Below are positions 1 to 49,119 of a stretch of 49,119 nt of DNA, piece after piece; position 1 is the first letter of the stretch; each line of letters opens with the position of its first letter. Origin of the DNA: a virus. The notes under the pieces are model-generated. The model was given only the letters and a program-made list of their open reading frames with translations, ran no database searches and had not been told where the DNA came from. The stretch spans positions 1-49,119 of IMG/VR virus record IMGVR_UViG_3300032268_000604. One strand, written 5' to 3'. The translations under genes and the position numbers were made by a program.

Positions 1-474
1 AAGCGCTTCAGCAATTGCACGAAGTGTATCTTGGTCATCTGAATCGGCATATGCCTCAGTGATAATATCCTTGACTGTATTAATCTTGTCTTGGTAGACA
101 CCATTGTGCTTCTGTGCCTGACGTGCATTGTGTAGGTCCCATTCAATTGATGTGACTTTGTCAGTTGCATATTCTGCATCTGAATAACCACGGATTACTT
201 TGTAGGTAACCAATAGGTTAGGGTTATATGTATCGGGAACTGTTACTGCTGATGTTTCTGTTGTTTCCATTTTTTCCTCTTTCGTTTGGGTTGAAGGTGC
301 AATTGTAGCATGCTCCACTGACACCAATGTGGTCTTACGACCACATGGGCATGTGAGTTCTGTCACACCAGACGGGAATCCAAATCCGTCTGATGATGTC
401 AGTTCAATTAGACAATCACATTCATCTGGGTCACAGACAAATGTATATTTAGATGATATGAGTTCGTTGGTCAT
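1..474 (-). CDS. Zinc-binding early protein, 3' end outside window (two possible starts)
   Basis: An open frame runs without a stop from the ATG at 474 off the left edge (158 codons visible). Residues 14-44 hold five cysteines (C14, C19, C21, C42, C44) in a zinc-ribbon-like layout, followed by a linker and an acidic, mostly helical part. The family is not recognised. The ATG at 474 lies 7 nt after a TATAAT box, which suggests a leaderless message. A second in-frame ATG at 270 has its own promoter (302-323) and the AACGAAAG leader typical of this region, so a shorter form lacking the cysteine module may be made too. If only one start is real, the 270 start is the more conventional because it has a ribosome binding site. 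Confidence 0.7.
   Translation of the reverse strand, partial: MTNELISSKYTFVCDPDECDCLIELTSSDGFGFPSGVTELTCPCGRKTTLVSVEHATIAPSTQTKEEKMETTETSAVTVPDTYNPNLLVTYKVIRGYSDAEYATDKVTSIEWDLHNARQAQKHNGVYQDKINTVKDIITEAYADSDDQDTLRAIAEAL
302..323 (-). promoter_or_regulatory. TGTCAG-N10-TACAAT promoter, internal
   Basis: Reads TGTCAG, 10 nt, TACAAT on the minus strand. It lies inside the long frame of the first gene and points at the in-frame ATG at 270 through an AACGAAAGAGG leader. A perfect CRP-type palindrome is centred 55 bp upstream. Confidence 0.75.
352..367. promoter_or_regulatory. CRP/GlxR-type site (perfect)
   Basis: TGTGA-GTTCTG-TCACA, matching the CRP consensus TGTGA-N6-TCACA at all ten defined bases. 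Centre is 55 bp upstream of the -10 box at 302-307. It lies inside coding sequence, which makes a chance match possible but unlikely given the shared spacing. Confidence 0.65.
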
Positions 475-481
475 GATGAGA

Positions 482-503
482 ATTATACACGACCCCACTG
501 ACA
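482..503 (-). promoter_or_regulatory. TGTCAG-N10-TATAAT promoter, leaderless start at 474
   Basis: TGTCAG, 10 nt, TATAAT on the minus strand. Only 7 nt separate the TATAAT from the ATG at 474, so transcription should begin at or next to the start codon. Confidence 0.75.
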
Positions 504-540
504 TTTACAAGGATATTCCAGGGATTTTATAGCTACTCCG

Positions 541-556
541 TATGATACTAATCACA
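541..556. promoter_or_regulatory. CRP/GlxR-type site (one mismatch)
   Basis: TATGA-TACTAA-TCACA, one mismatch to TGTGA-N6-TCACA. Its centre is 64 bp upstream of the -10 box at 482-487, in phase with the other sites of this region. Confidence 0.5.
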
Positions 557-572
557 CCCGCACCTGTGCGGG
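557..572 (-). terminator. GC-rich hairpin after tRNA-Asp
   Basis: CCCGCAC and GTGCGGG form a 7-bp perfect inverted repeat directly after the encoded CCA of the tRNA. There is no T tract, so it may be a processing or Rho-type signal. Related CCCGCA/TGCGGG elements follow several other early genes. Confidence 0.5.
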
Positions 573-574
573 CC

Positions 575-651
575 TGGCGATCCCAACGAGACTTGAACTC
601 GCAACCTCTACCGTGACAGGGTAGCGCTCTAACCAATTGAGCTATGAGATC
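575..651 (-). tRNA. tRNA-Asp (anticodon GTC)
   Basis: Folds as a full cloverleaf on the minus strand. The acceptor stem GATCTCA/TGGGATC has one G-T wobble, the D stem is GCTC/GAGC, and the anticodon stem CTACC/GGTAG encloses loop CTGTCAC with anticodon GTC. The T arm carries the TTCAAGT loop. The discriminator base is G, as usual for tRNA-Asp, and CCA is encoded. A strong terminator-like hairpin with a T run abuts its 5' end, so it is unclear which promoter serves it. Confidence 0.95.
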
Positions 652-685
652 AAAAAAAATATTGAGCAGTTTTAAATCTTGCTCA
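652..685 (-). terminator. Rho-independent terminator after the DUF932 gene
   Basis: On the minus strand TGAGCA and TGCTCA pair around an 11-nt loop and are followed by an AT-rich run with eight consecutive T. It ends exactly where the tRNA-Asp begins. Confidence 0.75.
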
Positions 686-703
686 GGATTTTTATTTATT
701 TTT

Positions 704-1708
704 TTAGAAAGTTGCAACCATACGATACAACTTATTTTTTTCTGCGGTTAGAACTGGGTCAAACCCTGATGCACCCGCCATAAGTGTTTCGCCATTGCCA
801 CGACCTGAACGATAATAATCAAGGCGCTCAGTTAGTGCATTGAACGCACCCCACTTAGTTCCCTTGATTGTAGCGTTAGTTGGTGAGTTATGATAAAGGT
901 CATCAATTAGAACAACCTTATTTTCCCACTTCTTGATTGCACCCTTAGCATCTTTTTCAGGCTTAGGATAGATTGTCTGAATCAACTTAGAGAATTCAGC
1001 ATCGGTGATTGCTTGTGAGTAAAGTGCTTTTGCTTGAACTTCGAACTCATCAAAGTAACCAAGAGCAAGCCCAAGAGTTTCACGAGCAACTTGAATGCGA
1101 CCTTCAACAGATTGCGTGTGGCGAATCTTGAAAGATTGCTTAGCATTCTTCATTGCAAGGTTTAGTGTGTTTTGGCATACAACACGAACAGGTGTAACGG
1201 CTGCCTGAACAGCAACAGAACCATCGTGTGATGTCCAAACAATTAGATATAGTTTAGTTTCATCGTTAGCGCCTTGTGGGTCAAGAACCATTGTGCGGGG
1301 AATATCGACAGTGCCGAAAACAACTTTACCCTTTTTCAATGAGCCAGCAGATTCCCAACGGCAATCAGCATTGGCATCGTGAATTGCATCAGCGAATGCA
1401 AACAATTCTTCATTTTGCACAGGCTTGTAACGCTTTCCAACAGTTGCAAGAACATCAGTGCCCTTGTTGAATGGGTTATCACGAATTACAAGAGATGCCT
1501 GAGAGACATCATTCCAAGATTCGTCAATGTGATTTGTGATAGGTGATAAGCGAACATTCCAATTTGCTAACTTTGCTTCTTCAAGCATTGTTGCAGTTGT
1601 AACTTCCTCATCTTTTGTAAAGATGCGATTTGCTAGATTGTGCCAAGCAGGAGCACCACGAAGAGCAAAAGCAACTTCGCCGTTTTCCATTTCTAGATTA
1701 TGAGCCAT
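704..1708 (-). CDS. DUF932 / TIGR03299 phage-plasmid protein
   Basis: The 334-residue product matches the DUF932 family (phage/plasmid-like protein TIGR03299). Typical features are an N-terminal W-H-N-L segment near residue 22, a central stretch with LYLIVWTSHDGS (about 152-163), the TPVRVVCQNTLNLA segment (about 171-184) and a C-terminal region ending in a conserved N-x-L-Y-R-M-V. The family is widespread in plasmids and phages of actinobacteria, and its function is unknown. The start at 1708 follows an AACGAAAGGAAA leader and the promoter at 1738-1759. Length is normal for the family. It is the largest early gene here and ends in a strong terminator. Confidence 0.85.
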   Translation of the reverse strand: MAHNLEMENGEVAFALRGAPAWHNLANRIFTKDEEVTTATMLEEAKLANWNVRLSPITNHIDESWNDVSQASLVIRDNPFNKGTDVLATVGKRYKPVQNEELFAFADAIHDANADCRWESAGSLKKGKVVFGTVDIPRTMVLDPQGANDETKLYLIVWTSHDGSVAVQAAVTPVRVVCQNTLNLAMKNAKQSFKIRHTQSVEGRIQVARETLGLALGYFDEFEVQAKALYSQAITDAEFSKLIQTIYPKPEKDAKGAIKKWENKVVLIDDLYHNSPTNATIKGTKWGAFNALTERLDYYRSGRGNGETLMAGASGFDPVLTAEKNKLYRMVATF

Positions 1709-1737
1709 TTTTATTTCCTTTCGTTTGATTAGTTGTA

Positions 1738-1759
1738 AGTATAACAGGTGCCACTGACA
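1738..1759 (-). promoter_or_regulatory. TGTCAG-N10-TATACT promoter of the DUF932 gene
   Basis: TGTCAG, 10 nt, TATACT on minus, about 30 nt before the start codon, with an AACGAAAGGAAA ribosome binding leader between them. A TAGACA hexamer 17 nt upstream of the -10 could also serve as a -35. Confidence 0.8.
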
Positions 1760-1797
1760 TTGTCTAGATTAGATAGTCATTTGTCCGAATTGATCCA

Positions 1798-1813
1798 TGT
1801 GAGTAATCTCACA
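1798..1813. promoter_or_regulatory. CRP/GlxR-type site (perfect)
   Basis: TGTGA-GTAATC-TCACA, centred 65 bp upstream of the -10 box at 1738-1743. The ATTCCAGGG element and DnaA boxes follow directly. Confidence 0.75.
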
Positions 1814-1824
1814 AAATTCCAGGG

Positions 1825-1895
1825 TTATCCACAGATCCCCGTAAACCTGTGGATAACCCCACACATATGCGGGCCTATCCACAGGCTGTGGATAA
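1825..1895. repeat. DnaA-box cluster A
   Basis: Three perfect TTATCCACA boxes at 1825-1833 (+), 1848-1856 (-) and 1887-1895 (-), plus a one-mismatch box (CTATCCACA) at 1875-1883. They could recruit or titrate host DnaA, or mark a replication origin. No AT-rich unwinding element is obvious beside them. Confidence 0.75.
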
Positions 1896-1902
1896 GCTGC
1901 CG

Positions 1903-2157
1903 TTAGATCAAAATTCTAGTTGCGCTTGCTGCGTAACTTTGTGCTCCTGCAACTGTATCTTCATCAAGAAACATAGCGGTGATTTTCTTTTTCTTTACCG
2001 CATCATATACGTAGCCATTTATTTTCCCATTGAAGCGTTTGATGTTTGAGAATATTAGTTCTGTTAGATATTCTTTATCAACACCTTGTTCTGAATAGAT
2101 AGTCAAATCATTTTGCTTGTTAGCATCATAGATTTCTACTCTAAAGCGTTCTGCCAT
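1903..2157 (-). CDS. Small hypothetical early protein
   Basis: 84 residues, no recognised family. The N-terminal half is a predicted beta-strand/helix mix (FRVEIYDANKQNDLTIYS), followed by a basic run KKKK near residue 55. The start at 2157 follows AACAAAGGTAATAC, a variant of the shared leader. No TGTCAG promoter is visible in the 68-nt gap to the next gene upstream, so it is probably co-transcribed with the 2226-2642 gene. Confidence 0.65.
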   Translation of the reverse strand: MAERFRVEIYDANKQNDLTIYSEQGVDKEYLTELIFSNIKRFNGKINGYVYDAVKKKKITAMFLDEDTVAGAQSYAASATRILI

Positions 2158-2225
2158 TGTATTACCTTTGTTAGTAGTTTCCCGAAGGAGAGCAGTTTGG
2201 CGACATACTCAGGTCGTTGGATTAT

Positions 2226-2642
2226 TTAGAGATACTTAGCAATCTGCTTCATTGTGGAAGCATTTACTGTTTCCTCATCTGTCATCTTGAGAATTGTGAG
2301 AGCATTTGTAATGTCCTCTTTCATCTCACGATACTGGTGCTGATGAATAACCTCAAAATCTTTTTCAGGTTCAGCAGGGAAGTTGCCTTCCTTTGTGATG
2401 ATGTCAAAATCAACATTGAGAGTGTTGTTCCATTGACGATAGTTTGTGCGAAGGTTCTCAGCCTTTGAGAAGTTAGCAATAGCCCACTTAGCAATTTCCT
2501 TGCGCCACGCTTCTTGCGCTTTGCCGAACTTTGCTTCCTTTGCGGTCTGTGTGTTGTAATCGTTTTCTAGCGTTGCTAGACGAGCCTCTAGTGCCTTGAT
2601 TACTTTGCTTGTTGCTACCTTTACTGTGATTTGTCTGCTCAT
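2226..2642 (-). CDS. Hypothetical early protein with N-terminal helices
   Basis: 138 residues, unrecognised. The first about 60 residues are rich in A, K, E and L and look like a long helix or coiled coil (VIKALEARLATLENDY). The rest is mixed and charged with a second helical stretch near the C-terminus. Start at 2642 follows ACGAAAGGCAA. Promoter at 2678-2699. No enzymatic motif is seen. Confidence 0.65.
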   Translation of the reverse strand: MSRQITVKVATSKVIKALEARLATLENDYNTQTAKEAKFGKAQEAWRKEIAKWAIANFSKAENLRTNYRQWNNTLNVDFDIITKEGNFPAEPEKDFEVIHQHQYREMKEDITNALTILKMTDEETVNASTMKQIAKYL

Positions 2643-2677
2643 TTATTTATTGCCTTTCGTTGGTTGGTTGGTTGATT

Positions 2678-2699
2678 AGTATAGCAGGGGGGTCTGACA
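2678..2699 (-). promoter_or_regulatory. TGTCAG-N10-TATACT promoter
   Basis: TGTCAG, a C-rich 10-nt spacer, TATACT on minus, about 30 nt before the ATG at 2642. No CRP-type palindrome is seen at the usual distances. Confidence 0.75.
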
Positions 2700-2802
2700 T
2701 TTCCCCGAAGGGAGAGAGTTCTTACTTACGACATTGGGCGAGAACACTCTCTCAAACTGCCCCTGTTTCGTGGCTTAGCACCCAGTTAGGGTGTGTGCCT
2801 CC

Positions 2803-2976
2803 TTACGCTAGGTTGTCTTGTAAGACAGTTGTCCAGCGTTCTCCGTTGTCTGTTTCCAGACGGACTCTCACCGAGCCAGATGAGTTAGGAATAATCTCTT
2901 TGATTACGCCTGTTTCTTTAGACTTTAGGGTAGTGAATAAATCACCAACCTGATAGACTTTGTTATCTATTGTCAT
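2803..2976 (-). CDS. Small SH3-like early protein
   Basis: 57 residues from the ATG at 2976, chosen over an upstream ATG at 3024 because it follows an AAGAAAGGAAGC leader and because the upstream one overlaps the promoter. The pattern VYQVGDLFTTLKSKETGVIKEI...VRVRLETDNGERW is all-beta and resembles small SH3/KOW-like barrels, but no family is assigned. It could bind nucleic acid or a host protein; that is a guess from fold type only. Confidence 0.65.
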   Translation of the reverse strand: MTIDNKVYQVGDLFTTLKSKETGVIKEIIPNSSGSVRVRLETDNGERWTTVLQDNLA

Positions 2977-3001
2977 TTTGCTTCCTTTCTTGTTAGGTAG
3001 T

Positions 3002-3023
3002 ATTGTAGCATTAGGGGCTGACA
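3002..3023 (-). promoter_or_regulatory. TGTCAG-N10-TACAAT promoter
   Basis: TGTCAG, 10 nt, TACAAT on minus, just ahead of the leader for the gene starting at 2976. Confidence 0.75.
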
Positions 3024-3061
3024 TCTATCAACCCCAATCTCATTATGCGAGATACCAAGCG

Positions 3062-3077
3062 TGTGAGATAACTCACA
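3062..3077. promoter_or_regulatory. CRP/GlxR-type site (perfect, extended palindrome)
   Basis: TGTGA-GATAAC-TCACA. The symmetry extends to nine-base arms (GCGTGTGAG and CTCACACGC, 3059-3080). Centre is 65 bp upstream of the -10 box at 3002-3007. Confidence 0.75.
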
Positions 3078-3092
3078 CGCCTAGTTTTGATC

Positions 3093-3359
3093 TCAGTATT
3101 CGCTCTCAGGTAGCCAAGCGTCTAGGTGGTGTTGTTCAATAATAGCGGAGGCGGGAGCAAACTTTTCTCCACGATACGATACGCCTTCAGGCATTTCGAT
3201 TAGTTTATTATAGTCCTCGTCATAGTAAGCATCTATTGCTTCGATGCAAGGTTGCACCATAGAAAGCGGAACGGGTGGATAGTGATTACCTTGTAAGTGC
3301 ATAGCAATACCTTGTTCTAAATCTAAATCTGCAAAGTCTAACGCTGTGTTGTATCCCAT
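3093..3359 (-). CDS. Hypothetical acidic early protein
   Basis: 88 residues, unrecognised. Acidic, with several aromatic and proline residues (GNHYPPVPLSMVQP near residue 24). Its ATG overlaps the stop of the upstream gene as TAATG at 3357-3361, so it is translated by coupling and shares the promoter at 3613-3634. Confidence 0.65.
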   Translation of the reverse strand: MGYNTALDFADLDLEQGIAMHLQGNHYPPVPLSMVQPCIEAIDAYYDEDYNKLIEMPEGVSYRGEKFAPASAIIEQHHLDAWLPESEY

Positions 3360-3583
3360 TAGTTATCTCCCTTGATAGTTACTTCAGCCCAAGTGTTATT
3401 TTCATTTGCAATTTGCAATACCTTAGACTCAGCAAGTGCGTGTAATGTTGCTTCCTTGCACATACGCAACACATCTACTTCAGGAAGTGCAAGTAGCACA
3501 GGTAGCAAGTTGGCAGGAATTTTATCGAGGTCAATAGTAGCCTCGAAAGTTATTGCGTGTGGAACTGTCATTAGATTAGACAT
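3359..3583 (-). CDS. Hypothetical early protein
   Basis: 74 residues, unrecognised. It has a beta-strand start (HAITFEATIDLDKIP) and a leucine-rich helical middle, ending in a strand (WAEVTIKG). Start at 3583 follows AACGAAAGGTAATAA. It is the first gene of a two-gene unit with the 88-residue gene. Confidence 0.65.
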   Translation of the reverse strand: MSNLMTVPHAITFEATIDLDKIPANLLPVLLALPEVDVLRMCKEATLHALAESKVLQIANENNTWAEVTIKGDN

Positions 3584-3612
3584 TTATTACCTTTCGTTGT
3601 TGGAATAAGAGT

Positions 3613-3634
3613 ATTTTAGCATAGGGCACTGACA
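3613..3634 (-). promoter_or_regulatory. TGTCAG-N10-TAAAAT promoter
   Basis: TGTCAG, 10 nt, TAAAAT on minus, serving the genes at 3583 and 3359. Confidence 0.75.
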
Positions 3635-3661
3635 TTACCTAATCTATTCCCGCATAAGTTT

Positions 3662-3677
3662 TGTGATAAATCTCACA
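3662..3677. promoter_or_regulatory. CRP/GlxR-type site (perfect)
   Basis: TGTGA-TAAATC-TCACA, centred 54 bp upstream of the -10 box at 3613-3618. Confidence 0.75.
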
Positions 3678-3688
3678 ATTCCAGGGGT

Positions 3689-3718
3689 TGTGGATAACTA
3701 CCGTAAGCCTGTGGATAA
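3689..3718. repeat. DnaA-box cluster B
   Basis: Two perfect boxes, TGTGGATAA at 3689-3697 and 3710-3718, both in minus orientation and 21 bp apart, next to the CRP-type site. Confidence 0.7.
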
Positions 3719-3769
3719 CCGCCCACAAATATGCGGGCCAACTTGATCTTGTCAAGTCGACACGCCGTA

Positions 3770-3868
3770 CTATTTCATTTTCATTGCAACGTACACGGCC
3801 AAAACAAACGGGCCCAAAATAATTGCAGCTAGTATGCAACCGATCAAGGCGCCTAGAACATTAGCCAT
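3770..3868 (-). CDS. 32-residue membrane micropeptide
   Basis: Almost the whole peptide is one hydrophobic span (ALIGCILAAIILGPFVLAVYVA) with a short basic tail (MKMK). The ATG at 3868 overlaps the stop of the GP88-family gene as TAATG, indicating translational coupling. Probably a single-pass inner-membrane protein of unknown role. A TTGACA hexamer lies just after its stop on the minus strand. Confidence 0.6.
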   Translation of the reverse strand: MANVLGALIGCILAAIILGPFVLAVYVAMKMK

Positions 3869-4587
3869 TATTTTTTACTCGCAGAAAATCTAATATCCGC
3901 TTTACCGTAAACGCATAGGCCACACGATACGCAGGCGGACCCATTGCTAGAGATAAGTGGAATTGATTTCATATTCTCAGGGCACTTAGCGCCAGGCTTG
4001 CCAGTCAATTCTTTCATCGTGTCTTCGGTTGCAGCGAATGTCTTGCCTAGATAAGCAAGGCGGACATTAGAATTAGTTTTCAAATCGAATGCTATTTCTT
4101 TATTTTCATCATCGGTGGAATAGTAAAGAGATAGATTAGGAACATCCTTTAGAATAAGCGCTGCAGATTTTACACGAGTATAAACCCAAAATTGAACATC
4201 GGGATGATTTTCAATAATTACTTTCCAGGCATATGTATAAGTATCATTGAAGAAGTCCCCGTCCCAGTGGATACGGAATAACTTAGGAGCGTCTTTCTTT
4301 TCACAATCGGCGATAAATTCTACAATCATCTCATCTAATAAAATAAGCATTGTATCCATATCGGCATTGCGTAGCAATTCCCAATTGTGTAGCAGATTAG
4401 TTTTTACTCCAGGGAATAACTTTTCGAGTTTTCCTGCGTAGCAAACACTCTCACAAATACTAGTGGCACCAGGGCATGAATAATTCTTTCCTGCAGGTAA
4501 TCCGAACGTGTTCGCAATTGCGGCTTGCTTTCCATTTTTTGTGACAAGGTTAGCCACCTTTCTATCATTAGAACGTTTTAGTTTCAT
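3868..4587 (-). CDS. GP88-family phage protein
   Basis: 239 residues. The order and spacing of motifs match the GP88 (gene product 88) family of actinophages: LPAGKNYSCPGA and CESVCYAG near the N-terminus, FRIHWDGDFF in the middle, WVYTR, then RLAYLGK and a C-terminal C-x2-C pair (SCGLC). Conserved cysteines suggest a metal or iron-sulfur site; the family's function is unknown. The ATG at 4587 is chosen because it is 7 nt after the TATAAT of the promoter at 4595-4616, implying a leaderless message. Longer in-frame starts (4617, 4656) lie upstream of that promoter. Confidence 0.75.
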   Translation of the reverse strand: MKLKRSNDRKVANLVTKNGKQAAIANTFGLPAGKNYSCPGATSICESVCYAGKLEKLFPGVKTNLLHNWELLRNADMDTMLILLDEMIVEFIADCEKKDAPKLFRIHWDGDFFNDTYTYAWKVIIENHPDVQFWVYTRVKSAALILKDVPNLSLYYSTDDENKEIAFDLKTNSNVRLAYLGKTFAATEDTMKELTGKPGAKCPENMKSIPLISSNGSACVSCGLCVYGKADIRFSASKK

Positions 4588-4594
4588 AGGGGTA

Positions 4595-4616
4595 ATTATA
4601 GCGGTGACGTCTGACA
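4595..4616 (-). promoter_or_regulatory. TGTCAG-N10-TATAAT promoter, leaderless start at 4587
   Basis: TGTCAG, 10 nt, TATAAT on minus, then 7 nt to the ATG at 4587. No ribosome binding site fits in between. Confidence 0.75.
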
Positions 4617-4618
4617 TA

Positions 4619-4828
4619 TTAGTAATCCTCATCCATACCGTGGCCAGCAGACGCAAGGGCGTCGGAATCAGCCCAGCCAGTTAGTTCATAGAATTCCATT
4701 TCTTCGGAATCATAGCATTCGCCACAAGTGTAGTCATCACCGTAAATTTCATATTCGGACTCATCTTCAAAAGTTGCGGTAGAGCCACAAATTTCATAGT
4801 TCAAGCAAGCGACAGTAAATAGTTCCAT
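4619..4828 (-). CDS. Acidic zinc-finger-like micropeptide
   Basis: 69 residues, strongly acidic. Cysteines C8, C14, C35 and C38 (CLNYEIC and CGEC) could bind one zinc ion. Acidic and small, it could act as a DNA mimic or protein inhibitor, but no family is known. Start at 4828 follows AACGAAAGAGGTCC; promoter at 4859-4880. It ends just before the promoter of the GP88 gene. Confidence 0.7.
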   Translation of the reverse strand: MELFTVACLNYEICGSTATFEDESEYEIYGDDYTCGECYDSEEMEFYELTGWADSDALASAGHGMDEDY

Positions 4829-4858
4829 AATGGACCTCTTTCGTTAGTAGATATTGGA

Positions 4859-4880
4859 ATTATAGCAGAACGGACTGACA
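4859..4880 (-). promoter_or_regulatory. TGTCAG-N10-TATAAT promoter
   Basis: TGTCAG, 10 nt, TATAAT on minus, about 30 nt before the ATG at 4828. Confidence 0.8.
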
Positions 4881-4907
4881 TTATCTAATTGTGGCCACAA
4901 ATTCCAG

Positions 4908-4923
4908 GGTGATTTTGATCACA
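4908..4923. promoter_or_regulatory. CRP/GlxR-type site (one mismatch)
   Basis: GGTGA-TTTTGA-TCACA, centred 54 bp upstream of the -10 box at 4859-4864. Preceded by the shared ATTCCAGGG element. Confidence 0.6.
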
Positions 4924-4942
4924 TCCTTAACGACACGCCCGA

Positions 4943-4959
4943 CCCCGCACATATGCGGG
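4943..4959 (-). terminator. CCCGCA/TGCGGG intergenic hairpin
   Basis: CCCGCA-CATA-TGCGGG inverted repeat about 20 nt after the stop of the basic micropeptide gene. Related sequences sit at the same place after the genes ending at 1903, 3770 and 6326, so this looks like a conserved 3'-end signal without a T tract. Confidence 0.5.
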
Positions 4960-4979
4960 CACAGCTGCATATTTATGCG

Positions 4980-5114
4980 CTAGTCTGCATTTTTATTTTT
5001 GTGTTTGATCTTTCGTGAATAAGTTTTTTTATTGCGGACAGGTTGCGCCGCATTACTGCGACGCAATTCCTGAATGCGTTTTACTTTATCGCGTAGAGAG
5101 TTTTGGAATGACAT
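4980..5114 (-). CDS. Basic micropeptide (44 residues)
   Basis: Very basic product, with RDKVKRIQELRRS and KTYSRKIKHKNKN as the main charged runs. The start at 5114 overlaps the end of the upstream gene by 29 nt in another frame and has only a weak purine stretch ahead of it. The charge suggests nucleic-acid binding. Supported by an uninterrupted frame, its position at the end of a compact operon and the hairpin after its stop, but it could still be a chance frame. Confidence 0.45.
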   Translation of the reverse strand: MSFQNSLRDKVKRIQELRRSNAAQPVRNKKTYSRKIKHKNKNAD

Positions 5115-5280
5115 AATTACTCGCTTCATAGAATTTATTTACATTGAAATTAGGATTTTCATTTGCACACAATTCCGCAAAGTCTAAAACCATTTTAGAA
5201 AAAACAGCAGGGTGCGTTTTATTTGAATTATAATTTAGTATTTCTGCAATTGCTTCAAAGTGCTTGCGTGTCATTGTCAT
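5086..5280 (-). CDS. Hypothetical early protein (64 residues)
   Basis: Mostly helical (TRKHFEAIAEILNYN, FSKMVLDFAELCANENPNF, FYEASNYVIPK). Similar short proteins starting TRKHFEAIA occur in other phages, with no known role. ATG at 5280 overlaps the upstream stop as ATGA. Confidence 0.7.
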   Translation of the reverse strand: MTMTRKHFEAIAEILNYNSNKTHPAVFSKMVLDFAELCANENPNFNVNKFYEASNYVIPKLSTR

Positions 5281-5486
5281 TTTACAGTTACGACCTTTCT
5301 TTGCTCACGATAAAAGTTTCGAGTAAAGCATTTCATTTCTGAATTGTATAAATTTACAGTTGAGTATTCATCAGCAAATCCCCAATCAACAAAATCAAAA
5401 AAATCTTTCCACGCATCAAATTCGTTTGCGTAGTCTTTTTGCCAGTGTGGTGCATTCCCGTCATAGGATAGAGTTATTTTATACAT
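5277..5486 (-). CDS. Hypothetical early protein (69 residues)
   Basis: Rich in aromatic residues (WKDFFDFVDWGF). Unrecognised. The start at 5486 follows AACGAAAGGGAAAC and the promoter at 5531-5552, both of which lie inside the 3' part of the upstream zinc micropeptide gene. Confidence 0.65.
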   Translation of the reverse strand: MYKITLSYDGNAPHWQKDYANEFDAWKDFFDFVDWGFADEYSTVNLYNSEMKCFTRNFYREQRKVVTVK

Positions 5487-5607
5487 TAGTTTCCCTTTCG
5501 TTAGTTACGCATTCGCATTGTGTTACAAGTATTGTATCAGTTTCCACCGACACAATAGCGAGAGTATCGCAATTATCGCAAATCCACATTCCAGCAATTT
5601 CGCTCAT
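5479..5607 (-). CDS. Zinc-ribbon micropeptide (42 residues)
   Basis: Two cysteine pairs, C10-x2-C13 (WICDNC) and C32-x-C34 (QCEC), fit a small zinc ribbon. The start at 5607 overlaps the upstream stop as TAATG and has an AGGAGA ribosome binding site. The frame contains the promoter and leader of the next gene down, so coding and regulatory information overlap here. Confidence 0.6.
   Translation of the reverse strand: MSEIAGMWICDNCDTLAIVSVETDTILVTQCECVTNERETNV
5531..5552 (-). promoter_or_regulatory. TGTCGG-N10-TACAAT promoter, inside a gene
   Basis: One-mismatch form of the early promoter (TGTCGG), 10 nt, TACAAT, on minus. It lies within the zinc-ribbon micropeptide gene and points at the ATG at 5486. 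Confidence 0.6.
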
Positions 5608-5753
5608 TATTTATTCTCCTGAAAAAATCCAAGCGGATTACATTCGCAAGCCTCGACATCATAATCGGTTTCATTTCCGAAAAATTGCCAGCCTTGACCA
5701 TTACAGGTTTCACACTCAAAAATCTGAGTGTATAATTCTTTCATTCTACCCAT
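5607..5753 (-). CDS. DnaJ-like zinc-finger micropeptide (48 residues)
   Basis: CETCNGQGW near residue 14 is like one CxxCxGxG repeat of DnaJ zinc domains, and a later C-x-C (ACEC) could complete the site. Start at 5753 follows a GGGAGAATAAATAA purine-rich stretch, in the end of the upstream gene. Part of a chain of small coupled genes from 6074 to 4980. Function unknown. Confidence 0.65.
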   Translation of the reverse strand: MGRMKELYTQIFECETCNGQGWQFFGNETDYDVEACECNPLGFFQENK

Positions 5754-5757
5754 TTAT

Positions 5758-5958
5758 TTATTCTCCCGTCTTTACTGCTACATAGCGGTAAGTATTTTTG
5801 AATCCGTGTCGTGGAGAAATTTCCACTTTGTAAGTATCTGAATCAGAATACCAAACTGAATTATCTTTTTCGGCTGAAATAATTTCACCCGTTACAGAAT
5901 TTGAATAATAAGTTTTTCCCACTAGGAGACTTTCTACTGAATAAACATTTGCTGACAT
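5758..5958 (-). CDS. Hypothetical early protein (66 residues)
   Basis: Predicted mostly beta (VGKTYYSNSVTGEIISAEKD, YKVEISPRHGFKNTYRYVAV), perhaps a small barrel. ATG at 5958 overlaps the upstream stop (TAATG) and also follows its own AACGAAAGAAGG leader and promoter at 5989-6010. Confidence 0.7.
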   Translation of the reverse strand: MSANVYSVESLLVGKTYYSNSVTGEIISAEKDNSVWYSDSDTYKVEISPRHGFKNTYRYVAVKTGE

Positions 5959-6074
5959 TATTTGCCTTCTTTCGTTGTTGATTTTGTAATTGTAGCAGAG
6001 AGGACTGACAAGGCTTCTGCCTTGCTTGCTTGACGTGTTTCTAACACGTGTTTTTTGAATTCATCTAGGTTCAT
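5958..6074 (-). CDS. 38-residue micropeptide with embedded promoter
   Basis: Begins at 6074 after AACGAAAGAAGG and a promoter at 6108-6129. The product is helical and ends in a T/K-rich tail. Its 3' half encodes, on the same strand, the promoter and leader of the following gene, so it may be an upstream coding leader. A perfect 7-bp palindrome (ACGTGTT-TCT-AACACGT, 6033-6049) also lies inside it. Confidence 0.55.
   Translation of the reverse strand: MNLDEFKKHVLETRQASKAEALSVLSATITKSTTKEGK
5989..6010 (-). promoter_or_regulatory. TGTCAG-N10-TACAAT promoter, inside a gene
   Basis: TGTCAG, 10 nt, TACAAT on minus, within the 38-residue gene, directed at the ATG at 5958. Confidence 0.7.
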
Positions 6075-6107
6075 GAATTGACCTTCTTTCGTTGTTGATA
6101 TACGGAT

Positions 6108-6129
6108 ATTATAGCGGAAAGGACTGACA
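6108..6129 (-). promoter_or_regulatory. TGTCAG-N10-TATAAT promoter
   Basis: TGTCAG, 10 nt, TATAAT on minus, with 33 nt to the ATG at 6074. Confidence 0.8.
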
Positions 6130-6176
6130 TTATCCAATCCTAGGGGGAATCGTCTCAATATGTGGAGCGTGGGCTT

Positions 6177-6192
6177 TGTGATAAAACTCACA
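6177..6192. promoter_or_regulatory. CRP/GlxR-type site (perfect)
   Basis: TGTGA-TAAAAC-TCACA, centred 74 bp upstream of the -10 box at 6108-6113, two helical turns further out than the nearest class of sites. Confidence 0.75.
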
Positions 6193-6217
6193 AGATCTCG
6201 GGCGTGTCGTACACAGG

Positions 6218-6268
6218 TTATCCACATTTTTTCAGGGGTTATCCACATTTACACGTAAGTTATCCACA
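6218..6268. repeat. DnaA-box cluster C
   Basis: Three perfect TTATCCACA boxes at 6218-6226, 6239-6247 and 6260-6268, all in plus orientation and exactly 21 bp apart, i.e. two helical turns. This is the most regular of the three clusters. The region 6130-6325 holds no gene. Confidence 0.8.
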
Positions 6269-6325
6269 GACCCCCTACCTATGCGGGCGAGGCGCCGATT
6301 TGTCAAGTCGACACGCCGCTTTTAT

Positions 6326-6520
6326 TTATTCATTTTCTAATTCGTCTAAATAATCTTGGTGCTCAATTAGTCCGATAGAAAACGCAACGGGATCGCAACA
6401 CTCTAAGATTTCGGCGGGTGTAAAAGTAGAGTAACCGATTTTTACAGTAGGATAAACGTCATTTAGTAAATCTATAAAGCTTTCTTTTATTTCTAAATCT
6501 CTTTCTAATTCTGATTTCAT
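6326..6520 (-). CDS. Hypothetical acidic early protein (64 residues)
   Basis: Acidic and helical, with a CC pair near residue 41. Unrecognised. ATG at 6520 overlaps the stop of the upstream micropeptide as TAATG. It is the last gene of a chain that begins at 7239. Confidence 0.65.
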   Translation of the reverse strand: MKSELERDLEIKESFIDLLNDVYPTVKIGYSTFTPAEILECCDPVAFSIGLIEHQDYLDELENE

Positions 6521-6630
6521 TAGTTTAGTCCATTCTCTCTAAGGTCTTTTATTACGGCGATTAGTAGCGGGATAGTTACTCCCGCTAGTAGTAATTGGAC
6601 GGCGGTAGTTAGTAGGCGATTAGTAGTCAT
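6520..6630 (-). CDS. 36-residue membrane micropeptide
   Basis: One hydrophobic span (LLTTAVQLLLAGVTIPLLIAV) followed by a charged tail (IKDLRENGLN). Coupled at both ends by TAATG overlaps to neighbours, which makes a real gene likely despite its size. Confidence 0.6.
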   Translation of the reverse strand: MTTNRLLTTAVQLLLAGVTIPLLIAVIKDLRENGLN

Positions 6631-6782
6631 TACTTATTCTTCTTTCTCTTATAAATCTTATAAGCGGTTACTAGTAGGGCGGTGATAATAATAGTGTGCC
6701 AAGGTAAGTAGATAGCCCCTAAGAAACCATCAAACTCTATCCCGTATTCGCTTACTAGTAATTCTAATCCGTCTGTAATCAT
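6630..6782 (-). CDS. 50-residue single-pass membrane peptide
   Basis: An acidic N-terminal half is followed by one membrane span (WHTIIITALLVTAY) and a strongly basic tail (KIYKRKKNK). This charge pattern predicts the tail in the cytoplasm. TAATG overlaps on both sides. The start follows a CGAAAGG stretch like the shared leader. Confidence 0.6.
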   Translation of the reverse strand: MITDGLELLVSEYGIEFDGFLGAIYLPWHTIIITALLVTAYKIYKRKKNK

Positions 6783-6931
6783 TACATCTCAACCTTTCGC
6801 ATATGGGCTACTACGCCCTTAGAAACTTTTTGTAGGTCTGCTATAACCTTGTTCATTTCATCTGCTGATGAAGCCTTGAAATCAACGCCTAGTAGTTGTG
6901 CGCCGTCCCATATTGAGTAAGTGATAGTCAT
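6782..6931 (-). CDS. Hypothetical micropeptide (49 residues)
   Basis: Strand-helix pattern: TITYSIWDGAQLLGVDF then a helix (SADEMNKVIADLQKVSKGVVAHMRK). Unrecognised. ATG at 6931 has an AGAAGGAG ribosome binding site and the stop is two bases upstream; promoter-like element at 6978-6999. Confidence 0.6.
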   Translation of the reverse strand: MTITYSIWDGAQLLGVDFKASSADEMNKVIADLQKVSKGVVAHMRKVEM

Positions 6932-7054
6932 TTATAGTGCTCCTTCTTGTAGTAGTGCGATTTCTATATCTAGTTGTATTGTATCGGGTAGGTCTGACAA
7001 ATCAACCCAACCCGCTCCCTCGTTATCCATTATGAACGCTTTTACATATCCCAT
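6932..7054 (-). CDS. Hypothetical acidic micropeptide (40 residues)
   Basis: Acidic, with strand MGYVKAFIMDN and helix IQLDIEIALLQEG. Its ATG overlaps the upstream stop (TAATG, 7052-7056). A TGTCAG-N10-TACAAT motif is encoded in-frame within it. Confidence 0.55.
   Translation of the reverse strand: MGYVKAFIMDNEGAGWVDLSDLPDTIQLDIEIALLQEGAL
6978..6999 (-). promoter_or_regulatory. TGTCAG-N10-TACAAT promoter-like element, inside a gene
   Basis: Exact TGTCAG, 10 nt, TACAAT on minus, inside the 40-residue gene. It would drive the genes from 6931 onward. No CRP-type site accompanies it. Confidence 0.55.
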
Positions 7055-7239
7055 TACGCTACCCATTCCATATCTGCTAGTAGTGCATCTACTTGCTCAT
7101 CTGTTAGTTCTACATCTTCTAATTCTTCATCTTCTACATCTACCTCTTCATCTAGGTATGCGTATTGGTCGGCTACATCTTCTTGGATAGTTTCCCATTT
7201 AGATACGCTGTTAGTGCGTGTGTTGTATATGTATGACAT
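7054..7239 (-). CDS. Highly acidic early protein (61 residues)
   Basis: Residues about 29-50 are nearly all D, E or V (VDVEDEELEDVELTDEQVD). The first 18 residues carry the few basic ones. Such proteins often act as DNA mimics or inhibitors; here that is only a suggestion from composition. Start at 7239 follows AACGAAAGAAG; the promoter is about 100 nt away at 7339-7360, leaving a long leader with a direct repeat. Confidence 0.65.
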   Translation of the reverse strand: MSYIYNTRTNSVSKWETIQEDVADQYAYLDEEVDVEDEELEDVELTDEQVDALLADMEWVA

Positions 7240-7271
7240 TTATTTCTTCTTTCGTTAGTAGTTAGTGGGTC

Positions 7272-7313
7272 TTATTCGCTAGGCTCACCTTACGGATTAT
7301 TTGCTAGGCTCAT
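7272..7313 (-). repeat. Direct repeat with mini-ORFs in a long leader
   Basis: A 17-nt unit (TTATTYGCTAGGCTCAY) occurs at 7272-7288 and 7297-7313. Read on minus, each copy begins a tiny frame (ATGAGCCTAGCA... and GTGAGCCTAGCG..., 7 and 8 codons) preceded by AAGG. The leader between promoter 7339-7360 and the ATG at 7239 might therefore control translation. Confidence 0.45.
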
Positions 7314-7338
7314 ACCCTTATTTAGTTGTTATGCTGTA

Positions 7339-7360
7339 ATTGTAGCCGATAGGGCTGACA
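7339..7360 (-). promoter_or_regulatory. TGTCAG-N10-TACAAT promoter
   Basis: TGTCAG, 10 nt, TACAAT on minus, driving the chain of genes from 7239 down to 6326. Confidence 0.75.
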
Positions 7361-7378
7361 TTTACCAGCGACACGCCG

Positions 7379-7516
7379 TTAGGCTAATTGTGATTTAGAG
7401 CACACATCTCGGTGGATAGATAGCCAACCACACTCGGAGCATATAGCGTCTCCTAGTCGGGCTAAGAGTTGCTCTCTACTCTCTAGAGAGTTTCTGTTTT
7501 CATATATTGAGTTCAT
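7379..7516 (-). CDS. Zinc-binding micropeptide (45 residues)
   Basis: N-terminal helix (NRNSLESREQLLARLGDA) then C26-x2-C29 (CSEC), H35 and C39, a plausible zinc site. Start at 7516 follows AAGAAAGGAG. A CRP-type site for the next promoter lies in its 3' end. Confidence 0.6.
   Translation of the reverse strand: MNSIYENRNSLESREQLLARLGDAICSECGWLSIHRDVCSKSQLA
7389..7404. promoter_or_regulatory. CRP/GlxR-type site (one mismatch)
   Basis: TGTGA-TTTAGA-GCACA, centred 55 bp upstream of the -10 box at 7339-7344. Confidence 0.55.
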
Positions 7517-7563
7517 TTAGAACTCCTTTCTTAGTAAGTGTTTCTTACTTTCTTTATATTATA

Positions 7564-7585
7564 ATCATAACAGGGGGGTCTGACA
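7564..7585 (-). promoter_or_regulatory. TGTCAG-N10-TATGAT promoter
   Basis: TGTCAG, C-rich 10-nt spacer, TATGAT on minus, ahead of the gene starting at 7516. It is the first promoter of the minus-strand early region. Confidence 0.7.
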
Positions 7586-7633
7586 AATAGCAACCCAAGA
7601 AACGGACATTAGGGACAAATAAAAATAAATCTT

Positions 7634-7649
7634 TGTGAGGTCTATCACA
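7634..7649. promoter_or_regulatory. CRP/GlxR-type site (perfect)
   Basis: TGTGA-GGTCTA-TCACA, centred 75 bp upstream of the -10 box at 7564-7569. It sits in the divergent region between the early genes and the plus-strand genes; nothing else is recognised in 7650-7766. Confidence 0.7.
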
Positions 7650-7766
7650 CTCACGCTCAATATGTGCGGTCTATCTAGAATAAACCACCTTTCTCAGATA
7701 CTGTATCATACAAGATAAAAATATATTAACATTTTCTGAGATCTGATATTGTAGTCGACTAGGATA

Positions 7767-7775
7767 TGATATACT
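7767..7775 (+). promoter_or_regulatory. Extended -10 promoter (TGaTATACT), leaderless
   Basis: TGATATACT followed by exactly 6 nt and the ATG at 7782. Confidence 0.65.
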
Positions 7776-7781
7776 AATATT

Positions 7782-7862
7782 ATGATTAAAGCACACAGAA
7801 TCCTAACCATTATTGGAATGATCCTTGTTGCGGTATATTGTTTAATTGGAATATTTTTATGA
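7782..7862 (+). CDS. 26-residue membrane micropeptide
   Basis: Short basic start (MIKAHR) then one hydrophobic span to the end (ILTIIGMILVAVYCLIGIFL). The start is supported by a -10 box 6 nt upstream, as in other leaderless genes here. Its stop overlaps the next start as ATGA. Role unknown. Confidence 0.6.
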   Translation: MIKAHRILTIIGMILVAVYCLIGIFL

Positions 7863-7972
7863 AATGCAATTTTTGTGATAGCCCTAAATACGTAGAAAGA
7901 TTAAATTCGAGGGGAATCCTAGAAAATTTTTGCGTAGAATGCATCAATAAAATAACAGATCGAATACGCTAG
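7859..7972 (+). CDS. Zinc-finger micropeptide (37 residues)
   Basis: C3-x2-C6 (CNFC) and C25-x2-C28 (CVEC) separated by 18 residues form a classic four-cysteine zinc ribbon that takes up nearly the whole peptide. Coupled to the membrane micropeptide by an ATGA overlap. tRNA-Ile follows 6 nt after the stop. Confidence 0.65.
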   Translation: MKCNFCDSPKYVERLNSRGILENFCVECINKITDRIR

Positions 7973-7978
7973 TCCCAA

Positions 7979-8053
7979 GGGGATATAGCTTAATCTGGTT
8001 AAAGCACTTGTCTTATATACAATAGATTCTGGGTTCAAATCCCAGTATCCCTA
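7979..8053 (+). tRNA. tRNA-Ile (anticodon TAT)
   Basis: Cloverleaf with acceptor GGGGATA/TATCCCT (first pair G-T), D stem GCTT/AAGC, anticodon loop CTTATAT with anticodon TAT, and T arm CTGGG-TTCAAAT-CCCAG. Discriminator A. CCA is not encoded. The outer anticodon-stem pair is mismatched. Anticodon UAU reads AUA; most bacteria instead use a CAU tRNA modified with lysidine, so this is a less common solution, fitting the many ATA codons of this AT-rich phage. Confidence 0.85.
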
Positions 8054-8064
8054 CAATATGAAAA

Positions 8065-8073
8065 TGATATAAT
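8065..8073 (+). promoter_or_regulatory. Extended -10 promoter (TGaTATAAT), leaderless
   Basis: TGATATAAT, then exactly 6 nt to the ATG at 8080, 12 nt after the tRNA. Confidence 0.75.
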
Positions 8074-8079
8074 TGGTAA

Positions 8080-8646
8080 ATGACAGAATATAAACCATGG
8101 CAAGGTGAGCCAGAAAAAGAAAATATTTTTCATGGTCAAAATCAAATTATTGATAATCTGCTTACTCAATCAGAAATTATTGAGATAATGGCTTCTTCCT
8201 TAGATTCAAGGACAGTGCAATTTAAGCCACGTCTAAGCCAAAGAAATCACATCATATATTTAAGCGAAAAAATTTTACACAAGGTTACAAAAAAAGCGGA
8301 AGAGCTTAGCGGAACAACTGGATTAAAATTAACTGGTGCTTCATATGCTGTATATCAAAATGTAAGAAGCACGGATCTTCCAGTAAGACGTCCTCGACTT
8401 CAAGAACATTATGATACTAATATGGGAGGGCCAATGGTTACAATAGATGTTCAAATGGCATCAAGTAGGGATTGGCCATTGCTTGTAGATGGAAAAGAAT
8501 ACACATTAAAAGATGGACAGGCATTATTGTTTTCTGGGACAAATCAATTACATGGGAGACCAGATACAAAATTTACTGATGAAGATTATGTACACATGCT
8601 TTTTTTACACTTTGGACTAGAAGGAACTTCATATGCACAAGCCTAA
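8080..8646 (+). CDS. 2OG-Fe(II) oxygenase-like protein
   Basis: 188 residues with a double-stranded beta-helix pattern. H110-x-D112 (EHYDTN) and H158 (LHGRP, with R160 close by) can be the iron triad. The family uses 2-oxoglutarate and O2 to hydroxylate proteins or small molecules. The spacing from distal His to Arg is shorter than in prolyl hydroxylases, so the co-substrate site is less certain. First gene of an operon of three oxygenases; the stop overlaps the next start by 14 nt. Start chosen from the -10 box 6 nt upstream. Confidence 0.65.
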   Translation: MTEYKPWQGEPEKENIFHGQNQIIDNLLTQSEIIEIMASSLDSRTVQFKPRLSQRNHIIYLSEKILHKVTKKAEELSGTTGLKLTGASYAVYQNVRSTDLPVRRPRLQEHYDTNMGGPMVTIDVQMASSRDWPLLVDGKEYTLKDGQALLFSGTNQLHGRPDTKFTDEDYVHMLFLHFGLEGTSYAQA

Positions 8647-9271
8647 TATGGCATTTAAATATCGCAATGAGCCAGACTTATTGCTTAACTTCAAACCAGT
8701 AATTATTGATAATGTTTTTACTCAACTGGAAATAGATCAGATCTATTCTCTTGTCAATGAAGACTATGCAACGGTAGAAAGAGAGTTTGGAAGAAAGACA
8801 TACCCCATATTTAGAGAAAAGGCTGCAAACATTTTTGAAAAGGTTGATGCCTACATGTCTGATATTTTTACTATACGCATGCAATGCCTAGAAGATCCAT
8901 TTATAATTAGATACAATATAGATTACGGGTTTAAGCCTAAGCTAGCTCCACACTTTGATAGAAGAACTACACACAAGGCTGTATTTGATGTACAACTCAA
9001 CGCTAACGAAGATTGGGGAATTGTAATAGATGGAGAGACCTACAATTTAAAGTTTAATCAAGGTCTTGTATTTATAGGAACTGATCAAATACATTGGCGT
9101 GAGTCTAAAATGTTAAAAGCGGGAAGCGAGATAGATCTCATTATATGGAATATAGACTTTGCTCCTAAGATTGAAATGAAAGATGATCATAAGCAAACCA
9201 TGCTAGTTAAAGAACTAGATATCATTGATAAAACTGGTATACATATGGAATTTGAACAATTGAATGATTAA
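8633..9271 (+). CDS. 2OG-Fe(II) oxygenase-like protein, paralogue of the preceding gene
   Basis: 212 residues. H107-x-D109 (PHFDRR) and H154 with R156 (QIHWRES) repeat the arrangement of the 8080 gene, as do the segments VFDVQLNANEDWGIVIDGETYNL and QIH. Pairwise likeness points to duplication. Start at 8633 has an AAGGA ribosome binding site 9 nt upstream. The last 35 residues are an extension not seen in the first copy. Confidence 0.65.
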   Translation: MHKPNMAFKYRNEPDLLLNFKPVIIDNVFTQLEIDQIYSLVNEDYATVEREFGRKTYPIFREKAANIFEKVDAYMSDIFTIRMQCLEDPFIIRYNIDYGFKPKLAPHFDRRTTHKAVFDVQLNANEDWGIVIDGETYNLKFNQGLVFIGTDQIHWRESKMLKAGSEIDLIIWNIDFAPKIEMKDDHKQTMLVKELDIIDKTGIHMEFEQLND

Positions 9272-9806
9272 ATTAGGTAAAGCTCCAGTATACGTTTATA
9301 GTAATTTTATATCAGATGAAAATTCAGATAAAGCAATACTGTTAATTCAAGAACAAGCAAAAGATCGTGGAAGAAACGGAATTGATCTTTCTAAAATTGC
9401 TGGATATAAAGTCTGTAGAGCTACTCCAGAGGTACATGACTTTCTTTGTGAGCAGGGAGAAAATGCATCTAAGATGCACAACCTAGATGTTGATCTATAT
9501 ACAAAGTCAGCTAATCTTGGACTATGGGAAACTGGATCAAGATGCTTGCCACATACAGATGATGCACTTGAATGGACAAGAATGTTGTCTCATAGCTCTG
9601 TAGTTTATTTAAATGATGATTATGAGGGCGGGAATATAGGATTTCCAGAATATGGGGAATATTACAGACCTAAAAAAGGAGACTGTATAGTATTCACAGC
9701 TTCAATAGTACATGAAGTACTCCCAATTACTGGAGGAACAAGATATACTGCTGCTTTCTGGCATACAGAAGATAAACAATATAAGGATAACTATGATAAG
9801 AGCTAG
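9264..9806 (+). CDS. 2OG-Fe(II) oxygenase, prolyl 4-hydroxylase type
   Basis: 180 residues with a complete P4H-type site: H97-x-D99 (LPHTDDA), H150 (IVHEVL) and R160 (GGTRYTAAFW) for the 2-oxoglutarate carboxylate. The signature VVYLNDDYEGGNIGFPE is typical of bacterial and phage prolyl/lysyl-hydroxylase relatives. Overlaps both neighbours, so it belongs to the same operon. Substrate unknown. Confidence 0.8.
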   Translation: MIKLGKAPVYVYSNFISDENSDKAILLIQEQAKDRGRNGIDLSKIAGYKVCRATPEVHDFLCEQGENASKMHNLDVDLYTKSANLGLWETGSRCLPHTDDALEWTRMLSHSSVVYLNDDYEGGNIGFPEYGEYYRPKKGDCIVFTASIVHEVLPITGGTRYTAAFWHTEDKQYKDNYDKS

Positions 9807-10059
9807 AATCATCTCTCAGATGGTCTATGAGATCAAATCTACTTCCGCCAGCAATAACTATCCAACCGACTACCAAAAGGTCGCTAGAAGCTGTCTAGGC
9901 TATGTAAATGAGTATCTGGAGAACGAGCTCAACAAGTGTTTAAATGTTTCTGACGGATATTGCGACATGTGGTGGAGACATGATGATTGTGCTAAATTGA
10001 TGAACATATTATTTCAGTTGACTGAAAATAGACGATACGAAATTCAAGCTAATATATAG
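9793..10059 (+). CDS. Hypothetical protein (88 residues)
   Basis: Start at 9793 (AAGGA site just upstream) gives 88 residues; an upstream ATG at 9712 lies deep in the oxygenase gene. Helical, with a C/W-rich centre (CLNVSDGYCDMWWRHDDCAKLMN). Unrecognised. Last gene of the oxygenase operon. Confidence 0.6.
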   Translation: MIRARIISQMVYEIKSTSASNNYPTDYQKVARSCLGYVNEYLENELNKCLNVSDGYCDMWWRHDDCAKLMNILFQLTENRRYEIQANI

Positions 10060-10224
10060 CTATTTAATTCTAAATATTTTCTTTAGTTTTGTGTAGACCT
10101 TTAACTTATACATATAAATCTTGAATTCATATGACCCTTCTTCATACCTACTTGGGGTAAAATGATACCAGTTTTCATCAGCTCTGGGAGCTTGTGTAAA
10201 TTTAGAAAAGTATCTTGGGCTCAT
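10060..10224 (-). CDS. Basic micropeptide (54 residues), leaderless
   Basis: Starts at 10224 with a perfect TATAAT 6 nt upstream and stops right at the end of the convergent gene. The C-terminal 20 residues are strongly basic and aromatic (YMYKLKVYTKLKKIFRIK). Unrecognised; it could bind nucleic acid or membrane. The promoter spacing, identical to other genes here, is the main support. Confidence 0.6.
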   Translation of the reverse strand: MSPRYFSKFTQAPRADENWYHFTPSRYEEGSYEFKIYMYKLKVYTKLKKIFRIK

Positions 10225-10230
10225 GTATTA

Positions 10231-10236
10231 ATTATA
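10231..10236 (-). promoter_or_regulatory. -10 box TATAAT, leaderless start at 10224
   Basis: TATAAT on minus, then exactly 6 nt to the ATG. Confidence 0.6.
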
Positions 10237-10308
10237 TACCTAAATGTCTTCTTCTGCCGCCGCACTTTTCACTTTTTCGCACTTTCACTATTTGGATAGA
10301 ATGTAGTG

Positions 10309-10314
10309 TAAAAT
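10309..10314 (+). promoter_or_regulatory. -10 box TAAAAT, leaderless start at 10321
   Basis: TG directly followed by TAAAAT, then exactly 6 nt to the ATG at 10321. The stretch upstream (10261-10290) holds repeated CACTTT elements. Confidence 0.6.
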
Positions 10315-10320
10315 AAATAC

Positions 10321-10998
10321 ATGAAGAAAATAATTGTAAATGCGCCACGCAGAACATCTAGTAGCTATTTAGCACTTATGGTCAGACACTCCCTGGAAAA
10401 CAATACTGATTTGTTTTTTCAAAAATTAGATGTTGGATCTAGCGCAGTTGGTAAGATTCAAAAGTGGGCAACAAGTCATGAAAACGAAATTCAAGTTACT
10501 AGCGTAAGAAATCCTTATGACGTTATTCTCTCTGATCTTATAATGCTTATAATGTCTTCTAGAAGAGACGGAGCTGCTAATCCTGCTTTGGCAAATCGAT
10601 TGCTAGATGAAGATAACTTTTTTGTAAAAACTGCAGCTATTGAAATGAAGAAACTAGAAAAATATTATTTAGCTATAGCAAAATATGCAGATGCAAGTCA
10701 CCTTGTTTATAAATTTGAAGACATAATTAATCCTGACAAAAAAATGTTAGTTATTAAAGATATATTACAAGCTGCAAATTATGACATCTCATCTGAATTT
10801 GAATCTTTATTTGAATTAGCTGAAATGCAAGCTGACAACGGAACTCTTGTAAGAACAGACATAGTAGTAAATCCAGCAAATAGAAATGAACTTTATCCAC
10901 AGATACAAGATAAAATGGCTAGACTATCAGATAGCCTAGATTTTACTCTTGTAAATGCAGCGTACCAATCTGCGCTGGCTAAAGCAAAATCTCTTTAA
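10321..10998 (+). CDS. Sulfotransferase-like P-loop protein
   Basis: 225 residues. The N-terminus IIVNAPRRTSSSYLALMV matches the 5'-phosphosulfate loop of PAPS-dependent sulfotransferases, and TSVRNPYDVILSD (about residues 59-71) the 3'-phosphate binding RxP...S motif. YKFEDII fits the later conserved segment. It would move a sulfate from PAPS to a sugar, protein or small molecule. The loop has R where a K is usual, so activity needs proof. Convergent with the next minus gene; stops are adjacent with no terminator between. Confidence 0.65.
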   Translation: MKKIIVNAPRRTSSSYLALMVRHSLENNTDLFFQKLDVGSSAVGKIQKWATSHENEIQVTSVRNPYDVILSDLIMLIMSSRRDGAANPALANRLLDEDNFFVKTAAIEMKKLEKYYLAIAKYADASHLVYKFEDIINPDKKMLVIKDILQAANYDISSEFESLFELAEMQADNGTLVRTDIVVNPANRNELYPQIQDKMARLSDSLDFTLVNAAYQSALAKAKSL

Positions 10999-11508
10999 TT
11001 ATTTACCAAAAATAGTCATCATGTATCGTTTACCAGAAGTAACTTTGTTTACTTTGTAAACAGTGTCCCCTCTAAAAACAATTGCTGTATTTGGCTTCTG
11101 CTTAAATTTAATTCCATCATTTGGAAACTCAATTTCTCCGCCTTCATAGTCGTCGTTTAAAGATATAAGAACAAGCATGTCCCAAAACATTGGCGGATTT
11201 TTAATAAAATGTGGATAAATTGCATCTTGCCCATCTGGACTTGTGGAAAACTCATCAAGATATTTTACCATTACAACCCCATTTAATTCTGTAATTCCTT
11301 CTGGAAAAGAAACTGCCTTATAAAATTCACTGCTTAATGAATCTCTAAATTCTTCTGGCTCAATTCTTTTTGCCCTGTTGTCCCAAAATCCCATTGGGTC
11401 ATATCCCGTAATTGTATAGTCTTCTGGAGCCCTTGCATAGTCTAAAATCTCTTTATAGTTTTCTGGAGTAAAAACATTCTCAACTTCTAGATAAACATTA
11501 TTTGTCAT
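10999..11508 (-). CDS. Degenerate 2OG-oxygenase-like protein
   Basis: 169 residues with the P4H-type fold signature (LISLNDDYEGGEIEFP and a conserved SGKRYMMTIF), but the iron ligands are not kept: the HxD site reads H100-F-I (Asp missing) and the distal His position is Y151. R161 remains. Probably non-catalytic, perhaps a partner or regulator of the intact oxygenase encoded directly upstream, whose stop is one base before this start. Confidence 0.7.
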   Translation of the reverse strand: MTNNVYLEVENVFTPENYKEILDYARAPEDYTITGYDPMGFWDNRAKRIEPEEFRDSLSSEFYKAVSFPEGITELNGVVMVKYLDEFSTSPDGQDAIYPHFIKNPPMFWDMLVLISLNDDYEGGEIEFPNDGIKFKQKPNTAIVFRGDTVYKVNKVTSGKRYMMTIFGK

Positions 11509-11509
11509 T

Positions 11510-12088
11510 TTAGGGGATGTGCTTTCTTATCTTTGGATCTGCTGGATCTCCAGCAAAAAAAGTAATCATGTATCTTGTACCACTTCTAACAGCCTCTACT
11601 CTGTGAATACAGTAGTCATTAGCTTTATGCACAACTAAAGTTCCTGGCTTTGCTTTTAAAGTTACCCCAATATTTTCATAAGTAATTTCTCCGCCTTCAA
11701 AATCATCATTTAAGTATATAATAAATCCTAGTTGCCAAGGATCTTTTGTTCCATCATGATGTGGGTTTAAAGCATACTGTCCACCACGGTCTAAATCGCC
11801 AACCCTATATCTTTTAATAGATCTTGAATTACTAAGGCCTAGATGAGAATATTCTTCCCCAAGCATTTCCACAATTCTTTCTCTAATTTGAAACATAGAT
11901 TTAATGTTCTCTTGGTTTTTCATTCGCTTTAATTTTTCTGCCCAGTTTTCTTTAAGGTTTTCTGGTAATTCGTCTACGCTTGTAATCCAATTGTCTTCTA
12001 GGGCTTCTGATAAAAGGCTAGCAAGTTCTTGTTCAGAAAGAAAGTTTTCTACATAAAATATGTCTGGGTGAATATAAGTTTTTTCCAT
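11510..12088 (-). CDS. 2OG-Fe(II) oxygenase, prolyl 4-hydroxylase type
   Basis: 192 residues from the ATG at 12088, chosen because an extended -10 (TGCTATAAT) ends 6 nt upstream; an in-frame ATG at 12124 precedes that promoter. Full active site: H110-x-D112 (NPHHDG), H162 (CIHRVEAV) and R172 (SGTRYMITFF). GFIIYLNDDFEGGEITY is the family signature. Forms a two-gene unit with the degenerate homologue. Confidence 0.8.
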   Translation of the reverse strand: MEKTYIHPDIFYVENFLSEQELASLLSEALEDNWITSVDELPENLKENWAEKLKRMKNQENIKSMFQIRERIVEMLGEEYSHLGLSNSRSIKRYRVGDLDRGGQYALNPHHDGTKDPWQLGFIIYLNDDFEGGEITYENIGVTLKAKPGTLVVHKANDYCIHRVEAVRSGTRYMITFFAGDPADPKIRKHIP

Positions 12089-12094
12089 ATATTG

Positions 12095-12103
12095 ATTATA
12101 GCA
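12095..12103 (-). promoter_or_regulatory. Extended -10 promoter (TGcTATAAT), leaderless
   Basis: TGCTATAAT on minus, exactly 6 nt before the ATG at 12088, directly after the terminator hairpin. Confidence 0.75.
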
Positions 12104-12113
12104 TTTATATATA

Positions 12114-12179
12114 AAAAATGGCACCCAGTCAAAGGCGGATTCGACTGGGTGCCTTGTAGGGAGCGAACTCTACCTACAA
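12114..12179 (-). terminator. Tandem hairpins ending the P450 operon
   Basis: On minus, a first hairpin (arms 12173-12179 and 12154-12160, with an inner GAG-TTCG-CTC tetraloop) is followed at once by an 11-bp perfect hairpin (arms 12143-12153 and 12120-12130) and then ATTTTTT. The second is a good Rho-independent terminator; the first may protect the 3' end. They separate the P450 operon from the oxygenase pair. Confidence 0.75.
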
Positions 12180-12203
12180 ACCTATTATAAAATAGAATAA
12201 AGA

Positions 12204-12776
12204 CTATGTCAAGGGTTTAGGGTCAAAGTTGCACCATTTGCCATACCTAATAATTTTTCTATCATTTACTTCTGGATATAAGTCTAAATGCTTCCATTTA
12301 GAAATAGGGGCTATCTTTGCTTTTTCTACAGCCTCTTCTTGGCTATCGGCGCTAACTACAATTTCATATTTATCTATAATTGTAGAAGTAACAATAAATT
12401 TTTGTGAACCAGAAGAGATGTCTACATTTTTGCTATACAAGACTTTTTTTATTTTTGCATTGCTAGGTGGCTCAGCGCTATACGCCATATCGCTTGGAAA
12501 TATAACAACATCTCCCTTATTCATTGGTATTCTTGATTTAGTAAGTTCCATTGAAACTGTTATTTGTCCATCTACACATATAATGCATGTTACTGATGGC
12601 AAAACATCGTCTGTTTGCCCATAAATAAAATTAACATCGTTTTTAATTCCAAGCTGCTGATCACACAAATTTTTTAAAAAATATAAAGTCTGGTCATCGT
12701 TATAAGAAAGCATCTGCTCGTCCATTAAGGAATGAGAAAGCTCTAAGTTATCTATTGTTGGACTTATTTTATACAT
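12204..12776 (-). CDS. Cupin-like protein with a C-terminal DpnD/PcfM-like segment
   Basis: 190 residues. The middle (ITVSMELTKSRIPMNKGDVVIFPSDMAYSAEPPS) is a jelly-roll stretch like cupins or 2OG oxygenases but lacks the histidine ligands. The last third (YEIVVSADSQEEAVEKAKIAP) resembles small DpnD/PcfM-type alpha-beta domains. The role is unknown. The start overlaps the end of the P450 gene, so the two proteins are made together. Confidence 0.5.
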   Translation of the reverse strand: MYKISPTIDNLELSHSLMDEQMLSYNDDQTLYFLKNLCDQQLGIKNDVNFIYGQTDDVLPSVTCIICVDGQITVSMELTKSRIPMNKGDVVIFPSDMAYSAEPPSNAKIKKVLYSKNVDISSGSQKFIVTSTIIDKYEIVVSADSQEEAVEKAKIAPISKWKHLDLYPEVNDRKIIRYGKWCNFDPKPLT

Positions 12777-14172
12777 CGTGATTTTTTATTTTTATTTTTA
12801 CTTTTCCTGCAAGCCTGTATGTACCTCTAGCTGCAGCTTCTGGGAATTTCCCAATAGTTTCAATTTTAAACATATTTGAAAAAATTGCAATAATTATTTT
12901 CATCTCTAAGAGTGCAAACTGATCTCCAATACATTTTCTTGGACCAGCACTGAATGGTATATAGGCACCTCTAGGAAGATTCTTTTCAAAATCTCCATCC
13001 CATCGACTTGGTATAAATGAATTTGGGTTATGGTATATCGAAGCGTCCCTATGTGTTACAAATGGAGACATAATTATATTTGCGCCTTTTGGAATAAAGT
13101 ATTCCCCTATTGTTACATCAACTGCAGCCATTCTTGGCAATATCCATAATGACGGGTTAAGCCTTAATGTTTCTTTTAAAACTCCGTCAAGAATTTTAGA
13201 CTCATTTACTTCTTCTAGGAAATTTTTAGAAGCCATAAGCCTTTTTGATTCAGAGACCACCGATTCATAAATATCTTGATTGGCATGCAAATAAGAAAAT
13301 AGCCAAGACAAAGTGTTTGCTGTTGTTTCAAACCCAGCTAAGATAATTGTAAGGACTTCATCTGATATCTGCTGTGGTGTCATGTCAGAGTTAACTAAAA
13401 ATGTTAATAGGTCTTCTTTTTGATCATTATTTGCTTGCCTCTCTTTAATTAAAGAAAGTGCAAACTCATGCAAATCTAGTGAAGCTGTTCTAAATTTTTT
13501 AAATATTGGAAGTGGAGTAAAGTCATACCTGTCCAAACCTGCGGCAGTAGTTCTTTCTACAGAGTCCATAGATATTTCCATATTTTTTCTTACTAAAGAA
13601 GAATCCTTTTTTTCTGTAACTCCAAAAAGTGCTTCTAGCACTATATCAAATACTAAAGAAACCATCTGCTCATGCAGATCTAATTTATTCTTTGCGTTGT
13701 AGAACTCATTTGCTTTTTCAGTTGCTTTTTCTACCATGACTCTAGAGTATTCATCTATAATCTTGGCATGATTAAAGTTTGGCTGTATCATTCTTCTATT
13801 CTTAATATGGCTTGGCTGCTCAGCCGTAACAAGACCATCCCCAGCAAATTTTCTAATCCTATTCCAGGCATTTCCTTTAATAAATTTGTTCTGTTTGCCA
13901 ACTAGAACCTCATAAACAAGTTCTGGTGAAAATGCAGTTATAGTTAGTTCGTTCCCAATAAAAAATGATGAACATGGCCCATGGTGATCTCTTACATCCT
14001 TAAACATCTCAGCTTTATTTTTCCATGATTTAAACAAAAGTTCTTTTGGAGATATCATTCTAGGGATAGAGTCTTTAAAATTGCTGTTGGCCAGTTTTTT
14101 TCTAGTTATAGTTCTTGGAACAAATGGGTATTTTCTTTTTTTATTAAAAAATGGGGATGTTGTTTTTTTCAC
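12769..14172 (-). CDS. Cytochrome P450
   Basis: 467 residues with all P450 hallmarks in order: I-helix AGFETT (279-284), K-helix E334-T-L-R337, the PxxF/RW region (SFIPSRW) and the heme loop FSAGPRKCIG with proximal Cys414. It would use O2 and two electrons to hydroxylate an unknown substrate. It has no fused reductase, and no ferredoxin is seen in the window, so it must borrow host redox partners. No N-terminal membrane anchor, as in other bacterial P450s. Starts with GTG overlapping the upstream stop (GTGA). P450s are very rare in phages. The operon also holds a sulfotransferase and the endolysin. Confidence 0.95.
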   Translation of the reverse strand: MKKTTSPFFNKKRKYPFVPRTITRKKLANSNFKDSIPRMISPKELLFKSWKNKAEMFKDVRDHHGPCSSFFIGNELTITAFSPELVYEVLVGKQNKFIKGNAWNRIRKFAGDGLVTAEQPSHIKNRRMIQPNFNHAKIIDEYSRVMVEKATEKANEFYNAKNKLDLHEQMVSLVFDIVLEALFGVTEKKDSSLVRKNMEISMDSVERTTAAGLDRYDFTPLPIFKKFRTASLDLHEFALSLIKERQANNDQKEDLLTFLVNSDMTPQQISDEVLTIILAGFETTANTLSWLFSYLHANQDIYESVVSESKRLMASKNFLEEVNESKILDGVLKETLRLNPSLWILPRMAAVDVTIGEYFIPKGANIIMSPFVTHRDASIYHNPNSFIPSRWDGDFEKNLPRGAYIPFSAGPRKCIGDQFALLEMKIIIAIFSNMFKIETIGKFPEAAARGTYRLAGKVKIKIKNHDV

Positions 14173-14363
14173 TCTTCATCCTGTGGTGTAAAAGACGGGG
14201 CTGGGCCAAGAAGATATCCTGACTCATGAAACTCTATCATTTTAGATGTCTTGTCTGGATCAATACTGTTTGCAACTATTGTAAGTAAGTCATATATTCT
14301 ATGCAACATTATGTAGTTAACCATAGGCAAATTGTCTTCTAGGTTATTGCTTTGGTCTGTCAT
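14169..14363 (-). CDS. Hypothetical acidic protein (64 residues)
   Basis: Helical centre (NYIMLHRIYDLLTIVANSI) with acidic ends. Unrecognised. Overlaps the P450 start by GTGA and the upstream micropeptide by 20 nt. Confidence 0.6.
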   Translation of the reverse strand: MTDQSNNLEDNLPMVNYIMLHRIYDLLTIVANSIDPDKTSKMIEFHESGYLLGPAPSFTPQDEE

Positions 14364-14442
14364 CTGGTCTCCCTAAATCTTCCCAAAAAATTTCTCTCCC
14401 CATTGCATCTGTTACTGGCATTGGCTTTGATTCATTTTCCAT
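14344..14442 (-). CDS. Hypothetical micropeptide (32 residues)
   Basis: Starts at 14442 as TAATG with the stop of the sulfotransferase gene. Contains FWEDLGRPDDRPKQ. No family. The overlap on both sides supports translation, but the frame is short. Confidence 0.45.
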   Translation of the reverse strand: MENESKPMPVTDAMGREIFWEDLGRPDDRPKQ

Positions 14443-15416
14443 TATAGCCCCCTAGACATTAAATAATCATAAAGTTCAAAATCGTATTTATTTAAATAGT
14501 ATATCCTATCAATCATATCTTGGGTCAAAGTTTTTTTAAATTCAGAGGTAGAATTTTCTGATTTATTTACAAACTGCTCTTTTCCAAAATGACCAGTATA
14601 CCCTTCTTTTATAAGAAGACTATAAAGATTACCCATAAATTTCTCTCTATTGTCTACAGTACCAATTATAGAGAAATCATCAATATACTTTTCCCATTTA
14701 TTGCAATTTGTGTGTTTTGCTATATATCTATTAGTTTTTCCTAATGATTGTAAATTTTCTTTTAAATCAGAATGATTTTTTCCTTCAAGTAGCCAGCTTG
14801 CAGACCGATTTGAAAGATCAGTATCCATTGATGCTGTAATATTTTTAGACTGCAAGTTTTTTATTGAAGGCTCTTTAGAATGTAAAAATTCATAAAATCC
14901 ATCTAAATCAGATTTTTGATTTTCATACAGATGAGTTTCGTATTTAAAGTGACTAATCATTCTGTCTATTGGATTTCTAATTAATGTAAACGCATGTAAT
15001 TTTTTATTGGCCTCTCTGAAATCTTCAATTGGTTTTCTGAAAAAATGTCCAGATATTAAGTTAGAAGAAAGAACTTGATCTTTGTCATAAAGGCCAATAA
15101 AATTGGTGTAGCACTGTTTGTCTATAAACATATTGCTTAAATTTGATCTTAGTGAAAGCCCAGATGTTTTATATATATGCAAATGATAAAAAGATGTTCT
15201 AGGGTCTTTAGGAAATACGTATACGGAATCAACATATTCCTCTTTGCCCCTATCAAGAAGAATCATTCCATGCTGTATTAGATGAACTGGAATATTCATA
15301 ATTGTTTTTTTATCAGAATAAGCTTTAACGGAAGACATTGCTAAAAATTCTGGAGGAAGTCCTAGCCTAAGATCTTTTATGTCTCCGTAGTCTTTACCAT
15401 TAATTATTACTGACAT
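14442..15416 (-). CDS. Sulfotransferase (family 2-like)
   Basis: 324 residues. YHLHIYKTSGLSLRSNL (about 77-93) is the PAPS-binding 5' loop with the K-T-S-G core, and TLIRNPIDRMISHFKYE (about 143-159) is the 3'-phosphate motif. The layout is that of carbohydrate sulfotransferases. The first about 70 residues are an added domain of unknown function. Likely sulfates a glycan or small molecule. Overlaps the zinc-ribbon gene upstream and the micropeptide downstream. Confidence 0.75.
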   Translation of the reverse strand: MSVIINGKDYGDIKDLRLGLPPEFLAMSSVKAYSDKKTIMNIPVHLIQHGMILLDRGKEEYVDSVYVFPKDPRTSFYHLHIYKTSGLSLRSNLSNMFIDKQCYTNFIGLYDKDQVLSSNLISGHFFRKPIEDFREANKKLHAFTLIRNPIDRMISHFKYETHLYENQKSDLDGFYEFLHSKEPSIKNLQSKNITASMDTDLSNRSASWLLEGKNHSDLKENLQSLGKTNRYIAKHTNCNKWEKYIDDFSIIGTVDNREKFMGNLYSLLIKEGYTGHFGKEQFVNKSENSTSEFKKTLTQDMIDRIYYLNKYDFELYDYLMSRGL

Positions 15417-15621
15417 GATTTAATTCTACCGCCTTAAAAATTCTATGGTATAGATCCAAACCAATAAAATTCTTGTATTTACATTCTAAACAATATAGGA
15501 ATATTCTGTCTTCTAGGTCCTGATTGCAAAAAAGATTGGATTGGTCTACTGGGCATAATAGCTTTTCAACCAATCCATCTTCTGACATGGAGATGTAAGT
15601 TGATACATATTGTATCTTCAT
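15400..15621 (-). CDS. Zinc-ribbon-like protein (73 residues)
   Basis: Cysteines C23, C32, C44 and C47 (LLCPVDQ, FCNQD, YCLEC) suit a zinc ribbon of the Trm112/YcaR sort (CPxD...C...CxxC). The start has an AAGGGG site. Lies 10 nt after the endolysin gene and overlaps the sulfotransferase start by 17 nt. Confidence 0.65.
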   Translation of the reverse strand: MKIQYVSTYISMSEDGLVEKLLCPVDQSNLFCNQDLEDRIFLYCLECKYKNFIGLDLYHRIFKAVELNHVSNN

Positions 15622-15631
15622 CCCATCCCCT

Positions 15632-16180
15632 TTACTTTGTCGGAAATTTTAAATAAAATTCCTTAGCTCTTGGGGTCATACCCTTCCAAGCTGACCAATC
15701 ACTGCCGCCATTGGTCATATAATACGTTATCTCTGCGTTTGTTACTGGGTCGAATAACTCCTTGTTACTCTTCAAATCGAACTTCTCAAGTCTTGCTGGA
15801 CCTAAGTCTCCGATCATGTTTATCTGAAATAATCCGTAAGAACTATCTCCTGTTTGTCTGTCCCCGTTATATGCAAGCGGTCTTCCATTAGATTCACGCT
15901 TTGCTATTGACCAAGCTTTCTTAAGGCCTGATCCTTCGAATCCTACAGTTTTGAGTAGCGTTGCTAGCTCTTCGTCTGTAAGCATCTCAGATGGCTTGTA
16001 AATTTCTTTACTAAAACTATCCAAGACTTCTTGCTTTAATTGGGCTTCAGTTTTCACTAAAGGTTCTGTAGCGGTTAAAGCAATTGATGATGGACTTCCA
16101 GAAAATAAAAACAGTGTTGCCACTGCTATTACTGTCCAGTTGTGAATCAAATCACTAAACTGCGTCTTTATATTCTCCAT
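15632..16180 (-). CDS. Endolysin with lysozyme-like (SLT) domain and signal sequence
   Basis: 182 residues from the ATG at 16180, 8 nt after AGGAGG; the ATG at 16186 is too close to that site. A hydrophobic segment near residues 15-30 (WTVIAVATLFLFSG) looks like a signal or signal-arrest anchor. The catalytic domain has the SLT-type order: AKRESNGRP (catalytic Glu), GDSSYGLFQINMIG, then ITYYMTNGGSDWSAWKG. It would cleave peptidoglycan glycan strands at lysis. It heads the minus operon leading to the P450. Confidence 0.8.
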   Translation of the reverse strand: MENIKTQFSDLIHNWTVIAVATLFLFSGSPSSIALTATEPLVKTEAQLKQEVLDSFSKEIYKPSEMLTDEELATLLKTVGFEGSGLKKAWSIAKRESNGRPLAYNGDRQTGDSSYGLFQINMIGDLGPARLEKFDLKSNKELFDPVTNAEITYYMTNGGSDWSAWKGMTPRAKEFYLKFPTK

Positions 16181-16213
16181 TGGCATTTCCTCCTATAGAG
16201 ATAACGAACTACA

Positions 16214-16243
16214 ATCATAGCATTGGGTTTAAGTTACTGTCAA
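16214..16243 (-). promoter_or_regulatory. Sigma70-type promoter of the endolysin operon
   Basis: TTGACA (16238-16243), 18 nt, TATGAT (16214-16219) with a TGC extension, on minus. Unlike the early promoters it has a regular -35. Confidence 0.75.
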
Positions 16244-16249
16244 GTCAGT

Positions 16250-16508
16250 TAACTAGAATTAAAAGTATACAAACTACTCTTTATATATTATAATATATCT
16301 TATATTTATTAATTTATTGATTTACTGACCCCCCGACCCCCCTATTGGAAGTATACTATTTGTATTTTCGATGTCAAGCGTTCTAGTCGATTAATAAAAT
16401 ACACGCTTAAATATAAAACATTCTGATATCTCTTCCTTAAAGAAAGTTCTTTTGGTAGAATAGGAACTCACACAAAAAATATACCGCAGGGCGGAGAAAA
16501 GGCGACAC
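16250..16508. other. Divergent intergenic region
   Basis: About 320 nt separate the endolysin and ribonucleotide reductase starts. It contains a very AT-rich stretch (about 16265-16325), then a C-rich run with two ACCCCCC units (about 16327-16340), a TAGAAT -10 candidate near 16459 and a small CCGC/GCGG hairpin at about 16484-16494 just before the reductase start. No gene and no clear cobalamin riboswitch was found. Confidence 0.5.
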
Positions 16509-18443
16509 ATGAAAAATACTATTGAAAATCCATATGAGAACTTTATTGCACTATCTAGATATGCTAAATGGGTAGAAGCAGAAGGACGTAGAGAAACTTG
16601 GGGAGAAACAGTAGATAGATATTTTTCTTTTATGGCAGAACACCTAAAGCAAAACCATAATTATATTCCAAATGAAAAGCTAGTTGCGGAATTAAAAGAG
16701 TTTGTTTTTGAACGAAATGTTATGCCGTCTATGAGATCTGTAATGACTTCAGGTGCTGCACTAGAAAGAGATAATGTTGCAGGATATAACTGTGCTTTTC
16801 TTCCAGTTGATTCTCCCCGTTCTTTTGATGAAACAATGTATGTTCTAATGTGCGGAACTGGCGTTGGATTTTCAGTAGAATACAAGTACATTAATAAACT
16901 TCCCTCAGTCCCAGAAAAACTTGAAAAGTCAGATACAGTTATTGTTGTTGAAGATTCAAAACAAGGTTGGGCAAAAGCATATCGTGAGCTGTTGGCTTTA
17001 CTTTGGACAGGACACATTCCAGCTATTGATGTTTCAAAAGTTAGACCTTCAGGGGCACGTTTAAAAACAATGGGAGGCAGATCTTCTGGGCCACAACCAT
17101 TAGTAAATCTTTTTGATTTTACAATTGCTAAATTTAAAAATGCTACAGGAAGAAACTTAAAGCCAATTGAATGCCATGATATTATGTGCAAGATTGGCGA
17201 AGTTGTTGTTGTAGGCGGTGTTCGACGCTCTGCAATGATATCTCTTTCAAACATTAATGATATTGAAATGGCACAAGCCAAATCTGGTAACTGGTGGGAG
17301 CTAAGCCCTCAACGTGCACTATCAAATAACTCTGTTGCATACTCTCGCAAACCAGAGATGGAGCAATTTATTGCAGAATGGAAATCTCTTTATGATTCAA
17401 AGTCAGGAGAACGAGGTATATATAATGTGGCCGCAGCTCAAGCCCAAGCAGCCAAATATGGAAGAAGAGATCCAGATATACACTACGGAACTAACCCATG
17501 TTCAGAAATTATTTTACGTCCTTACCAGTTTTGTAACCTTTCAGAAGTCGTACTACGTGAAAAAGATACAAAGAAGGATATTCAACGCAAGGTTGAGCTT
17601 GCTACAATTCTTGGCACATGGCAATCAACGCTAACAGACTTTAAATATCTTCGTAAGATTTGGAAAGACAATACAGAAGAAGAAAGGCTCCTTGGTGTTT
17701 CTTTAACTGGGCAGTTCGGACACAAATTTATGTCTGGCAAGGAAGACATTGTATCCTTAGAGGCATTTCTTATGACGCTTCGTGAAAAAGCAAGGGAAGT
17801 AAACAAGGAAGAGGCTGGGAAAATTGGGATTCCTGAGTCTGCTGCTATTACATGCGTAAAGCCCTCTGGAACAGTGTCTCAATTGGTCGGGGTATCTTCA
17901 GGAATGCATCCATGGCATTCACCATATTACATCCGTACAGTTCGTGGTTCAAAAGGAGATCCAATTTCTACATTTTTAAAAGAAGTTGGAATTCCAGTCG
18001 AAGATGACGTAATGAAGCCAAACGATACATACGTATTTTCATTTCCAGTTAAAGCTCCAGAAGGAGCAATTGTTAGAAATGATTTAACAGCAATTGATCA
18101 CCTTAACATCTGGCTTGTCTATCAACGTGCATGGTGTGAGCATAAGCCATCTATTACAGTTTCAGTAAAAGAAGACGAATGGATGGAAGTCGGTGCTTGG
18201 GTATACAAAAACTTTGATGAGGTTTCAGGAATATCATTCTTGCCTCATTCAGATCACACATACAAGCAGGCACCATACCAGGAAGTCTCCAAAGAGGAGT
18301 ATGACGACCTTGTAGCAAAGATGCCAAAGAATATACGCTGGGAAGACTTGTCCTTCTACGAGACAGAAGACGGAACTTCAACCAACGCTACTCTCGCATG
18401 TAGCTCGGACGGAAACTGTGAACTTGTAGATATTTCAGCTTAG
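16509..18443 (+). CDS. nrdJ: Class II ribonucleotide reductase (adenosylcobalamin-dependent)
   Basis: 644 residues. Reduces ribonucleotides to deoxyribonucleotides for phage DNA synthesis, using adenosylcobalamin to make a thiyl radical. C95 (YNCAF) and C342 (QFCNLS) are the redox pair, and C331 in NPCSEI is the radical site; the 331-342 spacing equals that of the Lactobacillus leichmannii enzyme (408-419). A C-terminal pair, C631 and C637, relays electrons. The motifs fit the monomeric RTPR type, though it is shorter than that enzyme. G is replaced by S in the NPCGE motif. Start follows GGAGAAAAGG. Confidence 0.92.
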   Translation: MKNTIENPYENFIALSRYAKWVEAEGRRETWGETVDRYFSFMAEHLKQNHNYIPNEKLVAELKEFVFERNVMPSMRSVMTSGAALERDNVAGYNCAFLPVDSPRSFDETMYVLMCGTGVGFSVEYKYINKLPSVPEKLEKSDTVIVVEDSKQGWAKAYRELLALLWTGHIPAIDVSKVRPSGARLKTMGGRSSGPQPLVNLFDFTIAKFKNATGRNLKPIECHDIMCKIGEVVVVGGVRRSAMISLSNINDIEMAQAKSGNWWELSPQRALSNNSVAYSRKPEMEQFIAEWKSLYDSKSGERGIYNVAAAQAQAAKYGRRDPDIHYGTNPCSEIILRPYQFCNLSEVVLREKDTKKDIQRKVELATILGTWQSTLTDFKYLRKIWKDNTEEERLLGVSLTGQFGHKFMSGKEDIVSLEAFLMTLREKAREVNKEEAGKIGIPESAAITCVKPSGTVSQLVGVSSGMHPWHSPYYIRTVRGSKGDPISTFLKEVGIPVEDDVMKPNDTYVFSFPVKAPEGAIVRNDLTAIDHLNIWLVYQRAWCEHKPSITVSVKEDEWMEVGAWVYKNFDEVSGISFLPHSDHTYKQAPYQEVSKEEYDDLVAKMPKNIRWEDLSFYETEDGTSTNATLACSSDGNCELVDISA

Positions 18444-18451
18444 TGGTAAAC

Positions 18452-18503
18452 TTATAGTATTCGGGAAACCGAAAATTCCTGGGCACATCGCCCAAGAGGA
18501 GAT
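18452..18503 (+). promoter_or_regulatory. Paired stem-loops before the holin gene
   Basis: TTCGG-GAAA-CCGAA (a GNRA-type tetraloop hairpin, about 18459-18472) and GGGC-ACATC-GCCC follow the reductase stop and precede an AGGAG site. They may terminate or stabilise the messages at this junction. Confidence 0.4.
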
Positions 18504-18509
18504 GACAAT

Positions 18510-18749
18510 ATGGCTAAATTCGATAAAAAGGATTTAAACAAAGATGGAAAGGTAACAATGCAAGAACAAATTCTTTCAGCGCTATCAACTTACGGAAGAG
18601 CATTTATTTCGGCAGCCCTTGCCCTATATATGACAGGGAATACAAACCCAAGAGATCTTTTGATGGGAGCGTTTGCAGCAATTGCACCCGTCCTTTTGAA
18701 GGCCCTAAACCCAAATGAACCAGCTTTTGGATTTACAAATAAAGCATAA
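18510..18749 (+). CDS. Putative holin
   Basis: 79 residues. The N-terminus DKKDLNKDGKVTMQEQ resembles an EF-hand-like loop, as in some actinophage holins. It is followed by one or two membrane segments (AFISAALALYMTG and LLMGAFAAIAPVLLKAL). Size and topology fit a holin that permeabilises the membrane for the endolysin. The endolysin is on the other strand across the reductase, so timing is separate. Ribosome binding site AGGAG. Confidence 0.65.
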   Translation: MAKFDKKDLNKDGKVTMQEQILSALSTYGRAFISAALALYMTGNTNPRDLLMGAFAAIAPVLLKALNPNEPAFGFTNKA

Positions 18750-18766
18750 ATAAAATAGTCAATTAA

Positions 18767-18802
18767 GAATACTCCTGTGCTAAAATTAGTACAGGAGTAT
18801 TC
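18767..18802 (+). terminator. Long perfect hairpin after the holin gene
   Basis: 12-bp perfect arms (18767-18778 and 18791-18802), extended inward by CTAA/TTAG around AA. There is no long T run. It contains a TAAAAT box, so it may act both as 3' end and as a site of start for the tail genes. Confidence 0.6.
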
Positions 18803-18823
18803 CTATATAGGAGACTATGGCAT

Positions 18824-19171
18824 ATGGCAGGACAGAAGAATTTTGAAGTAGATCAAAATGCAACATTTAGTTTTATATTACAATATAAAGACGACGATGG
18901 TAACGCTATTGATCTAACAGGAGCATCAGCAAAGATGCAGATTCGTGATTCAAAAAGCAGTACAAAGTTAGCAGTAACTTTAACTTCACCTTTGGGTGGA
19001 ATCACTATCGATGGTCCAACAGGTACGGTTTCAGTAAAAATGACACCTACACAAACTAATAAGCTTTTCTATCCAAAGTCATCTTATGACATTATGATTA
19101 TAGATTCTAATTCGAATAAAACAAAACTCCTTGAGGGCTTCATGACCTTAAATAGATCGGTAACAATATAA
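18824..19171 (+). CDS. Small tail or baseplate beta-sandwich protein
   Basis: 115 residues. Pattern FSFILQYKDDDGNAIDLTGASAKMQIRD...ITIDGPTGTVSVKMTP resembles the N-terminal domain of BppU-type baseplate proteins. A related segment begins the 46326 connector gene. Starts the tail-fibre block; ribosome binding site GGAGA 9 nt upstream; stop overlaps the next start (TAATG). Confidence 0.65.
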   Translation: MAGQKNFEVDQNATFSFILQYKDDDGNAIDLTGASAKMQIRDSKSSTKLAVTLTSPLGGITIDGPTGTVSVKMTPTQTNKLFYPKSSYDIMIIDSNSNKTKLLEGFMTLNRSVTI

Positions 19172-19611
19172 TGTCCGAAGTTATTGTTGTAAATGAAATA
19201 GTTAATGACGTAGTCGTATCCTCTCCAGGACCGCAAGGCCCTAGAGGTAGAACTATATTAAATGGCAACGGTACACCAGCAAATAATCTTGGACTACAAG
19301 ATGATTTTTATTATGACAAAGAGACGTCAAAATTATATGGTCCAAAAACCTCTGATCAAACATGGGCAAATTCAGCAGTAATAACATTAACAGCAAACAC
19401 GCTATCTTATTCTTGGGAACTTGCACAGTTAACTGGTCCAAGTAGCGGAGTTTATTCTTTATTAATACAGCACAACCTTGGATACAATCCGAACGTTACA
19501 GTAAAATCAAGTGCTGGAGATGTGCTTGAAACTGGCATAGATTACAACAACACAAATTCGATAACATTGACGATGGCTCAGCCATTTTCAGGGACAGCAC
19601 ACCTGTCCTAA
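19171..19611 (+). CDS. Short tail-fibre protein with collagen-like motif
   Basis: 146 residues. SPGPQGPRG near residue 18 is a short collagen-like G-X-Y run. The rest is beta-rich with an HNLGYNPNVTVKSSAGD segment shared with the next fibre gene (VTHNLGTSDVTVQIYESAS). Possibly a fibre or fibre-attachment subunit. Confidence 0.65.
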   Translation: MSEVIVVNEIVNDVVVSSPGPQGPRGRTILNGNGTPANNLGLQDDFYYDKETSKLYGPKTSDQTWANSAVITLTANTLSYSWELAQLTGPSSGVYSLLIQHNLGYNPNVTVKSSAGDVLETGIDYNNTNSITLTMAQPFSGTAHLS

Positions 19612-19625
19612 AAAGGAGATAGCAA

Positions 19626-20597
19626 ATGGCAAAAAAGTTTTTAGTTAGTATTGATCTCAACAAAAATGAGTTACTCAATGCTAGAATTCAAAATTTAGGG
19701 GCAGCACCAAGCAGCCCAGTATCAGGTCAGGTTTACTATAACACTGGCGACAACATTCTGTATTTCTGGAATGGCACACAATGGATTTCTACTTCTGGTT
19801 CTTTAGAGGTAATTACAGATGCAATTGGTTCTTATGTAGAAGGCGGAGTTGGCTTAACAAAGTCATTTAATGATGCAACTAACGTAACAACAATAGATCT
19901 AGACAACACAGCGGTAACAGCAGGAACATACGGATCAACAAGCAAAACAGTAACATTTACAGTAGACCCACAAGGTAGATTAACTAGCGCAAGTGATGCC
20001 AATATTTCTATTAACCTTGCCACACAAACTACTGGTGACTATGTATCAACAATAATTGGTACAGCCAATGAAGTAACGGTTGCTCCAAACAGCGGATCTA
20101 ATGCAGCAGTAACTATTGGACTTCCAGACAACGTAACAATATCTGGAGACCTACAAGTTAATGGTAACCTTAATGTACAGGGAACTTTAAACGCTGTAAA
20201 CACCACAGAAATTGATATTGCAGACAATACAATTAGACTTAATACTGGCTTTGCAGGAACACCTGTTGCAGATGCTGGAATTATCGTTGAGCGTGGTACA
20301 GAATCAGATGTTTCACTAGTCTGGAAAGAAAGCGCATCACAGTGGCAGCTAACAAATAACGGTGGAAACTTTCACGGAATTGCAAGAAAATTTGCTGCAG
20401 TATTATCAGATTCTTTAACAACATATACGGTAACACACAATCTTGGAACTTCAGATGTAACAGTTCAAATTTACGAATCAGCTAGCCCATTTTCACAAGT
20501 TGAGGCAGATGTAAAAAGAACAAGCTCAAATGTCGTAACAGTAGATTTTGCCCAAGCACCAACAGCTGGACAATATAAAGTTGTAATTGTAGGATAA
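19626..20597 (+). CDS. Minor tail / fibre protein
   Basis: 323 residues. Begins with the common phage fibre block ELLNARIQNLGAAPSSPVSGQVYYNTGDNILYFWNGTQW. Middle has beta-helix-like repeats (VTISGDLQVNGNLNVQGTLNAVNTTEIDIADNTIRLNTG) typical of trimeric fibres. C-terminal beta-sandwich. Ribosome binding site AAAAGGAG. Confidence 0.8.
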   Translation: MAKKFLVSIDLNKNELLNARIQNLGAAPSSPVSGQVYYNTGDNILYFWNGTQWISTSGSLEVITDAIGSYVEGGVGLTKSFNDATNVTTIDLDNTAVTAGTYGSTSKTVTFTVDPQGRLTSASDANISINLATQTTGDYVSTIIGTANEVTVAPNSGSNAAVTIGLPDNVTISGDLQVNGNLNVQGTLNAVNTTEIDIADNTIRLNTGFAGTPVADAGIIVERGTESDVSLVWKESASQWQLTNNGGNFHGIARKFAAVLSDSLTTYTVTHNLGTSDVTVQIYESASPFSQVEADVKRTSSNVVTVDFAQAPTAGQYKVVIVG

Positions 20598-20598
20598 A

Positions 20599-21066
20599 AT
20601 GTCAAGAAAAATGGTTGTTCCTCTTAACCTATTAACTATGTCTACGGATCCAGTTTCTGCAATTGAGGGCGATGTGTATTTTAATGTTTTAACTAAAAAC
20701 ATAAGAATATATAATGGTTTATCTTGGCTAGAGCTAACTCCTCCAAGTGACGACCCCACACCATTTTATCCACATACGCATGCTTTTGATGGATCGGTAC
20801 ATAGTATCGATGTCCAAAATGTTATAAGATTTGATTCATTTAATGATCAAGCAGGACCGCAAGCAAATATCCCACAAGTTGTGGGAATAGAAGGAGGAGA
20901 ACCGATGTCAAATAATGATAGCGGAACGTATCAAGATTTAACTCTACTAGATGGAGGAGAGTATAACTCTATGTTTGAACCAGAAATTGATGATATAATT
21001 ATCGAAGGCGGATCAGCAGCCCCATCCTTAGAAGATGAAATTTTAGACCTTGGAGACTCAAACTAA
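20599..21066 (+). CDS. Tail-associated protein with acidic C-terminus
   Basis: 155 residues. The first 50 residues repeat the fibre motif EGDVYFNVLTKNIRIYNGLSWLEL. The remainder is very acidic with repeated D/E-G-G segments (IDDIIIEGGSAAPSLEDEILD). Starts one base after the previous stop and overlaps the next start. Confidence 0.65.
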   Translation: MSRKMVVPLNLLTMSTDPVSAIEGDVYFNVLTKNIRIYNGLSWLELTPPSDDPTPFYPHTHAFDGSVHSIDVQNVIRFDSFNDQAGPQANIPQVVGIEGGEPMSNNDSGTYQDLTLLDGGEYNSMFEPEIDDIIIEGGSAAPSLEDEILDLGDSN

Positions 21067-22742
21067 TGGCAATTAGAATTCAACTTAAAAGAGACTTGGC
21101 CCAAAACTGGACTCTGCATAACCCTATTCTTTTAAACGGAGAAATTGGTATTGAAACAGATACCTTAAAGTTTAAAATTGGAAACGGTGGTAGATGGAAT
21201 GATCAAGCATCATATGCATTTAAACCTGGAGAAGCAAACGGTTTAGCTACACTAAACTCAACAGGTAAATTAGCAGTTTCACAGCTACCAGATAGTTTTT
21301 CTATTAACGCCGATATTGCAAATGCATTATCTTTGCTATCAACAACCAATTTACCAGAAGGTACAAATAAATATTTTACCAATGCAAGAGCAATATCTGC
21401 AGTTGGAACAGCAATAGCAGATGCAATTGCACTTGAAGTTACAAATAGAAATCAAGCAATATCTACAGCCAAAACAGAAGCAATTGCAACCGCATCTTTA
21501 GATGCAGCATCTAAGGCTGATGCTGCACAATCTGCAGCAATTTCCGCAGCAGCACTAGATGCAACTTCTAAGTCTAATGCCGTGCAATCTGCAGCAATTT
21601 CCGCAGCATCTGCAGCAGCTGATACAAAAATAACAAATTATAATGCATCTGTAACTGGAGCAATTAGCTCTGCGGTAAATGCAGAAGCAATTGCAAGAAA
21701 TGCAGCTATAACCTCAGCGACTCAAGCCTTGACCACATCAAATATTGCAGAAGGATCTAGACTTTATTTTACAAATGCTAGAGCAGTATCAGCAATAACT
21801 GGTAGCCTTACTACTACTGGAATTACAGAAGGCACAAACTTATATTTTACAAATGCTAGAGCAGTATCAGCATTAAATGCAAAAACAACAGAAATTTTAG
21901 GAAATGCTTTAGACGCAGTTGATTCACTAGATATAAAAATTACAGGAGCTGGCGGATCAATAGATACAGCAATAGATACAGTATTAGAAACAACTGTTCC
22001 TGAAGCAGATAGAAATATATCTGGTGGTTTTGCTGGATTAGATTCAAATGGATTACTACAGACATCTGTTATACCATCCACAATTGCAAGAGTTTCGGAT
22101 ATATCAAATGCGGTATCAAGTTTAGTTAATTCTGCACCAGGAGCGCTAGATACACTTGGAGAATTAGCATCTGCTTTGCAATCAAATGAAAGCGGAGTAA
22201 CTGCATTAACCACATCAATTGGCCTGAAGCTTTCAACAACAGATGCGGCATCAACATATGCAACAATAACAAATCTTGCGCTAAAAGCTCCAATAGCTAA
22301 TCCTACATTTACTGGAACAGTAACAATTCCAGCAGGAGCCTCTATATCTGGCTATTTAACAACAGCAAATGCTGCTTCAACATATTTAACGATTGCAAAT
22401 GCAGCATCTTCTTATGTTACATCTACTGGCTTACAAAATACATTGACATCTGGAGGATATCTTGAAGAAGCTGATAGAAACGTAGCGTCTGGTTTTGCAG
22501 GAGTAAATGCAAGCGGATACATTCTTCCAAGTTTAATTGAAAGCGGAGCTATAACAAATGAAAAACTACTAAATAGCCAAATTACAATTAATGGAAATGC
22601 AGTATCACTCGGAGGAAACTTAACAGTAACTGCTGGATATTCAAATTCAAACACCTCAATAGGTTCAAATGTAATATCATATGGAACTAGCGCTACTCCA
22701 CCATCTGGAACTGCCGTCGGCGATATATATATTCAGTACTAG
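21066..22742 (+). CDS. Tail fibre with Mtd-N-like domain and alanine-rich repeats
   Basis: 558 residues. IRIQLKRDLAQNWTLHNPILLNGEIGIETDTLKFKIGNGGRWN is the N-terminal domain found in major tropism determinant-like fibres. Then come repeats of EGTNKYFTNARAVSA (three copies, about 96-255) and alanine-rich ASKADAAQSAAISAA stretches that probably form long coiled-coil shafts. The C-terminus is beta-rich. A homologous gene lies at 27839. No reverse transcriptase or diversity-generating template is seen. Confidence 0.75.
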   Translation: MAIRIQLKRDLAQNWTLHNPILLNGEIGIETDTLKFKIGNGGRWNDQASYAFKPGEANGLATLNSTGKLAVSQLPDSFSINADIANALSLLSTTNLPEGTNKYFTNARAISAVGTAIADAIALEVTNRNQAISTAKTEAIATASLDAASKADAAQSAAISAAALDATSKSNAVQSAAISAASAAADTKITNYNASVTGAISSAVNAEAIARNAAITSATQALTTSNIAEGSRLYFTNARAVSAITGSLTTTGITEGTNLYFTNARAVSALNAKTTEILGNALDAVDSLDIKITGAGGSIDTAIDTVLETTVPEADRNISGGFAGLDSNGLLQTSVIPSTIARVSDISNAVSSLVNSAPGALDTLGELASALQSNESGVTALTTSIGLKLSTTDAASTYATITNLALKAPIANPTFTGTVTIPAGASISGYLTTANAASTYLTIANAASSYVTSTGLQNTLTSGGYLEEADRNVASGFAGVNASGYILPSLIESGAITNEKLLNSQITINGNAVSLGGNLTVTAGYSNSNTSIGSNVISYGTSATPPSGTAVGDIYIQY

Positions 22743-22751
22743 GAGCTAAAA

Positions 22752-25496
22752 ATGTCTATTAAAATATTTGATGGCTCAAGTTGGAAAAATTCAAAATTAG
22801 TTAAGCTTTATGACGGAGCCACATGGCAATTCGCTAAAAAAGCTTTTACTTGGAATGGATCTGCTTGGGTTGAAATATATAGTGGGCAATCTAATATTTC
22901 TTTACCAGAATTTACATGGTCTGCTGGATCATTTGGAGCTGGAGTAGGACAAACAGTAAGTGTTAGCAATGGAACTTGGGCTATACCTCCAGAATCATAT
23001 AAGTATCAGTGGCAAAAAGGATACAATGTCCAAGGCTCTACAACACAATGGGAAGACTTGCCAAATGGAACTTCAAACAGCTATCCTCTAACTGCAAGTC
23101 AAGTAGGATATTTTATTAGATGTAAAGTTATTGCAGTTAATGGGTCTTCAGATAGTGAGCCAGTATATGCATCAATTGATAGCTCACCACTACCTCCACA
23201 AAGAATAGCAAATGCAACAGCATTTGTTCAACAAGATGGCAGCGGATATATAAACGGATCAATAAGATTTTTTTGGGATGTTTCTGAAGGTGCAGATGGA
23301 TATAAGGTATGGTATCAAGGACCAGGAATTCCTTACACAGAATTAACAATTGTTGGAAAACAAAATAACTTATTTGATAAAGATTTTGGGTCTCCAGATT
23401 TAGCATTTTTAATTGGCAAAACAACAATGTCAATTTCTGTGCAGCCTTATAATGACACAAGCCAAGCTTTGTCTTGGTGGCAATGGGCAACAGCGCAGCC
23501 TAACTTTAAATTTACTGGTAATGGGCAAAGCAAAGATATTCTTGATTTACTACCTAAAAAGCCATCTGTAACTTCAACAATAGAAGCAATATCTCCATAC
23601 GTTTATGACACAGCTCTTAGAATTAATTGGAATGCTATTAATATTAATCAAACTCAATATGAAATATACTATGAATCATTTAATGATGAAGTAAATGAAA
23701 TGCAGTGGATTTGGTATCGTGGCCCAGTAATTTCATCAAGCAATTCTGCTTATATACAAACTGGTCCAGGCGTAGAAACTGGACCCTGGAAGGTTAGAGT
23801 TTATGGCACAGAAAGAGGATTTTCTGGATACATAGATGCAGTTGCTGGTAAAGCTACATCGGCAAATATTAAGCCAACAGGCGGAACAGCTTTTCTTTCA
23901 TCAAATGGTGCAGTTTATGCAGGTACTACATTATATGGATCTACATCTGGATGGACGCCGAACCCAACATCTACATCAGTATCAATTGTAGGTGTTGCAA
24001 ATAGAACACCATCGTCTGTATCAGATGGAGCAGTATTTGCAAGCGGAGTAAGTCCTTCATATACAGTAGACTCAGTAGATGTTGGAGCTGGTACACGTTT
24101 TAGAGCATTTGCTACAGCAACAAATAGCGCTGGAACTTCAGATCCAGTTGGATCAGCATCTGTTGCTATAGCTACGGTAAACCCACCAACATCTGTAGTA
24201 GTCCCAAATTTTGTTGGTCAATCAGGTGCCAGTAATGGAACAAACTATGTAATTTATCATGCGGCAGGAACTGGAACTTCAAACAATTCGATTGTTGGAA
24301 AAATTGCAAGTCAAAGCCCAGGAGCTGGAACATATTCAGTTCCTCAAAATCAGTTGCCATTAACCGTAAGCGTAAGCTCTTATGTATACGAAGAACCAGC
24401 AGTAACTTATGTTTATACTCCAAACTATGTTGGCACATATACTTCAGACGGTGTCAATGGAGATTGGAATTTAACAACAAATCAAAACACTGGAACTTCT
24501 GATCCAGCATTAGATGGAAAAATTGTTGCACAGTCACCTATAGCTGGCTCTGCATATGATACAAGATATATTTCATTGCCAGCATCTGTCAGCATTAATA
24601 GATATCAATATCAAGCACCAGGATACGCCATATATGTAAGATGTAATGGATTTAGCGGTGCATATAGCGGAGGATACGGATCACCATCAGGTGGAGCTGC
24701 AACAAGTTATATCTATGGGCAAACACAAAATCCTAATCTTAGTAGCGATCAAATTATAGCTATATTGGGAATACCAAATGCATGCTATGTTCCTCCATTT
24801 GGATTTACACCATTTGGGTTTACACCATTTGGGTTTACACCATTTGGGTTTACACCGTTTGGGTTTACACCATTTGGGTTTACACCGTTTTCGTTTACAC
24901 CAGTTAAATCAATTGGTGCAGATACACTTGTAGCATCAAAGGTCCCAGAAGGATTAACACTAGCGCACAACCTTTCAGTTGGAGACATTTTGTATTCTGC
25001 CGATATTGAAGGCTTAGATCTTTCATCTGGGCAAACATTGTCTGAATATTTAGGATCATGGTCAACAGAAAATCCTAGCATCAACACAAACCTTGAAACA
25101 ACAATTGTTTCATTGTCTGCAAGAATTGTTGACAAGGTTGTTGTAATCAATGGAAACAAATACTCTTACTCGCATTATATTCTAGTTAAAAGAGACAACG
25201 CTACTCAATTTGTAAAGGTAAATGAAGTGCTTGAGTCTGACATGGTGTTTAGCCCACTACTTGATTCATGGCAGCCAATAATAGACTTTAAAGTTCTTGA
25301 TGGTAAAGAGCTTGTAATATCAATTAACACCGAACCTTACGATGTATTTTTTACAGATAATGCTATTGTTCACGACTCTCATGAGTTTGATGAAAATACA
25401 CCTGGAGCAATAACATCTTCCGACCAGAATCTTTCACAAGCATTAGAAACAATTTATCAAGAATGGAAGCTTTCTCAGGAAAACCCTTCTACTTAA
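22752..25496 (+). CDS. Large adhesin with PASTA-like and FGFTP repeats and a Hint-like domain
   Basis: 914 residues. The N-terminus has short repeats (VKLYDGATWQ, FTWNGSAWVEIY), then several Ig/fibronectin-like domains. Two PASTA-like units follow (VPNFVGQ...GKIASQSPGAGT and YTPNYVGT...GKIVAQSPIAGS, about 475-620). Residues 683-717 are seven FGFTP-type pentapeptides. The last about 195 residues resemble a Hint (intein/hedgehog) fold: LSVGDILYSADIEG, SHYILVKRD, WQPIIDF, EPYDVFFTDNAIVHDS. The usual N-terminal Cys and final HN are missing, so splicing is unlikely. Likely a receptor-binding or processed tail protein. Confidence 0.7.
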   Translation: MSIKIFDGSSWKNSKLVKLYDGATWQFAKKAFTWNGSAWVEIYSGQSNISLPEFTWSAGSFGAGVGQTVSVSNGTWAIPPESYKYQWQKGYNVQGSTTQWEDLPNGTSNSYPLTASQVGYFIRCKVIAVNGSSDSEPVYASIDSSPLPPQRIANATAFVQQDGSGYINGSIRFFWDVSEGADGYKVWYQGPGIPYTELTIVGKQNNLFDKDFGSPDLAFLIGKTTMSISVQPYNDTSQALSWWQWATAQPNFKFTGNGQSKDILDLLPKKPSVTSTIEAISPYVYDTALRINWNAININQTQYEIYYESFNDEVNEMQWIWYRGPVISSSNSAYIQTGPGVETGPWKVRVYGTERGFSGYIDAVAGKATSANIKPTGGTAFLSSNGAVYAGTTLYGSTSGWTPNPTSTSVSIVGVANRTPSSVSDGAVFASGVSPSYTVDSVDVGAGTRFRAFATATNSAGTSDPVGSASVAIATVNPPTSVVVPNFVGQSGASNGTNYVIYHAAGTGTSNNSIVGKIASQSPGAGTYSVPQNQLPLTVSVSSYVYEEPAVTYVYTPNYVGTYTSDGVNGDWNLTTNQNTGTSDPALDGKIVAQSPIAGSAYDTRYISLPASVSINRYQYQAPGYAIYVRCNGFSGAYSGGYGSPSGGAATSYIYGQTQNPNLSSDQIIAILGIPNACYVPPFGFTPFGFTPFGFTPFGFTPFGFTPFGFTPFSFTPVKSIGADTLVASKVPEGLTLAHNLSVGDILYSADIEGLDLSSGQTLSEYLGSWSTENPSINTNLETTIVSLSARIVDKVVVINGNKYSYSHYILVKRDNATQFVKVNEVLESDMVFSPLLDSWQPIIDFKVLDGKELVISINTEPYDVFFTDNAIVHDSHEFDENTPGAITSSDQNLSQALETIYQEWKLSQENPST
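24798..24902 (+). repeat. FGFTP repeat, seven 15-bp units
   Basis: Six FGFTP and one FSFTP pentapeptide, encoded by nearly identical 15-bp units (TTTGGGTTTACACCA type). The low third-base variation suggests recent expansion. Confidence 0.9.
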
Positions 25497-25506
25497 TAAT
25501 AAATTC

Positions 25507-25515
25507 TGATATAAT
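25507..25515 (+). promoter_or_regulatory. Extended -10 promoter (TGaTATAAT)
   Basis: TGATATAAT about 33 nt before the ATG at 25548, which has an AAGGGGGG ribosome binding site. It separates the two halves of the fibre block. Confidence 0.65.
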
Positions 25516-25547
25516 TAACACTAGTACATATTTTACAAGGGGGGGCA

Positions 25548-26099
25548 ATGGCAACTTCATTTCCTACATCAAAAGACAACCTATCAAACCCAGCAGCAAC
25601 AGATGAGCTAACGGGGCATGCTGCACAGCATGCCAACGCTAATGATGCTATCGAGGCAATTGAAAATGTTCTTGGAGTCACAAATTCTGCGGACAGCTCT
25701 ACAATCACTTATAAGGTAAACAACCTTTCTACAGCAGTCGCTAGTATAACAAACAACACTGATACTATTTCTACGCTTTTGGGCCTAGAGGGAAACAATG
25801 ATCTTGAAGTAACGGGTATTGAAAATCCTACTCAGATAGATCACTTTGCAGCAGATACCTGGAGAAGCGTTCAGTACTCTTTGCAAATAACAAAAAATGC
25901 ATACTTCTACAGATCTAATCTGACAGCAGTAAGCGATGGAGTCGATGTTCATGTTGTAGAATCCGACATTGTATCCAACACAAATACAAGTCTATTTACT
26001 TATACATTTGAACAAAATTCAGGTATAATTAGTTTTAAGGTAGCTCCAGTTTCTGGTGCAATAACCGCTAGATTTACAAGAACAGCAATAAAAATATAA
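25548..26099 (+). CDS. Tail protein, fibre-associated
   Basis: 183 residues. SFPTSKDNLSNPAATDELTGHAAQHANANDAIEAIENVLG is a common N-terminal block in phage tail and fibre proteins, with a T-x-L-x-G-H-x2-Q-H core. The C-terminal half is a beta-rich domain. Ordinary structural gene at the start of the second fibre cassette. Confidence 0.7.
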   Translation: MATSFPTSKDNLSNPAATDELTGHAAQHANANDAIEAIENVLGVTNSADSSTITYKVNNLSTAVASITNNTDTISTLLGLEGNNDLEVTGIENPTQIDHFAADTWRSVQYSLQITKNAYFYRSNLTAVSDGVDVHVVESDIVSNTNTSLFTYTFEQNSGIISFKVAPVSGAITARFTRTAIKI

Positions 26100-26124
26100 T
26101 AAAGCAGTAAGAGGAGTCATATAA

Positions 26125-27393
26125 ATGGCAACAGTAGTAAAGAATTTTAGAATTAAATCTGGCCTCATTGTTGAAGGTACAACAGGTACAATCAATGGCC
26201 AAAACATACTTACAGAAACAGGCGGAGACGCCTATATCCTCAATCTTGTTGGTGGAGCAACTCTTGTAAAATCTGTAGAAGCAACCCAACTTGAAGTAAG
26301 TGGAGCTGGAAAGCTATCCGTAAAGTCTGGCGTATTTGATGCAGCAGGTTCTGCAGCAGCAGCTCAAGCAGCAGCAATCTCTGCAGCAGCAGCAGATGCA
26401 ACATCAAAGGCTAATGCCGCAGCATCATCTGCAATTTCAGCAGCCGCAACAGATGCTACAACCAAGGTAGCTGCAGAAGCAGCACTTAGAGTATCAGGCG
26501 ATGCAGCTTCAGTTTCAACTGCAGCAGCAGATGCTACAACTAAAGCAGATGCAGCTCAAGCAGCAGCAATCTCTGCAGCATCAGCAGACGCTACAACTAA
26601 GGCCAATGCAGCAAAAGCAGGAGCAGAAGCTACTGCTGCAGCAGCACTTTCAACTGCAATCTCAACAGAGGTTACAAACCGTAATACAGCAATTTCAACT
26701 GCAGTAGATTCATTAGTAGATGGTGCACCAGCACTTCTTAATACATTAAATGAATTGGCAGCAGCAATTAATGATGATGCTAATTACACAACAACTCTTA
26801 CATCAGCATTAGCAACAAAGGCTAATTCATCTGATGTTACAACAGCAATTGCAACTGCAAAGTCAGAAGCAGCAACTGACGCTACAACTAAGGCAAATGC
26901 TGCTCAAGCAGCAGCAGCAACTGACGCTAGCACAAAGGCTACAGCAGCCCAGACAGCAGCAGCAACAGATGCTACAACAAAAGCCAACGCCGCTCAAGCA
27001 GCAGCGGAGGCAACTGCAGCAGCAGCCAATACAGCTCAGCAAGCAGGAACAACAGCATTCACAGCGTTAAACGTAAATGATCAAGCCAAGCAGTTTGCGG
27101 CTTCATCTTCTGGAACAGCATCAGTTGCTGGAACAGCTTATGAGTGGGCAAAGGCAGACTATCGCTCAGCTAAGGTTCTTGTTAAGATTGATAACGCAAC
27201 ACATAACGAAGTTTCAGAAGTTTTAATAACACTAGATGCATCAGATAACGTAGCAATTACAGAATATGCAATTGTCGGAACTAATGGATCAAGAGGAACT
27301 ATTACAGCAGATGTATCAGGTTCAAATGTAAGAATAAGAGTAACTCCAGCAGATAACTCAACAGTTAAAGTATCTGGAACACTTCTTAAATAA
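26125..27393 (+). CDS. Alanine-rich coiled-coil tail fibre
   Basis: 422 residues. After a short head (NFRIKSGLIVEGTTGTINGQNIL) about 200 residues are repeats of A, T, D and K such as ATDATTKANAAQAAA, probably a long triple coiled coil. A segment VDSLVDGAPALLNTLNELAAAINDDANYTTTLTSALATKA recurs in the 27839 fibre. The C-terminal 85 residues form a small beta domain. RBS AGAGGAG. Confidence 0.75.
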   Translation: MATVVKNFRIKSGLIVEGTTGTINGQNILTETGGDAYILNLVGGATLVKSVEATQLEVSGAGKLSVKSGVFDAAGSAAAAQAAAISAAAADATSKANAAASSAISAAATDATTKVAAEAALRVSGDAASVSTAAADATTKADAAQAAAISAASADATTKANAAKAGAEATAAAALSTAISTEVTNRNTAISTAVDSLVDGAPALLNTLNELAAAINDDANYTTTLTSALATKANSSDVTTAIATAKSEAATDATTKANAAQAAAATDASTKATAAQTAAATDATTKANAAQAAAEATAAAANTAQQAGTTAFTALNVNDQAKQFAASSSGTASVAGTAYEWAKADYRSAKVLVKIDNATHNEVSEVLITLDASDNVAITEYAIVGTNGSRGTITADVSGSNVRIRVTPADNSTVKVSGTLLK

Positions 27394-27458
27394 TTAAATA
27401 AAAGGTATGGGGTCCTTCCAAAACCCCACAAAAACAATTAGGGGATATGTGAACTTAA

Positions 27459-27797
27459 ATGGCAACAACAGATAAGAATTTTAGAGTAAAGAATGGCCTC
27501 GTAGTAGAGGGCAATCAAATAACACTGGGGTCTACTCCTGTAGCATTTAACTCAGCCTCGAATCAATTAGAAATTTACATCAACGGAGTTTGGGAGCCAA
27601 TTGCATTGGTTTCTCAGATACCTAGTGATGACACAGTTTCTTGGATGGACATTGGTTTAGCAATAGATTATGATGGCCAGCCAGTATATACAGTTCAGGC
27701 AAATGGTGTAGTTACAACTGCAACTAAATTTGCAGATGGCGGAACACCGACATCAACAAGTGCTTCACTCGTTTTTGACTCAGGCGAAATAGCCTAG
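27459..27797 (+). CDS. Small fibre-associated protein
   Basis: 112 residues. Head NFRVKNGLVVEGNQITLGSTPVAFNSASNQLEIYINGVWEPI matches the heads of neighbouring fibres. No coiled shaft. Possibly a connector or shortened fibre copy. Confidence 0.6.
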   Translation: MATTDKNFRVKNGLVVEGNQITLGSTPVAFNSASNQLEIYINGVWEPIALVSQIPSDDTVSWMDIGLAIDYDGQPVYTVQANGVVTTATKFADGGTPTSTSASLVFDSGEIA

Positions 27798-27811
27798 TTT
27801 AAAACAAAAAA

Positions 27812-27820
27812 TGCTATAAT
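27812..27820 (+). promoter_or_regulatory. Extended -10 promoter (TGcTATAAT)
   Basis: TGCTATAAT, 19 nt before the ATG at 27839, with an AGGAGA site in the short leader. Confidence 0.65.
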
Positions 27821-27838
27821 ATAAAATAGGAGATCAAA

Positions 27839-29557
27839 ATGGCAACAGTAAGAATTCAAGTAAGAAGAGGAACCGCTTCACAGTGGTCCACAACAAACCC
27901 AGTCCTGGCAGCAGGAGAAATGGGTGTTGAGACAGACACAAATAAATTTAAATTTGGTAACGGAACAGCAACATGGTCAGCGCTTTCATACGCTAATGCT
28001 GATACAGCTGGCATTACCGAAATATCACAAGACGCAATTAACGCAGCCCTTTCAATGGGAACTGGTCTTACAAAGACATACAACGATGGCGCAAATACAA
28101 TTACAATTGCAATTGATGACACTGTATGGGCAAATCGATCATACGTAACATCAGCTATTAGCTCATTAAGCAATACAGTAGATTCAACATACATTCCGCT
28201 AGATGATAGAGGGGCAGCCAACGGAGTAGCATCTCTTAATGCACAGGGCAAGGTTCCTACATCAGAAACCGACCTAACTGTTATGGCTACAAGAGCATAC
28301 GCAGAATACCTACAGACACAAGATCTTTTGGCAGTTGATACTCACGCTGCAAAAACAACAAGTGTACATGGAATTCCAGACACTGCACAGATTGCAACTT
28401 TAACAAATGTTGCTTCAGCAAGAACAGACCTTAATGCAGCAATAGTTACAAAATTTGATGAATCAAAAACATATACAGATGCAGAAATTGATACCACTGT
28501 CGCATATGTAGATACTAAGCACGGTATTGCAATGGCAGCAGCAACATCTGCAGAATCAAATGCCGATGCCTATACAGACAGCAAGTCAACTCAAGATCGT
28601 GCATATTCAGATGGAGCACTTTCAGGCCACTCAGTCGACACAACAAATGTTCATGGAATTGCTGACACGCTTCTTCTTGCAACTACAGCAAACGTAGCAA
28701 CCGCTAAATCAGAAGCAATATCTGCCGCTGCAACAGCAGCCGATACCGCTCTTGGCACACACACAGCAGACACTACAAATGTTCACGGAATTGCGGATAC
28801 ATCACTCCTTGCAACTACAGCAAATGTGGCAACTGCTAAATCAGAAGCTATTACAGCAGCTGGAACAGCAGCAGATACAAAGGTGTCAACTGCAGTAGCA
28901 GCACTTACAAAGTCTTCAGTAGGCCTAGCAAATGTTGACAACACAGCAGACTCAGCTAAGCCAGTATCTACAGCACAGGCTTCAGCAATTGCAACTGCTA
29001 AGTCAGAAGCAATCGCAGATGCAACATCACAGGTTAACGCATTGTTAACAGGTGCTCCAGCAGCACTAAATACTCTTGACGAACTTGCAGCAGCACTTGG
29101 TGATGACGCAAACTTTGCATCAACAGTAACAACAAACCTTGCTCTAAAGGCTCCACTTGCTTCACCAACATTTACTGGCACAGTAACAGTTGCAGCAGCA
29201 GGAGTAGCGTTTACAGACGGCACACAGACAAAAGAAGGCGTTCCTTCACGGACACCAATTATTCAGAAAACAGCAGCATACACACTTTCATCTCTTACTG
29301 AAAGAGATAACTTAATTGAAGTTTCTTCTGCTTCAGCAGTAGCAGTTACAATTCCAGAAGATTCAACAGTTAACTACCCAGTTGGAACATCAATTGATAT
29401 TCTTCAGTCAGGTACTGGCCAGGTTTCAATTGCTGGTGCAGGTGGAGTCACAGTTAATGCAACACCAGGATTAAAATTAAGAACCCAGTGGTCATCAGCT
29501 TCCCTTCTAAAGAGAGCAGCAAATACATGGATCGTAATGGGCGATCTTTCAGCTTAA
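27839..29557 (+). CDS. Tail fibre with Mtd-N-like domain and VHGIADT repeats
   Basis: 572 residues. RIQVRRGTASQWSTTNPVLAAGEMGVETDTNKFKFGNG is the same N-terminal domain as in the 21066 gene. Repeats of HTADTTNVHGIADTSLLATTANVATAKSEAI follow, then ASPTFTGTVTVAAAGV and a beta domain whose core (TIPEDSTVNYPVGTSIDILQSGTGQVSIAGAGGVTVN) is common in phage tail proteins. Second copy of the fibre part of the duplicated cassette. Confidence 0.75.
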   Translation: MATVRIQVRRGTASQWSTTNPVLAAGEMGVETDTNKFKFGNGTATWSALSYANADTAGITEISQDAINAALSMGTGLTKTYNDGANTITIAIDDTVWANRSYVTSAISSLSNTVDSTYIPLDDRGAANGVASLNAQGKVPTSETDLTVMATRAYAEYLQTQDLLAVDTHAAKTTSVHGIPDTAQIATLTNVASARTDLNAAIVTKFDESKTYTDAEIDTTVAYVDTKHGIAMAAATSAESNADAYTDSKSTQDRAYSDGALSGHSVDTTNVHGIADTLLLATTANVATAKSEAISAAATAADTALGTHTADTTNVHGIADTSLLATTANVATAKSEAITAAGTAADTKVSTAVAALTKSSVGLANVDNTADSAKPVSTAQASAIATAKSEAIADATSQVNALLTGAPAALNTLDELAAALGDDANFASTVTTNLALKAPLASPTFTGTVTVAAAGVAFTDGTQTKEGVPSRTPIIQKTAAYTLSSLTERDNLIEVSSASAVAVTIPEDSTVNYPVGTSIDILQSGTGQVSIAGAGGVTVNATPGLKLRTQWSSASLLKRAANTWIVMGDLSA

Positions 29558-29578
29558 AGAAACTTAGGAGACATATAA

Positions 29579-30958
29579 ATGGCAATTATTAAAAGATTCG
29601 GACAAAGATCACAGGCAGCCAATGACTTCCTTGAGCCTAAACAGCCGTCAATTACATCAGCAACAGATATTGGAACAAACCGTCCATACAATAATGGTGC
29701 AGTAACTGTATCCTTTAGCTTACCAGGTGATTCGCCTGCTGCTACTTCTTACACAGTGACGTCGTCTCCAGGTGGCTTTACAGCCACTGGAGCTTCTTCT
29801 CCATTAACAGTACAAGGACTTTTGTCTGCTACTGCTTACACATTTACAGTACGGGCATCAAATGCTTCTGGAACATCAGTTGCTTCTACAGCATCTGGCT
29901 CAGTCACAGCAACAACAGTACCAAATACTCCAGGTGCACCAAGCGCTTCATCTCCTTCAGCAGGAGCAGATTCAGTATCATGGTCAGCTCCAGCAAATGG
30001 TGGTAAAGCAATTACTAACTATCGTTGGGCTGCATCAGATGGAAAGGCTGGAGATACAGCTGGAACATCTGTAAGCGTTGGTCAAGAAATGGGTTCAGCT
30101 CAGACATATACAGTTTATGCAACAAACGCCAATGGTAACTCAGGAACATCTGGATCTTCTGGAAACGTCACAACAGCATTTAGCTTTGTTCCGTTTGGAT
30201 TTTCTCCCTTTGGTTTCACTCCGTTCGGGTTTACACCATTCGGATTTACACCATTCGGCTTCACACCATTCGGCTTCACACCATTCGGATTTACTCCGTT
30301 CGGGTTTACACCATTCGGATTTACTCCGTTTGGGTTTACGCCAGTTAAATCAATTGGTGCAGATACATTAATTAGCTCAAAGGTACCAGAGGGTCTCGTG
30401 CTTGCACACAACCTTTCAGTTGGAGATGTATTATACTCAGCTGATATCGAAGGTTTAGACTTATCAACAGATGTGCCAATTGCAGAATATTTTGCTGGAT
30501 GGTCACAAGAAAACCCAGTAATAAACTCTGCAGTTGAAACAACAATTACAGCTTTATCCGCACACATTGTTGACAGAGTAATTGTTATTAATGGAAATAA
30601 ATATTCTATATCTCACTACATACTTGTCAAGAGAGACGGGCTTGCAAAATTCATTAACGTTACTGATGTACTAGATTCAGATCTAGTCTACTCTCCGACA
30701 TTCCAAGACTGGCAACCAATTATTGAACTAAGAGAGTCAGAAGGAAAAGAGTTAGTTATTACAATTAACACTGAGCCTCATGACGTATTCTTTACAGATA
30801 ACGCACTCGTACACGATTCACAGCCACTAGATTTAAATGCTCCAGGAGTTATAACCTCCCCAGAACAAAATCTATCTACTTCGCTAGAAGAGCTGTATCA
30901 GCAATGGAAACTTTCTCAGCAGGAAAACCCTGTTGATCCAAACAATCCACCAGCTTAA
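29579..30958 (+). CDS. Adhesin with fibronectin-like domains, FGFTP repeats and Hint-like domain
   Basis: 459 residues. Two fibronectin type III-like domains (about 40-195), then residues 206-255 with one FGFSP and nine FGFTP units, then a Hint-like C-terminal domain closely related to that of the 22752 gene (VKSIGADTLISSKVPEG, LSVGDVLYSADIEGLDL, EPHDVFFTDNALVHDS). As there, the catalytic Cys and terminal Asn are absent. Likely a receptor-binding tail protein. Repeat number differs between the two copies (7 and 10). Confidence 0.7.
   Translation: MAIIKRFGQRSQAANDFLEPKQPSITSATDIGTNRPYNNGAVTVSFSLPGDSPAATSYTVTSSPGGFTATGASSPLTVQGLLSATAYTFTVRASNASGTSVASTASGSVTATTVPNTPGAPSASSPSAGADSVSWSAPANGGKAITNYRWAASDGKAGDTAGTSVSVGQEMGSAQTYTVYATNANGNSGTSGSSGNVTTAFSFVPFGFSPFGFTPFGFTPFGFTPFGFTPFGFTPFGFTPFGFTPFGFTPFGFTPVKSIGADTLISSKVPEGLVLAHNLSVGDVLYSADIEGLDLSTDVPIAEYFAGWSQENPVINSAVETTITALSAHIVDRVIVINGNKYSISHYILVKRDGLAKFINVTDVLDSDLVYSPTFQDWQPIIELRESEGKELVITINTEPHDVFFTDNALVHDSQPLDLNAPGVITSPEQNLSTSLEELYQQWKLSQQENPVDPNNPPA
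30194..30343 (+). repeat. FGFTP repeat, ten 15-bp units
   Basis: Ten tandem pentapeptide codings, one FGFSP and nine FGFTP. Codons vary more than in the first array (TTT/TTC, GGA/GGC/GGG/GGT), so this array is older or has been kept by selection on protein. Confidence 0.9.
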
Positions 30959-30961
30959 TAA

Positions 30962-31597
30962 ATGCTAGACAATATCAAACAGATATTGGACTACGGTTTC
31001 AAAAGGGTGATCTGGTATAAAAGCCAGATCATACCTGTTTTTAGGCGCTATCCTAAATACCTAAAGGGATCCTGGATACAATGGACAATGCTAAACGATA
31101 GATATGGTGCTAGAGCAATAGAATGCGTATACGTAAACTCCGATCATCCAGAAGGAACAGCAGTATTCTCTAATTTTATTAATAACGATTATCCTGCTTC
31201 TTGGGCAACTATTATAATGGGGCAGTACGATAAAAAAAATAATTATCATACAGCCTTTGGAGATAGATTTTATACCTCTATAAATCATAGGAGGAAAAGA
31301 ATTAACTCCTCGCTTGCCATATTGGGGTATTCAATATTTCTGCTTTATTATAATGTAATGGTAAAACAAGGCGGAGCACATACCCAGGCTGGATTTGATT
31401 TACAAATGAAAATGACTAGGCTAATGACATTTATGAAAAGAGTAGATATATCAAAAGAAGAAGAACTTTCTTATATTATGGGTGGCGTAAAACCACAAGT
31501 TTTGATACAATCAGATAATGATGCATACAAAGACCCAATAAGACCAGCTGGGTGGCATTCTATGAGTATTTGGGATAAAGATGATAAAAGAGATTAA
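30962..31597 (+). CDS. Unrecognised protein at head of the modification operon
   Basis: 211 residues, starting 3 nt after the adhesin stop. Basic and aromatic, with a hydrophobic stretch near 115-130 (SLAILGYSIFLLYYNVMV). WIQWTMLNDRYGARAIECVYVNSD and CVYVNS regions are not from a family I know. A conserved-looking end (GGVKPQVLIQSDNDAYKDPIRPAGWHSMSIWDKDD) may hold acidic ligands. Its place in the operon suggests a role with the oxygenases. Confidence 0.6.
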   Translation: MLDNIKQILDYGFKRVIWYKSQIIPVFRRYPKYLKGSWIQWTMLNDRYGARAIECVYVNSDHPEGTAVFSNFINNDYPASWATIIMGQYDKKNNYHTAFGDRFYTSINHRRKRINSSLAILGYSIFLLYYNVMVKQGGAHTQAGFDLQMKMTRLMTFMKRVDISKEEELSYIMGGVKPQVLIQSDNDAYKDPIRPAGWHSMSIWDKDDKRD

Positions 31598-32150
31598 AGG
31601 CGTAGATAATTTTGCCATGTTTAGCGGGTATAGATCTATGGTCGATTCTATGTACGAAGAAACAGTAGACATATCTAAAGGGTTTAATAAAAATATAAAA
31701 GATAAAGCAAAAAGGGTTTCTCTGGTAGACAGCAAAACATTTAATTTTTTTGGAATGTATAGCAAAGAAATATACACTTTGTATCATGAAATATGCCTTG
31801 CGGCAAAAGATTTGTTTTTAGAAAAGAAAATTAATTTTGAAAGATCTTATCCCTACCTTTATGCAAGAGTTATGGATAACGAACAGATTCCACCTTATGT
31901 AGATTTAAACTTCGGCCCTAACTTTAAAACAGTTTTTTTTGGCTTTTATGTAATTAGTTCTAAAAATGATTTTATTTTAATTGACGGCAATAAAACTAAT
32001 TTAGTTCCAGGCAGTTTAATATTACTAGATCACAACACAAGAGTTCAATTTAATGATATAAGTGAAGAGCTTGTTTTAATAGAACTGCATGTTTCCCCTT
32101 TAGAGTATTTGCACAGACAATATTATCAGAAATGGATACCCTTAGTATGA
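31581..32150 (+). CDS. Jelly-roll protein related to the operon's oxygenases, ligands lacking
   Basis: 189 residues. The C-terminal half (VPGSLILLDHNTRVQFNDISEELVLIELHVSP) looks like the end of a double-stranded beta helix, and the last residues (YYQKWIPLV) match the C-termini of the oxygenases at 34314 and 35794 (HWIPLL, SWVPLG). No clear HxD/H/H iron triad is present, so it may be a non-catalytic relative. Confidence 0.5.
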   Translation: MIKEIKGVDNFAMFSGYRSMVDSMYEETVDISKGFNKNIKDKAKRVSLVDSKTFNFFGMYSKEIYTLYHEICLAAKDLFLEKKINFERSYPYLYARVMDNEQIPPYVDLNFGPNFKTVFFGFYVISSKNDFILIDGNKTNLVPGSLILLDHNTRVQFNDISEELVLIELHVSPLEYLHRQYYQKWIPLV

Positions 32151-32863
32151 GTAAAATAGAATTTATTCCAAAATACAGATTTCTTGCTGGGGTGTTTCCA
32201 AAACCAGAATCAATTCAAAAGCACATACCAGAATGGTGGAAGAAACAAGAAAGCTATTTAAATAACGACAACGGTGTTTATAACGGCAACATGCTTCTTA
32301 CTGTAAAAAAATGTCAGGCAGTATTTGACGCAATGGCTGCAGGATATTATTTATTTTGCCCAATGGATTTAAATATTGACGCTACTGGAGAAAGAGTAAA
32401 GTTTGACGTTGCAAATGATGTTATGGAATTTCAAAAATTTCTTTTGGCCCATCACCTTAAAGAGCAGATATCCGAGTACCCAATACCTCCGTACTTCCAT
32501 AGCGATGTTTTAAGAATTCACCCAATGTGGCTTGCAAAAACGGAACCAGGTTACAGCTCATTGTTTATTGCACCTATACACGCAGACCACATACCAATAA
32601 GAGCAATACCAGGTCTTATAGATACCGACGAATATCCTTCTGACGGATACCTTTCTTTCTTTGTTGAAAAAGGTTTTAAAGGGGTAATCAAGCAGGGCAC
32701 ACCACTGTTGCAGGTTATACCTTTTAAAAGAGATGATTGGGAAAGCGAAATCAATAATGATAAAAAGTCTGACGAGATGAATAGGGCAAGTCAGCTTTCG
32801 GTCAGATCCGTATTTCAAAATGGATACCGTTTAAAAAAGTGGTCAAAGAAAACCTTTAAGTGA
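32147..32863 (+). CDS. DUF6065-like protein, copy 1
   Basis: 238 residues from the ATG at 32147, which overlaps the previous stop as ATGA. Pattern fits DUF6065: HIPEWWKK near the start, CQAVFDAMAAGY, W-L-A-K-T-E-P-G-Y-S-S-L-F, GLIDTDEY, then KQGTPLLQVIPFKRDDWE. Function unknown; the family is often near 2OG oxygenase and glycan genes in phages (from memory). A paralogue lies at 33563. Confidence 0.7.
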   Translation: MSKIEFIPKYRFLAGVFPKPESIQKHIPEWWKKQESYLNNDNGVYNGNMLLTVKKCQAVFDAMAAGYYLFCPMDLNIDATGERVKFDVANDVMEFQKFLLAHHLKEQISEYPIPPYFHSDVLRIHPMWLAKTEPGYSSLFIAPIHADHIPIRAIPGLIDTDEYPSDGYLSFFVEKGFKGVIKQGTPLLQVIPFKRDDWESEINNDKKSDEMNRASQLSVRSVFQNGYRLKKWSKKTFK

Positions 32864-33570
32864 AGCCAGTTAAAAACATATTAAAGACTCCATATGAAGC
32901 AGAGTCTTGGAGCAAAATGGGCACTATGACTTTTGCAGAAATAATGAATTATTCTAATATGTTTCCTAAGTGGGCTGCCTGGAATGAAGTAAAATTTAGT
33001 CGTGAATACTTTGATAAAATATTAAAGCCAGTAAATCTATATTCTTCTTTTTTTTCTATTAGACCAAAAGTTATAAAGACGTCAGATACTTCTGCCACCA
33101 TAGAGTATTATAATTACGCAGACATATTAATTCAGATTGCTGACCCACCGCTTGGGCACCTTGGTATATTTAAATCACAACCAATCAATGAGATTTTTTA
33201 TTCGGTTGATAAGGTTTGGCAAAGACAATTCTACCCATCTCCCAATGTATATGATACTTCAAGCATGGATATTATTTCTGATAGGTGCTTTAAATTATAT
33301 ACTCCTTGGGTTATAGATGAGGATATTGATTTTTTTGTCACCTCAACAATAGAAAACCCATCAATTAAAATTATGGACTTTAGGGGCTCTTTTACAAAAT
33401 CCAACGAAAATGATAGAATAAAAGAACCGTGCTTTATTGATTTTTATTTTACTAAGTCTAAAAGGCATATGGAAACAGAAACTGTTGGAATAATAGAAAG
33501 GGGTTCATATATGTATGAAATGCAAATAAATGCATCTTCCGATTTTATTGACAGGCTTTGCAATGAGTAA
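32860..33570 (+). CDS. Unrecognised protein between DUF6065 paralogues
   Basis: 236 residues starting with GTG in a GTGA overlap. Beta-rich with aromatic residues (FYPSPNVYDTSSMDIISDRCFKLYTPWVIDEDIDFFVTSTIENP). No motif recognised. It is held between the two DUF6065 genes with overlaps on both sides, so the three products may act together. Confidence 0.6.
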   Translation: MKPVKNILKTPYEAESWSKMGTMTFAEIMNYSNMFPKWAAWNEVKFSREYFDKILKPVNLYSSFFSIRPKVIKTSDTSATIEYYNYADILIQIADPPLGHLGIFKSQPINEIFYSVDKVWQRQFYPSPNVYDTSSMDIISDRCFKLYTPWVIDEDIDFFVTSTIENPSIKIMDFRGSFTKSNENDRIKEPCFIDFYFTKSKRHMETETVGIIERGSYMYEMQINASSDFIDRLCNE

Positions 33571-34339
33571 AGTAGTAAAGTTTACCCCAGCAACGTTTGG
33601 AAGTAATTTTGATCCGAAGAGTAATAATTATCTTTCAGAACCAGAGCCCTCTATAAAGTTTTTACCAGATTGGTATAGAAGACTTTCTCGTTTTCAAAAG
33701 TCTAACAACATATCTAAACTTCACCCAGTAAATGATCGTGGAACTGACGGAAGTGCGGCTGGAACTAAATTATGTATGCCCTTTTTTGATACCTTGGCTG
33801 CTGGCTACATGTACAAGCTTGACTATGACGTGCATGTTGATTTAGATAAAGACGGATTCCCTACAATAACATGGGACGGGGAAGCCATGATAATAGATAA
33901 AAGAAATATGATTGACGTCCCAGTTCCTACAGCCCATCATCCTCTACATTTTGGATGGAAGGTAAATTGGTACTGTGAGACCCCACCAGGATACTCAATG
34001 CTAATAACTCACCCAATGAATAGGCATGACTTGCCATTCACGACTTTATCTGGGATAATTGATACAGATAAATGGCACACTCCAGTATTTACTGCCTTTT
34101 TTTTAAAAAGGAATTTTATTGGAACAATACCAAAAGGAACCCCTATCTTTCAAATGATACCAATCAAAAGAGATGATTGGGATTTGGAAATAGATTACTC
34201 CGAAAAGAGTATAGAAGAAAACAAGATTAAAGAAGAACGAAGAAGAATATCAATATTTGCATATTATAAAAATTATATATGGCAAAGGAAAAATTACAGA
34301 AAAGGAATATCTGATGGACTACAATCCGATGATGCTTAA
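33563..34339 (+). CDS. DUF6065-like protein, copy 2
   Basis: 258 residues from the ATG at 33563 (MSKVVKF, like the MSKIEF of copy 1). Shares FLPDWYRR, CMPFFDTLAAGY, WYCETPPGYSMLITHPMNRHDLPF, GIIDTDKW and PKGTPIFQMIPIKRDDWDLEI. The order and sharing of motifs show duplication and divergence. Function unknown. Confidence 0.7.
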   Translation: MSKVVKFTPATFGSNFDPKSNNYLSEPEPSIKFLPDWYRRLSRFQKSNNISKLHPVNDRGTDGSAAGTKLCMPFFDTLAAGYMYKLDYDVHVDLDKDGFPTITWDGEAMIIDKRNMIDVPVPTAHHPLHFGWKVNWYCETPPGYSMLITHPMNRHDLPFTTLSGIIDTDKWHTPVFTAFFLKRNFIGTIPKGTPIFQMIPIKRDDWDLEIDYSEKSIEENKIKEERRRISIFAYYKNYIWQRKNYRKGISDGLQSDDA

Positions 34340-34964
34340 TAAGCCAAGCGGCAAAGAACATAAATTTTTTGAAAGATATCTGGATAACGATTTGTCAGAC
34401 CTAGCGACATTCTTGCAAAATCAATATGCGGATATGGAAAATCTAAGCTTAAAGGGAATCACTCCAGTAAATCAAAAGGATGCTTGGCTCTCCTCTTCCA
34501 GCGTTTCAACAATTAAATGGAGAGAATATAATGTTTTTCAGTTTTACCATGACGGCATTCACAAGCTATATAAATCACTTTCTGATATTATAAAAGAAGC
34601 GTGTGAATATTACGGAGTAGATTTTGAAGAGCAGAAGTATATGGTACAAGGTTGGTTTAACATTAATTACAATCATACTGGTAAGCTTGATTGGCATGAT
34701 CACGGCGGCCCTTATGCCCCCTATTTTCACGGTTACTATTCAGTAAACGCAGAGCCTTCAATTACCTACTATAATGTTTTTGGTACAGAAACTGCAAACC
34801 ATAATAAAAATAATAGAATGATTGTTTCTGAAATGGGTCACCCACATGCAATGGGAGACTGGGATTGGGAAGGTCCTAGAGTAACAATAGCTTATGACGT
34901 AATGCCTTTAAAGAGCTTAATTGAAGCAAAGGCACCACAGCAGCACTGGATACCTCTCCTATAA
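34314..34964 (+). CDS. 2OG-Fe(II) oxygenase-like protein (HDH type), copy 1
   Basis: 216 residues from the ATG at 34314, giving exactly the length of its paralogue at 35794. Motifs: LDWHDHGG (H128, H130), HGYYSVNAEPSITYY, H176/H178 (GHPHAMG) and R189 (GPRVTIAYDV). The H-x-H arrangement is like the 2OG-FeII_Oxy_5 group rather than prolyl hydroxylases. Likely hydroxylates a protein, nucleotide or sugar; substrate unknown. Separated from its paralogue by the glycosyltransferase-like gene. Confidence 0.7.
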   Translation: MDYNPMMLNKPSGKEHKFFERYLDNDLSDLATFLQNQYADMENLSLKGITPVNQKDAWLSSSSVSTIKWREYNVFQFYHDGIHKLYKSLSDIIKEACEYYGVDFEEQKYMVQGWFNINYNHTGKLDWHDHGGPYAPYFHGYYSVNAEPSITYYNVFGTETANHNKNNRMIVSEMGHPHAMGDWDWEGPRVTIAYDVMPLKSLIEAKAPQQHWIPLL

Positions 34965-35794
34965 TGAAAAAAAGTATTGGCATATTTGTATACAGCTTTC
35001 AGAATAAAGATCTGATTAATAGTATTACCGATATTGTTAATAAATCTAGTGGTTTGCATGACTTGTCGTTTTACATTATAGATCAAAATAATGTTGAGCG
35101 ATCAAGATTGTTTGACATAACTGCTGGTCACGTAAAAATAATATATAAGCATACAAAGTGGGATTCAATAAAAAGCCCAATCGCACACAAATTTGATGGA
35201 TCAAGAATACTTGCTTCAGAATACTTTATGCAGTGCGGAGACGGAGTTGTTATGTCTAAAGACTGGGATGTGTCTTTAGTAGATAAAATTGAATCAGTAA
35301 GATATAAAAATCAAACAATTATTTCTGGAAATCATAAATTAGAATTTAAAAACAAAAATTTGTTTATGATAGAAAAAATAAAGTCTGTTTCGGAAGATTA
35401 TTCTAATGTTGATATGATAGATAGAGACTTTATATTTTGTTTAAGTTCTGACATAAAGCGTGTTGGCTACCCAGTGGAGCTTAAATATTATGGAGAAGAA
35501 GAAAAGATGTCTATAATGATAAATCAAAAACACTACCACTTACTGTGCTGCCCAACAAAGTTGTTTCAAAACAACACCCTTCCTCTTGAAGATAATGGCT
35601 ATGTCCCATTTTCATTAACTCACAAATACAACAAGTTTATAGAAAACAATGAAAGAAATATCATTGGTTTGTTTGGGATAGAAGTAATACCATTTCCATT
35701 CGAAGATGATGATATTGAGTACACAATTGAAAAATCAGAAACCGACAAAATTGGCGGAGAGAGATATCTAAACAAGACAAGGATAATAAATTAA
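34964..35794 (+). CDS. GlcNAc-transferase-like (GT60-like) glycosyltransferase
   Basis: 276 residues. SIGIFVYSFQNKD at the N-terminus and SPIAHKFDGSRILASEYFMQCGDGVVMSKDWDVSL (71-105) follow the pattern of the GlcNAc family (PF11397), which includes the Skp1 hydroxyproline GlcNAc-transferase: an A/G-R segment, E-Y-F/Y, an Asp metal-binding loop and W-D. The usual LQIDSH is here MQCGDG, so metal binding needs testing. It sits between two oxygenases with overlapping ends, as expected for enzymes of a hydroxylate-then-glycosylate pathway. Confidence 0.6.
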   Translation: MKKSIGIFVYSFQNKDLINSITDIVNKSSGLHDLSFYIIDQNNVERSRLFDITAGHVKIIYKHTKWDSIKSPIAHKFDGSRILASEYFMQCGDGVVMSKDWDVSLVDKIESVRYKNQTIISGNHKLEFKNKNLFMIEKIKSVSEDYSNVDMIDRDFIFCLSSDIKRVGYPVELKYYGEEEKMSIMINQKHYHLLCCPTKLFQNNTLPLEDNGYVPFSLTHKYNKFIENNERNIIGLFGIEVIPFPFEDDDIEYTIEKSETDKIGGERYLNKTRIIN

Positions 35795-36444
35795 TGGATA
35801 ATACTAAGCCGCATAAATTTTTTGACGCTTACCTAAATAATGATTTAGATAGCTTAAAGGAATATTTGCTTAATAAAAAAGAAGAGCTAAAGAACGGTCA
35901 AGTAGCTGGTGTAGGGAAAGATGTACTTGCTACAGCACCAAAAGATTATTTTAATAGCTATAATCCACAGCGCATAGACAACTTCTACAACATCTTTCAG
36001 TTTTACAATGAAGAAATTTATAGCCTGTATAAAACTTTAAGGTCTTTGACAATTGAAGCCTGTGAATATTATGGGCTTGATTTTGAAAAAGAAAAGTTTA
36101 TGTTGCATGGATGGTTTAATTCCGAAGGAAGCAAAAACCATGTTGACCTAGACAACAAAGATTCATATCACGACCATTCCGAGGGCAAAGGGTTCCCTTA
36201 TTTTCATGGATACTATTGCGTAAATGCAGAACCAAGCTCCACCTATTATAAAATACATGGTGATGCTGCCTTTGAAAATGTTAATAAAAACAATAGAGCA
36301 ATTTTATCGGAAACTGGACACCCCCATAGCATTGGTCTTTGGCCATTTGAAGAAGATAGAATAACTATAGCCTATGACGTTACACCGCTTAGATTTATTT
36401 CAGCTGGTGGGTACTACGATCAAAGTTGGGTGCCACTAGGATGA
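35794..36444 (+). CDS. 2OG-Fe(II) oxygenase-like protein (HDH type), copy 2
   Basis: 216 residues. H126 and H128 (YHDHSEG), HGYYCVNAEPSSTYY, H175/H177 (GHPHSIG) and R189 (EDRITIAYDV). Paralogue of the 34314 gene, with an added short loop after the HDH motif. Ends by ATGA overlap with the next hydroxylase gene. Confidence 0.7.
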   Translation: MDNTKPHKFFDAYLNNDLDSLKEYLLNKKEELKNGQVAGVGKDVLATAPKDYFNSYNPQRIDNFYNIFQFYNEEIYSLYKTLRSLTIEACEYYGLDFEKEKFMLHGWFNSEGSKNHVDLDNKDSYHDHSEGKGFPYFHGYYCVNAEPSSTYYKIHGDAAFENVNKNNRAILSETGHPHSIGLWPFEEDRITIAYDVTPLRFISAGGYYDQSWVPLG

Positions 36445-36983
36445 AAATAAAAATAGTTGAAAACTTTATTGAAGACTACGACGCACAAACTTTAATATCA
36501 GAAATCACAAACCCTTCTTCTGTAAATAACTATCCAGATTATTATGCTGACAGAAATGGTGGAACTGCTTTCCCGTACAATAATACGGTTATGAGTATAT
36601 TAAGAAAGTATGCCAAGAAAGCTAATTTAATTCAGAAAGAATTTTTTGAAACAGATAAAGACGTGATAATTACAAAATCTTTTGGTTCAGGGTGGGGCCC
36701 AGGAATGAGTGGCAATCCTCACATAGATGCAATAGAAAAGGAGCCTTTTATAGAATATAGCTCTGTAATATACCTCAATGATGGATACACTGGGGGAGAC
36801 ATATATTTTCCAAAACAAAATTTTTCACACAGTCCAAAGAAATTTTCTGCATTATTTTTCCCAGGAAACGACTATGAATATTTGCACGGTGTTTCAAAAG
36901 TTGAAACTGGCAATAGATATACGGCACTCTTTATGCAATCAACGCAAAAAGAGTTTATGGATCCAGATTTTGAGGGATGCTAA
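36441..36983 (+). CDS. 2OG-Fe(II) oxygenase, prolyl 4-hydroxylase type
   Basis: 180 residues from the ATG at 36441 (ATGA overlap). Full site: H94-x-D96 (NPHIDAIE), H149 (YLHGVSKV) and R159 (TGNRYTALF), with YLNDGYTGGDIYFP. Same type as the 9264, 11510 and 36983 products. Confidence 0.8.
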   Translation: MKIKIVENFIEDYDAQTLISEITNPSSVNNYPDYYADRNGGTAFPYNNTVMSILRKYAKKANLIQKEFFETDKDVIITKSFGSGWGPGMSGNPHIDAIEKEPFIEYSSVIYLNDGYTGGDIYFPKQNFSHSPKKFSALFFPGNDYEYLHGVSKVETGNRYTALFMQSTQKEFMDPDFEGC

Positions 36984-37636
36984 TGGAGTTTAAACAGCTT
37001 GCGCTTGGCGTAGTTCAGTACAAAGGAATTATCAAGGACCCACAACTTATTATAGATAAAATTGAAGAGTTGGAAATAAAAAGACAACAAGACTCATCGT
37101 ATCAATCTCAATTTGTAAAAGAGTGGACAGCTTGGGATTATGATCATGGTGGTCCAGAAAAAACTGTTTTCTGCTGGCAAAAGTTTCTGCCAAAGCCAGA
37201 AGATATATCTCCTTCGGATAAATTTTACAACGAACAACACTTCATATCTTCAGAGCTATTTGGATCTCTTGAAACTGCACTTAATCACTACTTTACCATC
37301 TATCCTTACGCAGAAAAAAATATTAAAGCTAGAGAAAAAACAATGCATGTTTTGAAATATAAAGAAAGTGGTTTCTTGCCAGCGCACTCAGATCATGGCA
37401 TTAGCAGCCGAGTCTTATCTGCTTTGTTATATTTAAATGATGATTACGAAGGTGGAACATTAAGATTTCCTCATCTTAATCTTGAGCTGAAGCCAGAAGC
37501 TGGAACTATTTTATTTTTCCCATCTAACTTTGTTTATGTTCATGAAGTAGATGCTGTTACAAAAGGAACAAGATATTCATTGCCTAATTGGTATCATAAT
37601 AGAAAAAATCCATACTATTCGGATGGTTCAGAATGA
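36983..37636 (+). CDS. 2OG-Fe(II) oxygenase, prolyl 4-hydroxylase type
   Basis: 217 residues from the ATG at 36983 (TAATG overlap). H135-x-D137 (PAHSDHG), H187 (YVHEVDAV) and R197 (GTRYSLPNW), with LLYLNDDYEGGTLRFP. The N-terminal about 120 residues are a longer lead domain than in the other copies. Followed by the SDR gene with a 4-nt overlap. Confidence 0.8.
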   Translation: MEFKQLALGVVQYKGIIKDPQLIIDKIEELEIKRQQDSSYQSQFVKEWTAWDYDHGGPEKTVFCWQKFLPKPEDISPSDKFYNEQHFISSELFGSLETALNHYFTIYPYAEKNIKAREKTMHVLKYKESGFLPAHSDHGISSRVLSALLYLNDDYEGGTLRFPHLNLELKPEAGTILFFPSNFVYVHEVDAVTKGTRYSLPNWYHNRKNPYYSDGSE

Positions 37637-38313
37637 TAATTATAACTGGATCTGGATCTGGAATGGGCAAATGTATTGCTCAAAGATTACATGCTAATGG
37701 AGAAAAGGTATTAGGAATATCTTTATATAAGCCGCAGTATGAGCCAGAGTTTGATACAATTTTGGCTGATGTAAGAGATATAAACTCATTGCAGCAGATA
37801 TCAAAAGATTTGTTGGGTAGTGGTGAACAAGTAACGGCATTGATTAACTGTGCTGGAATATATGAGCCAACCCCAGCTGGTTTCTTTTTTGAAGACAAAG
37901 CGTATAATATTATAAATACAAACTTAAATGGTATATTTAATTCATGCCAAGCATTCCTACCAAATATGAATCCAGAGGTTCACACCTCTATAATCAATAT
38001 ATCCAGCTTGGCTGCACATATGGCTAACGAGGCAACTATGTACTCTGCTTCAAAAGCAGGGGTTGAGTCGTTTACAAAAGGGTTTGCAAAACAACTATCT
38101 AACACTAAGATTAGAGCAAACTGCATAGCTCCTGGTCCAATAATGACAGATCTAACTAGAAAACATTTATTGACCTCAGATAAATCTGCAGTTACAAATC
38201 AAATAATAGAAAAATTCTTTGAGCTTGACGACGTAGCAAATCTTGTTGAGCTATTGATGGACAGCAGGTCTGATAGCCTAACGGGACAAGTTCTTCATGT
38301 AGGCGGAATGTAG
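37633..38313 (+). CDS. Short-chain dehydrogenase/reductase (SDR)
   Basis: 226 residues. TGSGSGMG at 5-12 binds NAD(P), NCAG near 72 stabilises the fold, and the active site is Ser (NISSLA, about 124), Tyr137 and Lys141 (YSASK). Resembles FabG-type reductases; 226 residues is slightly short. It could oxidise or reduce a sugar nucleotide, a hydroxylated product or a lipid. Last gene of the modification operon. Confidence 0.85.
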   Translation: MIIITGSGSGMGKCIAQRLHANGEKVLGISLYKPQYEPEFDTILADVRDINSLQQISKDLLGSGEQVTALINCAGIYEPTPAGFFFEDKAYNIINTNLNGIFNSCQAFLPNMNPEVHTSIINISSLAAHMANEATMYSASKAGVESFTKGFAKQLSNTKIRANCIAPGPIMTDLTRKHLLTSDKSAVTNQIIEKFFELDDVANLVELLMDSRSDSLTGQVLHVGGM

Positions 38314-38330
38314 TATAATAAATGACAGGG

Positions 38331-38339
38331 TGGTATAAT
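38331..38339 (+). promoter_or_regulatory. Extended -10 promoter (TGgTATAAT), leaderless
   Basis: TGGTATAAT, then exactly 6 nt to the ATG at 38346. A second TATAAT lies about 20 nt upstream. Confidence 0.7.
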
Positions 38340-38345
38340 TAAAAA

Positions 38346-39527
38346 ATGAGTACAACAGGCAAAGGGTTTCATTACCCACAATATTCAGACACTCCAGATG
38401 TTCCAAGAGATCTTGAGCAGCTAGCAGAAGATGTTGATGCATATTTAGATGCACATCCAGGTCCCACTGGGGCTACTGGACCAAGGGGTTATAGCGTACT
38501 TAATGGAACTTCGAATCCCATTTCTAGCACAGGAATTGATGGTGATTTTTATATTAACACTACAAGTAATTCTATATTCGGCCCAAAAGTTTCTGGTGCT
38601 TGGAATTCTGGAACTAGTATTGGTGGTAACAGTGTATTAAATGGAACAGTTGATCCAACTTCTACAAATGGATCAAATGGAGATTTTTATATAAATACAG
38701 TTTCTAATAAAATTTTTGGTCCTAAATTAAACAATGCCTGGGCATCTGGAACAAATATTGTAGGCCCACAAGGAAATCCAGGAGCACAAGGAAATCCAGG
38801 AGCAAAAGGAGATGCTGCAGCAACAATTGTAATACAGTCCACAACAACTGGTAATGCTGGAACAACAGCAAGTGTAACAAACTCTGGCACATCTTCTGAT
38901 GTAAAATTAAATTTTGTAATCCCACGGGGAGACAAAGGCGAACAAGGAACCCCTGGAACCCCTGGAACCCCTGGAGCACCAGGCGCAGATGGCGCTGCTG
39001 GAGTAAATGCAAATATTGATCCAGTGGATACTTCCATTGGTTTGAACATACCGACTACAAACGTTTTTGGAGTTAATTCAAATTGGTATCCAAGATTTAA
39101 CAATTTATATGCAATTGGTCAGCCGATAGACTCACCTAACGGAGTAACAACAAATAGATTTTGGAAAACAATATATTCAAATACTGGAACCATTAATACG
39201 TCAGATTCAAGATTAAAAACAAATGTACAGGACTCCTTACTTGGTCTTGATTTTATTAATAGCTTGCGTCCAGTTAGCTATAAGTTTATTGAGGGATCAA
39301 AGACAGAAGACGGATCATCGATTCCAGGAGAAAGAACACACTGGGGTTTAATAGCACAAGAGGTGCAGTCGGTAATTGAAGACGCTGGTGTTGATTTTGG
39401 AGGATGGGTTTTGTTGGACAAAACTGACCAAGATTCAGAACAGGCTCTTAGGTATGAAGAATTCATTGCGCCATTAATAAAAGCGGTACAGGAACTTTCG
39501 GCAAGAGTAAAATCTTTAGAAGGTTAG
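38346..39527 (+). CDS. Collagen-like tail fibre with S74 intramolecular chaperone
   Basis: 393 residues. Collagen-like runs GPTGATGPRG (about 39-48), GPQGNPGAQGNPGAKGDA (about 138-155) and GDKGEQGTPGTPGTPGAPGADG (about 196-217) separate repeats of the block GDFYINTTSNSIFGPKVSGAWNSG. The C-terminal about 110 residues are an S74 (endosialidase-type) chaperone that cuts itself off before Ser286 or Ser288 (TSDSRLKTNV). The prolines in the G-X-Y runs are natural candidates for the hydroxylases encoded just upstream. Confidence 0.85.
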   Translation: MSTTGKGFHYPQYSDTPDVPRDLEQLAEDVDAYLDAHPGPTGATGPRGYSVLNGTSNPISSTGIDGDFYINTTSNSIFGPKVSGAWNSGTSIGGNSVLNGTVDPTSTNGSNGDFYINTVSNKIFGPKLNNAWASGTNIVGPQGNPGAQGNPGAKGDAAATIVIQSTTTGNAGTTASVTNSGTSSDVKLNFVIPRGDKGEQGTPGTPGTPGAPGADGAAGVNANIDPVDTSIGLNIPTTNVFGVNSNWYPRFNNLYAIGQPIDSPNGVTTNRFWKTIYSNTGTINTSDSRLKTNVQDSLLGLDFINSLRPVSYKFIEGSKTEDGSSIPGERTHWGLIAQEVQSVIEDAGVDFGGWVLLDKTDQDSEQALRYEEFIAPLIKAVQELSARVKSLEG

Positions 39528-39530
39528 CGT

Positions 39531-41342
39531 ATGTCATACAAATATGCTATTTTAAAAGATAAACCAATTGCTTTTTATCAATTAGATGAAGTTGCATCAA
39601 GTGATGTTTCTTCTTACGACATACTTAGAACATTTTTCCCAACGTATCAACACTTAAAAGATTCTGGCATATCTTATGCTGCTATTAGCGGTTTACCTGT
39701 ATATGATTTTTCTGGAAACTTCAATGACGGATTTGCAACGGAAGCTTCAGATAAAAAAGTTATGCCATTAATTTCTGGTGGACAAAGAGGAACTCAGGTG
39801 CTTCCAGAAACTAATATATATTATCCAGTAAGTGGAATTGCTTCAAGGGTGTACCCAGACAATGTATTTAGTATAGAGGCGTGGGTATTAATAAATGATT
39901 TTACTTCATCCAGAGTTAATTTGGTCTCAGACCCAACAAACAACATAGGTATTTTTTATGAAAACGGCAACATTGTATTTTCTGTTCAGGGACAAGAGGT
40001 TTCTTACACATACAGCCAGTCAGAGGCCATGTACATAGTTGGAACATTCTCACCAGGGAATATAGCTCTATACATTAACTCTGAGTTAAAGAGTATATTA
40101 AATTTAAATAGCTTTAAATTTACAAATGAAAACGTTTCATTTTTATCTGGGTCCTCAGCAATTGAATTTTTTATAGACGGAGTTGCTTTTTATAAGTCAG
40201 AGTTAAATCAAAAACAAATTGGAACTCATTACAATATTGGAATAAAAAATACAAATATAGCAAGCATAGTGTACCCAGATGGCGGATATTTATTTTCAAT
40301 GAATTCAAGCAAGATACGACCCACATTCCAATACTCATATCCAAAAGCAAAAAAATGGTCAGATGTAGCAAATGAAAACATTTCAATATCACCAGATCAG
40401 TCTTATTTGTATTTTGAAAAAACAGATGCTCAGGAGTCTAAAGAGTTTATTTTTACCGATTACATCGTTGTTCCAAACTATCTTGGCATTGAAACTTCAC
40501 AAATTTATTGGGATGGAGACGTAAAAGGAATTTCCATAAAGGTAAGCTTAGATAATCAAAATTGGACTGAGTGCATAAACGGCGCTTCAATACCATATTT
40601 TAATAAAAGCGATAATCAATTTCAAGATGTATTATTTATAAAAGTTACAATGTCAACTACAGACTCTAGAAAATTTTTGCCTATATTAAAATCTATAGAC
40701 TTGGTATTTTTTGAAGATCAATCATTCTATGGAGATAACTCTAGCTTTAAAATTATTTCAGACTACGAATACTGTATGCCTAAAGAAAATAGCCGTCCTT
40801 TATCTTTTAACAAAAATAATGGATTGTTCATGTTTAATGGCAAAGGGTTTGGAATAGATCATGACATTAATATTCGGTCTGTTGAAATGCTATTTACACC
40901 AGATGGGTCGGCTTCAGTTCTTTTGTCTACAAATAATGAATCCTTTAGTTGGAATTCGGCGGGGGTTATTAGTAAAGCTGGAATAGATTCAGTATATGTA
41001 AATGGAGAAAATGTAACTAACGCAGTCAATATATCTGAATATTTTATACCTGGAATACAGCACCACGTAATAATAAATTTAAACCAAGACGTAAGCACCA
41101 ACATTAGATTTAATCAGAATCAATCAGGGTCTTCTTCGGGTGGAAGAAATCTGTATAACAACTTGGCCATATACAAGCTGCCATTTACCCAGGAGCTAGC
41201 ATCTATGCATTATTTAAATTATATTGGAGTTGACTCGCTAGTAATTCAAGACACCACTATGTCATTAGCAGAAAAGAATACTGGCACGGACAATTTGGCA
41301 TATTTCTTTGTGTCTGAAGACCGTGTTGCGACAAATATATAA
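39531..41342 (+). CDS. LamG/concanavalin-like virion protein
   Basis: 603 residues. Residues about 110-230 (VFSIEAWVLINDFTSSRVNLVSD...GNIALYINSELKSILN...IEFFIDGVAFYKSELNQKQIGTHYNIG) are a typical LamG fold that binds glycans or proteins. A second similar region is near 430-560 (VEMLFTPDGSASVLLSTNN...RNLYNNLAIYKLPFTQE). Probably a tail or capsid decoration adhesin. It starts 3 nt after the collagen-like fibre. Confidence 0.75.
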   Translation: MSYKYAILKDKPIAFYQLDEVASSDVSSYDILRTFFPTYQHLKDSGISYAAISGLPVYDFSGNFNDGFATEASDKKVMPLISGGQRGTQVLPETNIYYPVSGIASRVYPDNVFSIEAWVLINDFTSSRVNLVSDPTNNIGIFYENGNIVFSVQGQEVSYTYSQSEAMYIVGTFSPGNIALYINSELKSILNLNSFKFTNENVSFLSGSSAIEFFIDGVAFYKSELNQKQIGTHYNIGIKNTNIASIVYPDGGYLFSMNSSKIRPTFQYSYPKAKKWSDVANENISISPDQSYLYFEKTDAQESKEFIFTDYIVVPNYLGIETSQIYWDGDVKGISIKVSLDNQNWTECINGASIPYFNKSDNQFQDVLFIKVTMSTTDSRKFLPILKSIDLVFFEDQSFYGDNSSFKIISDYEYCMPKENSRPLSFNKNNGLFMFNGKGFGIDHDINIRSVEMLFTPDGSASVLLSTNNESFSWNSAGVISKAGIDSVYVNGENVTNAVNISEYFIPGIQHHVIINLNQDVSTNIRFNQNQSGSSSGGRNLYNNLAIYKLPFTQELASMHYLNYIGVDSLVIQDTTMSLAEKNTGTDNLAYFFVSEDRVATNI

Positions 41343-41387
41343 TATTCCGTACAGCCGCAAGACATATCTGGACTTTGACATCAAATA

Positions 41388-41397
41388 ATGGTATGAT
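41388..41397 (+). promoter_or_regulatory. Extended -10 promoter (TGgTATGAT) before the head genes
   Basis: TGGTATGAT ends 8 nt before the ATG at 41406; a TTGACA hexamer lies only 11 nt upstream of the -10. There is no ribosome binding site, so a near-leaderless start is likely. Confidence 0.5.
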
Positions 41398-41405
41398 TGT
41401 GGTCT

Positions 41406-41744
41406 ATGGATATCTTAAATCAAAAAAGTCAAATTATAGAAGAAACCACCCTTGGTATATATGTGTGGGAAATGCCTGATGGCAGATGGATTGGGGACGA
41501 CGATGGCAATTTTCTTTCGGTCACGGCAAAAAAAGGAAATAGATCCAAAATCGATGCTTTGGCTAGAGAGGTTCGCTCATACGGTATATACGAGGGCAAT
41601 CCCAAGTTTCTTTCTGGACGTAGAAAGATTGACGACGAAGAGTTCGAACACCAAAATGAAAGACTCAAGTGGGGATTAACTCCAGATCCTTTGGATATTG
41701 GAGTCTATAAAGATTCAATGCTTAGAAACGGAGCGGTACAGTGA
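41406..41744 (+). CDS. Small conserved protein before the portal gene
   Basis: 112 residues from the ATG at 41406; a TTG at 41397 is in frame but overlaps the -10 box. TLGIYVWEMPDGRWIGDDDGNFLSVTAKKGNRSKIDALAREVRSYG is a strand-rich start. The type is often found next to portal genes in actinophages; role unknown. Stop overlaps the portal start by 4 nt (GTGA). Confidence 0.65.
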   Translation: MDILNQKSQIIEETTLGIYVWEMPDGRWIGDDDGNFLSVTAKKGNRSKIDALAREVRSYGIYEGNPKFLSGRRKIDDEEFEHQNERLKWGLTPDPLDIGVYKDSMLRNGAVQ

Positions 41745-43330
41745 GAGCAGAGTTTATTGATGACGATGCGTCAGATGAAGTATCTACTATAGATATATCT
41801 AATTCTGCAGACTGGTTTAGCTTTAAAAAAGAAAAAGAGCATGACGATCCTTTTGCTATGGGTCTAGAAGATATTAAAAAGCTTAATGGGCTAGGGGCTA
41901 CATTTAGAAGAAAAGTTAATAGAGATTTCTCAAAAGCATTTGTTGGAACTAGCGGCGTAGGTACACAACAGAATTTAATGCAGCAAGCAATTAGCGGATA
42001 TGCGCTATTTGATCTTGTTGAACCTACATATAACCTAGACTATCTCTCAAAGATTTATGAAGTATCAACTTACAACTATGCAGCTATAAATGCAAAAGTT
42101 TCAAATATTGTTGGCCTGGGCTACAACTTTACTGAGACTACAAAAGCAAAAGATGCTATGGATGAAATTAATGATAGCAAGCAGCTTGAAAGAGCAAGAG
42201 CTAAAATAAATCGAATTAAAACAAATTTAGATAGATGGCTAGACGATTGTAACGAAGAGGAGTCTTTCACAGAGACCCTTATAAAGGCCTACACGGACCT
42301 TGAGGCGACTGGGAATGGTTACCTAGAGATAGGACGTACAACAGCAGGAGATGTGGGCTACATAGGCCATATACCAGCTAAAACAATGCGTGTAAGAAGA
42401 TTACGTGACGGCTTCATCCAGTTACTTTATGGAAAGGCTGTATATTTCCGTAACTTCGGAGACACGGAAACATTAAATCCTATTGCTGGCCAAGAAGACA
42501 GGCCAAATGAGATTATTCATTTAAAGAAGTACACCCCTATGAATAACTATTACGGTGTGCCAGATATTATTGCAGCCCAGCAAGCGTTGGCTGGAAATGA
42601 ATTTGCTGGAAGATATAACCTAGACTACTTTGAAAATAAAGCGGTGCCAAGATATATTATTACAGTTAAGGGAGCAAAGCTTTCTCCAGAATCAGAAAGA
42701 AAATTACTTGAATTTTTCCAGGTTGGATTAAAGGGTAAGAATCACAGATCCCTTTATATTCCACTTCCAGCGGATACACCAGACTCAAAGACTGAATTTA
42801 AGATGGAGCCGATTGAAGCTGGAGAGCAAGAATCTTCTTTCAACATCTATCGTAAAACTAATAGAGATGAAATTCTTTTAGCCCATCGTGTTCCTATTAA
42901 TAAAATTGGAACTCCAGAGGGAGTCAATTTAGCGGTAGCAAGAGATGCCGATAAAACATTTAAGGAGCAGGTTTGCCGACCAGCCCAAGATAGATTAGAA
43001 AAGAAATTAAATTATTTAATCGCAGAAAAGACAGACGTTGTTGAATTAAAATTTAATGAGCTGAGTTTGACAGACGAAATAACCCAGAGCCAGATAGATG
43101 AAATCTATTTAAGAATGCAGGTAATTACCCCTAATGAAGTTAGAATCAGAAAGAACATGATTCCTATTGAAGGTGGTGACGAGGTAGTAGAATTAAAGCC
43201 TCAACAGGCAGCAGATCAAAATGCTAAATCTACAGGCAATAGGGCCAGGGACCAAGAACGTGCCAAAACCACTTCAGATAAAACTGGAGAAGGCAGAAAT
43301 GCCAAGGGCGATGGTCCAAAAGTCAAGTGA
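41741..43330 (+). CDS. Portal protein
   Basis: 529 residues. Typical phage portal segments: NYAAINAKVSNIVGLGYNF, LEATGNGYLEIGRT, PIAGQEDRPNEIIHLKKYTPMNNYYGVPDIIAAQQAL, and the C-terminal YRKTNRDEILLAHRVPINKIG with LAVARDADKTFKEQVCRP. It forms the dodecameric vertex for DNA passage. Starts with GTG. Closest in style to the PBSX/SPP1-like portals of Gram-positive phages. Confidence 0.9.
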   Translation: MRAEFIDDDASDEVSTIDISNSADWFSFKKEKEHDDPFAMGLEDIKKLNGLGATFRRKVNRDFSKAFVGTSGVGTQQNLMQQAISGYALFDLVEPTYNLDYLSKIYEVSTYNYAAINAKVSNIVGLGYNFTETTKAKDAMDEINDSKQLERARAKINRIKTNLDRWLDDCNEEESFTETLIKAYTDLEATGNGYLEIGRTTAGDVGYIGHIPAKTMRVRRLRDGFIQLLYGKAVYFRNFGDTETLNPIAGQEDRPNEIIHLKKYTPMNNYYGVPDIIAAQQALAGNEFAGRYNLDYFENKAVPRYIITVKGAKLSPESERKLLEFFQVGLKGKNHRSLYIPLPADTPDSKTEFKMEPIEAGEQESSFNIYRKTNRDEILLAHRVPINKIGTPEGVNLAVARDADKTFKEQVCRPAQDRLEKKLNYLIAEKTDVVELKFNELSLTDEITQSQIDEIYLRMQVITPNEVRIRKNMIPIEGGDEVVELKPQQAADQNAKSTGNRARDQERAKTTSDKTGEGRNAKGDGPKVK

Positions 43331-43347
43331 GTTTAATCAACTACGAT

Positions 43348-43376
43348 TTGCGTTATAGTAAATAAACCACTAAAAT
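43348..43376 (+). promoter_or_regulatory. Promoter of the protease-capsid genes
   Basis: TTGCGT (43348-43353), 17 nt, TAAAAT (43371-43376), then 7 nt to the ATG at 43384, suggesting a leaderless message. Confidence 0.55.
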
Positions 43377-43383
43377 TAAGCAT

Positions 43384-44742
43384 ATGAACATTGAAAAGAC
43401 CATGTGGTCTAGCAGCGGTGACACCGTACACCTATCAGTCCCTTTCACAAAAGTAAACCGTGAGAAGAGAACTGTATCTGGTTTTGCTACGCTTGATAAC
43501 GTAGATCAAACTGGTGATGTTGTAACTGCAGAAGCTAGCATGAAAGCATTTGATTCGTTTAGAGGAAACCTTCGTGAGATGCATCAGCCTCTTGCAGTTG
43601 GTAAGGTTGTTTCATTTAGACCTGAGACTTACTACGATCAGACAACAAAAGAATTTTATAATGGCGTTTATGTAACATCATACATTTCAAAGGGTGCACA
43701 AGATACTTGGGAAAAAGTTCTTGACGGCACTCTTTCTGGTTTTTCAATCGGCGGAAAGATTATAGAAGCAGACAACGAAATGAATAAGTCTACTGGAGAA
43801 CAAGTTCGTTTTATTAAGAACTATGAACTAATTGAGTTGTCAATTGTAGACTCACCAGCAAACCAACTATGCAATATTTTTTCTATTGAGAAGATGAATG
43901 GCCAACTTGTATTCAAGGGAATGGCAGCAGATGTTGTAACAGAAAATATTTTTTATTGCGAAGAAAGCGACTCAGTGTTTATGTCTACAGAAAAAACATT
44001 TGATTCTCCAGTATCTGGTAAGCCAGCTACATTGATTGGATGGGTAGAAAGCTCAGACGTATCCAAGTCAAAAGAAATAGATAAGATTCTTGCTTCATTT
44101 AAGAAGACAAGATTAGCGTTGCCTGAAACACAAATAATTGCAAAACAGGCAAACGTAGAAGGAGGTAATAAAATGTCAGATACAAACATAGATAATGTTG
44201 TAGAAGCTCCAGTAGCAGAAGCAGCAGTTGTTGAAGCACCTGTAGCAGAAGCCGTAGAAGCTCCAGCAGCAGATGAATCAAACGTAGATCTTTTTGACAA
44301 ATCATTGGAAGTTGCAGAAGCTGCAACAGAAGATGCCTCTGCCGACTCCGTTGAAGAAGCAGCCGCAACAGAAGAAGTCACGGTTGATGAACCTGATTTT
44401 GCAAAGATGTTAGGCGACCTAAAAGGCTTTTTCTCAGAGACTTTGACAAAAGCCACAGAAGCTAATGCAGCTCATGTTTCCGAAATGAAGGAAACAGTAG
44501 AGAGTTTCAGCAAGAGCATCAATGGTCAAATCACAGAATTGGCAGAAAAGCACAGTGCACTAAGTGCAGCTGTGACAGATATAAAGAGCACCATCGACGG
44601 TGTTCAAAAGCGTGTAGATGCTGTAGAAGGCGATACCGCAATTAAGAAGTCCTCTGATCTTGGCCGATCTGAGGGAGTAAGAAAATCAAAATCGACATGG
44701 AACGGTTCTTTCCTCGGTTCCGTAAATGAAATCTTTAACTAA
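43384..44742 (+). CDS. Prohead protease fused to scaffold protein
   Basis: 452 residues. The first about 170 match XkdF/S78-type prohead proteases: FATLDNVDQTGDVV, REMHQPLAVGKV (probable catalytic His) and DGTLSGFSIGGKI (probable Ser), ending with YELIELSIVDSPAN. The last about 190 residues are acidic, alanine-rich and then coiled coil, as in scaffold proteins. An internal ATG with a perfect ribosome binding site can make the scaffold alone. It directs capsid assembly with the next gene. Confidence 0.85.
   Translation: MNIEKTMWSSSGDTVHLSVPFTKVNREKRTVSGFATLDNVDQTGDVVTAEASMKAFDSFRGNLREMHQPLAVGKVVSFRPETYYDQTTKEFYNGVYVTSYISKGAQDTWEKVLDGTLSGFSIGGKIIEADNEMNKSTGEQVRFIKNYELIELSIVDSPANQLCNIFSIEKMNGQLVFKGMAADVVTENIFYCEESDSVFMSTEKTFDSPVSGKPATLIGWVESSDVSKSKEIDKILASFKKTRLALPETQIIAKQANVEGGNKMSDTNIDNVVEAPVAEAAVVEAPVAEAVEAPAADESNVDLFDKSLEVAEAATEDASADSVEEAAATEEVTVDEPDFAKMLGDLKGFFSETLTKATEANAAHVSEMKETVESFSKSINGQITELAEKHSALSAAVTDIKSTIDGVQKRVDAVEGDTAIKKSSDLGRSEGVRKSKSTWNGSFLGSVNEIFN
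44173..44742 (+). CDS. Internal scaffold protein (in-frame start)
   Basis: AAGGAGGT lies 7 nt before the ATG at 44173, in the protease frame. This start gives 189 residues holding only the acidic, alanine-rich and coiled-coil scaffold part. The arrangement is like lambda C/Nu3, where protease-scaffold and scaffold share one gene. Confidence 0.7.
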   Translation: MSDTNIDNVVEAPVAEAAVVEAPVAEAVEAPAADESNVDLFDKSLEVAEAATEDASADSVEEAAATEEVTVDEPDFAKMLGDLKGFFSETLTKATEANAAHVSEMKETVESFSKSINGQITELAEKHSALSAAVTDIKSTIDGVQKRVDAVEGDTAIKKSSDLGRSEGVRKSKSTWNGSFLGSVNEIFN

Positions 44743-44763
44743 AATAAGGTAGGTGAAATAAAA

Positions 44764-45813
44764 ATGAGTAATGAACTATTAGAAAAAGCAGCCGCAGCAG
44801 GTACAACAGTATCAACTGGATTCGGCTCAACAGCAGGTGGTGCAGGAGTACACACAGCTTCCGAAAACGGAAACGGTGGTCTTCTAAACCCAGAACAATC
44901 AGCTAGATTTCTAGATTATATGTTCGACGCTACCGTAATTGGTAAGGTTGCACGTACAGTCCGAATGAAGGCCGATACAACAGAAATTGATCGTATGTCT
45001 ATTGGTGAGAAGCTTGTAAAGCTTGCAACCGAAGGCGAGAACACAGGAGTTAACTCAGGTGTAACTTTCTCAAAGATCTCTCTCACAACTAAGAAGCTCC
45101 GCATGGACTGGGAACTTTCAACAGAATCTCTAGAAGATAATATCGAAGGTGCAGATCTCGAAGATCACATTGCACGTTTGATGGCAACACAAGCAGGTAA
45201 TGACATTGAAGATTTGATCCTTAACGGTGATACATCACTTTCAAGCGATGCACTTTACAAGTCATTTGATGGAGCAGTTAAGAAGGCAAAGACCTATGGT
45301 CGCGTTGTCGACGCAGCAGGTGCGGGAATTTCTCGTGCAGTGTTTAACTCAGCTCTTAAGGCACTTCCACGCAAGTACAAGCAACGTCGCACAGACCTTC
45401 GCTTCCTTGCGGGATCAAACTTGATCCAGGATTACCTATACTCTAACTCACAGAACATTCAGAACGTAACTCCACAGGATATTGCTTCAGGCATCATCCG
45501 TGGTGATGTTCCAGTTCTTGGAGGTCCAGCAGGATATGTAGCTCCATACGCATTTGGTATTCCAATCGTTGAAGTTCCATTGCTTCCTGAGACACAGACA
45601 GGTACATATGCTAGCCCATCAGGTTCACACGGAGACGTCCACTTGACATTCCCAAATAACGTTGTTATTGGTATCAAGCGTGATGTTACTGTTTACCGCT
45701 TCTTCTGGCCACGTAAGGACTCAATCGAGTACACAATGTATACTCGTGTTGGTGTTCAAATCGAGCAGGCAGACGCTTGGGTAGTTGTAAAGAACGTTAA
45801 GGTTGCTTCTTAA
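44764..45813 (+). CDS. Major capsid protein (HK97-type)
   Basis: 349 residues. Pattern of HK97-fold capsids: LLNPEQSARFLDYMFDATVIGKVART, WELSTESLEDNIEGADLEDHIARLMATQAGNDIEDLILNGD (E-loop and spine helix), GPAGYVAPYAFGIPIVEVPLLPE, and a C-terminal SIEYTMYTRVGVQIEQADAWVVV. Richer in C-ending codons than its neighbours, as expected for the most expressed gene. Followed by a strong terminator. Confidence 0.9.
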   Translation: MSNELLEKAAAAGTTVSTGFGSTAGGAGVHTASENGNGGLLNPEQSARFLDYMFDATVIGKVARTVRMKADTTEIDRMSIGEKLVKLATEGENTGVNSGVTFSKISLTTKKLRMDWELSTESLEDNIEGADLEDHIARLMATQAGNDIEDLILNGDTSLSSDALYKSFDGAVKKAKTYGRVVDAAGAGISRAVFNSALKALPRKYKQRRTDLRFLAGSNLIQDYLYSNSQNIQNVTPQDIASGIIRGDVPVLGGPAGYVAPYAFGIPIVEVPLLPETQTGTYASPSGSHGDVHLTFPNNVVIGIKRDVTVYRFFWPRKDSIEYTMYTRVGVQIEQADAWVVVKNVKVAS

Positions 45814-45834
45814 TTAATTAAGAATTAAACCCTC

Positions 45835-45866
45835 GAAAGGCCCCTAATTAATTTTAGGGGCTTTTC
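45835..45866 (+). terminator. Rho-independent terminator after the major capsid gene
   Basis: AAAGGCCCCTAA pairs with TTAGGGGCTTTT (one G-T pair) and is followed by T-rich sequence. Confidence 0.85.
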
Positions 45867-45881
45867 ATTTTAATTTAACAA

Positions 45882-45890
45882 TGCTATAAT
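45882..45890 (+). promoter_or_regulatory. Extended -10 promoter (TGcTATAAT)
   Basis: TGCTATAAT, 29 nt before the ATG at 45920, which has a GAGGAG site. It restarts transcription after the capsid terminator. Confidence 0.75.
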
Positions 45891-45919
45891 TAAAGAACCT
45901 AGAAAGAGGAGAAATAAAT

Positions 45920-46312
45920 ATGTCGTTTGACACATTAAAAGTAGCCGAATTAAAAGTAATTGCAACAGACTTTGCAGTTGACACAGAAAACTTAAAAAAC
46001 AAAAAAGACATAATTGCAGCACTATCCGAAGAAGGCGTGACCTGGAGTGTCTACCAGGATACAATTGAAGCAATTGAAAAGAATAAAGAAGAGATTGAAA
46101 TTCTTCCAAAGTTTGATCCAAAGGCTCAGCCAAAGGATACGATCCTTGTTAGAATGACCAGAGAAAATCACAGATATGATATCTTCGGTTACACTTTTAC
46201 AAAGGAACATCCGTTTGTGGCAATGTCAGAAGAAGATGCTCAAAAAATCTTTGATACAGAGGAGGGTTTTCGTTTAGCGACACCAAAGGAAGTTCAGGAC
46301 TTCTACAACTAA
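45920..46312 (+). CDS. Head protein with SAP/HeH-like N-terminal domain
   Basis: 130 residues. LKVAELKVIATDFAVDTENLKNKKDIIAALSEEG is a helix-extended-loop-helix (HeH/SAP/Rho-N-like) motif common in small head proteins. The C-terminal part (TILVRMTRENHRYDIFGYTFTKEHPFVAMSEEDAQKIFDTEEGFRLATPKEVQDFY) resembles small capsid-associated proteins. Its role may be capsid decoration or DNA contact. Confidence 0.7.
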   Translation: MSFDTLKVAELKVIATDFAVDTENLKNKKDIIAALSEEGVTWSVYQDTIEAIEKNKEEIEILPKFDPKAQPKDTILVRMTRENHRYDIFGYTFTKEHPFVAMSEEDAQKIFDTEEGFRLATPKEVQDFYN

Positions 46313-46325
46313 ACGTTAGCACATA

Positions 46326-47312
46326 ATGGCAGAAATCTATAAAGATCAAACTTCACCAGTAAAAACAAAAATATTTTGGGGTGGGGAATTAACAGATGCA
46401 GACGGAGCTGTTACAGCGGTAGTATATGATATTACTGAAGACGGCACCATTTCTCCAGCAGTTAACCCTACTGTGCCGCTTGGCACATATACGGCTACAA
46501 AGTCTGAAACAGATGTGGGAACATACCAAATTGTCATACCACTTAGTCTTTGTAGAAGAAATAGAAAATTCAAAATAGAGTGGCGGTATTCCATTAGTGG
46601 AAATAGCGCATCTCATATATATTTTATTGATGTAGTTACCCCATATGCAAACCTATCAGACGTAATTGATGATTTAGGTTTTGGAACGGATCCATCCGAT
46701 CCAAACTACAAGACCTACCATGAATTACAAATGGCAGAGAAGTATGCAAGAAAACTTATAGAGATCTACACAAACCAATCTTTTTATCTATACGATGATA
46801 CGCAAATTGTGTATGGATCAGGATCAGATATCCTTCCGTTGCCATTTAGATTAAGCGAGATTCATGAACTGTATGAGAATGATATTCTTGTTGCAGATAA
46901 GATTAATAATATAAACAACTGGGTCTACACGCCCATCATTTCAGAATCAAATTTTGGAATACGTGTTAATAGACAAGACAACCTAGACGGGCTAGTTTAT
47001 ACAGCAAACGGATTAGTCCCACCTTCAATTCACGATGCATCTTCTTCAGGCGCATTTAGAAAAGATGTTAGGTATTCTGTTGCTGGTAGATTTGGATGGA
47101 GCTCAGTACCAGACAATGTAGAAGAAGCATGCATTATTCTTATAAAGCAATTCTTTGACAAAGATCGTGCATGGAAAGATAAGTATGTAAAGAACATTAG
47201 CACGTTTGACTGGAAGTTCGAATTTATGGAAGATGCACACAGAGGCACTGGAAACTTATATGCAGACCAGCTTCTTTCACCATATGTATTGAATGGAATG
47301 GTAGCATTTTAA
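46326..47312 (+). CDS. Head-tail connector with N-terminal beta-sandwich
   Basis: 328 residues. Residues 1-105 form a BppU/Ig-like sandwich. The C-terminal part (YHELQMAEKYARKLIEIYTNQSFYLYDDT, PLPFRLSEIHELYEND, VPDNVEEACIILIKQFFDKDRAWKDKYV) is typical of gp15/gp6-type head-completion adaptors. The joining of the two domains is less common. Confidence 0.75.
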   Translation: MAEIYKDQTSPVKTKIFWGGELTDADGAVTAVVYDITEDGTISPAVNPTVPLGTYTATKSETDVGTYQIVIPLSLCRRNRKFKIEWRYSISGNSASHIYFIDVVTPYANLSDVIDDLGFGTDPSDPNYKTYHELQMAEKYARKLIEIYTNQSFYLYDDTQIVYGSGSDILPLPFRLSEIHELYENDILVADKINNINNWVYTPIISESNFGIRVNRQDNLDGLVYTANGLVPPSIHDASSSGAFRKDVRYSVAGRFGWSSVPDNVEEACIILIKQFFDKDRAWKDKYVKNISTFDWKFEFMEDAHRGTGNLYADQLLSPYVLNGMVAF

Positions 47313-47735
47313 ATGAGTTTGATAGCATCACTGATGCCATTGCAACTTGATGTATATGAGCAGTCAAATATACAAGATGTAAATACTGGTGCTATAAAAA
47401 AAGAATGGTCTTACATAAAAACAGTTCAATGCTCTGCTAAAGGCGTTATATCTAAATCATCTACAGCAAGCGGAGATAAACAGGTTATCGGACCAAAGTA
47501 TTCTGATGAGCAGGTATTAGAAATTAGAACTTTAGAAAAAATTACTTACCGTGAAAAGATAACAAACGTTCGTGACATGAATGGTAATGTTATATGGAAA
47601 GAAATAGACTATCCAAGCGACACCCCAACTGTGTTTGAAATAGTTAGCTCTACTCCAGTGACAGACCCATTTGGATCAATACTTGCTTACAACTCCGTTG
47701 CAAAGAGATCGGAGAATCAGACTATTGGAATCTAA
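47313..47735 (+). CDS. Head closure / stopper-like protein
   Basis: 140 residues, beta-rich, starting directly after the connector gene. LQLDVYEQSNIQDVNTGAIKKEWSYIKTVQCSAKGVI is the usual small-barrel beginning of SPP1 gp16-type stoppers. Position between connector and tail genes supports this. Confidence 0.65.
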   Translation: MSLIASLMPLQLDVYEQSNIQDVNTGAIKKEWSYIKTVQCSAKGVISKSSTASGDKQVIGPKYSDEQVLEIRTLEKITYREKITNVRDMNGNVIWKEIDYPSDTPTVFEIVSSTPVTDPFGSILAYNSVAKRSENQTIGI

Positions 47736-48516
47736 TGTTGCCCTACTACAAGCTGCCAGTGGTCTTGAAAGACTCATGGTTGGCGTACCTCAAAGCGGAC
47801 CAATAAAAGATAGCAATGTTGCACAGATATCTGCTTTGCTATACTACCAAGCCAATGTATTAAACAAGCTAGAAAGCAATGCTGCTTTTCAAAAGCTTTT
47901 TAAAAAAACAATATTTTCTCAAATAGATAAAGAATTTGGGGAATACATAGATTCAAAAGCTAGAATTAAGCCACAGTCTTTGCACCACGTATACGAGTGG
48001 AATAGGGTTGGTAGCCCAACTGCAAGACTGTTTAAGCTAAAGCAAATAGACTCTATGGGTTTATCTTTTAAAATAGATTTTGATTACAAGATGTCAAAGA
48101 ACTCAGTCCCATCAAAGAATAAAAAGCAAAAGAAAAAGTACATATTTGCAAATAAGGCGTCTGTAATGGAAATAGGTTTACCTGTAGTCATCAGGCCAAA
48201 GTCAGCAGAACGATTGGTATTTGAACTAGACGGCATAACTGTATTTATGCCAAAGGGTTCATCTGTAACAGTAAAGAGACCTGGAGGCTCTGCTGCAAGA
48301 AATCAATTTAAGCTGGCGTATAGTCAATATTTTTCTGGACAGCTTGTGAGTGCAGCAATTAGGAACTCTGGATTCCAGAACATATTTAATTTAAAGATGG
48401 CTCAATCTTTAGATGCACCTTTAGATATCAAGAAAGTTAAATATTCTTTCTCGCCAAACACAGTTAAAAAGCAGGCGGACGCAGCATTAGAAAGATCATT
48501 TGGAGGTTCATTATGA
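47671..48516 (+). CDS. Head-tail joining protein, start uncertain
   Basis: Up to 281 residues if it begins at the TTG at 47671, overlapping the stopper gene by 65 nt; the first in-frame ATG is at 47776 and gives 246 residues. Basic in the middle (KMSKNSVPSKNKKQKKKYIF). C-terminal LVSAAIRNSGFQNIFN is helical. Probably an HK97 gp10-like adaptor, judged from position and size. Confidence 0.55.
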   Translation: MDQYLLTTPLQRDRRIRLLESNVALLQAASGLERLMVGVPQSGPIKDSNVAQISALLYYQANVLNKLESNAAFQKLFKKTIFSQIDKEFGEYIDSKARIKPQSLHHVYEWNRVGSPTARLFKLKQIDSMGLSFKIDFDYKMSKNSVPSKNKKQKKKYIFANKASVMEIGLPVVIRPKSAERLVFELDGITVFMPKGSSVTVKRPGGSAARNQFKLAYSQYFSGQLVSAAIRNSGFQNIFNLKMAQSLDAPLDIKKVKYSFSPNTVKKQADAALERSFGGSL

Positions 48517-49022
48517 CAGTAGACTATAACATAGATGCAATGTATGAAATTAGAAAGCACCTGTGGGAAGAGCTAAAGACCCATAAGTTATTCAAGGCAT
48601 CAGATTATTATATAGAGAATTCTGGAACAGAGATAATTCCTATTATCCCAGTCCAGCAACAGCCAGACCTGAATCAATTTTTGAGCGGAAAGGCTCATAT
48701 AGTCTATGACAAGACAGGGCTATCCTACGAAGAGAATTGGATGATTTGCTGCGAAAAGATACTGTTTACAATATATTCAACAGATGTATCTGAGATTAAT
48801 TCAATTAGGAATTTAATGCTTGACGTATTTAGGAGAATGGACCTTTCGGCAAAAGACCTAAATAAAAGCAAAGATACAGATAAGATTATATTTTTTAATA
48901 CCATGGTCTTAGAAATAACCCCAACGGAGCCATCCATGGAGCTTGACGGATTCCTTTCTACGGATGTAATCCTTGAGGTTAAATATGCCAGAGTTACTGA
49001 TCGACTAGGACGCTTCGAGTAG
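48513..49022 (+). CDS. Tail terminator-like protein
   Basis: 169 residues. Order fits tail-terminator proteins: helix YEIRKHLWEELKTH, strand segments (IVYDKTGLSYEENWMICCEKILFTIYSTD) and a later strand VMLEITPTEPS. Overlaps the previous gene by ATGA. The major tail protein would be expected next, beyond the window. Positions 49023-49119 show no gene. Confidence 0.65.
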   Translation: MTVDYNIDAMYEIRKHLWEELKTHKLFKASDYYIENSGTEIIPIIPVQQQPDLNQFLSGKAHIVYDKTGLSYEENWMICCEKILFTIYSTDVSEINSIRNLMLDVFRRMDLSAKDLNKSKDTDKIIFFNTMVLEITPTEPSMELDGFLSTDVILEVKYARVTDRLGRFE

Positions 49023-49119
49023 TTTGCCTTTTGGCCCCTTATACTATAAAATTAGACTAGAGGAAAAGAGCCTAGCCAGCTTTTGATTTATCTTTAAAAG
49101 TAAGTCAATATATATATAT

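What the first reader, a model, noticed from the sequence alone, without database searches (positions are those of the whole stretch)
30962..38313. Operon of hydroxylases, a GT60-like glycosyltransferase and an SDR between tail-fibre genes: a possible protein hydroxylation-glycosylation system
Eleven tightly overlapping genes include four 2OG-Fe(II) oxygenases (34314, 35794, 36441, 36983), one jelly-roll relative, two DUF6065-like paralogues, an SDR and a protein resembling the GlcNAc-transferase that modifies hydroxyproline on Skp1 in eukaryotes. In that eukaryotic pathway a prolyl hydroxylase acts first, then the GT60 enzyme. Here the operon is directly followed by a fibre with collagen-like G-X-Y runs and preceded by FGFTP-repeat adhesins, both rich in proline. 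A phage pathway that hydroxylates and glycosylates its own fibres would be new as far as I know.
Basis: inference. Interest (0 to 1): 0.88.

Follow-up and report, generated by a model that had tools for sequence, protein, structure and literature searches.

The report
Phage cassette modifying its repeat adhesin
A virus of (probably actinobacterial) bacteria carries eleven tightly packed genes, most of them for protein-hydroxylating and sugar-adding enzymes and their relatives, right behind an adhesin made of FGFTP repeats, and related viruses keep this pairing, so the virus probably decorates its own attachment protein, which would give the many unexplained phage hydroxylases a testable target.

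Summary
The operon is real: eleven genes (30962-38313), overlapping by 1-26 bases, start 3 bases after an FN3-FGFTP-repeat adhesin (29579-30958). They encode two prolyl-hydroxylase-like 2OG oxygenases (36441, 36977), two more of predicted 2OG-oxygenase fold (34314, 35794), a degenerate paralogue of those (31581), two DUF6065 proteins plus a probable relative, a GT-A glycosyltransferase, an SDR and an unknown. The glycosyltransferase is GT60-like by profile and fold and closest in the PDB to polypeptide GalNAc-transferases, but lacks the DXH motif. In all 24 relatives whose contig reaches that far, the same adhesin precedes the operon. An independent scan for FGFTPFGFTP found that 47 of 62 such genes have an operon-family gene starting within 300 bp, often only DUF6065 or only hydroxylases. 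The collagen-like fibre is not conserved with the operon. Against the idea: the core (DUF6065-GT-2OG) also occurs in phages without the repeat, beside carbamoyltransferases. Most likely the cassette hydroxylates, then glycosylates, the FGFTP repeats; the chemistry is inferred, not shown.

The parts
29579..30958 (+). Adhesin: FN3 domain, 11 FxFxP units (9 FGFTP), degenerate Hint-like C-terminal domain; proposed substrate
   Evidence: ORF; fn3 E 4.5e-8; units and synonymous codon variation; Hint-like tail by comparison with L059 (Intein_splicing E 0.01, Hint_2 E 0.013, both below cut-off) and by eye
30962..31597 (+). p30962, unknown; seen only in loci with the long form of the operon
   Evidence: no family match above cut-off
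31581..32150 (+). p31581, degenerate paralogue of ox34314/ox35794 (metal ligands not kept)
   Evidence: hhalign 96.5%, E 8e-10; alignment
32132..32863 (+). DUF6065-like protein A
   Evidence: phrog_7084 E 4.5e-40, PF19541 sub-threshold
32860..33570 (+). p32860, probable divergent DUF6065 relative
   Evidence: hhalign 65%, E 6e-5
33560..34339 (+). DUF6065-like protein B
   Evidence: phrog_7084 E 1e-37; invariant columns
34314..34964 (+). ox34314, 2OG-oxygenase-fold enzyme (H128, H130, H139, H178, R189 invariant in 36/36)
   Evidence: AF2 pLDDT 91.7; Foldseek to PHD2, P4H, HygX
34964..35794 (+). GT-A glycosyltransferase, GT60/GT27-like (D93 in 17/21; G177-E178-x-E180 in 21/21)
   Evidence: AF2 pLDDT 89.7; Foldseek GalNAc-T2 E 1e-10; BFVD 'Glycosyltransferase, GlcNAc'; PF11397 in relatives
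35794..36444 (+). ox35794, paralogue of ox34314
   Evidence: alignment A10
36441..36983 (+). ox36441, 2OG-Fe(II) oxygenase, prolyl-hydroxylase-like
36977..37636 (+). ox36977, 2OG-Fe(II) oxygenase, prolyl-4-hydroxylase-like
   Evidence: PF13640 E 3e-16; PDB profile hits
37633..38313 (+). Classical SDR oxidoreductase (accessory: not found in L056, L064, L065, L093, L099)
   Evidence: PF00106 E 2e-38
22752..25496 (+). Second adhesin: PASTA-like region, FGFTP array, same Hint-like C-terminal domain; possible second substrate
   Evidence: homologues in L074, L089
38346..39527 (+). Collagen-like fibre with S74 chaperone domain; neighbour, not conserved with the operon
   Evidence: PF01391, PF13884; right after the operon only in L003-L005 and the L056 lineage
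39531..41342 (+). Conserved downstream protein with ConA-like lectin domain, homologue of Streptomyces phage gp23; flank, not part of the cassette

Best explanation
A phage-encoded post-translational modification cassette for the adhesin encoded directly upstream. Proposed order: (1) the adhesin, carrying an array of FGFTP repeats, is made from the same gene block; (2) 2OG-Fe(II) oxygenases hydroxylate residues of the repeats, most likely proline, with DUF6065 proteins and the degenerate oxygenase paralogue acting as substrate-binding or helper subunits; (3) the GT-A enzyme adds a sugar to the new hydroxyl, or to the threonine of the FTP motif; (4) the SDR, where present, alters the product further. 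The result would be a sugar-coated repeat stalk on the virion adhesin. Shown here: gene content, folds, conserved catalytic residues, conserved pairing. Inferred: substrate, residue, order, sugar, helper roles and effect.
For: Eleven coupled genes begin 3 bp after the adhesin. In 24 of 24 relatives whose contig reaches that far, the same adhesin family precedes the operon. Independent DNA scan for FGFTPFGFTP in viral contigs: of 62 genes with at least 1.5 kb held downstream, 47 have an operon-family gene starting within 300 bp and 55 within 3 kb; the partner is sometimes only DUF6065 (8 loci) or only the ox34314 type (15 loci), and the one FGFTP hit among bacterial and archaeal genomes also has DUF6065 next to it. 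Over whole records, 35 of 44 chosen FGFTP records hold DUF6065 or ox34314. The repeat is kept at the amino-acid level while codons vary (381 of 563 FxFxP units exactly FGFTP, all four Gly and Thr codons used). Oxygenase profiles match prolyl 4- and 3-hydroxylases best; the ox34314 model matches PHD2 and a bacterial P4H among other 2OG enzymes. The GT fold is closest in the PDB to polypeptide GalNAc-transferases, which are protein O-glycosylation enzymes.
Against: The core DUF6065-GT-ox36441-ox36977 set exists in other phages without an FxFxP adhesin nearby. There a Thr/Pro-rich PA14 protein is often nearby, but its relatives are Thr/Pro-rich without the GT too (only 10 of 38 such records hold a full-length match), so that link is not informative. 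About a quarter of FGFTP genes have no partner within 300 bp. The repeat threonine is kept also where no GT is adjacent. No virion data; DUF6065 has no known function and its fold was not modelled. FGFTP loci are related to each other (74 of 83 in one similarity cluster), so counts are not independent.
Confidence: 0.5

Rival explanations
1. The cassette builds or remodels a glycan of the host envelope (or a sugar conjugate), for example to block superinfection or change the receptor; adhesin adjacency reflects a shared host-interaction module.
For: In the second phage group the same core sits with SGNH-like proteins, a NodU/CmcH-type carbamoyltransferase (PF16861 E 1e-54, PF02543 E 6e-39), a second GT and endolysin genes. 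SDR and GT would fit sugar chemistry.
Against: FGFTP genes pair with DUF6065 or ox34314 alone, without an adjacent GT, which a glycan pathway does not explain; the GT fold is nearest to polypeptide GTs; the oxygenases are nearest to protein prolyl hydroxylases.
Confidence: 0.25
2. The partners act on the Hint-like domain of the adhesin or on its cleavage/ligation product, not on the repeats.
For: Most FGFTP adhesins end in a Hint-like domain (26 of 29 full-operon loci by a loose C-terminal pattern).
Against: L065, L069 and L099 lack it (the repeats end the protein) yet keep the enzymes.
Confidence: 0.08
3. The collagen-like fibre 38346 is the substrate, in the manner of mimivirus collagen modification.
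For: It lies 32 bp downstream and holds G-X-Y runs with PF01391.
Against: It is absent beside the operon in most relatives, which keep the enzymes.
Confidence: 0.06
4. DNA or nucleotide hypermodification by TET/JBP-like oxygenases plus a base glycosyltransferase.
For: The ox36977 profile has weak similarity to TET-like dioxygenases (E 8e-4).
Against: Prolyl hydroxylase matches are stronger (E 4e-7); the genes are coupled to an adhesin in the tail region, and no base-modification synthase was found among the operon's genes.
Confidence: 0.05
5. Generic auxiliary metabolism: the oxygenases tune host 2-oxoglutarate or iron levels, as proposed for cyanophages.
For: Such a role has been proposed and the function of phage 2OG oxygenases is otherwise uninvestigated (PMC9602691).
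Against: It does not explain the fixed adhesin neighbour, the degenerate paralogue, DUF6065 or the GT.
Confidence: 0.06

Closest known systems
Mimivirus collagen-modifying enzymes (R699 and the collagen hydroxylase/glycosyltransferase set; PMC9546862)
   Same: A virus encodes enzymes that glycosylate hydroxylated residues of a structural repeat protein of the kind it encodes itself.
   Different: Giant eukaryotic virus, hydroxylysine in collagen. Here a tailed phage, FGFTP repeats, several small 2OG enzymes, a GT60/GT27-like GT and DUF6065.
Skp1 prolyl-hydroxylation/glycosylation pathway of Dictyostelium (PhyA, Gnt1; PMC3515798)
   Same: A prolyl-hydroxylase-type enzyme together with a GT60-like glycosyltransferase.
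   Different: A single proline (Pro143) of a eukaryotic ubiquitin ligase subunit; the phage GT lacks the DXH motif and hydroxyproline was not shown.
Mycobacteriophage virion glycosylation (Che8, Corndog, Myrna; described in PMC12363180)
   Same: Actinobacteriophage glycosyltransferases acting on the phage's own virion proteins.
   Different: Capsid and tail tube; no hydroxylases described there; the target proposed here is a repeat adhesin.
Multiple 2OG-Fe(II) oxygenases of cyanophages and pelagiphages (PMC9602691, PMC9599517)
   Same: Many small 2OG oxygenases in aquatic phages; a cyanophage ox34314 relative lies between two PF13640-type genes upstream of a short tail fibre gene.
   Different: There no substrate is known; here a neighbouring substrate is strongly indicated.
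Polypeptide GalNAc-transferases (GT27)
   Same: Nearest solved fold of the GT (GalNAc-T2, E 1e-10, TM about 0.6).
   Different: No lectin domain, about 10% identity, no DXH.

Membership tests
GT60 (PF11397) | Profile match above the curated cut-off | tested here: inconclusive
   Window protein: none; 11 of 21 relatives match, one above the cut-off (24.2 vs 21 bits)
GT60 (PF11397) | GT-A fold like GT60 proteins | tested here: met
   Foldseek to phage proteins annotated 'Glycosyltransferase, GlcNAc', E 2e-13 to 5e-11, TM about 0.6
GT60 (PF11397) | DXH metal motif (feature recalled from knowledge of GT60/GT27) | tested here: not met
   Mostly GD[GDN] at positions 92-94 in 21 relatives
GT60 (PF11397) | GlcNAc transfer to hydroxyproline | not testable with these tools
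   needs an enzyme assay
GT27 polypeptide GalNAc-transferase | Similarity of the catalytic-domain fold | tested here: met
GT27 polypeptide GalNAc-transferase | Ricin-type lectin domain | tested here: not met
   276-residue protein filled by the GT-A domain, no further domain
2OG-Fe(II) oxygenase, prolyl-hydroxylase-like (36441, 36977) | HxD...H metal triad and 2OG-binding Arg | tested here: met
   19/19 and 13-14/15 sequences; PDB profile hits
2OG-Fe(II) oxygenase, prolyl-hydroxylase-like (36441, 36977) | Hydroxylation of peptidyl proline | not testable with these tools
   needs an enzyme assay
2OG-Fe(II) oxygenase (34314, 35794) | Double-stranded beta-helix fold of 2OG enzymes | tested here: met
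2OG-Fe(II) oxygenase (34314, 35794) | HxD/E...H metal triad | tested here: inconclusive
   H-[DE]-H ... H ... R invariant in 36/36, i.e. HxH rather than HxD
DUF6065 (PF19541) | Profile match above the curated cut-off | tested here: not met
   22.9 and 24.0 vs 26.6 bits; phrog_7084 matches at E 4.5e-40 and 1e-37. Called DUF6065-like
Viral hydroxylation-glycosylation of its own fibre | Modified virion protein | not testable with these tools
   needs mass spectrometry

The most novel reading that the evidence does not exclude
A dedicated phage assembly line that hydroxylates and then O-glycosylates a low-complexity FGFTP repeat stalk on its own adhesin, with DUF6065 proteins and inactive oxygenase paralogues as new accessory factors; it would supply the first defined substrate for phage 2OG oxygenases.
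Probability: 0.4. Interest if true: 0.87.

Novelty: new variant of a known kind. Interest (0 to 1): 0.74.

Why it matters
2OG oxygenases are common unexplained genes of aquatic phages, and their functions in viruses are described as not specifically investigated (PMC9602691). A conserved enzyme-adhesin pairing gives them a concrete, testable substrate, gives DUF6065 a role to test, and would extend hydroxylation plus glycosylation of viral fibre proteins from giant viruses to phages. A paper on phage collagens states that bacteria and viruses lack the needed prolyl hydroxylases (PMC3368898); this cassette would be a counter-example in phages, though probably not for collagen.

Tried and rejected
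GT, ox34314 and DUF6065 profiles against PDB sequences: nothing useful. PF11397 in the window: none. Collagen as substrate: disfavoured by comparison. Idea that Thr-Pro richness is the common denominator of both phage groups: the PA14 protein upstream of the core in the second group is often Thr/Pro-rich, but almost all its relatives are, with or without the cassette, so dropped. Idea that the conserved Thr of FGFTP marks the GT acceptor: Thr/Ser is as common where no GT is adjacent. hhalign of ox34314 or DUF6065 against the PF13640-type enzymes: no relation detected. Bacterial genomes: one hit only, a 3.2-kb contig binned as Chitinophagaceae that looks like phage. Rfam: nothing; promoter and terminator scans: not above chance. 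DUF6065 in the literature: no paper held.
Full report
Observation. The window is an IMG/VR virus record of 49119 bases. From 30962 to 38313 eleven + strand genes overlap by 1-26 bases, and the adhesin 29579-30958 ends 3 bases before the first. The block reads as one coupled unit from adhesin to SDR; the collagen-like fibre follows after a 32-base gap.

Enzyme identities. ox36977 carries PF13640 (E 3e-16); a profile of 15 family members finds prolyl 4-hydroxylases first in the PDB (5iax, 3itq, 5hv0, E 4e-7 to 5e-7), then prolyl 3-hydroxylase 1 and PiuC. ox36441 has the HxD..H..R set in 19 of 19 sequences; its profile finds prolyl 3-hydroxylase 1 and P4H, and 4 of 19 members match PF13640. ox34314 and ox35794 are paralogues with no meaningful Pfam match; the AF2 model of ox34314 (pLDDT 91.7, pTM 0.90) matches the uncharacterised proteins 3bvc and 2rg4 best, then HygX, HIF prolyl hydroxylase PHD2, a Dictyostelium PHD and a Pseudomonas P4H. 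Their metal ligands look like HxH...H rather than HxD...H, so activity is likely but not certain. p31581 is a decayed paralogue of these. p32860 is a probable DUF6065 relative; 32132 and 33560 are DUF6065-like.

Glycosyltransferase. The window protein matches no glycosyltransferase family itself, but 11 of 21 family members match PF11397, one above its cut-off. The AF2 model (pLDDT 89.7, pTM 0.86) is a GT-A fold; the nearest solved structures are polypeptide GalNAc-transferases (E 1e-10, TM about 0.6), and the nearest annotated viral models include several named 'Glycosyltransferase, GlcNAc'. The G-E-x-E block is invariant and D93 is kept in 17 of 21, but the DXH motif of GT60/GT27 is replaced, mostly by GD[GDN]. 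So it probably works like a protein O-glycosyltransferase without being a strict GT60 member. Many GalNAc-transferase entries are in the PDB and other GT-A enzymes (SpsA, B4GALNT1) score nearly as well, so the acceptor class is only suggested.

Conservation. Scans with the GT gave 28 viral loci. Twenty-seven hold the set adhesin, p30962, p31581, DUF6065, p32860, DUF6065, ox34314, (ox35794, before or after the GT), GT, ox36441, ox36977, SDR, p39531, as far as the contigs reach, at GT identities down to 39%; the odd one, L032 (29%), has DUF6065-GT-ox-ox36441-ox36977 followed by other genes. All 24 loci that extend to the adhesin position have it. The collagen-like gene follows the operon only in the three nearest relatives, and in a further lineage found later (L056). 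The downstream gene p39531 has homologues in Streptomyces phages of Stanwilliamsviridae, so the host is probably an actinobacterium (inference).

Test from the other end. A degenerate DNA pattern for FGFTPFGFTP found 86 stretches, 80 loci, in viral contigs. Of 62 repeat genes with at least 1.5 kb held downstream, 47 have an operon-family gene starting within 300 bp and 55 within 3 kb. Partners come in different sets: the full operon, DUF6065 only, ox34314 (plus ox35794 copies) only, DUF6065 plus ox, or an ox36977 relative. In 44 FGFTP records, chosen mostly among those without the full operon, 22 hold DUF6065 and 29 hold ox34314-family genes; 35 hold at least one, and the 9 without are records of 8-47 kb, probably fragments. 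The single hit in one genome each of 84,980 bacterial and archaeal species is a short phage-like contig, again adhesin then DUF6065. Repeat units vary in codons while the residues are kept. Most of these adhesins are related to each other, so the loci are not independent, but the different partner sets are hard to explain by common descent of one fixed block. These facts tie the repeat to DUF6065 and to the ox34314 oxygenases more than to the GT.

The other context. Scans with DUF6065 and ox34314 revealed a second group of phages with p32860-DUF6065-(DUF6065)-(ox34314)-GT-ox36441-ox36977 and no FxFxP adhesin in the stretch read (63 of 80 DUF6065 loci, some cut short). There SGNH-like proteins, a carbamoyltransferase, sometimes a second GT60-like enzyme with a DAH motif (L163, sequence), and endolysin-like genes are neighbours. 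A Thr/Pro-rich PA14-like protein often lies upstream, but its family is Thr/Pro-rich in general: of 38 records only 10 hold a full-length GT match. That neither supports nor excludes it as substrate. So the core is not exclusive to FGFTP phages.

Mechanism. Best reading: hydroxylation of the FGFTP repeats by the PHD/P4H-like enzymes with DUF6065 proteins as partners, then O-glycosylation by the GT on the hydroxylated residue or on Thr of FTP. Hydroxylation of proline followed by GlcNAc is the order in Skp1 (PMC3515798). Effects could be stalk stiffness, protease resistance or receptor binding; all inference. The Hint-like domain after the repeats in most of these adhesins may process the C terminus, but L065, L069 and L099 lack it and keep the enzymes.

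Known systems. Mimivirus encodes collagens and collagen-modifying enzymes, one shown to glucosylate galactosylhydroxylysine on collagen (PMC9546862); mycobacteriophages glycosylate capsid and tail proteins (PMC12363180). Functions of phage 2OG oxygenases are stated as not investigated (PMC9602691). I found no report of a phage hydroxylating its own adhesin within the open-access library searched; subscription papers are mostly not held there.

Verdict. New variant of a known kind (viral self-modification of fibre proteins), interest 0.74.

Noticed in passing
12769-14172 (-): A complete cytochrome P450 gene (PF00067 E 1e-71) in a phage genome.
   Followed up: partly
8080-9806 (+), 10999-12124 (-), 10321 (+), 14442 (-): A second set of oxygenase-like genes: PF13640 at 9264 (E 4e-10) and in 11510-12124, sub-threshold at 10999; 8080 and 8633 look related by eye only. 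ORFs at 10321 and 14442 look like sulfotransferases by eye.
   Followed up: partly
C-terminal parts of 22752-25496 and 29579-30958; L046, L059, L034: FGFTP arrays run straight into Hint-like domains, near-canonical in relatives (C..EDTL ... VHNK at the protein end), degenerate in the window (SIGADTL ... VHDS): possible self-cleavage or ligation at the repeat boundary.
   Followed up: partly
L134:8961-12205, L163, L183, L248, L032: Phages with SGNH-like proteins and a NodU-type carbamoyltransferase beside the same DUF6065-GT-2OG core: perhaps a carbamoylated glycan pathway.
   Followed up: partly
L008:10819-11529, also in L009: A gene resembling RsmI-type tetrapyrrole methylases (by eye) inserted between GT and ox36441.
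   Followed up: no
L013 (Halorubrum phage HF2) 8866-9750: DUF6065 relatives occur in HF2-like haloviruses, a few kb from virion protein VP1 with a predicted ConA-like domain.
   Followed up: no
L119:5303-6896 (Synechococcus phage ACG-2014b): A weak ox34314 relative (E 3e-3) between two PF13640-type genes, upstream of structural and short tail fibre genes.
   Followed up: partly
L120: A 3.2-kb contig of a Chitinophagaceae MAG carries a ribonucleotide-reductase-like fragment, an FGFTP adhesin and DUF6065: probably a misbinned phage contig.
   Followed up: yes
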